Positions 1 through 35,355 of a stretch of DNA of 35,355 nt are shown one piece after another. The stretch is from an uncultured Opitutia bacterium (GTDB taxonomy: Bacteria; Verrucomicrobiota; Verrucomicrobiia; Opitutales; Opitutaceae): the NCBI GenBank assembly GCA_903919985.1, contig CAIXKG010000093.1, forward strand, positions 1-35,355, given 5' to 3'. Below the pieces are notes generated by a model, which was not told the DNA's origin, did no database searches, and saw only the letters and a list, made by a program, of their open reading frames with translations. The stretch's first letter is position 1; the number at the start of each line of letters is the position of its first letter. The position numbers were made by a program, and so were the translations under genes.

Positions 1-321
1 CTGGTTGCTCAACATTTCCGAGGCCTGATCGCACCAGGTCGATGCACCACCCGTTGCGTTTATCGTCTCCGCTCCTCTCCGTTCTCACGTAGACTCTTTT
101 TACTCCGGCCGACGGCCGTGGAGCGGACATCGATAAAAGATTTCAGCGTAGCGGAAGCCGTGAGGCTTTCGTCCGTATCCTCCAAAACGCTCACGCCTAC
201 TAGGACTCGGAAATTCGGCTACGCAGCCTTCTTGGTGCCGACTAACAGCAGCCGCCAATCGACCCAATGCGGACGACCTTGCGCCGTGCCGCAGCCTTTC
301 ACCCGCCGCGCTTTTCACCTC
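1..321. other. gene-free left edge with REP-like repeat
   Basis: No gene is supported here. The reading frame of the HlyD-type gene stays open upstream to a GTG at 118, but the extra 68 codons have no adaptor-like character. They also run through a REP-like repeat (148-171), so I treat this stretch as the untranslated leader of the secretion cassette. The left edge may cut off upstream regulatory sequence. Confidence 0.5.
148..171 (+). repeat. REP-like element, single copy
   Basis: The 24 bases starting GTAGCGGAAGCCGTGAGGCT match, in inverted orientation, the right arm of the paired element at 16991-17017 (AGCGGAGACCGTGAGGCTTT). They also resemble the left arm there and the minus-strand copy at 5461-5490. 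This fits a dispersed REP family. Confidence 0.5.
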
Positions 322-1602
322 ATGACGAACTATCTTCCCGCTACGCTCGCGCCGCATACCGTCGAAAGCCTGCATGCGATCCACGGGAAATCGCAGGCGT
401 GGATTTACCAACTCGCGTTGGCGGGTACGGCCTGCGCGCTGGGTGCGCTGCCGTTAATCACCGTCGACGTCACCATCCGCGCGGCCGGAATCGTTCGCCC
501 AATGACCGAGCGCGCGGAAATCCGCGTCCCGATCAACGCCCAAATCGAACAGGTGCTCGCGCACGACAACGATCACGTCGCCGCCGGTCAGCGCCTCCTG
601 ATCTTGCGCAGTCGCGATCTGGAGGAGCGAAGGCTGCTCAATCGATCCCGCGTCGAAAACAAAACCGCATTGATCGCCGATTTGCGGGAACTCAGTGCGG
701 CAAAAGCCGCGGCCCTGTACTCGGCTGATGAGGAGTCCGACCACATGGTTTCGGCCGGGAACGATTTCGCGGACGCTGCCTCACCAAAGTCCAAGTCTTC
801 GCCGACTGCCCGGGAACGGATCGAACTGTTCTCGCAGTCACTCGCTCTCCGCACCGCGGAACTTCGGGCTGATGCGAACGCGGTCCGATCGCAGGCCGCT
901 TATCGTGGTGGCGCGGTCGCGCGGTCCGAGCGGGAATTCGCGCGAGCTGAGGCACTGGCCCTAAAAGGTCTGCTGGCTGAGCGCGACCTCGACCAGGCCC
1001 GCGATGATCTCGTCGCCGCAAATTTTGAGCGATCAAGTCTAATGGAAGCGGCCACGGCCCGATGGTGTGCCCGACTACAAGACGAGGAATCGAATCTCGA
1101 TGCGCTTCGAACTGAAGCCGCGCGATTGGAAGAGGAACATGTCCAGACTACGATCAACGCTCCCCTCACTGGGGCGGTGCAAGGTCTCAGCGGTCTTTCT
1201 CCTGGAACCTGGCTGTCGGCCGGGCAGACCGTCGCGGTCATTTCACCTGACGACCGGCTGATCGTGGAAACATTGGTCTCGCCGCATGATGTCGGCTTGG
1301 TCCGCAGCGGGCAAAGCGTCCGACTCCAGGTCGACGCGTTTCCCTACACTCAATGGGGTTTTATCGAGGGTGAAGTGACCGCCATCGCCGCCGATTCGCA
1401 GGCGGGCTCGGCGAACAATTCAGGAAATTTTAAAGTCACCATCATCCCGAGTGCCACGCAGCTCAGTCTGCCCACCGGCCCGGTCGGCCATCTCCGCAAA
1501 GGCATGACGCTGACGGCCCGCTTCGTCGTCGCACGTCGCAGCCTGCTCCAAATTTTGTACGAGGACGTGAGCGCCTGGCTCAACCCGCAAGCGCAGGCGT
1601 GA
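322..1602 (+). CDS. HlyD-family periplasmic adaptor (membrane fusion protein) of a peptide exporter
   Basis: This 426-residue protein is a type I secretion adaptor that would link the inner-membrane ABC transporter at 2924-5113 to an outer-membrane channel. From the ATG at 322 it has a short cytoplasmic N-terminus, one membrane segment at about residues 31-48, and a first lipoyl/barrel half (IRVPINAQIEQVLAHDNDHV, with GQRLL). A long alanine/glutamate-rich alpha-helical hairpin follows at about residues 110-260, then a second barrel half (TTINAPLTGAVQGL) and a C-terminal beta domain ending near the KGMTLTARF stretch. This is the normal HlyD/EmrA layout and length. The frame is open from a GTG at 118, but that extension crosses a REP-like repeat, so 322 is preferred. 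The double-glycine peptide gene follows 69 bases later, which ties the adaptor to its export. No TolC-like partner is present in the window. Confidence 0.85.
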   Translation: MTNYLPATLAPHTVESLHAIHGKSQAWIYQLALAGTACALGALPLITVDVTIRAAGIVRPMTERAEIRVPINAQIEQVLAHDNDHVAAGQRLLILRSRDLEERRLLNRSRVENKTALIADLRELSAAKAAALYSADEESDHMVSAGNDFADAASPKSKSSPTARERIELFSQSLALRTAELRADANAVRSQAAYRGGAVARSEREFARAEALALKGLLAERDLDQARDDLVAANFERSSLMEAATARWCARLQDEESNLDALRTEAARLEEEHVQTTINAPLTGAVQGLSGLSPGTWLSAGQTVAVISPDDRLIVETLVSPHDVGLVRSGQSVRLQVDAFPYTQWGFIEGEVTAIAADSQAGSANNSGNFKVTIIPSATQLSLPTGPVGHLRKGMTLTARFVVARRSLLQILYEDVSAWLNPQAQA

Positions 1603-1620
1603 TCGGACCCTCACGCGCCT

Positions 1621-1645
1621 TTTCTCCGGCATGTCGCTGGAGAAA
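1621..1645 (+). promoter_or_regulatory. hairpin between adaptor and peptide genes
   Basis: TTTCTCC (1621-1627) pairs with GGAGAAA (1639-1645) around an 11-base loop. It has no T-run, so it is not a classical terminator. It lies in the leader of the peptide gene and could stabilise or attenuate its mRNA. The peptide ATG at 1672 has no close Shine-Dalgarno; the only purine-rich stretch is the right arm of this hairpin, 26 bases upstream. Confidence 0.35.
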
Positions 1646-1671
1646 TATCAACAAACCAAAACTAGATTGTT

Positions 1672-1905
1672 ATGAAAAACACACACCCATCCATGATGTG
1701 GGGCGACGAACTCGCCCCGCACGAAATGCAAGCAACCAACGGCGGCGACTTCTTTGAAGTCCTCATCGGCGTCTCTCTGGTCGATTTCTTCTACAACCTC
1801 TGGCGTGAGGACGGAGATGTCGCTGCGGCCGCTATGGACACGCGAGAGGACCTAACGGCCCTCTGGAACGCAATCAAATCGCTTACTGGAACGTTTGCTG
1901 CTTGA
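1672..1905 (+). CDS. double-glycine leader peptide (bacteriocin-like or signal peptide precursor)
   Basis: This encodes a 77-residue precursor. The leader ends in Gly24-Gly25 and matches the class II bacteriocin/C39 leader rule: Leu at -12 (residue 14), Glu at -8 (18), Met at -7 (19) and GG at -2/-1. C39 peptidases recognise exactly these positions and cut after GG. The predicted core is residues 26-77 (52 residues). It starts DFFEVLIG, has a hydrophobic aromatic first half and a second helix-prone stretch, and contains no Cys. By count it has nine acidic and three basic residues, so lanthionine or disulfide formation is excluded and it is unlike cationic pore-forming bacteriocins. Its neighbours are an HlyD adaptor upstream and a C39-peptidase ABC transporter downstream. 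The role (toxin, signal or matrix peptide) cannot be told from sequence. Confidence 0.75.
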   Translation: MKNTHPSMMWGDELAPHEMQATNGGDFFEVLIGVSLVDFFYNLWREDGDVAAAAMDTREDLTALWNAIKSLTGTFAA

Positions 1906-1911
1906 TTCAGC

Positions 1912-1941
1912 ACTCCTGCCTCCAACCCAGGCAGGAGTTTT
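1912..1941 (+). terminator. strong hairpin: terminator or RBS-sequestering element
   Basis: ACTCCTGCC (1912-1920) and GGCAGGAGT (1930-1938) form a perfect 9-bp stem with a 9-base loop, followed by TTTT (1938-1941) and then CCCC. It lies 6 bases after the peptide stop codon and looks like an intrinsic terminator with a short U-tract. The right arm also contains AGGAG (1933-1937), which sits 8 bases before the ATG at 1946 and is the obvious Shine-Dalgarno of the next gene. It may therefore limit read-through, hide the ribosome site, or both. Confidence 0.65.
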
Positions 1942-1945
1942 CCCC

Positions 1946-2773
1946 ATGAAATATCTTTTTTGTTTAGTTTTGATCTTTGCATCGGTGAGCCTCGCGGCAA
2001 CGGAGCCCGCTGAACAAATGGAGTCGGTCGCGGTGCAAAGTAAAACCCTGAAGGGGTACGGGTTTTATCGGTTGTATTCCGAATACCTGGACTTTGATAA
2101 ATCGATCGCCCCAAAGACGTTTCAGTTCGTCGGCTTCTCACCGCAAAAAAAAGTCACGAGCCAGTCGAATCTGCCGTTGAAGAAATTTGTCGTGTCCCCG
2201 CTGGGAAAGAAGACGGAGCTCACGAGTCCGAACGGGATCTATTCCGTCGAAGAAAAATATCGGGATTACCGGGTTACCAGCAACCAGCCGTTTCTGTCGG
2301 ATATGGACTATTTTATTTACCGATTCACGCCACCCACGACGCCGTCCGGTCTGCTGAGCAAGGGATCGCTCGACGAAATGCTGCGGGAGTTTAACGCTTT
2401 CCTGAAAGCGCGGTATAAATTCATCGACCGCGCCGCGTACGCCCCGCCTTTCATGTACCAGTTAAAACAAGCGCGGACCTCGACCGCCGATATCTGCGTG
2501 ATCTGCTCGGATGATGAGAGCTACCTTGCTGCGCTAAATTATCACCAACTTGGCACGATTGCCGACCATGCATTGATTTTTTCCGCGAAGGCGCTTTCGC
2601 AGTTGCCGCCTGATTGGGGCGTCGATCCCCAACGCATCAGTCATACTTTCCCGTGGCGTAAAGGCGTCGACTTGCCGCGTAGGTCGGCGGAGGGCGTGTG
2701 GTTCCGGTGTTCGGTCCTTCGTCGGTTGTGGCAAGCCCCCGACGGCTGGTGTGTGGCGCGGATGAGCCCGTAA
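1946..2773 (+). CDS. secreted protein of unknown function in the peptide-export cassette
   Basis: I do not recognise this 275-residue protein. The start at 1946 gives a clean signal peptide (MKYLFCLVLIFASVSLA, likely cut after Ala) and has AGGAG 8 bases upstream. The open frame back to 1895 overlaps the peptide gene and the hairpin and is not preferred. The body is mixed alpha/beta with several aromatic stretches and a Cys pair in ICVICSDD around residue 185. The last 35 or so residues (from about WRKGVD) are rich in Arg, Trp and Cys and look like read-through of structured non-coding DNA, so the original C-terminus may have been replaced. It lies between the peptide gene and its transporter, so a role as accessory, maturation or immunity protein is possible. 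That is inference from position only. Confidence 0.6.
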   Translation: MKYLFCLVLIFASVSLAATEPAEQMESVAVQSKTLKGYGFYRLYSEYLDFDKSIAPKTFQFVGFSPQKKVTSQSNLPLKKFVVSPLGKKTELTSPNGIYSVEEKYRDYRVTSNQPFLSDMDYFIYRFTPPTTPSGLLSKGSLDEMLREFNAFLKARYKFIDRAAYAPPFMYQLKQARTSTADICVICSDDESYLAALNYHQLGTIADHALIFSAKALSQLPPDWGVDPQRISHTFPWRKGVDLPRRSAEGVWFRCSVLRRLWQAPDGWCVARMSP

Positions 2774-2794
2774 AAGCGGATCGTCCGAGGGTCG

Positions 2795-2877
2795 GGCGGG
2801 TTATCCTTTACCCGCCGGTCAGGCACCGCTCCTTGCGTCAGCCGGCTCGCAACGGCGCGTTAGGTATAACGTGCCCT
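2795..2877. other. structured leader upstream of the peptidase-transporter
   Basis: Three nested or adjacent inverted repeats fill this gap: GGCGGGT/ACCCGCC (2795-2816, 8-base loop), TTGCG/CGCAA around the palindrome AGCCGGCT, and GGCAC/GTGCC enclosing the latter. The right end reads GTTAGGT, like the 3' core of an integron attC site, but no 5' partner (RYYYAAC) was found within 100 bases. The first hairpin could end transcription of the upstream gene, although it lacks a T-run. Confidence 0.3.
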
Positions 2878-2923
2878 GCTTTTTCGATCTGCTCCGATCC
2901 CCAAACCCAAACCGGAAAATCAC

Positions 2924-5113
2924 ATGTCTCGTTTCAAACAACGTGATGTCACCGACTGCGGCGCCTGCTGCCTGGGCTACGTCGCCGCTCACTACGGAAA
3001 GCCGGTGCCGATCGCCAAGCTGCGCCAGCTGGCGGGCACCAACATGCAAGGTTCTACCGCGCTCGGTTTGACGGCAGCTGCGGTTCATTTCGGCCTGATC
3101 GCCAAAGGGGTGAAGGGTGCCGCGACCGCTTTGCCGCATGCTCCTTGCCCTGCCATCGCGCACTGCCTGATCGACAATAAACGCATGCACTACGTGGTGC
3201 TCGTTGCTTGGACGCCGAAGTGCGCGCGAGTGATGGACCCGGCGGTCGGTCGGGTGGAGAAATGGTCGCACGAAAAATTTAAATCCTATTGGACTGGCGT
3301 GCTCATTATCCTCGCTCCCGGCGATCATTTCCAACCCGGCGACGCCACAGTTTCCCCGGTGCGACGCCTTTGGCAGTTGCTACAACCGCATCATGCCGTC
3401 CTCGCCCAAACTTTGGTGGGCGCCATCCTGTCGACCATCCTGGCTCTGGCCATGTCGGTCTATGTGCAAAAAATTGTGGACTCGGTCATACCCGATGGAA
3501 ACCACTCGCTGCTCAATTTGCTCGGTGTGGCGATGGGCGTGGTGCTGGCGTTCAGGCTGGTGCTCGGGGTTTTCCAAGCACTGTTATCGCTTCGCACGGC
3601 CCAGCGCATCGATGCGGCGATTATCCTCGGCTACTACCGCCACCTCCTTCGGCTGCCGCAGCCATTTTTCGATACGATGCGCGTCGGTGAAATCACGTCG
3701 CGGGTCGGCGACGCGGTTAAGATCCGCAATTTCCTGAACAACGCCCTCGTCAATCTGCTGCTCAATCCGCTCATCCTGATTTTCGCCATCGCGGCCATGT
3801 TTTTCTATTCATGGAAACTCGCGCTGCTTTCACTTGGCCTCCTGCCCGGGAACGCCCTGCTGTACTGGTTCGTCAATCTGCGCAACCGCACGTACCAGCG
3901 CCAGCTGATGGAGCGCAGCGCCGATTTTAGCGCACAGCTCACGGAGTCGCTTCAAGCTCAACCGGCGCTCCGGCGCTTTCGTCTCGAGGAGGCAGCCGAA
4001 CTGCGCACCGAGATCCGCCTCGTCCGATTGCTCAAGACCGCCTATCGCGCGGCCATCGCGTCGCTCGGATGCAGCACCACCGCCACCTTGCTCACTCAAG
4101 CCTATTTGATCGGTCTGTTGTGGCTCGGCGCCTCGCTCGTGCTCGAATCGCGCCTTACGCCGGGGCAATTGATGTCATGTTACACGCTGGCCGGATACTT
4201 GACCGGTCCGCTCGCTGCGTTGATCGGTCTCAATACTTCGATTCAGGAGGCGCTGATCGCCACGGACCGGCTCTTCGAAATCATGGACCTCGAACTCGAA
4301 AAGAATACCGGCACGATTGAGTTCACCCCGGCGCACGCGTGCGACCTGTGCTTTGAACAGGTTTCGTTTCATCACGCCGGCCGACTTGCGACTCTGCGCG
4401 ACATCAACCTCACCGTTCCCGTCGGACGAATCACCGTGCTCGCCGGTAATTCTGGCTGCGGTAAGAGCACGCTGCTCGCGCTTCTGCAACGACTCTATCT
4501 CCCCGAACAGGGCCGCGTGTGTCTTGGCGGAATCGATGTCCAGTATTTCACGCTCGATTCACTCCGTCGCCATCTCGCAGTTGTGCCCCAAGCGACGGTA
4601 CTGTTGTCGGGTACGATCCTCGAAAACCTCGCGCCGGGTGATCCGCAGCCGCAGATGGAACGCCTGCTCCGCCTGTGCCGGGACGTGGGAATTCTCGAGT
4701 TCGTCGAAACGCTGCCGCAAAAATTCTTAACTCATCTGGGCGAGAACGGCGTAAATCTTTCCGGCGGCCAACGTCAGCGCTTGGCTCTCGTCCGCGCCCT
4801 TTACGTCGACGCGCCGATTTTGCTGCTGGATGAACCGACGGCCGCTCTCGATCCGGCATCCGAAGCCACCATTCTTGCGCTGCTCCAAACGCTCCGGGAC
4901 GAAGGGAAAACCATCCTCATCGCGGCCCATCATCCCACGGTGCTGGCGATCGCCGATCAGATTGTGCGGATGGACGAGGGCCGGATCGTTGCGATCGAAC
5001 CCGGCGAGCGCTTCGCGGCAGACGATCCGCCTTCCCGCCATGGCACCAACTCGGGGGCCGCGGGCGGAATTAGTCCCGTGATGCTGCCGGGCATAAATGT
5101 TTCTGCAGCCTGA
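2924..5113 (+). CDS. peptidase-containing ABC transporter (C39 peptidase, exporter membrane domain, ATPase)
   Basis: This 729-residue transporter both cuts and exports double-glycine peptides. The N-terminal C39 domain (about 1-135) has the signature Gln6, Asp8 and Asp11-Cys12-Gly13, with catalytic Cys12, His89 (MHYVVL) and Asp105 (VMDPA). A six-helix exporter membrane domain spans about 150-445. The nucleotide-binding domain has Walker A GNSGCGKS (508-515), signature LSGGQRQRL (612-620), Walker B ILLLDE (632-637) and a switch His at 669/670. All catalytic residues are present and the length is normal for the family, so it looks functional. The ATG at 2924 places the peptidase Cys at the usual distance from the N-terminus. 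It pairs with the HlyD adaptor (322-1602), and the peptide at 1672-1905 is its likely substrate. Confidence 0.93.
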   Translation: MSRFKQRDVTDCGACCLGYVAAHYGKPVPIAKLRQLAGTNMQGSTALGLTAAAVHFGLIAKGVKGAATALPHAPCPAIAHCLIDNKRMHYVVLVAWTPKCARVMDPAVGRVEKWSHEKFKSYWTGVLIILAPGDHFQPGDATVSPVRRLWQLLQPHHAVLAQTLVGAILSTILALAMSVYVQKIVDSVIPDGNHSLLNLLGVAMGVVLAFRLVLGVFQALLSLRTAQRIDAAIILGYYRHLLRLPQPFFDTMRVGEITSRVGDAVKIRNFLNNALVNLLLNPLILIFAIAAMFFYSWKLALLSLGLLPGNALLYWFVNLRNRTYQRQLMERSADFSAQLTESLQAQPALRRFRLEEAAELRTEIRLVRLLKTAYRAAIASLGCSTTATLLTQAYLIGLLWLGASLVLESRLTPGQLMSCYTLAGYLTGPLAALIGLNTSIQEALIATDRLFEIMDLELEKNTGTIEFTPAHACDLCFEQVSFHHAGRLATLRDINLTVPVGRITVLAGNSGCGKSTLLALLQRLYLPEQGRVCLGGIDVQYFTLDSLRRHLAVVPQATVLLSGTILENLAPGDPQPQMERLLRLCRDVGILEFVETLPQKFLTHLGENGVNLSGGQRQRLALVRALYVDAPILLLDEPTAALDPASEATILALLQTLRDEGKTILIAAHHPTVLAIADQIVRMDEGRIVAIEPGERFAADDPPSRHGTNSGAAGGISPVMLPGINVSAA

Positions 5114-5130
5114 GCCCACACGGTCGCTGA

Positions 5131-5298
5131 AATGCAGCGTATTTGGGTGGCCGCATTTCGGCCGTACAGGGCAAAGATGTGGTGCCGGGCTACCGCGACG
5201 GGTGCCTCGTGAGCCTCGGCACGGTCGGCGAGTTGAAAAAATATCACGTCGTGATGCGTGAGGAGTTCGCGGCGCGGACGAACGGGTGGGGAGCTTAA
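5131..5298 (+). pseudogene. coding remnant, C-terminal fragment of an unidentified protein
   Basis: An open stretch of 55 codons begins right after an in-frame TGA (5128-5130), has no plausible ATG start near its beginning, and ends at TAA (5296-5298). The translation runs from NAAYLGGRIS through VVPGYRDGCLVSLGTV to a terminal RTNGWGA. It looks like the folded C-terminal tail of a real protein rather than random sequence. I cannot name the family. It may be the surviving end of a gene displaced when the secretion cassette was inserted. Confidence 0.4.
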
Positions 5299-5316
5299 GC
5301 CGGCACAATAGAGTTA

Positions 5317-5385
5317 AAATCAAGGTGGGTCAGCTCGCTTGAGTGTGCCCGAGCGTCCGCAAGCGGACGGGCCTTCGCGGTCACC
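5317..5385 (+). repeat. 69-base dispersed repeat, copy 1
   Basis: This aligns without gaps to 16136-16204 at roughly three quarters identity. Both copies share AAATC, AGGT, GGTCAG, TCGCT and the block AGCGGACGGGCCT. The inner part GTCCGCAAGCGGAC is a near-perfect small hairpin. It lies in non-coding DNA between convergent genes. Confidence 0.55.
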
Positions 5386-5460
5386 GACCAAGTTTAGCAG
5401 CAGGCGAAGGCATTTCGATTTCACCTTAGCTTACGCGCCGAAACGTTTAGGCGTTTAGCA

Positions 5461-5490
5461 CTAGACGCTCGCGCGTTCCGCTACCAACCG
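5461..5490 (-). repeat. REP-like element overlapping the helicase stop
   Basis: Read on the minus strand this is GGTTGGTAGCGGAACGCGCG followed by AGCGTCTAG. It matches the left arm of the paired REP at 16959-16984 (GGTAGCGGAACGCGTGAGCG). It covers the last codons and stop of the helicase gene. Confidence 0.5.
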
Positions 5491-7484
5491 TAGCTCCGCT
5501 TGATCTTCAGCGGCTGGTAGAGATCGGCCGGAATTTCCTGCAGAAAACGACTGGGGGTCATGAGCATCGCGGGGCCGCCTTTCGTGTTCACCTTGGGCCA
5601 GCAGAGGTACAGCTCGTCGCGCGCACGCGTGACCGCGACGTAGAACAGCCGCCGCTCTTCCTCGACATCACCGGCCTCGATCGAGCGGCGCAGGGGAAAC
5701 ATGCCGTCGGCGAGGCCGATTAAAAATACCGCGGCGTATTCGAGTCCCTTTGCTTGGTGCACCGTTGTGAGACGGAGCGCGTCGGCGTCGGGATCGGCGG
5801 AGCGATTGCTGGTTTCGCCGTTGAGCAGCATGATCTGCGCGAGCATGTCCTGCATGTCCTCGAACCGGGTCGCGAAACCGATGAGCGATTTCAAATCATC
5901 GAGGCGGGAAACGTAGTTGGCGAAAGCACCTTTGAGGTAGTCGCCGTACCAACCGTCGATCGCCGTCTCGATCGCGTTCGAAGGTTTCATCGTGCGCATC
6001 ACCTCGGCCACCTGCTGGAGCGATGTGACGAGCTTGGGCCACTCCTCCTTTGCGTCCTTGGGTACGCGCGAACGTACGTCGTCGGAATCGAGCACATCGA
6101 CGAAGTTCTTCTGGAGTAACTTCGCGTGGTCGAGCGCGGCCGCGTAGATTTTTTGCGCGCCCTTGTCGCCGACTTTCGGGAGCAGTACGACGAGTCGGTT
6201 CCAGGCGAGCGTGTCGGAGGGATTGTAGACGAAGCGCAACAACGCGATCAGGTCGCGCACGTGGGCTTGTTCAAAAAAGCGGACGCCGCTCGTGATCTGG
6301 TAGGGAATCTGGAGACGCGAAAGCTCAAGCTGGATGTCGAGCGCCTGAAAATGTGCGCGGTAGAGGATCGCGATGTCGGACAAGGCGCAGCCTTCGTCGG
6401 TGAGACCGCGGATGCGTTGCACGATGAACTGCGCCTGCTCGCGGCTGTCCATCGACTGGACGACATACGGTTTCTCGGAGTTGGCGCGATGCGGGCGCAG
6501 CTCCTTGTCGAAGTGACGGCCCTTCGGTTGCGCGAGCAGCACGGCGTTGGCCAGGGCGAGAATTTGCGGAGTCGAGCGGTAGTTCGTCTCGATGTAATGC
6601 ATCACCGTACCGGGATGCCGGTCGGGAAAAGTCAGGATGTTTTCGAAATTGGCGCCGCGCCACGAGTAGATGCACTGCGCGTCATCGCCGACCGCCATGA
6701 CTTGGTGGTGCGCGCCGATGGCGTCGACGATCTGGGACTGCAGCGTGTTGGTGTCCTGATATTCGTCGACCAGCACGTGGCGAAACCGGTGCGAGAAATA
6801 GGCGGCGGTTTCGGGCGATTTTTTCAGGAGCTCGAGCCAGAACTCGAGGAGATCGTCGTAGTCGAGGACGTTCGCCTGGCGTTTCGCCTCGGCGTATTTT
6901 TTGGCGAAGAGCGGGAGACGCTCGATCAGCGTGTCGTATTGCGGGAAGAAGCGCGTGACGGTTTCGCTGAGGGAAAGCTGAGTATTGCGCGCCATCGAGA
7001 TCACGGAGTGCAACGGGCCGGGACGTGGATGCGTTTTATCTTTGAAGAAAGCCTTGTCCGCGGATTCGACCGCGTCGCGCAGGAGACTTTCCGATTCATC
7101 GGCGTCGAGAATGGTGAACGTGCGCGGCAGGCCGATGGTTTCGCCGTGCATGCGCAACGTGCGGTGGCCGATGCTGTGAAAGGTGCCGCCCCAGAAGCGT
7201 CCGGGTTCGACGCCAGTCAGATCCTGCACGCGGTGGAGCATTTCCTTCGCGGCCTTGTTGGTGAACGTGAGCAGGAGGATTTCGCCCGGTCTGACTCCTT
7301 GGGAGAGCAGGTAGGCGACGCGGTAGGTGAGCGTGCGGGTTTTGCCTGAGCCAGCGCCGGCCAGGACGAGCAGCGGTCCGGGGGGCGCGGTGACGGCTGC
7401 AAATTGCTCGTCGTTGAGTTCCTTGCGGAAATCGATCGGCGGCACGCCGTGCGGAGCGGAGGTTGGGTCGAGGGCAAAATCCAT
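5481..7484 (-). CDS. uvrD: UvrD/PcrA/Rep-type superfamily 1A DNA helicase
   Basis: This 667-residue ATP-dependent 3'-5' helicase of repair or replication restart has all SF1A motifs in order. They are the Q-motif (LNDEQ), Walker A AGAGSGKT (42-49), motif Ia (TFTNKAA), motif II VDEYQDTN, motif III GDDAQCIYSWRGA, motif IV (TNYRST), motif V TVHQAKGLEY and motif VI FYVAVTRAR. The ATG at 7484 is chosen because the open frame upstream (to 7604) is low-complexity and unlike the family. The protein ends soon after motif VI at KRSYGW and lacks the extended C-terminal tail (RNAP-binding Tudor-like in PcrA/UvrD). In length it is closer to Rep. The exact orthology among UvrD, PcrA and Rep is open. It is a single gene with no obvious operon partner. 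Confidence 0.93.
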   Translation of the reverse strand: MDFALDPTSAPHGVPPIDFRKELNDEQFAAVTAPPGPLLVLAGAGSGKTRTLTYRVAYLLSQGVRPGEILLLTFTNKAAKEMLHRVQDLTGVEPGRFWGGTFHSIGHRTLRMHGETIGLPRTFTILDADESESLLRDAVESADKAFFKDKTHPRPGPLHSVISMARNTQLSLSETVTRFFPQYDTLIERLPLFAKKYAEAKRQANVLDYDDLLEFWLELLKKSPETAAYFSHRFRHVLVDEYQDTNTLQSQIVDAIGAHHQVMAVGDDAQCIYSWRGANFENILTFPDRHPGTVMHYIETNYRSTPQILALANAVLLAQPKGRHFDKELRPHRANSEKPYVVQSMDSREQAQFIVQRIRGLTDEGCALSDIAILYRAHFQALDIQLELSRLQIPYQITSGVRFFEQAHVRDLIALLRFVYNPSDTLAWNRLVVLLPKVGDKGAQKIYAAALDHAKLLQKNFVDVLDSDDVRSRVPKDAKEEWPKLVTSLQQVAEVMRTMKPSNAIETAIDGWYGDYLKGAFANYVSRLDDLKSLIGFATRFEDMQDMLAQIMLLNGETSNRSADPDADALRLTTVHQAKGLEYAAVFLIGLADGMFPLRRSIEAGDVEEERRLFYVAVTRARDELYLCWPKVNTKGGPAMLMTPSRFLQEIPADLYQPLKIKRSYGW

Positions 7485-7819
7485 ACGTTGAACCAACACG
7501 CTCACGCAACCGGAGGAAGGCGCAAAGGCGAAATGCGTGAGCCTCGCGGACCATGGCCACGAGAGCTGGCGGCGCCGTTTGAAAAATGGCCGGGACGCCT
7601 TCACCGGGCGGTGCGAGCGCGCTCACGCTATGGTTGGGCGGGAAGAATCGGCGAAGCTGGGCAGCAGTGAGTTCATCTTCTGCGCGGACAAAGATCGCGG
7701 AGAGACGGTGACGTTCCAAGGACCGGTGCGGGCCCTCAAGCACGGGGCTGAAATTGACCGACGGGGCGGTGCGGCGTAGCGGCCGAACGGATGATAGAAC
7801 CGATCTGGCCGGTCGGGGC
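7485..7819. other. intergenic stretch without a supported gene
   Basis: Between the helicase start and the DUF1343 stop, both minus strand, reading frames exist on either strand (for example 7537-7779 plus) but have no recognisable motif, good start or family character. No strong hairpin or terminator was seen. The helicase promoter should lie here. Confidence 0.4.
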
Positions 7820-9223
7820 CTACTGATACAGCCAGTAGCGCCGGCTTTGCTGTTGATAGATTTTATTTTTCTCCCGCCAGTCCCGCAAATAGCCCTCGAG
7901 GTCGACCTTCGCACCATCGCGTTGCAGGGCCGCGAGAAAATCTTCCGACCCCATATGATGGAGAAACCCGCTCATGTCGCGTTTTGGCCCGGGCGCAAAC
8001 GGATTGGGATTCTTCGGGTCGATTTTGCAGGCCAGCCGCATCAGGTAAAAGTTCAGTTCGGTCGGCCGCCACTCGTCGTAGTCGGTGATCTCAATATAAA
8101 GGCCCGTGGCCGGTTTACCGTCTTTGTTGGGCGCGCTAATTTTTTGGAAACGCAGTCCGGGCAACTTCAGCGCATTCAGCTCCTTCTCGATGACTTCGAT
8201 GCGAATATTGATGTGGGAGATCCCGCGAAAGATGTAATTTTTCCCAACGCCATGGCGGAAGCCGGTGTCGATGCGCGGCGGATCCCAAAACGCGCCTAGC
8301 CCGACCATGGGATAACCTTGGACTGCCTCCCAAGTTTGAATGCCCGGCGAGGTGGGGACCCACGTGAGACCGGTCTCCGGCCAACGCATCGCGCGGCGCC
8401 ATCCGCGCATGGCAATGACCGTGAGTTTGCCGGCGGCGCGAATGGCATCCGTGACGTCCAAACCGCCAGGCGGACGTTCGTCTTTCGCCATGCGGGCCAG
8501 TTCGCCGATCGTGAGGCCGTGCACGTAAGGCACGCGAAAAGCGCCGACCGAGTTTTTGGTCGCCTGTCGTGCGTCGAGCAGGGGGCCGTCGGTTTTGAGC
8601 CCGCCCAGTGGATTGGGTCGGTCGAGAATGATGACTTCGATGTTGTTTTCGAAACATGCTTCGGTGGTCCACTTCATCGCGTTGACGTACGTGTAGCTCC
8701 GCGTGCCGATGTCCTGCAGGTCGATGACCATCGCATCGATGCCCTTCAGCATCGCCTTGGTCGGCTTCTTAAATTTTCCGTAGACAGAAAACGTCGGCAG
8801 GCCGGTGCGTTGATCGATCGAGTCTGGAACCAACGCGGCGGCCGGGGCGTCGCCGTTGATGCCGTGTTCCGGTCCATAAAGGGCGACGAGTTTCACTCCG
8901 GGCGCGCGCCGCAACACGTCGATCGTACGCTCCCCGCGTCGGTTGACGCCGGCCGGATTGGTCAGGAGTCCGAGGCGTTTTCCTTTCACCGCGGCGAAAC
9001 CATCGGCCTCGAGCACATCGATCCCCAGCATCACGCTGGGCAGCGCCGGCTGAGCTTGGAAAAGCGGGGCCGCGGTTTTGGCTTCAAACCCTGGCGCGGC
9101 GGGGGCCGGGTCGGTTTTCGGCAGCGGTACGGGTTGGCTCGCGCTGCAGCCGAGGAGCCCCAGCGCGAGGGTGACGAACGCGATCAGGGGCTTGAAGGGT
9201 GAGACGCGCGGGGTGCGGGCCAT
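7820..9223 (-). CDS. namZ: DUF1343 lipoprotein, NamZ-type exo-beta-N-acetylmuramidase
   Basis: This 467-residue protein has a lipoprotein signal (hydrophobic segment to LLGC, Cys26). Typical DUF1343 blocks follow: LLTNPAG, LYGPEHG, DLQDIGTRSYTY, LDRPNPLGG and the C-terminal GVGKNYIFRG region. Members of this family (NamZ of Bacillus, family GH171) remove terminal N-acetylmuramic acid from peptidoglycan fragments, so the likely role is cell-wall recycling at the outer envelope. The family call is firm; the exact activity is inferred. The length is somewhat above the usual 400 or so because of the signal and a Pro/Ala-rich linker. The glycerate kinase gene lies upstream on the same strand, separated by 56 bases that contain a perfect GC palindrome. 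Confidence 0.85.
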   Translation of the reverse strand: MARTPRVSPFKPLIAFVTLALGLLGCSASQPVPLPKTDPAPAAPGFEAKTAAPLFQAQPALPSVMLGIDVLEADGFAAVKGKRLGLLTNPAGVNRRGERTIDVLRRAPGVKLVALYGPEHGINGDAPAAALVPDSIDQRTGLPTFSVYGKFKKPTKAMLKGIDAMVIDLQDIGTRSYTYVNAMKWTTEACFENNIEVIILDRPNPLGGLKTDGPLLDARQATKNSVGAFRVPYVHGLTIGELARMAKDERPPGGLDVTDAIRAAGKLTVIAMRGWRRAMRWPETGLTWVPTSPGIQTWEAVQGYPMVGLGAFWDPPRIDTGFRHGVGKNYIFRGISHINIRIEVIEKELNALKLPGLRFQKISAPNKDGKPATGLYIEITDYDEWRPTELNFYLMRLACKIDPKNPNPFAPGPKRDMSGFLHHMGSEDFLAALQRDGAKVDLEGYLRDWREKNKIYQQQSRRYWLYQ

Positions 9224-9240
9224 GGGAAAATTTCACTGTG

Positions 9241-9258
9241 CGGGGCGCCGGCGCCCCG
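9241..9258. repeat. perfect 18-bp GC palindrome
   Basis: CGGGGCGCCGGCGCCCCG is its own reverse complement. It lies between the stop of the glycerate kinase gene and the start of the DUF1343 gene, both minus strand. It could be a terminator stem (no T-run) or an operator. Its function is not established. Confidence 0.4.
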
Positions 9259-9279
9259 TCGAGGAGGAATCGTGCAAAA

Positions 9280-10452
9280 TCAAAAAGCGGCGCGAACGGC
9301 GGCGGCGAGATTGGCGGGCGCGGCGCGCAAAGCGTCGGCCAGCTCCAAGTGCGGCGGACTGATGGCGTGCAAAGTTAGGTTTTTCTTTTCGTCGCTGGAG
9401 GACGAGAGGCCATGTCCGACCGACCCCGCGAAGACGTGCGTAGGTTTGCCGAGAGCGATCGCGCGGGCGGCGATCGCGCCGGGGCCTTTGCCGTTGAAGG
9501 AACTCGCGTCGAAACGGCCCTCGCCCGTGATCACGAGATCGGCGCGGGCGAGCCGCGCGTCGACATCCAGCCATGCGGAGACGAGATCAAATCCGGAGAG
9601 CAACCGCGCTCCCGCCGCCGCCATCAGTCCAAACGCGATCCCGCCGGCCGCTCCGGCCCCGGCCGTTTCCATAACTGATTCGGGCTGGCCACACCGGGCG
9701 CAGAGCAGCCGCGCGAGACGTCCGCTTTCGCCATCGAGCCGCGCCAGATCCTCCGGTTGCAGGCCTTTTTGCGGACCATACGTGGCGGCCGCTCCGCGCG
9801 GTCCGACGAGAGGATTCGTGACATCGCAGGCGATGCGGATCGGCGGAAACCCCGGGCTGATGCCGCCCTCCACGCGGGAAATGGCCGACCACCCGGCCGG
9901 AATTGGCGGCGAAATACTCCGCTGGTCCGTCGTCGGAAATTCGAACCCGAGCGCGTTGAGTGCGCCGAGACCGAGATCGTGCGTGGCGCTGCCGCCGACG
10001 CCGAGGAGAATGGCGGCAACGCCGCGCTGGGCGGCGAGCTGCATGAGCTCGCCGGTACCGAAACTCGTCGTGCGCCAGGGGTCGCGCCGCGCGGTCGGCA
10101 CAAGCGCAAGCCCGGAGGCGGCGGCCATTTCCACCACGGCGATGCAGTCGCCGGACGGTTGCTCGGGCAACGCGAGCAACGCGCGCGCGGCGGGCGCGAT
10201 CGCCGCCAGCGAAACGAAACCTATCCGGGCCTCGAGCGGTGCGCCCAAGGGCCCGGTCACGCGATGCGTTTCAAGCGTGCCGCCGGCCGCGTGGGTGAGA
10301 ATATCGCCGAAGCCTTCGCCCCCGTCGGTCAGCGGACAGATATCGAACGTCCAATCGGCGTGGCGCGCGCGCAACGCCTCCGCCGTGATCGTGCAGGCCT
10401 CGGGCGCGGTAAGGGAGTCCTTGAGTTTATCGAACGCGACGAGGATGTGCAT
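9280..10452 (-). CDS. glycerate kinase (type 1, GlxK/GarK family)
   Basis: This 390-residue enzyme phosphorylates D-glycerate with ATP, probably to 2-phosphoglycerate as in the GarK/GlxK family. Family marks are the N-terminal [18 protein letters not shown] near residue 66, [15 protein letters not shown] near 170, and the C-terminal [15 protein letters not shown] block. The length is normal. It starts at the ATG at 10452, 11 bases after the stop of a tiny membrane peptide gene (10464-10586), so the two may be cotranscribed. No glyoxylate-pathway or transporter partner gene is nearby. Confidence 0.92.
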
Positions 10453-10463
10453 CTTGGCGTTGG

Positions 10464-10586
10464 TTACTTTTTGCCGCCGAAAAGACCCTTGATCGCGCCG
10501 GCTCCGCCGGTCGCGCCGATGTTCACCGCGGCCGGTCGGGCGATAAACGCAGCAAGGACACCGAGGATGCCGAGTAAGATTTTCAT
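10464..10586 (-). CDS. small hydrophobic peptide, 40 residues
   Basis: Starting at the ATG at 10584-10586, this gives a 40-residue peptide with one hydrophobic segment ([18 protein letters not shown]), a glycine-rich stretch and a basic GGKK end. I do not recognise it. The frame is open further upstream to 10646, but that part is Arg/Pro-rich and unlikely. The ribosome site is weak. The short gap to the glycerate kinase gene and the sharp change from a sensible membrane segment to noise upstream are the only support. Confidence 0.45.
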
Positions 10587-10725
10587 AAAGAGGCGGAGTG
10601 GCGGGAAGCTAGGATCGTTTGAACCGCGGGCAAGGCTGGGTTTCAAATCGCTTCGCTCATTCCGATCGCGCGGGAATTTCGCTTGTCACGCGAGGCGCCG
10701 CTCCGACGCTGGGCGCACTTTACCC

Positions 10726-12567
10726 ATGGCGTCCAACTACACCGAAGCCAGCATCAAGACCCTCTCGTCGCTCGAACACATCCGGCTTCGCCCCGGCATG
10801 TACATCGGCCGTCTCGGCAACGGCACCCACGCGGAGGACGGCATCTATGTCCTCTTGAAAGAGACGATCGATAATTCCATCGACGAATTCATGATGGGGC
10901 AGGGGAAAAAAATCGAAATCGAGCTCACTGACCGCACCGTGCGGGTTCGCGACTATGGCCGCGGCATCCCGCTCGGCAAACTCATCGACTGCGTCTCAAT
11001 CATCAACACCGGCGCGAAATACGACAGCGAGACGTTTCAAAAAGCTGTCGGTCTTAACGGCGTTGGCCAGAAAGCCGTCAACGCGCTCGCTCTCGAATAT
11101 CGCGCGCAGGCCTTTCGCGATGGCGAGACGAAGCTCGTCGAGTTTGCGCAGGGCAAACTCAAGAAAGAGCACAAAGTTGCGAAGTCCGCTGAGCGCAACG
11201 GGACGACCATCGAGTTCACGCCCGACGGCGCGCTCTTCGGGGCCGATTTCAAGTTCCGGCCGGAGTTCATCGAGGACATGTTGTGGAACTACGCCTTCCT
11301 GAACCGCGGCCTCACGCTCACGTTCAACGGCAAGGCGTTCAAGTCCGAGCACGGACTCGAGGATCTGCTGCGGAAAAATCTCACTGGCGAAACGCTTTAT
11401 CCGATCATCCATCTCGAAGGCGAGGACATCGAGTTCGCGATGACGCACGGCGGGCACTATGGAGAGGAATATTTCTCGTTCGTAAATGGCCAGCACACCA
11501 CGATGGGCGGCACGCACCAGGCGGCGTTTCGCGAGGCGGTCGTCGAAACGGTGCGGAATTTTTTCAAGAAAGATTTCGAGGCGGCGGATGTCCGGCAATC
11601 CATCGTGGCGGCCATCGCCGTACGGGTGCAGGAGCCGGTGTTTGAGTCGCAGACAAAAACCAAACTCGGCTCCGCCGACATGGGCCCGGGTGGCCCGAGC
11701 GTGAAGGAGTTCATCGGAAAATTCGTGCAGCAGACGCTCGACGTTTACCTGCACAAGAATCCGGCGACGGCTGACGCGATTCTGAAAAAAATTCAGGCGA
11801 GCGAACATGAACGCAAGGAGCTCGCCGGCATCCGCAACATCGCCCGCGAACGCGCGAAGAAAGCCTCCCTGCACAACCGCAAGCTCCGCGACTGCCGCCT
11901 GCACCTCGGCGACCGCAACGAACGCGCCGAACAGTCCAGCCTCTTCATCGTCGAGGGCGACAGCGCGGCCGGTTCGCTCACCGCGTGCCGCGACGTGCAG
12001 ACCCAGGCCGTTTTCGCGTTGAAGGGCAAACCGCTCAACACCTACGGGCTCTCGAAGAAAGTCATCTACGAGAACGAGGAGTTTCATCTGCTCCAGTCGG
12101 CGCTTAACATCGAGGACGGCCTCGACGGTCTGCGCTACGGCAAGGTCGTCATCGCCACCGATGCCGACGTCGATGGCATGCACATCCGCCTGCTGCTGCT
12201 CTCATTTTTCCTCCAGTTTTTCCCCGACCTGATCGCCCGCGGGCATCTCAGCATTCTCGAGACGCCGCTCTTCCGCGTGCGGAATAAAAAAAAGACGATG
12301 TATTGCTACGACGAAAGCGAGAAGCAGGCCGCAGTCGCGGAGCTCGGCGCAACCCACGAGATCACGCGCTTCAAAGGCCTCGGCGAAATTTCCGCGAACG
12401 AATTCAAGGATTTCATCGGCGAAAAAATCCGGCTCGATCCGGTTTCGCTGCACCACCTGCATAACACGGACGAACTCCTCTCCTTTTACATGGGTAAGAA
12501 TACGCCGGAGCGGCAGGACTTTATCATTGGCAATCTGAGGGTCGAAAAAGATCTCGTCGAAGTCTGA
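10726..12567 (+). CDS. parE: DNA topoisomerase IV subunit B (ParE-type)
   Basis: This 613-residue ATPase subunit of a type IIA topoisomerase has a GHKL fold with catalytic Glu46 and Asn50 in [16 protein letters not shown] (76-80), and the ATP lid [12 protein letters not shown] from 109. The transducer domain has the switch-lysine loop QTKTKLG (309-315). TOPRIM shows EGDSAAG (410-416; GyrB/ParE usually have EGDSAGG) and DADVDG (479-484). The ATG at 10726 fits the start [20 protein letters not shown]; the much longer open frame to 9757 overlaps the glycerate kinase gene and is a shadow. The style matches the Bacteroidetes/Verrucomicrobia ParE branch more than GyrB. It is transcribed with the S41 protease (3-base gap) and the partner subunit parC. 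Confidence 0.92.
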
Positions 12568-12570
12568 GCG

Positions 12571-13923
12571 ATGCGCTCGGCGACGGTGCAACTTTGGCTG
12601 CTGCTCGCCGGTATCACCGGATTGACCGGCGGCTGCATCACCGGTCCGACGCTGAATCATCCGCCGGCCTTGATCGCGGTCAGCGAACGACCGGCGCACA
12701 ACCTCCGGGTTTTCGACCGCGTTGCCACGTTGGTCAAAAACCGTTTTTACGACGCCAAATTGCTCGGCGTGGACTGGAAGGCCGTCACCGCGGAATTCAG
12801 GCCGAAGGCGGAAAAGGCCGCCAACGACGTGGACCTGTATGAACAGGTGTTGAATCCGATGCTCGACCGCTTGAAGTCGTCGCATCTCCGCGCGATCTCG
12901 CCGCAGGACGCTTACGAGCACGGGACCGAGCATCGCGCGATGCTCGGTTTGCGCCATCAGCGCGTTGATGGAAAGTGGGTCGTGCGCGAAGTGATCCCGG
13001 ATAGCCCGGCGGCGGCTGCCGGCGTGCGCGCCGGCTGGATCGCACTGACGCTAAACGGCAAGACGCCGGATCAGGGCCCATTTCATTTTAGCGAAGGCCA
13101 GGAGGTGAAGGCGGAGTTTCTGGACGAGAACGATCAGCCGCGGAGTTTGATGTTAAACGCACGCTTGGTCTCCACCAAGCCGCGGCTCGAGGCGCGGGAA
13201 CTCGCGGGTGGAATCTGGTACCTTCGGTTCGACGAGTTCAACGTGGCGTCGCGCCGCTGGCTAAGCGCGCAGTTGAAAGCCCACGCCAGTGCGCCCGGCG
13301 TCGTGATCGATGTGCGCCTGAATCCCGGTGGCGGATGGTTCTCGCTGCGATTTGTGGTGAGCGAATTCGTCCCCGGCGATGTTCCGGTCGGTGCTTTCAT
13401 TTTTCGCGGGGGCCGGCCCAGCGAGGACGATTCGCTGACCTGGCTTTCCGCCCATTTCAGCGGCCGCGTGGCGGTTTTGATCGGACCGTTGAGCGCGAGT
13501 TCGAGTGAGATTTTTGCTCACGTGATGAAAGCCCACGGCCGGGCCACGCTGGTCGGGCAGAAGACGAGCGGCGCGGTGATCGGATCGCTCTTTTTCCCGT
13601 TGCCGGGTGAAGGCAAGCTGCAGATGGCGATGTTCGATTATCACGGGGTCGACGGTCGCAGACTTGAGGGCGAGGGCGTCGCGCCCAACGTGGAGGTATG
13701 GCCGAAGCTGGCGGACTTGCGCGCGGGCCGCGACCCCGAGCTCGAAGCTGCGCTGCTTGAGCTGAGGCCGGCGGTGCATCCGGTGGCACTAACGAGCGGT
13801 GGAATGCGGGCGCGTTTGGGCGAAGACCGGCAAAATCCTAATGGTTTCCCCTCCGCTGAAAGCACCAATGCGACACGGCCCTCCAGGGTCTGGCCGCTTG
13901 ACGTAGTCGGCGCCGCCCCCTGA
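12571..13923 (+). CDS. S41 (C-terminal processing) peptidase lipoprotein with PDZ domain
   Basis: This 450-residue protein has a lipoprotein-like signal (LTGGC, Cys22), a helical N-terminal region, a PDZ domain at about 125-200 (GLRHQRVDG, SPAAAAGVRAG) and an S41 catalytic core. The Ser/Lys dyad is visible in SASSSEIFA (Ser near 310) and GQKTSG (Lys331), and GG/NPGGG supplies the oxyanion area. It probably trims periplasmic proteins. It starts 3 bases after the parE stop and is followed 54 bases later by parC, so it sits inside a topoisomerase operon. The C-terminal 60 residues are low-complexity and differ in character. Tail-specific protease (Prc/CtpA) is the nearest known type, though this one lacks the long C-terminal domain of Prc. 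Confidence 0.85.
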   Translation: MRSATVQLWLLLAGITGLTGGCITGPTLNHPPALIAVSERPAHNLRVFDRVATLVKNRFYDAKLLGVDWKAVTAEFRPKAEKAANDVDLYEQVLNPMLDRLKSSHLRAISPQDAYEHGTEHRAMLGLRHQRVDGKWVVREVIPDSPAAAAGVRAGWIALTLNGKTPDQGPFHFSEGQEVKAEFLDENDQPRSLMLNARLVSTKPRLEARELAGGIWYLRFDEFNVASRRWLSAQLKAHASAPGVVIDVRLNPGGGWFSLRFVVSEFVPGDVPVGAFIFRGGRPSEDDSLTWLSAHFSGRVAVLIGPLSASSSEIFAHVMKAHGRATLVGQKTSGAVIGSLFFPLPGEGKLQMAMFDYHGVDGRRLEGEGVAPNVEVWPKLADLRAGRDPELEAALLELRPAVHPVALTSGGMRARLGEDRQNPNGFPSAESTNATRPSRVWPLDVVGAAP

Positions 13924-13977
13924 GAAATCTACCGCTAGCGCCGGTTACAGCCGCGATCGCCCCCAATTTTTCCACGC

Positions 13978-16092
13978 ATGTCCAAGAAGAAATCTGCCAA
14001 AACGTCCGACCAAGCCGAACTTCCTCTCTCGAGTTCCCCGGTGCCGGAGGTGGCGCCCACGCCTCCGCCTTCAGCGGCCGCCGCGAACCCACCGGCTGAA
14101 TCCGCGCCGGCCGCTCCCGTGGTGATCGCGGTTCCGGCGAAGAACGCCGACGACGCCCCCTTGGTGAAACACTACCGCTCGTGGTTTCTCGAGTACGCCA
14201 GCTACGTCATTCTCGACCGCGCGGTGCCGCACATCGACGACGGCCTAAAGCCGGTGCAGCGCCGGATTCTGCATACGTTGTGGGACATGGACGACGGGCG
14301 TTTTCACAAGGTCGCCAATGTCGTTGGCCGGGCCATGTCGCTTCATCCGCATGGCGACGCTTCGATCGGCGCCGCGTTGGTGGGCCTCGGTCAGCGGGCG
14401 TTTCTCATCGAACCGCAGGGTAATTTTGGCAATACGCTCACCGGCGACGATGCCGCCGCACCGCGTTACATCGAGGCGCGGCTCACGGCGTTCGCGAAGG
14501 ACGTGCTCTTCAATCCGAAGACCACGACGTGGCAGCTCAGCTACGATGGCCGCGCGCAGGAGCCGGTCACGCTGCCGGCGAAATTTCCGCTCGTGTTGCT
14601 CGAAGGCACGGAAGGAATCGCCGTGGGGCTTTCGACCAAGATTCTTCCGCATAATTTCAACGATCTCTGCCGCGCGGCGATCAATCATCTCCAAGGAAAA
14701 ACGTTTCGCATTTATCCGGATTTTCCCACGGGCGGCATCGCGGACTTTGCGGAATACAACGACGGCGAACGCGGCGGCAAAGTGAAGGTCCGCGCAAAGA
14801 TCGAAGTCCGCTCGAAATATCTGCTCGCGATCACGGAACTGCCCTACGGCGCGAACACGGAGTCGCTCATCGAGTCGATTTTGGCCGCGAACGCGAAGGG
14901 CAAGATCAAGATCAAGCACGTCGACGACAACACGGCCGACACCGTGGAGATTTTGGTCCATCTGCCGGCCGGCGCGGACGCAGAGCAGATTGTTCAGCAG
15001 CTTTATGTTTTCACGAACTGCCAGCTCGCGCTTTCGCCGGCCGCGTGCGTGATCGAGCGCGACAAGCCTCAGTTTCTCGGCGTGCGGGAGATTCTGCGCC
15101 GCAGCGTCGAGCGGACGAAGGCGTTGCTTAAACAGGAGCTCGAGATCCGGCTGGGTGAATTGGAGCAACACTGGCATTGGGATTCCCTCGAGCGGATTTT
15201 CATCGAGGAGCGTATTTACCGCCGGATCGAGAAATCGAAAACCTGGGAGAACGTGCTCAGCGAGATCCGCGAAGGCTTGGAGCCGTTTCTTAAACAGCTG
15301 CGCCGGCCTGTGACCGACGAGGACATCACGCGGCTAACCGAAATCCGCATCAAGCGCATCTCGGCGTACAATCGGTTTCAGGCCGACGAGGCGTTGAAAA
15401 AAATTGAGGCCGAGATGAAAGAGGTGAAGAGCCACCTGAAAAATCTCACGGAGTACGCGGTGAAGTGGTTCGAGACGCTGCAGGAAAAATACGGCAAGGG
15501 GCATAAGCGGCGCACCACTTACGACGAAATTGAGCAGATCAACGCCGCGCAGGTCGTCTCGGCGAACCAGCGCCTTTACGTCAATCGCTCGGAGGGATTC
15601 GTCGGACTCAACTGGCGCCAGCATGAGTTCGTGCAGGAATGTACGATCCTCGATAGCGTGCTCTGCCTGATGGCCGATGGTTCGCTCAAAGTGGCGAAGT
15701 TGGCCGACAAGGTTTTCATGGGTCGCGACATTTTGCACTGCGCGGTGTTTCCGGCCGATGGAGACAAGAATTTTTACACGATGGTCTACCAGGACGGCGC
15801 GAGCGGAAAAGCTTTCGCGAAACGTTTCCAAATCGGCGGACTCTCCCGCGACAAACTTTATCCGCTCGTGGCCAGCGATGGCTCGCGGGTCGTTTATCTG
15901 GATGTGAGTGCCACCGAAAAAGCCATGCCGAAGAAACTCCAGATATCGCTTGATGGTCGGAGCGGCGCGCGCGTGCGGGAGTTCGCGTTCGACCTGACGC
16001 CGGTGCCGGTCAGTTCCCGCAGCGCGAAAGGACTGACCGTGACCAAATGGGCGGTGAAAGCGGTCAAACCAGTCGATCTGGCCCTGCGTTAA
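13978..16092 (+). CDS. parC: DNA topoisomerase IV subunit A (ParC-type)
   Basis: This 704-residue breakage-reunion subunit carries catalytic Tyr164 in APRYIEARL. The winged-helix region has DDGLKPVQRRIL (87-98), DGRFHKVANVVG and HPHGDAS (123-129). The tower and coiled-coil lie at about 390-520, followed by a short C-terminal region (QQCxx-free; LNWRQHEFVQECTIL and after) that is smaller than the full GyrA pinwheel. The wording of the active-site region matches Bacteroidetes ParC rather than proteobacterial GyrA. The first 60 or so residues are a lysine then Pro/Ala-rich tail (PVPEVAPTPPPSAAAANPP) before the conserved start, an unusual extension that is probably disordered. It works with ParE (10726-12567) in decatenation. 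Confidence 0.92.
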   Translation: MSKKKSAKTSDQAELPLSSSPVPEVAPTPPPSAAAANPPAESAPAAPVVIAVPAKNADDAPLVKHYRSWFLEYASYVILDRAVPHIDDGLKPVQRRILHTLWDMDDGRFHKVANVVGRAMSLHPHGDASIGAALVGLGQRAFLIEPQGNFGNTLTGDDAAAPRYIEARLTAFAKDVLFNPKTTTWQLSYDGRAQEPVTLPAKFPLVLLEGTEGIAVGLSTKILPHNFNDLCRAAINHLQGKTFRIYPDFPTGGIADFAEYNDGERGGKVKVRAKIEVRSKYLLAITELPYGANTESLIESILAANAKGKIKIKHVDDNTADTVEILVHLPAGADAEQIVQQLYVFTNCQLALSPAACVIERDKPQFLGVREILRRSVERTKALLKQELEIRLGELEQHWHWDSLERIFIEERIYRRIEKSKTWENVLSEIREGLEPFLKQLRRPVTDEDITRLTEIRIKRISAYNRFQADEALKKIEAEMKEVKSHLKNLTEYAVKWFETLQEKYGKGHKRRTTYDEIEQINAAQVVSANQRLYVNRSEGFVGLNWRQHEFVQECTILDSVLCLMADGSLKVAKLADKVFMGRDILHCAVFPADGDKNFYTMVYQDGASGKAFAKRFQIGGLSRDKLYPLVASDGSRVVYLDVSATEKAMPKKLQISLDGRSGARVREFAFDLTPVPVSSRSAKGLTVTKWAVKAVKPVDLALR

Positions 16093-16135
16093 TTTGGCCG
16101 CGAGGGTGTCGGGATTTTACGGAACGATGTCCGTG

Positions 16136-16204
16136 AAATCGAGGTAGGTCAGATCGCTGGCGGGCGCCGGAGCATCCGCGAGCGGACGGGCCTACGGGGC
16201 CAAC
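16136..16204 (+). repeat. 69-base dispersed repeat, copy 2
   Basis: This is the same family as 5317-5385 and the same length without gaps. It includes GGTAGGTCAGATCGCT and GCATCCGCGAGCGGACGG. It lies in the gap between parC and the acid phosphatase gene. Confidence 0.55.
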
Positions 16205-16253
16205 GGCGCAGCCTCCGATTGTATTTTGCGCCCGCGGCGGCATGGTGGGGCGC

Positions 16254-16919
16254 ATGAAAAACCGGATCGGATGGATGCGCAGGCGGTTTCTTACGTGCGG
16301 TTTTCTGCTGGCGGCGACCGCCGTGCTGGCGGAGCCACGCAACCTCAGTGCGCTCAAGCAGGAGATTATAACGTACGTCGATTCCGGCGACTATGGCCGC
16401 GAGTTGGAGACGGTGGTCGCGCGGGCGATGAAGTGGATTCAGGAACGCGCGGCGCAGCGCGTGCCGGGCGAACGCCCCACGCTCGTGCTCGATATCGACG
16501 AGACCGCGCTGTCCAACCTGCCGCAGATGCTGGCCAATGATTTTGGGTATACTCCGCCAGTGTGGGACGCTTGGGTCGCGCGCGGCGAAGCCCCGGCCAT
16601 CGGGCCGGTACTGGCTCTGTATCGGGCGGCGCGCCAAGCCGGGGTAGAAATGATTTTCATTTCGGGCCGGCGGGAAAGAGACCGGCCTGGGACGGAAAAA
16701 AATCTGCGCGCGGCCGGATATGCGGATTACGCGGCGCTGTTGCTCAAGCCGGACGCGACCAAGGACACCACCGAAAAGTTCAAGACGGACACGCGGAGAA
16801 AGCTCGTGGCCGCGGGCCGCGTCATCATCGCCAACGTGGGCGATCAGGAAAGCGATCTCGCCGGAGGATTCGCAGAGCGCGCGTTCAAACTGCCGGCCCC
16901 GTTTTATATTACGCAGTGA
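16254..16919 (+). CDS. secreted HAD-family acid phosphatase (class B / subfamily IIIB)
   Basis: This 221-residue enzyme probably removes phosphate from small organic phosphates outside the cytoplasm. It has a signal peptide (RRRFLTCGFLLAATAVLAEP), HAD motif I LDIDETALSN (Asp80/Asp82), motif II ISGRRERDR, a Lys in the KFKTDTRRK stretch as motif III, and motif IV NVGDQESDL. This is the plant VSP/lipoprotein e(P4)-like acid phosphatase pattern. Two ATGs are possible (16242 or 16254). The second gives a normal signal peptide and is preferred, but the first only adds four residues. The gene stands alone, ending before an inverted REP pair. Confidence 0.85.
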   Translation: MKNRIGWMRRRFLTCGFLLAATAVLAEPRNLSALKQEIITYVDSGDYGRELETVVARAMKWIQERAAQRVPGERPTLVLDIDETALSNLPQMLANDFGYTPPVWDAWVARGEAPAIGPVLALYRAARQAGVEMIFISGRRERDRPGTEKNLRAAGYADYAALLLKPDATKDTTEKFKTDTRRKLVAAGRVIIANVGDQESDLAGGFAERAFKLPAPFYITQ

Positions 16920-16958
16920 CGGTCGGCGCTGTCTGAACGTCTCGAATCCGAGTTTCCC

Positions 16959-17017
16959 GGTAGCGGAACGCGTGAGCGTTGCGGAAGCGCCTCGAAAGCC
17001 TCACGGTCTCCGCTGCC
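16959..17017. repeat. paired inverted REP element (REPIN-like) between convergent genes
   Basis: The left arm GGTAGCGGAACGCGTGAGCG (16959-16984) is followed at once by the right arm at 16991-17017. Read in reverse, the right arm is GGCAGCGGAGACCGTGAGGC followed by TTTCGAGG. The two arms are diverged copies of one REP unit in opposite orientation, as in REPINs. Single copies occur at 148-171 and 5461-5490. It fills the gap between the phosphatase and oligopeptide-binding genes. Confidence 0.6.
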
Positions 17018-17051
17018 CTGAAAAACATCCTTTGTGGACTGCTCTCGCGGC

Positions 17052-18674
17052 CTACTTCTCCGTCGGATCGAGGTGGACGCCTTTGAGCATGTGCTCGTCG
17101 AGGAGGTTGTTGTAGTACCCTTTCACGGCGGGGCGCCGCAGGTTGTTGCGGCTGTTGAAATAGATGGGTGCGATCGGACATTCCTCCGTGAGGATATCTT
17201 CGCAGCGCTGGTAGTACGCATAGCGTTTCGCTTGGTCCGGGGTGGATTTGGCCAACGCGACGAGACGGTCATATTCGGGGTTCTTCCATCCGGTGAAGTT
17301 GTTGCCGCTGTCGCCGGCCATCATATCGAGGAAGGTGCTCGCGTCGAGGTAGTCACCGACCCATCCCGCGGCGGATAGCTCGTAGTTGTGGGAGTGCATC
17401 GAATCCATCAGAACTTTCATTTCCTGATTGTGCAGGCTGATTTCGATCCCGAGGCCTTTGCGCCACATCTGCTGAACCGCTTCTACGATTTGCTGACTCG
17501 ATTCGTTGGTGGGGAACGTCAGTTCCAACTTGGGAAATCCTTTGCCATCTGGAAATCCAGCATCGGCCAAAAGCTTTTTGGCCGCGGGTAAATCAAAACC
17601 AAGTCCACCTTTCGCGGTAAATCCGGCGATATTGGGCGGACTGAAGGTAGTCGCTGGGACCTGATGACCGCGTGTCACGTCGTGCACGATGCGCTCGCGG
17701 TCGACCGCCATCGACAATGCCCGGCGTACACGTGGATCAGTAAACGGGGGTTTGGCGGTGTTGAACTGAAAATAAGTCGTCGCGAGGTAAACCCCGGGAT
17801 CAAGAAATTCCGGCTGCTCCTTCTCGTAAACGGCAATCTTGGAAAGCGGGATGCGACTGGTGATGTGAAGCTGGCCGGACCGAAAGGCCCGCTCTTCGCC
17901 GTCGGAACTTTCTATGGGATAAAAGTAGACTTCATTGAGCTTCACGTTGTCGCGGTCCCAATAAGTCTGGCTCTTGGTGACGCGAATGTGTTGGTGCGAC
18001 TTCCATTCGGTGAGGGTGAAATACCCATTGCCGACGAGGTTGCCCGGTTGCGTCCACCGAGTCCCGCGTTGATCGATCAGGCCGAATTTTTCGACCGTAA
18101 CGCGGTGCAACGGATACCAAGCGGTGTGGCAGACCATGGCGGGGAGGAAAGGCACCGGATGATCGAGGGTGAGAACGAGCGTGTAATCATCGGCGGCGTG
18201 GGCGCCGATCAGCGTCGGATCGGTGATTTTACCCGTGTTGAAGGCTTCGCCGTTTTTCAGGGCGTAAAGGAAGTAAGCGTACTCGGCGCCGAGTTTGGGT
18301 GAAAGAATTCGTTGGTAGGCGAACACGAAGTCGCGCGCGGTGACCGGATCGCCGTTCGACCATTTCCCTGTATGCCGCAGGTGAAACGTCCACGTGAGAT
18401 TGTCGGCTGCAACCTCCCAGCGCTCGGCGGCCGCGGGGATGGGTTCACAGCTCTTCGGATCGTACTGCGCCAGGCCTTCAAACAGGGCCATGATGACCGC
18501 CGCGGTGTTGATCGTGTCAGCGGTTTGCGGATCGAGGTCGTTGGGCTCGGCGGCATTACCGAGGTGGAGCACCTGCGTGCGGTTGCCGAGTGTAACGTTC
18601 GATTCGCGCTTGCTGCACGCGCCCAGGGCAAGGGCGCAGACCAGCCATGCGGTGGTAATTGCAGAGGTTTTCAT
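17052..18674 (-). CDS. oligopeptide ABC transporter substrate-binding lipoprotein (OppA/SBP_bac_5)
   Basis: This 540-residue extracytoplasmic peptide-binding protein has a lipoprotein signal (ALALGAC, Cys20). Family-typical stretches include AEPNDLDPQTADT near the start, FHLRHTGKWSNGDPVTARDF, VRRALSMAVDRERIV, and AGWVGDYLDASTFLDM near the C-terminus. It would deliver peptides to an Opp/Dpp permease or take part in murein-peptide recycling (MppA-like). No permease or ATPase gene is adjacent, so it is an orphan here. The ATG at 18674 gives the clean signal peptide; the frame extends six codons further. The leader contains the terminator hairpin of the gene upstream, only 17 bases before the start codon. 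Confidence 0.92.
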   Translation of the reverse strand: MKTSAITTAWLVCALALGACSKRESNVTLGNRTQVLHLGNAAEPNDLDPQTADTINTAAVIMALFEGLAQYDPKSCEPIPAAAERWEVAADNLTWTFHLRHTGKWSNGDPVTARDFVFAYQRILSPKLGAEYAYFLYALKNGEAFNTGKITDPTLIGAHAADDYTLVLTLDHPVPFLPAMVCHTAWYPLHRVTVEKFGLIDQRGTRWTQPGNLVGNGYFTLTEWKSHQHIRVTKSQTYWDRDNVKLNEVYFYPIESSDGEERAFRSGQLHITSRIPLSKIAVYEKEQPEFLDPGVYLATTYFQFNTAKPPFTDPRVRRALSMAVDRERIVHDVTRGHQVPATTFSPPNIAGFTAKGGLGFDLPAAKKLLADAGFPDGKGFPKLELTFPTNESSQQIVEAVQQMWRKGLGIEISLHNQEMKVLMDSMHSHNYELSAAGWVGDYLDASTFLDMMAGDSGNNFTGWKNPEYDRLVALAKSTPDQAKRYAYYQRCEDILTEECPIAPIYFNSRNNLRRPAVKGYYNNLLDEHMLKGVHLDPTEK

Positions 18675-18690
18675 GGATTGGAATTCGGGC

Positions 18691-18723
18691 AAAAAAAAGC
18701 CACGCGATCGATTCGCGTGGCTT
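18691..18723 (-). terminator. intrinsic terminator
   Basis: Read on the minus strand, AAGCCACGCG and CGCGTGGCTT form a perfect 10-bp stem with a 7-base loop, followed by a run of eight T. It lies 30 bases after the stop of the coiled-coil gene (18754-19566) and ends 17 bases before the start of the oligopeptide-binding gene. It therefore ends one transcript inside the leader of the next. Confidence 0.85.
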
Positions 18724-18753
18724 AGAGTGATTAGCTAGAGCGTCGGAGCGCGC

Positions 18754-19566
18754 TTACTTCTTCGGCGCCTGCGCCTGAATTTCAGTGAGGCGGCTCTCGA
18801 TCTGATTCATCTTCTTCACGATGTCCTCTTCGATTTTTTTGCGGTCGCTGCCCGACACGATGCTCATGCTGGCGGCATCACGTACGATGTTGGCTGGGAG
18901 CGTGAGGAGACGGGTGATCAGACCCTGATCCTTGAATGAACTCAGATAGAGCGCGGTGATTTCGTGCGAAAGCTTCATCGCGTCCTGCGCCGCGGCCTGG
19001 GTTTGCTGCAGATTGTTGTTCAGCTGCTGATTTTTCGCTAGTTCCGCAGTGAGGACGGAACCGATTTGATCCGAAATGCGTTCGCTGTACTTCGCGATGG
19101 AATCGCGGGTGAGGTTTTGGTCCTTCGACATTTCCGCGAGGATGGGCTGAATCTTGTCGGCCATGCGGGACGACACTTTGTCCACTTGGTCGTTCTGCAT
19201 TTTCTCCGCTTCCTCGGCGGATTTCGGCATTGGGTTGTACGGCTGAACTTTTTTCGCGATGGCGTCAGCCAGGGCGTTCATTCGTTCGGCGTTGAGCTTT
19301 TGGACTTCTTCATCGGTGCGAAACATATCGGCTTCGCGCTTGGCGACGGCGTCCTTGAGCAGCTTGTTTGTGGCATCCAGCTGCCGCCGCGTTTCTTCGT
19401 TGGCGGCCGAAAGCTTGTCATTTTGTTCACGGAGTGGCGCCAGCTTCAGGTCCTGCTGCGTGTTCAGGTCGACGATGGTCTTTTGGTTGAGCCAGTACGC
19501 CGAGCCGACGACGACGATTACGATAACTAGAATGACGAGGAGTTGTTCTTTCAGTTTTTGCCACAT
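18754..19566 (-). CDS. membrane-anchored coiled-coil protein of unknown function
   Basis: This 270-residue protein has a short cytoplasmic N-terminus, one strong membrane helix (LLVILVIVIVVVGSAYWL, about 9-26) and a long charged, Gln/Lys/Asp-rich region with heptad-like spacing to the end (about 30-265), probably periplasmic coiled coil. It has no catalytic motif. The C-terminal part includes a conserved-looking stretch (ITRLLTLPANIVRDA) that may be a small folded patch. I do not recognise a family. A structural or tethering role, such as anchoring an envelope machine, is possible. A strong terminator follows, and a divergent gene of unknown function starts upstream at 19684. Confidence 0.75.
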   Translation of the reverse strand: MWQKLKEQLLVILVIVIVVVGSAYWLNQKTIVDLNTQQDLKLAPLREQNDKLSAANEETRRQLDATNKLLKDAVAKREADMFRTDEEVQKLNAERMNALADAIAKKVQPYNPMPKSAEEAEKMQNDQVDKVSSRMADKIQPILAEMSKDQNLTRDSIAKYSERISDQIGSVLTAELAKNQQLNNNLQQTQAAAQDAMKLSHEITALYLSSFKDQGLITRLLTLPANIVRDAASMSIVSGSDRKKIEEDIVKKMNQIESRLTEIQAQAPKK

Positions 19567-19683
19567 GGAAGTAAGTTGGTTGAAGGGCGAAAGGTTATTC
19601 AGGAAGCCGTCTTAAATGCAACGCCACTGTGACAAAGGGCTTTTTGCGGTTGTTTTCGACGCGCGCGAAAGCACGGTGGCAGG

Positions 19684-19995
19684 ATGAGTCTTAATCGATC
19701 TGAACAACGGTTGTTCGATTATTGGGAGGGGCATCGCGACGAGAGACATTTTTGGGTGGAAAAGGTTCGCTCTATCGTGCGCCAGACGGGTGACGACAGG
19801 GTGGCGACATCGCAACTGGAGGGAGAGTTGTGGCGTTACTATCTGGAGCGGAGTGCGGTCGCCGCACCCTTTAAGGATGCGGCGATGCACGAAGGCCTTC
19901 AGCGCATCAGCATGAAGAATTTAGCGGAGTTGATTATTCGGTTATGGACCGAACCGCGACCGAAGAAAAAACTGTCGCCGCCGGTCGGCGAGTAG
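19684..19995 (+). CDS. hypothetical protein, 103 residues
   Basis: This is an unrecognised small soluble protein. It begins MSLNRSEQRLFDYWEGHRDE, is rich in Arg, Glu, Trp and Tyr, looks all-helical, and ends in a basic PKKKLSPPVGE tail. GGCAGG sits immediately upstream of the ATG, and the codon use resembles neighbouring genes. It is divergent from the coiled-coil gene. The balanced composition and good start support a real gene; the function is unknown. Confidence 0.6.
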   Translation: MSLNRSEQRLFDYWEGHRDERHFWVEKVRSIVRQTGDDRVATSQLEGELWRYYLERSAVAAPFKDAAMHEGLQRISMKNLAELIIRLWTEPRPKKKLSPPVGE

Positions 19996-20192
19996 AACGT
20001 AGCCGAGGAAGACGGCGATACGCTGCAGCGGCCCGATCCAAGTCTGGCGGATACGTTCCCGCGTGCTGGTCGATGGGCTGGAATGTCCTCATGCCGCCCC
20101 AGGTCGTTCAGCGGGCAACGTCGAAGCCGCGGGGGCGGGGCGGCCCGCCCGCCGGTGCCATTGGCTGCAACGACGGACGCCGTGAATTTGAT

Positions 20193-20213
20193 TCGGATTT
20201 CTCAGAAATCCGA
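20193..20213. terminator. hairpin between convergent genes
   Basis: TCGGATTTC and GAAATCCGA form a perfect 9-bp stem with loop TCA. It lies between the 103-residue gene (plus) and the DUF5069 gene (minus), so it could act on both transcripts. Neither side has a good T-run, so efficiency is uncertain. Confidence 0.45.
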
Positions 20214-20232
20214 AATCCCGGTTAACGCCTTA

Positions 20233-20679
20233 TTAGGCTTTTCCGCCGTAGGATAGGAAATCGTCAAAATCGAGGAGGTCGGCGAACGAATGGATGTCGT
20301 CGCGCTTCGACTTGTGGCCCTTGATCACGCTGGCAACCCATTCGTGGCCTTCCTCGCCGCCGGGGCCTTCAAGTTCAGCCCATGTCGACCACGCAACAAT
20401 TTCGTGCGGCAAGCGCTTGGTCTGGGTGCTGACCCACTCGAGAATCTCGACGTCGGTTTTGCCGGTCTTGATTTCTGCGAGCATGGCTTCGTGGCCGATG
20501 CCGGTAAACGTGAAGAACAGTTGGTCGAGCGGACAGTTGTAGTGATACTCGCCGCCCTTGCCGGCCAAAGTAGCCCGGGCTTTGTCGAGCAGTCGGCAAA
20601 GGTGGATGTACCCACCGAGACGGACGCGTATGCTACGAGGAGGATGTTGAGTGAGGTCGGGATTGCTGTAGTTGATCAT
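20233..20679 (-). CDS. DUF5069 family protein
   Basis: This 148-residue protein starts at the ATG at 20679, with the family-like opening DLTQHPPRSIRVRLGGYIHL. The frame is open 18 codons further (to 20733), but that part does not resemble the family. Conserved stretches are LDKARATLAGKGGEYHYNC (residues about 34-52) and the C-terminal FADLLDFDD. DUF5069 proteins are common in Verrucomicrobiota and have no established function. The gene is divergent from a small membrane protein gene at 20754. Confidence 0.8.
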   Translation of the reverse strand: MINYSNPDLTQHPPRSIRVRLGGYIHLCRLLDKARATLAGKGGEYHYNCPLDQLFFTFTGIGHEAMLAEIKTGKTDVEILEWVSTQTKRLPHEIVAWSTWAELEGPGGEEGHEWVASVIKGHKSKRDDIHSFADLLDFDDFLSYGGKA

Positions 20680-20753
20680 GAAAAACGGATGGTTGTTTAG
20701 AATTCGCTTTCGCGCAAGCAGTGGAATGATCAAGTGACGGGAATTTCGCCGCC

Positions 20754-21107
20754 ATGAAAAAGACCGCCGTCGTTCGCGACTATTACGTGCTGCCCTGCTG
20801 TTTGCTCCTGTTGAATCTTTCCGTCGAGCTGGTGAGCTATAAAACGAAACAGCTGGGCGATCCGCTGCTGCGGACGGGCGCGATCATGGCGATGGTTCTT
20901 TTCGGCGGTTCGCTCGTGGGTTTCCTGGTAGCGCCGGCCATCGGAAAACTTGTCAGCTTGCTGCATCGCAGCAGCCGCCGTGGCGCGGGCGAACTCGGGG
21001 AGATTTTTTTCCTGCTGGGATTGGGCGCGCTGATTTTCTGGCTCTACTATCGGGTGTACATCATCGGACCGGAGTCGATCCTGCCGGCCGAATGGCGGAA
21101 CCATTGA
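20754..21107 (+). CDS. hypothetical membrane protein, 117 residues
   Basis: This small integral membrane protein has three predicted membrane helices (about 10-28, 43-64 and 84-103). A basic loop (LLHRSSRRG) follows the second helix, so by the positive-inside rule that loop is cytoplasmic. I do not recognise the family and see no catalytic residues. It is divergent from the DUF5069 gene and convergent with mogA, with a paired inverted repeat in between. Confidence 0.65.
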   Translation: MKKTAVVRDYYVLPCCLLLLNLSVELVSYKTKQLGDPLLRTGAIMAMVLFGGSLVGFLVAPAIGKLVSLLHRSSRRGAGELGEIFFLLGLGALIFWLYYRVYIIGPESILPAEWRNH

Positions 21108-21117
21108 GCCCTCCGAC

Positions 21118-21178
21118 GTAGCGCGAGGCTTCGGTCCGCGGTTTGAGTTTCGGAACGCGGACGGAAGCTCCGCGCTGC
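21118..21178. repeat. paired inverted REP element, second family
   Basis: Left arm 21118-21140 (GTAGCGCGAGGCTTCGGTCC and GCG) and the reverse complement of right arm 21156-21178 (GCAGCGCGGAGCTTCCGTCC and GCG) agree at 19 of 23 positions by eye, around a 15-base loop. It sits between convergent genes and ends 3 bases before the mogA stop codon. It differs in sequence from the repeat family at 16959-17017. Confidence 0.6.
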
Positions 21179-21181
21179 ACT

Positions 21182-21706
21182 TCAGCTCTTCGGCCGGAAA
21201 ACTTTCATCGCCGACTCGTGGGTCTCGAGACGCGGTCCGCCGATGAGATCGACGCAATACGGAATCGCGGGAAAAACTGCCTCGAGGTTTTCGCGAATCG
21301 CTTTGGGCCGCCCGGGGAGATTCACGATCAACGTGCGGCCGCGGGTGCCGGCGGTCTGGCGCGACAGGATTGCGGTCGGCACGTACTTCAGCGAAGTCGC
21401 CCGCATGAGTTCGCCGAAACCGGGCAGAATTCTTTCGCACACCGCGATCGTGGCTTCGGGCGTGACGTCGCGCGGGGCGGGGCCGGTGCCGCCGGTGGTG
21501 ACGACCAATGCACAGCCCGCTTCATCGGCGAGCCGGCGGAGCTCGGCTTCGATGACGGGGCGCTCGTCTGGGATTATCTTGTAGTCGAGTTCGAACGGCG
21601 TGCTCAGCCACTCGCGCAGCAGCGCGACGCAGGCCTGGCCGGGCTCGTCGGAGTAAATACCAGCGCTAGCGCGGTCGGAAATATTGAGGACGCCGATACG
21701 GATCAT
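21182..21706 (-). CDS. mogA: molybdopterin adenylyltransferase (MogA/MoaB family)
   Basis: This 174-residue enzyme adenylates molybdopterin before molybdenum insertion in molybdenum cofactor synthesis. Family marks are the start GVLNISDRASAG, the substrate-binding TTGGTGPAPRDVTPEA near 88-103, and NLPGRPKAIRENL near the C-terminus. The length matches stand-alone MogA. It lies 37 bases downstream of gluQ on the same strand and may share its transcript. No other moa, mob or molybdate-transport gene is in the window. Confidence 0.92.
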   Translation of the reverse strand: MIRIGVLNISDRASAGIYSDEPGQACVALLREWLSTPFELDYKIIPDERPVIEAELRRLADEAGCALVVTTGGTGPAPRDVTPEATIAVCERILPGFGELMRATSLKYVPTAILSRQTAGTRGRTLIVNLPGRPKAIRENLEAVFPAIPYCVDLIGGPRLETHESAMKVFRPKS

Positions 21707-21743
21707 TTCGTTGCAGGAGGTAACGGAGGAAACGGAGCGAGGT

Positions 21744-22607
21744 TCAATCTTTCTCGGTCACCTCGGTTAACTCTTCGGAGAATTTCTGGATGATCGTGCC
21801 CGGATCTACCCCGCGCGCACGCAGCGTACGCAGACTGAGAGCGTCATGCCGCTTGGCGAGACGCACGCCATTTTCGTCGAGCACGAGACTGGCGTGGTAG
21901 TAGCGCGGGGCCGGTGCACCGAGGGCGCGCAGGATCAGAAGTTGGCGGTAGGTGCTTTTCACGAGATCGGCACCGCGTACGACCTCGGTGATGCCGAGGT
22001 CGGCGTCGTCGACGGCGCACGCGAACTGATAGCTGGGTGCGCCGTCTTTGCGCCAAACCAGGAAATCCCCGAAGTCGCGGCCGACAGACGCCGTTTGCCG
22101 GCCCAGCGCGGCGTCGTCGAAGGCCAGGGTCTCGCCATCGGGCACCCGGAAGCGCCAGTTGACGTCGAGCGCATCGGCAAGTGGAGGCAACGCGGCGTCA
22201 GCCGGCGGCCGAAACTGCGGCGGATAGATCGGCTCGTCGTTTTCACCGCCTTCATGGGGTGCACCGATCGCGTCCAACACATCGCGCCGCGTACGCGTGC
22301 AAGGGAAGATGTGGCCTGCGGAGTGAAGGCGGGCGAGCGCAGCGCGATAGATCGGCAAGCGTTCGCTTTGGGAAATCATGGGCGCGGTCCAAGTCAGACC
22401 GAGCCAGTGGAGGTCCTCAATCATCGCGGCGACGAAATCGAGATGGAAGCGCACGGCATCGAGGTCGTCGTTGCGTAAAAGCAAGGCTCCGCCCGCTGCG
22501 CGGGCACGCTCGGCGGCCAGCCAGAAAGTCCGCGCGTGACCGAGGTGCAGGTGCCCGGTGGGCGAGGGAGCAAGCCGGCCGCGATAGAGGGGAACAGAAT
22601 TTTTCAC
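21744..22607 (-). CDS. gluQ: glutamyl-Q tRNA(Asp) synthetase-like protein (GluQ)
   Basis: This 287-residue paralogue of the GluRS catalytic domain lacks the anticodon-binding half. In the known family it attaches glutamate to queuosine of tRNA-Asp. It starts at a GTG (22607). Motifs are APSPTGHLHLGHA (HIGH-type), LRNDDLDAVR, EVVRGADLV and RLAKRHDA (KMSKS-type). The zinc site of E. coli GluQRS (Cys-x-Cys, then Tyr-x3-Cys) is degraded: FPCTR keeps only the second Cys, and IYPPQF keeps the Tyr but has Phe instead of Cys. The fold may work without zinc or have shifted in role. It is divergent from the LOG gene and upstream of mogA. Confidence 0.85.
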   Translation of the reverse strand: MKNSVPLYRGRLAPSPTGHLHLGHARTFWLAAERARAAGGALLLRNDDLDAVRFHLDFVAAMIEDLHWLGLTWTAPMISQSERLPIYRAALARLHSAGHIFPCTRTRRDVLDAIGAPHEGGENDEPIYPPQFRPPADAALPPLADALDVNWRFRVPDGETLAFDDAALGRQTASVGRDFGDFLVWRKDGAPSYQFACAVDDADLGITEVVRGADLVKSTYRQLLILRALGAPAPRYYHASLVLDENGVRLAKRHDALSLRTLRARGVDPGTIIQKFSEELTEVTEKD

Positions 22608-22670
22608 CGCTGAACTTCGCTAATCACAGCTAAACTTTGAAAACGCCAAAACAATTAGCGTGAACCAGCG
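22608..22670. promoter_or_regulatory. inverted repeat in divergent promoter region
   Basis: CGCTGAACTTCGCTAAT (22608-22624) and ATTAGCGTGAACCAGCG (22654-22670) form an imperfect inverted repeat, with 12 of 17 positions paired, around an AT-rich centre. It occupies most of the 86 bases between the divergent starts of gluQ (GTG at 22607) and the LOG gene (22694). It could be an operator, or a dispersed palindrome that carries promoters. Confidence 0.4.
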
Positions 22671-22693
22671 AAGATTAACGGTTCAAAGAAATC

Positions 22694-23275
22694 ATGTCTA
22701 AACTGCTGTGCGTCTACTGCGCCTCGAGTGACCGGCTCGATCCAAAATATTACAAGGCCGCGACGGAGCTTGGCGAACGGCTTGTCGCGGAAGGCTGGGG
22801 GCTCGTTTATGGCGGCGGAAAGACCGGACTGATGGGCGCCGTGGCGCGCGGGACAAAATCGGCTGGCGGGCGCGTGGTCGGAGTCATTCCAGAATTCATG
22901 AAAGCCCGCGAACTCGCCTTCGACGAAGCGGACGAACTCGTGACGGTGATCACCATGCGCGAGCGCAAGCTGCTGATGGAAACGCGGGCCGATGCCTTCG
23001 TGACGCTGCCGGGCGGCTTCGGTACGCTGGAGGAGATCATGGAAATTCTCACGCTGCGCCAGCTCGACGTCGTGAAGAAGCCGTGCGTCTTCTTGAATCA
23101 AGATGGTTTTTACGACGACTTGCTGCGTCTGTTCGACCGCATGTTGCAGGATAAGTTTTTCAAACCCTCCAACCTGGAACTCTTCCGGGTGGCCTCGACC
23201 GTCCCGGAAATTTTTTCGCAGATTGAAATCGCGCGCCAGGCGAAGACGGAGTCGAAGTGGTTCGAGACGCGGTGA
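22694..23275 (+). CDS. LOG family protein (cytokinin riboside 5'-monophosphate phosphoribohydrolase-like, TIGR00730)
   Basis: This 193-residue Rossmann-type protein has VYCASSD at the start, GLVYGGGKTGLMGAVA near 36-51, MRERK (88-92) and the defining PGGFGTLEE (106-114), which holds the catalytic Glu and the phosphoribose site. LOG proteins hydrolyse nucleoside 5'-monophosphates to base and ribose phosphate. In bacteria this often means purine nucleotide turnover rather than hormone synthesis. The length is typical. It is followed 12 bases later by a Nudix hydrolase gene, so the pair likely forms a nucleotide clean-up operon. Confidence 0.92.
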   Translation: MSKLLCVYCASSDRLDPKYYKAATELGERLVAEGWGLVYGGGKTGLMGAVARGTKSAGGRVVGVIPEFMKARELAFDEADELVTVITMRERKLLMETRADAFVTLPGGFGTLEEIMEILTLRQLDVVKKPCVFLNQDGFYDDLLRLFDRMLQDKFFKPSNLELFRVASTVPEIFSQIEIARQAKTESKWFETR

Positions 23276-23287
23276 GGCGAAACGCGC

Positions 23288-23839
23288 ATGCACCGTGAAC
23301 CAGTCCTGAAATTACTGCGCGCGTATCGTTCGCCGATGCTCGACGAGCATGAGGCGGCGATGCTCGCCGAAACGCTGAAATTTGTGGCGGCGGAGCCGGA
23401 GTGTTTGCGGCGGACTTGTGCGCCGGGACATCTCACGGGTTCGGCTTGGGTCGTGGACGCCGGGCGGCAGCGCACCTTGCTCACGCATCATCTGAAGTTA
23501 AACAAATGGCTTCAGCTCGGCGGCCACGCCGATGGCGACGGCGATCTCGCGGCGGTGGCCATGCGCGAAGCCCGGGAAGAAAGCGGTCTGACCCGGCTGC
23601 GATTGGTCACGCCGGAGATTTTCGACGTGGACCGGCACTGGATTCCCGCGCGTAAAACCGAGCCGGCGCACTGGCACTACGATCTCCGCTTTGTGATCGA
23701 AGCGGATCCGACCGAGCCGCTGGTACGCGCCGCGAGTGAATCGAAAGAACTGGCCTGGGTGCTGCTCGCGGATGTGGCGCGGCTCAACCCGGAAGAGTCG
23801 ATGGCGCGCATGGTGCGGAAGACGAATTTGGTGGGTTGA
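23288..23839 (+). CDS. Nudix hydrolase
   Basis: This 183-residue protein has a Nudix box from GGHADGDGDLAAVAMREARE to ESGL. The REARE-E-G core that binds metal is intact, but the first conserved Glu of the box is replaced by a Gly/Asp pair, as seen in one Nudix subgroup. A short helical N-terminus (about 1-45) precedes the domain. The substrate is unknown; nucleoside diphosphate derivatives are usual. It lies 12 bases after the LOG gene and is convergent with the Bat operon. Confidence 0.88.
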   Translation: MHREPVLKLLRAYRSPMLDEHEAAMLAETLKFVAAEPECLRRTCAPGHLTGSAWVVDAGRQRTLLTHHLKLNKWLQLGGHADGDGDLAAVAMREAREESGLTRLRLVTPEIFDVDRHWIPARKTEPAHWHYDLRFVIEADPTEPLVRAASESKELAWVLLADVARLNPEESMARMVRKTNLVG

Positions 23840-23983
23840 GGCGCGGCTCGCACCTGAACCGACCCCGCCCTGCGTGCCACCCCTCTCGATGGGGAAATCA
23901 ATCCCGCCGCACCTAATCCGATTTCAGGGAATCCCCTCTTGAAACGGTGCCGCCGCAGGGCGCGGTGGATTTAATTCCGCGCC

Positions 23984-26563
23984 TCATTTCCAAATCGGCA
24001 CCACCTCGTCCGTACGAACCCAACCGGCTTGGCCCGCTTCAAATTTCAGGTGCTGCCAACCGAGGAAATTTTGGTCGGCGACACCGACGACACCCGCGGC
24101 GACGGGCGATGTTTTTTGCGTGGTGTCGACTTCGGTGGGGATCGAACGGAGCGTACCAGCGCGCCAGACGATCGCCGCCCGGGGGGCATCCGTTTCACCA
24201 TAGCCATGCCAGGCGAGTATCGCGATGAGGGCCATGGCGAAGCTCAATCCGAGCAGTGCGAAGGGCGGCCACGCGACGGGTTGATTGGCGTAGCTACGGT
24301 GCAGTAACCACGCGAGGGCCAGGGCCACGAGCGCGGCGCTCGCGACCAACGTGTACTGCCAGCCCGTTGTCGAAGTCAGCGCCGCGATCGATTCGAGAGG
24401 ACCGCGGTTGAGGAAGCCCGTGAGGGGAACCGGGACGTGGCCGGAACGATCCGCCGTGAGGGCGAACTGAGCGCGGATGGGCTCGCTGGAGGGGAGCTGC
24501 ACAAAGGCAGCGGCGGCGTGGGCGGCGGCTTCGTCCCAGCGATCCTGCTGCGCTAGCGCCAGGGAAAGGTTGTGGCGCGCGATGGCGTCGGTGGGCGCGG
24601 AAGCGAGTGTCGTGCGCCACGCTTTTTCGGCACCCGCGAAATCTCCGCGGCGATAGGCCAACGCCGGGTCGATGACGACCTCAGGGGTTTTCATGCCCGC
24701 GATGGGTTTTAAGTTCTGCGGCGGAGCACTGGCTTCGGCGAGGAGGCGAGGCGCGCAAATCACGGCACAGAGAATCAGCGCGAAGAAGGGGAATAAGTTG
24801 CGCGGTAGAAAGAGTCCGAGCGGAGCGAAGCGGGGCACGGCGGTGTCGGCCAGGATGCCGGCGGCCCGCTCGGGCCAGTCGGCGGGGAGCGGAGTGTTTT
24901 CGCCGTAAAGGGCGCGGTCGGATTCGGACCAGAGCGCCGCGATTTTAGGATTGGGCGGGGCGAGTTTTGCGTTGAGCACGGCAGGCGTGGGCGCGGCGTG
25001 AGCAATCTGCAGGAGGAAGGCCGTGTCGTGCTGCCACTCGAGGAGTTTTGCGCGGAGGACCGAAGGCTGAACCTCGCCCTGGCGAATTTGCATGAGCAGA
25101 GTGGTGAGTCGCGCGTGCGCTGCGCGGCGGGCCCGGAAAGGATCTGTTACCCGGGCGCGTTGCAGGGCCAAGAACAGCCAGAACAGAAGGAGCGAAGCGA
25201 AGGGCGACAGTACGAGCAGCCCGAGTTGGGCGGCACTCATCGGCGGTGTGACGACATCGGTACCGGGCAACGGGTCGCGAGGCAGTCCCAAGGGAGGCGG
25301 AGGAGGGATTGCTTTTGAGTTTTGAGCTGCGGATTGCTCGGCAACGGTGGCGGGATTTACGGGCGTCGCGGGGTTTGGGACGTCGGTCGGCGGAGTAATA
25401 GTGACGGTGGTAGCCGGCGTGGTGATGGTTTTGTAGGCGCCGCTCTTGGGATCAAAATAAGCGAACGTGAGCGGACCGAGTGTGTAGGTGCCCGGCTTGG
25501 TGGGAACGAGCACGACGTCCTCGGCCAGGGTGCCCTCAAAAAGTTTTCCCTCGACCGGGGTGCGCTTTGCTTGCGGCGAGACAATTTGAAAATCCTTGGA
25601 GACTTCGCGCGCGGGGAGGCCGCTGACGTCCGGCCAGTTGGCGGTGCCGCTCAGGCGCAGCGTCCAGGTGATCGGTTCACCCACGCCGCCGGTCAGGGGC
25701 ACGACCTTGGATTCCAATTTCAACGCCCCCACGGCTCCCGTGAAGCCGGCGGGCGCGGGCGGCAGCGGCTTCACCTCCAGCAGAGGTGCGGAGCTTGGAA
25801 CGGAAAATTGTTGGTACTGGCGCTGCTGGAAAAAGCCGAAGCCGGTTACGCCAACGGCAAGGTTGATTAGCTGGTGGACCGCGTTCAAGCGTATCGCCCC
25901 GGGGTTGCGCGCGATGGCGCGGGTGCGGTAGATGAGACCGTCGCGGGCATCGGCGCCCGTGCGGGAATTGACCGGCTCCGGTCGTGACCATTCCTCGGTG
26001 ACGAGCGGCTCGGCGTTCCACTCGAATACGCCGCGGCCAAAATCCGGCATGTTATTGTGCGAAGCTTCGATGGTGTATTGCAGATTCAATACCTCCCCGG
26101 CCCACACGCTCGACGGCGCCGTCACCAAACGACCCGTGGCGACGGTATCCAGAGGAACTCCCGTCGAGCCGACGGTCGGGTCGACCGCTTCGTAGGTGAC
26201 GGCTGTCGTGCGGACTTTGCCTTTGTTCGTGTTGATCTCGAACGGCGGAATGGTGACCGATTGCTTTTTACTGAGCAGCGCGGTGTAGGTGATCGTGACG
26301 CTGTCGGAGCGGTTGAAATTGATAATCGAGGTGCTGACCGTTCGGCCGATGGGTTCTAGGCTCAGACCATCAATTTTGGGCAGGCGGACCTCGGGATCCG
26401 GGGTGCAGCCCTCGAAGACGAGCTGGAGTTCAGCGGCCTGACCAACCGCGAGGTTGCCGCGCGCAGGATCCCAGTGAACGCCCTGGGCGTGCAGCGTCGC
26501 GGCGGCGACGAATCCGAGGAACAAGAGGATTTGAGCAAAGCGTCGCGGCATGCGGGTGGTCAC
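23984..26563 (-). CDS. batD: BatD-BatE fusion (aerotolerance operon protein)
   Basis: This 859-residue envelope protein starts with a signal peptide ending near LHAQG. The BatD part (about 28-560) has repeated beta-rich modules and a membrane helix (LLVLSPFASLLLFWLFLAL). A second membrane helix follows, then a BatE-like module: TPR-like repeats at about 631-701 (YRRGDFAGAEKAWR, ARHNLSLALAQQD), two more membrane helices, and a C-terminal SH3-like domain at about 797-859. BatD and BatE are usually separate genes. The GTG start overlaps the stop of the batB-batC gene (GTGA), so the two are translationally coupled. It is the last gene of the moxR-DUF58-bat operon, linked in Bacteroides and others to stress and oxygen tolerance. 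Confidence 0.85.
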   Translation of the reverse strand: MTTRMPRRFAQILLFLGFVAAATLHAQGVHWDPARGNLAVGQAAELQLVFEGCTPDPEVRLPKIDGLSLEPIGRTVSTSIINFNRSDSVTITYTALLSKKQSVTIPPFEINTNKGKVRTTAVTYEAVDPTVGSTGVPLDTVATGRLVTAPSSVWAGEVLNLQYTIEASHNNMPDFGRGVFEWNAEPLVTEEWSRPEPVNSRTGADARDGLIYRTRAIARNPGAIRLNAVHQLINLAVGVTGFGFFQQRQYQQFSVPSSAPLLEVKPLPPAPAGFTGAVGALKLESKVVPLTGGVGEPITWTLRLSGTANWPDVSGLPAREVSKDFQIVSPQAKRTPVEGKLFEGTLAEDVVLVPTKPGTYTLGPLTFAYFDPKSGAYKTITTPATTVTITPPTDVPNPATPVNPATVAEQSAAQNSKAIPPPPPLGLPRDPLPGTDVVTPPMSAAQLGLLVLSPFASLLLFWLFLALQRARVTDPFRARRAAHARLTTLLMQIRQGEVQPSVLRAKLLEWQHDTAFLLQIAHAAPTPAVLNAKLAPPNPKIAALWSESDRALYGENTPLPADWPERAAGILADTAVPRFAPLGLFLPRNLFPFFALILCAVICAPRLLAEASAPPQNLKPIAGMKTPEVVIDPALAYRRGDFAGAEKAWRTTLASAPTDAIARHNLSLALAQQDRWDEAAAHAAAAFVQLPSSEPIRAQFALTADRSGHVPVPLTGFLNRGPLESIAALTSTTGWQYTLVASAALVALALAWLLHRSYANQPVAWPPFALLGLSFAMALIAILAWHGYGETDAPRAAIVWRAGTLRSIPTEVDTTQKTSPVAAGVVGVADQNFLGWQHLKFEAGQAGWVRTDEVVPIWK

Positions 26564-28440
26564 CAGTTTTTACCTTTGTTGGCGGGAGCGGGCTGGGGAT
26601 CGCCCTGCATTAATCGGAAAAGTTTGGCCGGGGAATCCTGCGTCCGCAGCTGGTCGAGTTTTTGCAATGGCATCGCCAGGGCGGGGTCGACGGGTGGCTC
26701 ATCCGATTTTTTCTCGGGCGCGCCGCCCGCCTTCTGGGTATCACCTTGCGGAGGGGTAGGGGGAGGCGGAGACGATGGCTTTTCCTGCATGTCGCCGAAC
26801 GCTTTCTGCCCCTGCTTTCCTTCCGCCGCTTTCTCGTTCTGATTTTCTGGCGCGTCTTTCGGCGGGGAGTTCTCGTCTTTTTTCTCCTGGTTCTGGTCCT
26901 GATCCGGTTTCTGTTGCTGCTGCTGGTCCTTGTCCTGTGGCTGGTCGTTTTTTTCCTGCTTATCCTGATCTTGTTTTTGCTGGTCCGGTTTTTTCAGCAG
27001 ATCCTGAAGCTGGCTGCGCAACGCGGTCCAGTCCGCGGTCTTCGGGTCCTGAACCGAGCCGAGCGCGACCGCCGCCAGTGCGTCCTCGACCGGGCCCGGC
27101 GCGACCGGTTGCTGCGCGGTCAGCAGGTGCTGGCCCCACGTGACCGTGTCGAGGGCGAGCTCCGCCCAGTCTCGAGCTGATTGGCTCGGCTGACCGGCGA
27201 GCCGTGTCACGATTTTCGTGAGAGCGATCGCCTCGGGCGTGGCCGGCGCGTTTTCGCCCGGCGACGACCGCGGCTGCAGACTGGCGGCTTGGATCGGCAC
27301 GGGTGAACCGAGCGTGGCCAGCGCGACGAGGAGCAACGACAAGGCGGAGGCGGCGGGGCCGGCCAGGATCGGCGGTGCCGCGGTACCGGAGGATGCTCCT
27401 GATGGGCGTGGCTGGCCCAGCACGAGAAGGCGGGGTTTTGGGCGAACGGGAAATTCACGCCAGAAACTCAGCAACAAGAACACGAGTGCGGCCGTTAGCG
27501 GCCACTGAAAGCGCTCGACGAAACGCACCGAATTTTTTTCCACGAATTTTCCCTTCTGGCCGGCCTCAACGGTGGATTGAATCAGCGCCGCGAGATCGAT
27601 CCACGCGCTGGCGTCGCGATAGGTGCCGCCCGTGATATCCGCGAGTTGGCGCAGCGTGTTGGGCTCGAGCCGGGAGAGCACGACCGCGCCGCGATCATCT
27701 TTCACAAAGCCGCCCGTGCCGTCAGGGATCATGCCGCCGGCGGCCGTGCCGATGGCGAGCGAGATGACGCGGATGTTTTTTTTCTTCAACTCCTCCACCA
27801 GCGGTTTCCACGTGTCGTCGGTGGCTTCACCGTCGCTCAGAACGATGAGAAAACGGTCTGCCGCCGAGCTGTGGTTGAAGGCGGAGACTGCGCTCCGGAT
27901 CAGGTCCGTGTAGTTTGTGCCGCCTTCCGGCAAATAATCGGGACCGAGATTAGGCAGAAACTCGCGGAGAATCTCGTAGTCGGAGCTGAGCGGCGATTGG
28001 AGAAAAGCCGTGCCGGAAAACACGATCAGGCCGATGCGTTCGCCGGCGAGGCGCTCGAGCAGGGATTGAATGAGCAGTTTAGCGCGATCGAGCCGCGATG
28101 GTTTCACGTCGGGCGTGAGCATCGAACGGGACAGGTCGACGGCCAAAATAATTTCGCGCGACTGATCGAAAACGGGTTCGTCGATGCGGCCCCATTGCGG
28201 CCGGGCGATGGCCACGATGGCGAGCGAGAGTCCGGCGCAAAAAAAGAGGCGGGCGCGCGCGGCGTGCGCGGGCATCGAGTAACGCGCGGGCGTCAGCTGA
28301 AGCGAATCAGCCCCCGCTTCGGCCCGGAGAATTTTCGGCTGGGAAAAATCGGCCGCGCGCCGGGCGCGGGTGATTTCCCACACGAGCAGCGCGATCGGCA
28401 GCGCGAGGCACCAGAGGACGTGGGGCAGGGCGAATTGCAT
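26560..28440 (-). CDS. batB: BatB-BatC fusion: von Willebrand A membrane protein with Gln/Lys-rich tail
   Basis: In this 626-residue protein, two N-terminal membrane helices (about 7-22 and 65-78) precede a VWA domain (about 95-290) with an intact MIDAS: DLSRS (102-106), the Thr of GGTNYTDL and the Asp of SDGEATDD. A membrane helix follows at about 320-335. The C-terminal half holds a short helical TPR-like part and a very biased Gln/Lys/Asp/Pro tail (QKQDQDKQEKNDQPQ and on), ending DPALAMPLQKLDQLR. This is the layout of BatC joined to BatB. It follows batA by 2 bases and overlaps batD. Metal-dependent protein contacts within a MoxR-driven assembly are likely. Confidence 0.88.
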   Translation of the reverse strand: MQFALPHVLWCLALPIALLVWEITRARRAADFSQPKILRAEAGADSLQLTPARYSMPAHAARARLFFCAGLSLAIVAIARPQWGRIDEPVFDQSREIILAVDLSRSMLTPDVKPSRLDRAKLLIQSLLERLAGERIGLIVFSGTAFLQSPLSSDYEILREFLPNLGPDYLPEGGTNYTDLIRSAVSAFNHSSAADRFLIVLSDGEATDDTWKPLVEELKKKNIRVISLAIGTAAGGMIPDGTGGFVKDDRGAVVLSRLEPNTLRQLADITGGTYRDASAWIDLAALIQSTVEAGQKGKFVEKNSVRFVERFQWPLTAALVFLLLSFWREFPVRPKPRLLVLGQPRPSGASSGTAAPPILAGPAASALSLLLVALATLGSPVPIQAASLQPRSSPGENAPATPEAIALTKIVTRLAGQPSQSARDWAELALDTVTWGQHLLTAQQPVAPGPVEDALAAVALGSVQDPKTADWTALRSQLQDLLKKPDQQKQDQDKQEKNDQPQDKDQQQQQKPDQDQNQEKKDENSPPKDAPENQNEKAAEGKQGQKAFGDMQEKPSSPPPPTPPQGDTQKAGGAPEKKSDEPPVDPALAMPLQKLDQLRTQDSPAKLFRLMQGDPQPAPANKGKNW

Positions 28441-28442
28441 CG

Positions 28443-29486
28443 TCAGGTGGCGGAAGCGAGCGCGGGTGCGGCCGAGACGCGGGCTGAGGCGCGCGTCCGC
28501 CCGAGCAGTCCGCCCGCGAGCAGCAACACGCCTGCGGGAATGGCGAGCCAGAGAAAAAGCTCCGTCGTGATCAGGTAGCTCTTGGCCTGGAACTCGATTT
28601 TCTGGGCGCGATCGATGGCCTTGAAGGCCGCCTCGGCCGCGCCGGTGTCGGAGGCGCGGAAAAATTTCCCATTGGTCGACTCGGCGAGTTCACGCAGCGC
28701 GCCTTCGTCGAGATCGGAAAGCATGCGGCGGTAGCCGACCTTGTTGCCTTTTTCGTCGAAGACGGGAAATGGGACGATGCCATCTTTGCCGGCACCGATC
28801 GCGTAAATCGGGATGTCGCGTGATTTGGCGAGTTCAGCGGCTTGGGTCGGCGAAAGCGCGCCGCGATTGTTAGCGCCGTCCGTCAGAAGCACGATGAAAG
28901 CGCCCTGGCGTTTTCCACCCGACTGGCGCTTAGCCTGTTCGAGGCGGGTGAGCGCGACGCCGAGACCGTCGCCGATCGCAGTGCCGTCTTCGATCAGGCC
29001 AATTTTTACGCGCTCGAGTTGGGCGGCGAGCCAGTCGTGATCCATCGTGAGCGGCGCCATGGTGTAGGCGCGCCCCGAGAACAGCACGATCCCGATGCGA
29101 TCGGCCGGCCGCTGTTCGATGAAGGCTTGGATGATGGGCTTGATGGCCTGAAGGCGGTTGATGCGGCCGCCGTCTTTTTCGTAGTCCTCGGCCAGCATCG
29201 ACGAGGAAAGGTCGATGGAGAGTACGATGTCGTAACCTTGCGAGTGAACTTCGCGTTTGTCCTCGACGCGTTGGGGCCGGGCGAGCGCGCCGATGATCAG
29301 GACGAGGCCGGTGAAGGCCAGTCCGGTGGGCCAGCGGGAGGCGGCGGCGAGGGACGGCCGGTGCCATGCGGCCGCGAAAGGCACGACGAGCACGGAAACC
29401 CGGCGCCGCGAACGCAGCCAGATGAGAAACGGCAGCGCGGCGAGGGCGAGGAGCCAAAGCGGATCGTGAAGAACGAAGTGCTTCAT
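28443..29486 (-). CDS. batA: BatA, von Willebrand A membrane protein
   Basis: This 347-residue protein from the ATG at 29486 has membrane helices at about 10-24 and 55-70, a VWA domain with MIDAS DLSSS (92-96), the GTAIGDGL Thr and the LTDGANNRG Asp, then a C-terminal membrane helix (about 310-330). It is a close paralogue of the next gene, BatB, and the two probably form a VWA pair in the inner membrane. Six more codons are open upstream (to 29504), and either start is possible. It lies 150 bases after the DUF58 gene and 2 bases before batB. Confidence 0.92.
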   Translation of the reverse strand: MKHFVLHDPLWLLALAALPFLIWLRSRRRVSVLVVPFAAAWHRPSLAAASRWPTGLAFTGLVLIIGALARPQRVEDKREVHSQGYDIVLSIDLSSSMLAEDYEKDGGRINRLQAIKPIIQAFIEQRPADRIGIVLFSGRAYTMAPLTMDHDWLAAQLERVKIGLIEDGTAIGDGLGVALTRLEQAKRQSGGKRQGAFIVLLTDGANNRGALSPTQAAELAKSRDIPIYAIGAGKDGIVPFPVFDEKGNKVGYRRMLSDLDEGALRELAESTNGKFFRASDTGAAEAAFKAIDRAQKIEFQAKSYLITTELFLWLAIPAGVLLLAGGLLGRTRASARVSAAPALASAT

Positions 29487-29636
29487 GGCTGGAGGGGATT
29501 CCAAAGGCCAAATTTTAAGGGCCAGATAGAATTCAACCGGAGTGAAAATCCCAAATGCGCGCGCGGCCCGGCCGCGAAGAGCCCGCCTGAACCTTGCGAT
29601 TTTCTTTGGCGTTGGACCATCGGGTTTTGAAATTTC

Positions 29637-30548
29637 CTACCGAATCGATCCGGCCTTCATGCGCGCGTGGAAAAAACGTACCAGCGCATCGAGGCGGTTT
29701 TCGTCGGTACTGACCACGAGCCGGCTGAGGATGTTCGGAAAAAGGGTGTTGAACGATTGTTCGCGCTCGCTTCGCCAGGCGGCATGGGCGGTGCGTTCGG
29801 CCGCGGAGTTTTCGAGCGTCACGAGCCGGCCCGCCGTAGGATCGTACGCGGCAAAAGGGCCGCGCGTCGGTAGCTCGCGTTCCCAGGGATCGTCGACCCG
29901 GAAGCCCATCGGTTGATAGCGACGGGCGAGCACGATCCAGCCTTCGGGCACGGCGCGCGGCGGAAAATCGCTGAGCCAAAGTAGGACGCTGTGCTTGGGC
30001 GCGGCGCGGGAGAGCAGGCGCCATGGAATTTCGAGCGGTCTTTGGTCCGCCGGATCGGGCGCGGGACGGCCGAGCAGCGTGGCTGCGGCGTGGAGAATGG
30101 CTCCGCGCCCGCGGACCGGCTCGCGAAACAAATAACCGCCAGGCGCAACGTGGACGAAGCCGACGCGATCGCGGTTGACCGCGCCGAGCAGGATCACGAG
30201 CCCGGCGAGCTCGAGGAGCGCCTCGCGTTTCGATTGGGCGCCGGATCCGAACTGCAGGCTCGGCGTGTCTTCGAAGACGACAAGCAGTGAGATTTCGCGT
30301 TCCTCGACGAATTTTTTGCGGTAGGGCTCGCCGAGGCGCGCGGTGACGTTCCAGTCGATGTCGCGGACGTCGTCGCCGTAAGTGTATTTCACGACCTGGT
30401 CGAACTCCATGCCCCGTCCGCGAAAGGCGGACCGATATTCGCCGCTCAGGACGTTTTCCACGGCATGGCGCACCCGCCACTCGAGCTGGCGGAGGAGCGC
30501 GAGCGGGTTCTGCGTGGTGGAATTATCGGGAACCGTAGTCACGGGCAA
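29637..30548 (-). CDS. DUF58 domain protein of the MoxR-Bat operon
   Basis: This 303-residue VWA-related soluble protein has the DUF58 block GEYRSAFRGRGMEFDQVVKY (about 36-55) with YTYGDDVRDIDWNVTARLG, the standard signature. The start is either TTG at 30548 or GTG at 30542; there is no ATG in the right place. DUF58 proteins are always found with MoxR ATPases and are thought to be their substrates or adaptors. The stop is followed by a 150-base gap before batA, long for this operon, with no clear terminator. Confidence 0.88.
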   Translation of the reverse strand: MPVTTVPDNSTTQNPLALLRQLEWRVRHAVENVLSGEYRSAFRGRGMEFDQVVKYTYGDDVRDIDWNVTARLGEPYRKKFVEEREISLLVVFEDTPSLQFGSGAQSKREALLELAGLVILLGAVNRDRVGFVHVAPGGYLFREPVRGRGAILHAAATLLGRPAPDPADQRPLEIPWRLLSRAAPKHSVLLWLSDFPPRAVPEGWIVLARRYQPMGFRVDDPWERELPTRGPFAAYDPTAGRLVTLENSAAERTAHAAWRSEREQSFNTLFPNILSRLVVSTDENRLDALVRFFHARMKAGSIR

Positions 30549-30614
30549 AAAAACATCGTCGTGAGCCAGGTCGTGATCGGGCCGTTGGGAAACACAAGTC
30601 GGAGTCGGAAGGCG

Positions 30615-31577
30615 TTACGTGGCCGCCGGCACCGGGGTGGCTTTGATCACCTGGGCGATGAGAATGTCGGCCGTGATTTCCTGGGCTTCGGCTTCGTAGG
30701 TGAGCCCGATGCGGTGGCGCAGGACATCTGGCGCGAGTTCCTGGATGAGCGCGGGCGAGACAAAGTCCTGTCCGCGGATCCAGGCAAGGGCGCGTCCGGA
30801 TTGATACAGCGCAAGCGAAGCGCGCGGCGAGGCCCCGAAAGTCAGGTGGCGCTTGGCGACGGGGCCTTCAGTGAGGGCCCGCGTGGCGCGGACGAGCGCG
30901 AGGATGTAGTTGTGCACCGCGGGCGATACGTGGACGCGGTCGACCTCGGCGCGCAGGCTCAACAATTCCTCACCGCTGGAGGCGGGCAGGAGTGCGGGTT
31001 GCTTGGTCACCTGGCCCCAACGCAACATCATCGCGGACTCTTCCTCGGCGCTCGGGTAATCCACGATCAGCTTAAACAGAAACCGATCGGTCTGGGCCTC
31101 GGGCAGCGGATAAGTGCCTTCCTGCTCCACGGGATTTTGAGTCGCCATTACAAAAAACGGCTTTGGCAGGGGATGGGTTTGTCCGCCGATGGTGACCTGG
31201 CGTTCCTGCATGGCTTCGAGGAGGGCGCTCTGCACCTTGGCGGGGGCACGGTTGATTTCGTCGGCCAGGACGAGGTTGGCGAACACGGGCCCGCGGTGGG
31301 CGGTGAATTCGCCGGTCTTGGGCTGGAAGATCATCGTACCCACGACATCGCTGGGCAGGAGGTCGGGCGTGAATTGAACGCGTTCGAACTGGATGCCCAA
31401 GGTCGTACCAAGGGATTTGACCAGCAGGGTTTTCGCCAGGCCGGGCATGCCTTCTAGAAGGACGTGGCCATTGGCCAGAAGGGCGACGAGGAGGCGCTCG
31501 ATGACAGCGTCTTGGCCGATGACGGCTTTGCCGATTTCAGTGCGAAGTTTCTGGGTCCAGGCGGGGCCGGTGAGCAT
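30615..31577 (-). CDS. moxR: MoxR-family AAA+ ATPase
   Basis: This 320-residue chaperone-like AAA+ protein has Walker A GMPGLAKT (43-50), Walker B LVLADEINRAP, sensor 1 at ATQNPVEQEGTYPLPEAQ, and the C-terminal lid with the TFGASPRAS arginine region. MoxR ATPases act with VWA proteins to mature or insert metal-bound complexes. It is the first gene of the operon moxR-DUF58-batA-batBC-batDE. The ATG at 31577 is supported by the family start, and the promoter should lie in the 247-base gap shared with the divergent GGQ protein gene. Confidence 0.94.
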   Translation of the reverse strand: MLTGPAWTQKLRTEIGKAVIGQDAVIERLLVALLANGHVLLEGMPGLAKTLLVKSLGTTLGIQFERVQFTPDLLPSDVVGTMIFQPKTGEFTAHRGPVFANLVLADEINRAPAKVQSALLEAMQERQVTIGGQTHPLPKPFFVMATQNPVEQEGTYPLPEAQTDRFLFKLIVDYPSAEEESAMMLRWGQVTKQPALLPASSGEELLSLRAEVDRVHVSPAVHNYILALVRATRALTEGPVAKRHLTFGASPRASLALYQSGRALAWIRGQDFVSPALIQELAPDVLRHRIGLTYEAEAQEITADILIAQVIKATPVPAAT

Positions 31578-31750
31578 GGTTGTAGGTCGGAAGCGCGACG
31601 AGCAGGAGGAGGCCGGTTTGACTCGGCGAGAGCAAAAGAGTTTCAGACATCAACACGCGCGCTCATGAGCTTGCCATCCCAAATCTTGAAAAAATTTACT
31701 GCGCCTAGCGTGCGTCTCGGCGATGCAGAGGAAACGTTGGTGCGCGGCTC

Positions 31751-31766
31751 CGGACCGAGCGGTCCG
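31751..31766. promoter_or_regulatory. short perfect hairpin in the moxR / GGQ protein divergent gap
   Basis: CGGACCG and CGGTCCG (7-bp stem, 2-base centre AG) lie between the two divergent starts. It may be a regulator site for the Bat operon; nothing else in the gap stands out. Confidence 0.25.
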
Positions 31767-31824
31767 AAAAGCAACATGCTCACGTTTATGGCCAATAATA
31801 TTAGCCGGTGTCCGACCCCCAGCG

Positions 31825-32211
31825 ATGAACAAGTCCATTGAAGTCAGATTGGCGGCTCTCGGCGTGAAGGCGGCGAACGTGGATGAACGATTTATCATCG
31901 GCTCGGGTCACGGTGGACAGAAATTGCAGAAGACGAGTTCCTGCGTGTGGCTGCGCCATCGCCCTTCGGGGGTAGAGACGAGGTGCCAGCGGGAGCGCTC
32001 GCAGTCGGCCAATCGTGAACTGGCATGGGCCGAGTTGTGCGCGAAGTTGGAGGAGCGCCAACGCCTCGTTAGTGCGAGGCAGACGGACGAGCGCGAACTA
32101 GTCCGCCGCAGGAGCCGGCAGAAGTCCCGCGGTCAGAAGATACGGATGATTCAATCGAAGAAGCACCGCGCGGGCATAAAAAAACGAAGAGGTCGGCCGG
32201 ACGCAGACTGA
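31825..32211 (+). CDS. class I release-factor-like GGQ protein (ArfB / RF-like rescue factor)
   Basis: This 128-residue protein consists of a single release-factor catalytic domain with GSGHGGQKLQKTSS (GGQ at 30-32) and a strongly basic C-terminal tail (RRRSRQKSRGQKIRM to KKRRGR). It lacks the codon-reading domains of RF1/RF2, as in ribosome rescue factors ArfB/YaeJ and mitochondrial C12orf65. It probably frees stalled peptides from ribosomes. The start at the ATG at 31825 places GGQ at the usual distance; the frame upstream to 31723 is not family-like. It is divergent from moxR and convergent with katG. Confidence 0.85.
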   Translation: MNKSIEVRLAALGVKAANVDERFIIGSGHGGQKLQKTSSCVWLRHRPSGVETRCQRERSQSANRELAWAELCAKLEERQRLVSARQTDERELVRRRSRQKSRGQKIRMIQSKKHRAGIKKRRGRPDAD

Positions 32212-32348
32212 CCAATGGGCGGCTTGCGCGCGAAGACCCTGCCGTTTTTTGGCCTATTTTCGGTGCAAAAGGCGCGGTCGAACCCGGCTTTTGCAGATGA
32301 CGTTTTTGGGCCTGACTCCATGGCGTTGCCTTCAAACGAATACCCTGC

Positions 32349-32372
32349 GCCGCGGCTTGTTCTCGCCGCGGC
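32349..32372. other. GC-rich hairpin between convergent genes
   Basis: GCCGCGGC is repeated in inverted form around an 8-base loop, 47 bases after the katG stop codon on its strand. There is no T-run on either side, so this is only a candidate terminator for katG or the GGQ protein gene. Confidence 0.3.
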
Positions 32373-32418
32373 GTGGCGCCTGGACTTGGGGCAGCTTATG
32401 GGTTGGAGCGTGGCCGGA

Positions 32419-35355
<2,937 letters not shown>

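Follow-up and report, generated by a model that had tools for sequence, protein, structure and literature searches.

A probable type I export cassette for a single acidic double-glycine peptide in an Opitutaceae bacterium

The closest solved relatives of the exporter described here, PCAT1 and ComA, are Gram-positive exporters whose structures, to our knowledge, contain no HlyD adaptor, and Gram-positive class II bacteriocin loci are regulated by inducing peptides. Leader positions -12, -8 and -7 have been described for ComA, and -12, -7 and -4 for LahT150 (PMC6363468, in part). The pairing of a peptidase-containing ABC transporter (PCAT) with a membrane fusion protein is the standard route of class II microcin export, for which a five-component list has been given (PMC9746304, in part), and a large genome survey covering 56 phyla has reported class II bacteriocin precursors across the bacterial tree (PMC12648078, in part). 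The original suggestion that the present locus is a candidate for an undescribed system is weakened by this standard machinery and these widespread precursors; what stands is that the open-access literature we searched yielded no account of a cassette of this kind from Verrucomicrobiota.

The cassette and its products

We analyzed a 35,355-nt stretch of DNA from an uncultured Opitutia bacterium (contig CAIXKG010000093.1), hereafter the window. At 322-5113 it carries, in one direction, genes for an HlyD-type adaptor, a 77-aa double-glycine precursor, a secreted protein and a C39-peptidase ABC exporter, all four with the reading frames and coordinates originally proposed:

322-1602, + strand: HlyD-family membrane fusion (adaptor) protein, 426 aa (PF13437, PF16576, blastp matches)
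1672-1905, + strand: precursor, 77 aa, a 25-aa double-glycine leader plus a 52-aa acidic core (leader motif, codon score, position)
1672-1746, + strand: leader (L-12, E-8, M-7, G-2, G-1; codon score)
1747-1902, + strand: predicted secreted core peptide, 52 aa (codon score; low-confidence structure model)
1946-2773, + strand: protein whose N-terminus looks signal-like by eye, family not recognised (no Pfam/NCBIfam match)
2783-2884, no strand assigned: copy of a dispersed palindromic repeat, about 100 bp (own-genome matches, alignment of copies)
2924-5113, + strand: C39-peptidase-containing ABC exporter (PCAT), 729 aa (PF03412, PF00664, PF00005; catalytic and ABC motifs)

Judging from the sequence, we read this locus, with a probability of about 0.8, as a chromosomal cassette for type I export, similar to CvaA/CvaB, that serves a single acidic 52-aa peptide. 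The claim of a double-glycine peptide export cassette is borne out by the domains, the catalytic residues, the leader and the recurrence of double-glycine-leader ORFs in relatives, and the supposed verrucomicrobial origin agrees with the nearest named records, which are Opitutae, Opitutia and Opitutaceae MAGs, one of them labelled Lacunisphaera.

The exporter exceeded the cut-offs of PF03412 (106.7 bits against 22 in the profile search), PF00664 and PF00005. Its catalytic residues, said to be intact, could be read directly as C12, H89 and D105, as could Q6, and all four are invariant in a five-sequence alignment; Walker A lies at 508 and LSGGQ at 612. As in a PCAT, an N-terminal C39 domain with catalytic Cys, His and Asp precedes the ABC membrane and ATPase parts in one polypeptide, and a substrate with L-12, E-8, M-7 and GG is encoded nearby (1672-1905). 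The adaptor (start ATG 322, stop 1602) matched PF13437 (1.3e-16) and PF16576 (3e-10), scored 135 bits with TIGR01843, under the curated cut-off of 208.65, and had blastp matches in the loci of 12 relatives (38-46% identity in seven, 29-33% in five). Elsewhere in the same genome, eight matches to TolC-like OEP domains provide candidate outer-membrane partners. From these parts we infer cleavage, export and tripartite assembly: the C39 domain (Cys12-His89-Asp105) would cut the 77-aa precursor behind Gly-Gly, and the 52-aa acidic peptide would leave through the ABC part, the HlyD adaptor and a TolC-like outer-membrane factor whose gene lies elsewhere.

The precursor starts 70 nt 3' of the HlyD gene. 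Its leader, MKNTHPSMMWGDELAPHEMQATNGG, has every residue of the near-perfect double-glycine leader that had been proposed (L-12, E-8, M-7, G-2, G-1), while initiation at an in-frame ATG farther in (1693 or 1696) would shorten the leader. The predicted core of 52 aa begins DFFEV and has a charge of -6; a single-sequence model of it, of low confidence (pLDDT 63.9), comprises three helices, two of them long and one short. The in-frame codon score of the precursor (0.229; leader 0.239, core 0.225) is close to that of the exporter (0.234), and its five other frames scored -0.03 to -0.72. No Pfam or NCBIfam family matched the precursor at E up to 1, nor did Pfam at E up to 10, and among 150 family genomes no homologue was better than E=0.0068, the weak matches in four genomes falling within long frames of 303-740 aa. 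We rejected an NHLP or lanthipeptide system: modification enzymes are absent from the matches of the four cassette proteins, NHLP models stayed far under their cut-off (TIGR03796, 381.5 bits against 853.3), and the leader, which in NHLP/Nif11-type systems is long and of nitrile hydratase or Nif11 type, is 25 aa here and matches no family.

The secreted protein (ATG 1946 to 2773, 275 aa) had been counted as part of the system. It matched nothing in Pfam or NCBIfam at E up to 1 and has a single homologue, 24% identical, among 251 other genomes of the family; the 12 kb around this homologue contained two bare motif matches and neither an exporter nor an HlyD match. That claim could not be upheld: the protein lies inside the cassette and is probably no conserved component of it. 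As an immunity protein or modification enzyme it was likewise rejected, being family-less and its sole distant homologue having no exporter or HlyD nearby. Its AlphaFold model from a two-row alignment is of low confidence (pLDDT 41.5), and its last 43 codons (2642-2770) have a non-coding-like score of -0.116. Between it and the exporter lies the palindromic, dispersed repeat (2783-2884), with 25 further own-genome matches at E <= 0.01 and 14 copies aligned.

Exporter and leader in the family

Exporter orthologues were found in 27 of 252 same-family genomes, our own included, the family being taken as Opitutaceae from named relatives; 26 of the 27 form one clade in the tree, with L154 (our locus number, as below) outside. 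Double-glycine precursors adjoin the exporter in 22 of the 27 loci. On the exporter's strand, from -5.5 to +1.5 kb, we counted 28 strict leader-motif ORFs (169 kb, 27 loci), against one on the opposite strand of the same stretch and two in 316 kb (both strands) farther out, a control rate that predicts about 0.008 such ORFs in the 1.3-kb gap between HlyD and exporter. An earlier count (126 in 684 kb, with 3 and 4 in the controls) included some genomes twice, so the count of 28 in 169 kb is the one to use. Small double-glycine-leader ORFs thus recur beside the same transporter, and their presence in 22 of 27 loci indicates that the pairing of leader and exporter is real, though the cores vary and that of the window has no detectable homologue. 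The expectation of homologous precursors beside homologous transporters was therefore answered in part: the leaders recur, but no homologue of the window core was found.

Outside the family, the nearest exporters are mostly from Bacteroidota (44-49% identity), a statement valid for the best 80 of 333 confirmed stretches that were used as outside rows of the tree; one of these is labelled Beijerinckiaceae (L120, 48% identity). Within the genus, no orthologue was found in any of the 12 other genomes searched, so the window may have gained its cassette recently or as a dispensable addition. Between the first 12 kb of the window and nine same-genus loci (L172-L178, L180, L160), DNA similarity is limited to the neighbouring UvrD-like gene, shortly after which the L160 and L177 contigs end; this shows a differing neighbourhood and no more, and an empty site for an insertion was not definable because the left side of the window is a contig end.

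Two peptide classes and their neighbours

Relatives in the Opitutaceae carry two peptide classes, an acidic, GxxxG-poor one that stands first after HlyD and a later, GxxxG-rich one. With the split defined after the data were seen and on a list from which weak matches had been removed, first (n=16) and later (n=20) peptides differed in density of GxxxG-like motifs (p=2e-6), hydropathy (p=1e-4) and charge (p=0.003). Five entries had been left out of this list as chance frames (L037 8172, L038 6683, L041 9731, L048 11012 and L148 11163) and the near-duplicates L041, L048 and L155 removed from the comparison; L045 and L151, in which the single peptide lies away from any detected HlyD, went into the later group, L147 into the first despite a measured distance of 956 nt, and the window into neither. 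The relatives' peptides mostly have dN < dS. Seven loci (L047-L051, L153, L155) hold a first-position peptide only.

By position the window peptide is a first one, and its composition resembles that class. A GxxxG density as low as the window's occurs in 11 of 16 first and one of 20 later peptides, and a charge per residue as negative in five of 16 and one of 20; its hydropathy of 0.36 is high for the class (15 of 16 lower or equal), and it has no proline, which most first peptides have. Compared with 41 other cores, first or later, the window core reached a best z of 2.1, equalled by 13 of 300 shuffles, and kinship with the 'NNWDSFKAG' or 'FAPL' peptides was rejected, local alignment scores lying inside the shuffle range. 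Later-class peptides match cores of Bacteroidota double-glycine loci (Pedobacter, Mucilaginibacter, Spirosoma and Chitinophagaceae compared) with z up to 9.7 (L043 peptide 3 vs Spirosoma L075), whereas the first-position class has no convincing match there (best z 2.8, L039; window core 0.3).

The window holds, within view, no recognisable bacteriocin or immunity gene. No second peptide was found in it, and no transmembrane-like ORF at 1-330, 1600-2960 or 5100-5490, in a scan of ORFs of 30-260 aa for 19 consecutive residues with a mean hydropathy >= 1.6, a kind of scan that missed two small ORFs in relatives (L042, L043). Since only 321 nt precede HlyD before the contig ends, a regulator or immunity gene could lie out of view. 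Ten of 14 relatives scanned have a non-peptide membrane ORF, a candidate immunity gene, between last peptide and exporter or directly behind a peptide; the membrane ORFs of L147 and L150, suspected to be CAAX-protease-like, had no Pfam match. A response regulator lies directly upstream of HlyD in six of 27 loci (L037, L038, L040, L041, L043, L151) and is of NarL/LuxR type in the two checked (L038, L041). Downstream of the exporters of genus g8, a large neighbour in L048 is an ATP-grasp/Alpha-E protein, and for L050 and L051 no match came from the frames that were tried.

Possible roles and comparison with known systems

The best explanation of these observations places the window copy in a lineage of Opitutaceae with an acidic first-peptide class apart from the bacteriocin-like followers, the window keeping only a first-position peptide. 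The 52-aa peptide may be a signal, an atypical microcin or something else; we infer that a secreted signal or accessory role is somewhat more likely than a killing one. It is possible, though doubtful, that the core is a class II microcin or bacteriocin that kills competitors, with its immunity gene off the contig or unlinked, or with 1946-2773 protecting. The machinery is that of class II microcins (PMC9746304, in part), class IIb-like peptides adjoin orthologous exporters in relatives, and the core is partly hydrophobic and, at low confidence, predicted helical; however, no immunity-type membrane ORF stands beside the precursor, no bacteriocin family matches it, its core has fewer GxxxG-like motifs and is more negative than 19 of 20 later peptides, and the secreted protein is not conserved. 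A comparable, tentative place falls to the reading that the first-position peptide is secreted as a pheromone controlling the cassette, with the NarL/LuxR-type regulator upstream of HlyD as output in some relatives. The six loci with such a regulator, the constant position behind HlyD, the acidic composition and the seven first-peptide-only loci point that way, but the regulator is missing from the available stretch of the other 21 loci, including all seven of these, none is visible in the window, that of L151 accompanies a later-class peptide, and the one farther-upstream neighbour examined (L041) is BrkB, not a sensor kinase.

Decay is improbable as an explanation. A remnant that had lost its bacteriocin and immunity module to an unrelated secreted gene and a repeat, its peptide non-functional, would account for the dispersed repeat, the non-coding-like 3' end of the secreted gene and the absence from 12 same-genus genomes, and the L038 locus does show fragments, including a stand-alone C39 piece; yet all catalytic and ABC motifs that were sought are intact, the exporter frame is open across 729 codons, and the precursor retains a full leader and a strong codon signal. 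That the precursor is a chance ORF, the exporter serving peptides encoded elsewhere, would fit its lack of homologues better than E=0.0068 but is very improbable given the 0.008 ORFs expected in the gap, the codon score and a location shared with the first precursors of relatives.

A more novel reading, itself less likely than not, is that the acidic first-after-HlyD peptides of Opitutaceae are an undescribed class of signals or other non-killing factors, which some relatives would couple to a Bacteroidota-shared two-peptide bacteriocin and a NarL-type regulator, a Gram-negative parallel of pheromone-controlled class IIb loci of which the window would be the minimal, single-peptide version. 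Should the first-position peptide prove to be a signal, a Gram-negative lineage would be seen to control bacteriocins by a peptide pheromone; should it prove to kill, it would add an acidic microcin family that is new. In both cases, the loci of Opitutaceae offer a defined set of peptides and exporters, partly common to Bacteroidota, that is testable with purified C39 domain. Related machines occur in about one in ten sampled family genomes, and the cargo of some of them seems to be paired peptides that are likely antibacterial, where the window seems to export a single acidic one.

Among known systems, several relatives resemble class IIb loci in their peptide pairs and small membrane ORF, and two of their peptides pass the class IIb model TIGR03949 (cut-off 21.5 bits; L038:8064 at 22.9, L056:9213 at 24.9); the window, in contrast, has one peptide, which matches neither this nor another class II bacteriocin model. 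PCAT1 (4ry2, phmmer 5.9e-122) and ComA (8hf7, 2.1e-109) match the exporter near full-length (query residue 5 or 6 to 690), and the leader has the ComA positions -12, -8 and -7 (PMC6363468, in part). As in class II microcin systems, there is a membrane fusion protein (322-1602) and a TolC-like factor in the genome, with no immunity protein near the precursor within view, which ends upstream at the contig edge. Colicin V export by CvaA/CvaB/TolC differs from the window, where no immunity gene was found beside the peptide, the core is acidic and homologue-less and the host is an Opitutaceae member, but the two share a C39 ABC exporter with Cys, His and Asp, an HlyD-type fusion protein, a short double-glycine leader and TolC-like domains encoded elsewhere in the genome. 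The export machinery is the standard one; what is new is the two peptide classes in Opitutaceae relatives.

The cassette and its setting

The window, at 35,355 bases, is the complete contig G000:C93; the assembly it comes from has 2.6 Mb, 79% completeness and 5.45% contamination. The window carries the following genes:

322-1602, rightward: HlyD adaptor, with HlyD_3 and HlyD_D23 family matches
1672-1905, rightward: double-glycine (GG) precursor, no match in the family search
1946-2773, rightward: secreted protein, no match in the family search
2924-5113, rightward: C39-ABC exporter (PCAT), with Peptidase_C39, ABC_membrane and ABC_tran matches, all above cut-off

The next large gene after the exporter, on the opposite strand (5481-7604), presumably encodes a UvrD-like helicase. 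Further along lie a NamZ-type exo-N-acetylmuramidase gene (7820-9223) and, at 9757-16092, the genes for gyrase/topoisomerase IV subunits B and A, which flank an S41 peptidase gene. The exporter provides the only C39 match in its own genome, where the TolC-like OEP domain has eight matches elsewhere.

The in-frame codon score of the precursor equals that of the exporter, and its other five frames all score below zero. Its leader fits the ComA-type rule of L-12, E-8, L-7 and GG (PMC6363468), with Met at -7. The original prediction had also listed the secreted protein among the genes lying together in the cassette; we left it out of the system because its one distant homologue in 251 other genomes of the family lies in a stretch with no exporter or HlyD match, and because its last 43 codons score like non-coding DNA. 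Behind it, at 2783-2884, is a dispersed repeat of about 100 bp with nested palindromes and inverted ends, which has 25 further matches on both strands of its own genome (14 copies aligned) and is REP- or MITE-like.

Exporter and leader in relatives

At E ≤ 1e-140, the exporter has orthologues in 27 of the family's 252 genomes (own included); the other 12 genomes of its genus gave none. Across a phylum spread of 387 genomes, 7 matched the exporter at E ≤ 1e-120 (own included), all from the same family. Among the best 80 of 333 confirmed matches, the close named records were Opitutae, Opitutia or Opitutaceae MAGs, one labelled Lacunisphaera, and the remainder were Bacteroidota (44-49% identity) and one record labelled Beijerinckiaceae (48%). 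In an exporter tree built by a quick method, with long branches flagged, 26 of the 27 Opitutaceae rows formed one clade (support 100) that held the window within a 15-row subgroup (support 97), and locus L154 was placed outside. The L044 orthologue (oriented 8486-10183) has no C39 part, and neither HlyD nor a GG peptide was found in its neighbourhood.

Around these 27 exporters, small ORFs opening with the strict leader motif numbered 28 nearby on the exporter strand, 1 on the opposite strand and 2 further out, and were present in 16 loci. Under the looser rule, at least one GG-leader ORF occurred in 22 of 27; none was found in L044, L046, L152, L154 and L022, and for L044, L046 and L022 the exporter match is truncated or a contig end is nearby. 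Peptides of closely related loci mostly had dN below dS (for example 0.043 vs 0.460 for L047/L048), but L040/L041, with few changes, gave 0.084 vs 0.075 for the first peptide and 0.047 vs 0.050 for the second.

Two peptide classes and their neighbours

In the 16 loci measured cleanly, 2 to 192 nt separate HlyD from the first peptide. Outside this set, the distance in L147 was 956 nt, no HlyD was matched in L045, L051 and L155, and in L151 the exporter precedes the peptide. Most first cores were acidic and GxxxG-poor, whereas most later ones were hydrophobic and GxxxG-rich. In 16 first vs 20 later peptides, median GxxxG-like density differed strongly, at 0.026 vs 0.147 (p=2e-6), and there was a clear difference in hydropathy (p=1e-4) as well as in charge (p=0.003), a contrast that was spotted beforehand and then tested on the same loci. 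Two later peptides passed TIGR03949 (class IIb bacteriocin; 8 peptides tested). In a comparison covering 94 cores, eight listed peptides, including two near-duplicate pairs, scored above all 200 shuffles against a Bacteroidota core; examples are L043 peptide 3 with a Spirosoma core (L075, z 9.7) and, with a Chitinophagaceae core, L042 peptide 2 (L089, z 7.1).

Adjacent bacteriocin-like GG peptide pairs were seen (oriented) at L148:8246-8653, L040:5276-5656, L041:6895-7275, L042:4875-5236, L043:7487-7867 and L038:8064-8422, mostly an 'NNWDSFKAG' type followed by a 'FAYDxGRxIRF'-like type; a small membrane ORF comes next. These pairs are likely two-peptide bacteriocins, in part common to Bacteroidota.

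Of 14 relatives scanned, 10 have a membrane ORF distinct from the peptide, either in the gap from the last peptide to the exporter or directly after the peptide:

38-47 aa: L148, L038, L040, L041
67-142 aa: L146, L037, L039, L151
160-183 aa: L147, L150

The scan yielded the peptide alone from L149 and no membrane ORF from L042, L043 and L045, yet L042 and L043 have small ORFs of this kind. Candidate immunity ORFs at L040:5729-5854, L148:8706-8849 and L038:8474-8590 (oriented) carry a C-terminal W-x-x-[IF]-K motif; by eye it looks like the way the partner bacteriocin peptide ends, which may reflect mimicry or shared origin. A CAAX-protease-like ORF after one L038 peptide scored just below the PF02517 cut-off (22.3 vs 22.4 bits). 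Some relatives have, between peptides, proteins that look secreted and are several hundred residues long (L037:6150-8294; L038:3382-4482, 6258-8012); two gave weak TPR matches below cut-off, and by eye they resemble one another and not the window's secreted protein. L038 also has, within its multi-peptide locus, a piece of C39 peptidase standing alone and a fragment of HlyD (5371-5883, 5766-5981), which look as if left over from a duplicated, decayed cassette.

The window's peptide, its possible role and known systems

The window peptide begins 70 nt after HlyD, has a charge of -6 and a GxxxG-like density of 0.058, a value as low as which occurred in 11 of 16 first vs 1 of 20 later peptides. 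Its core hydropathy (0.36) is at least that of 15 of 16 first peptides and of 6 of 20 later ones, and it therefore falls between the two classes. Its sequence resembles neither (best z 2.1 over 41 relatives' peptides; 0.3 against Bacteroidota cores). No second GG peptide was found in the window, where the secreted protein and then the repeat occupy the place of the later-peptide module, nor any membrane ORF in the scanned flanks and gaps of the cassette.

Leader-helix binding, cleavage after GG and ABC-HlyD-TolC export are established for PCATs and type I secretion. The parts can be read from the sequence; the C39 domain would bind the leader helix of the precursor and cut after GG, and the core would leave the cell by the ABC-HlyD-TolC path. 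That the core is acidic and GxxxG-poor, and that no immunity ORF was found beside it, speaks against a class II bacteriocin of the classical type. Another genus has seven loci with a single peptide (L047-L051, L153, L155), in which the space from peptide to exporter, the flank considered here, is likewise just 44-54 nt. One may reasonably guess at a signal role for the window peptide: a NarL/LuxR-type response regulator lies immediately upstream of HlyD in 6 of 27 loci, which favours it, while the absence of the regulator from the remaining loci weakens it.

The export machinery is of a known kind. In mainly open-access literature, we found among the matches listed no paper on a double-glycine or bacteriocin cassette of this kind in Verrucomicrobiota or Opitutaceae. 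PMC8636102, with the most Opitutaceae mentions among those matches, names bacteriocin, in the passages available, solely in the cluster list of a metagenome co-assembly; PMC3482391 concerns polymorphic toxins, and a term search of PMC11494933 gave no mention of Verrucomicrobia. A survey that took in genomes of 56 phyla is reported to have detected precursors of class II bacteriocins throughout the bacterial tree (PMC12648078). Class II microcin export comprises a precursor, an immunity protein, a PCAT, a fusion protein and TolC (PMC9746304). We did not class the window cassette as such a system because immunity, a defining component, was looked for beside the peptide and not found; at the level of export, the two appear alike.
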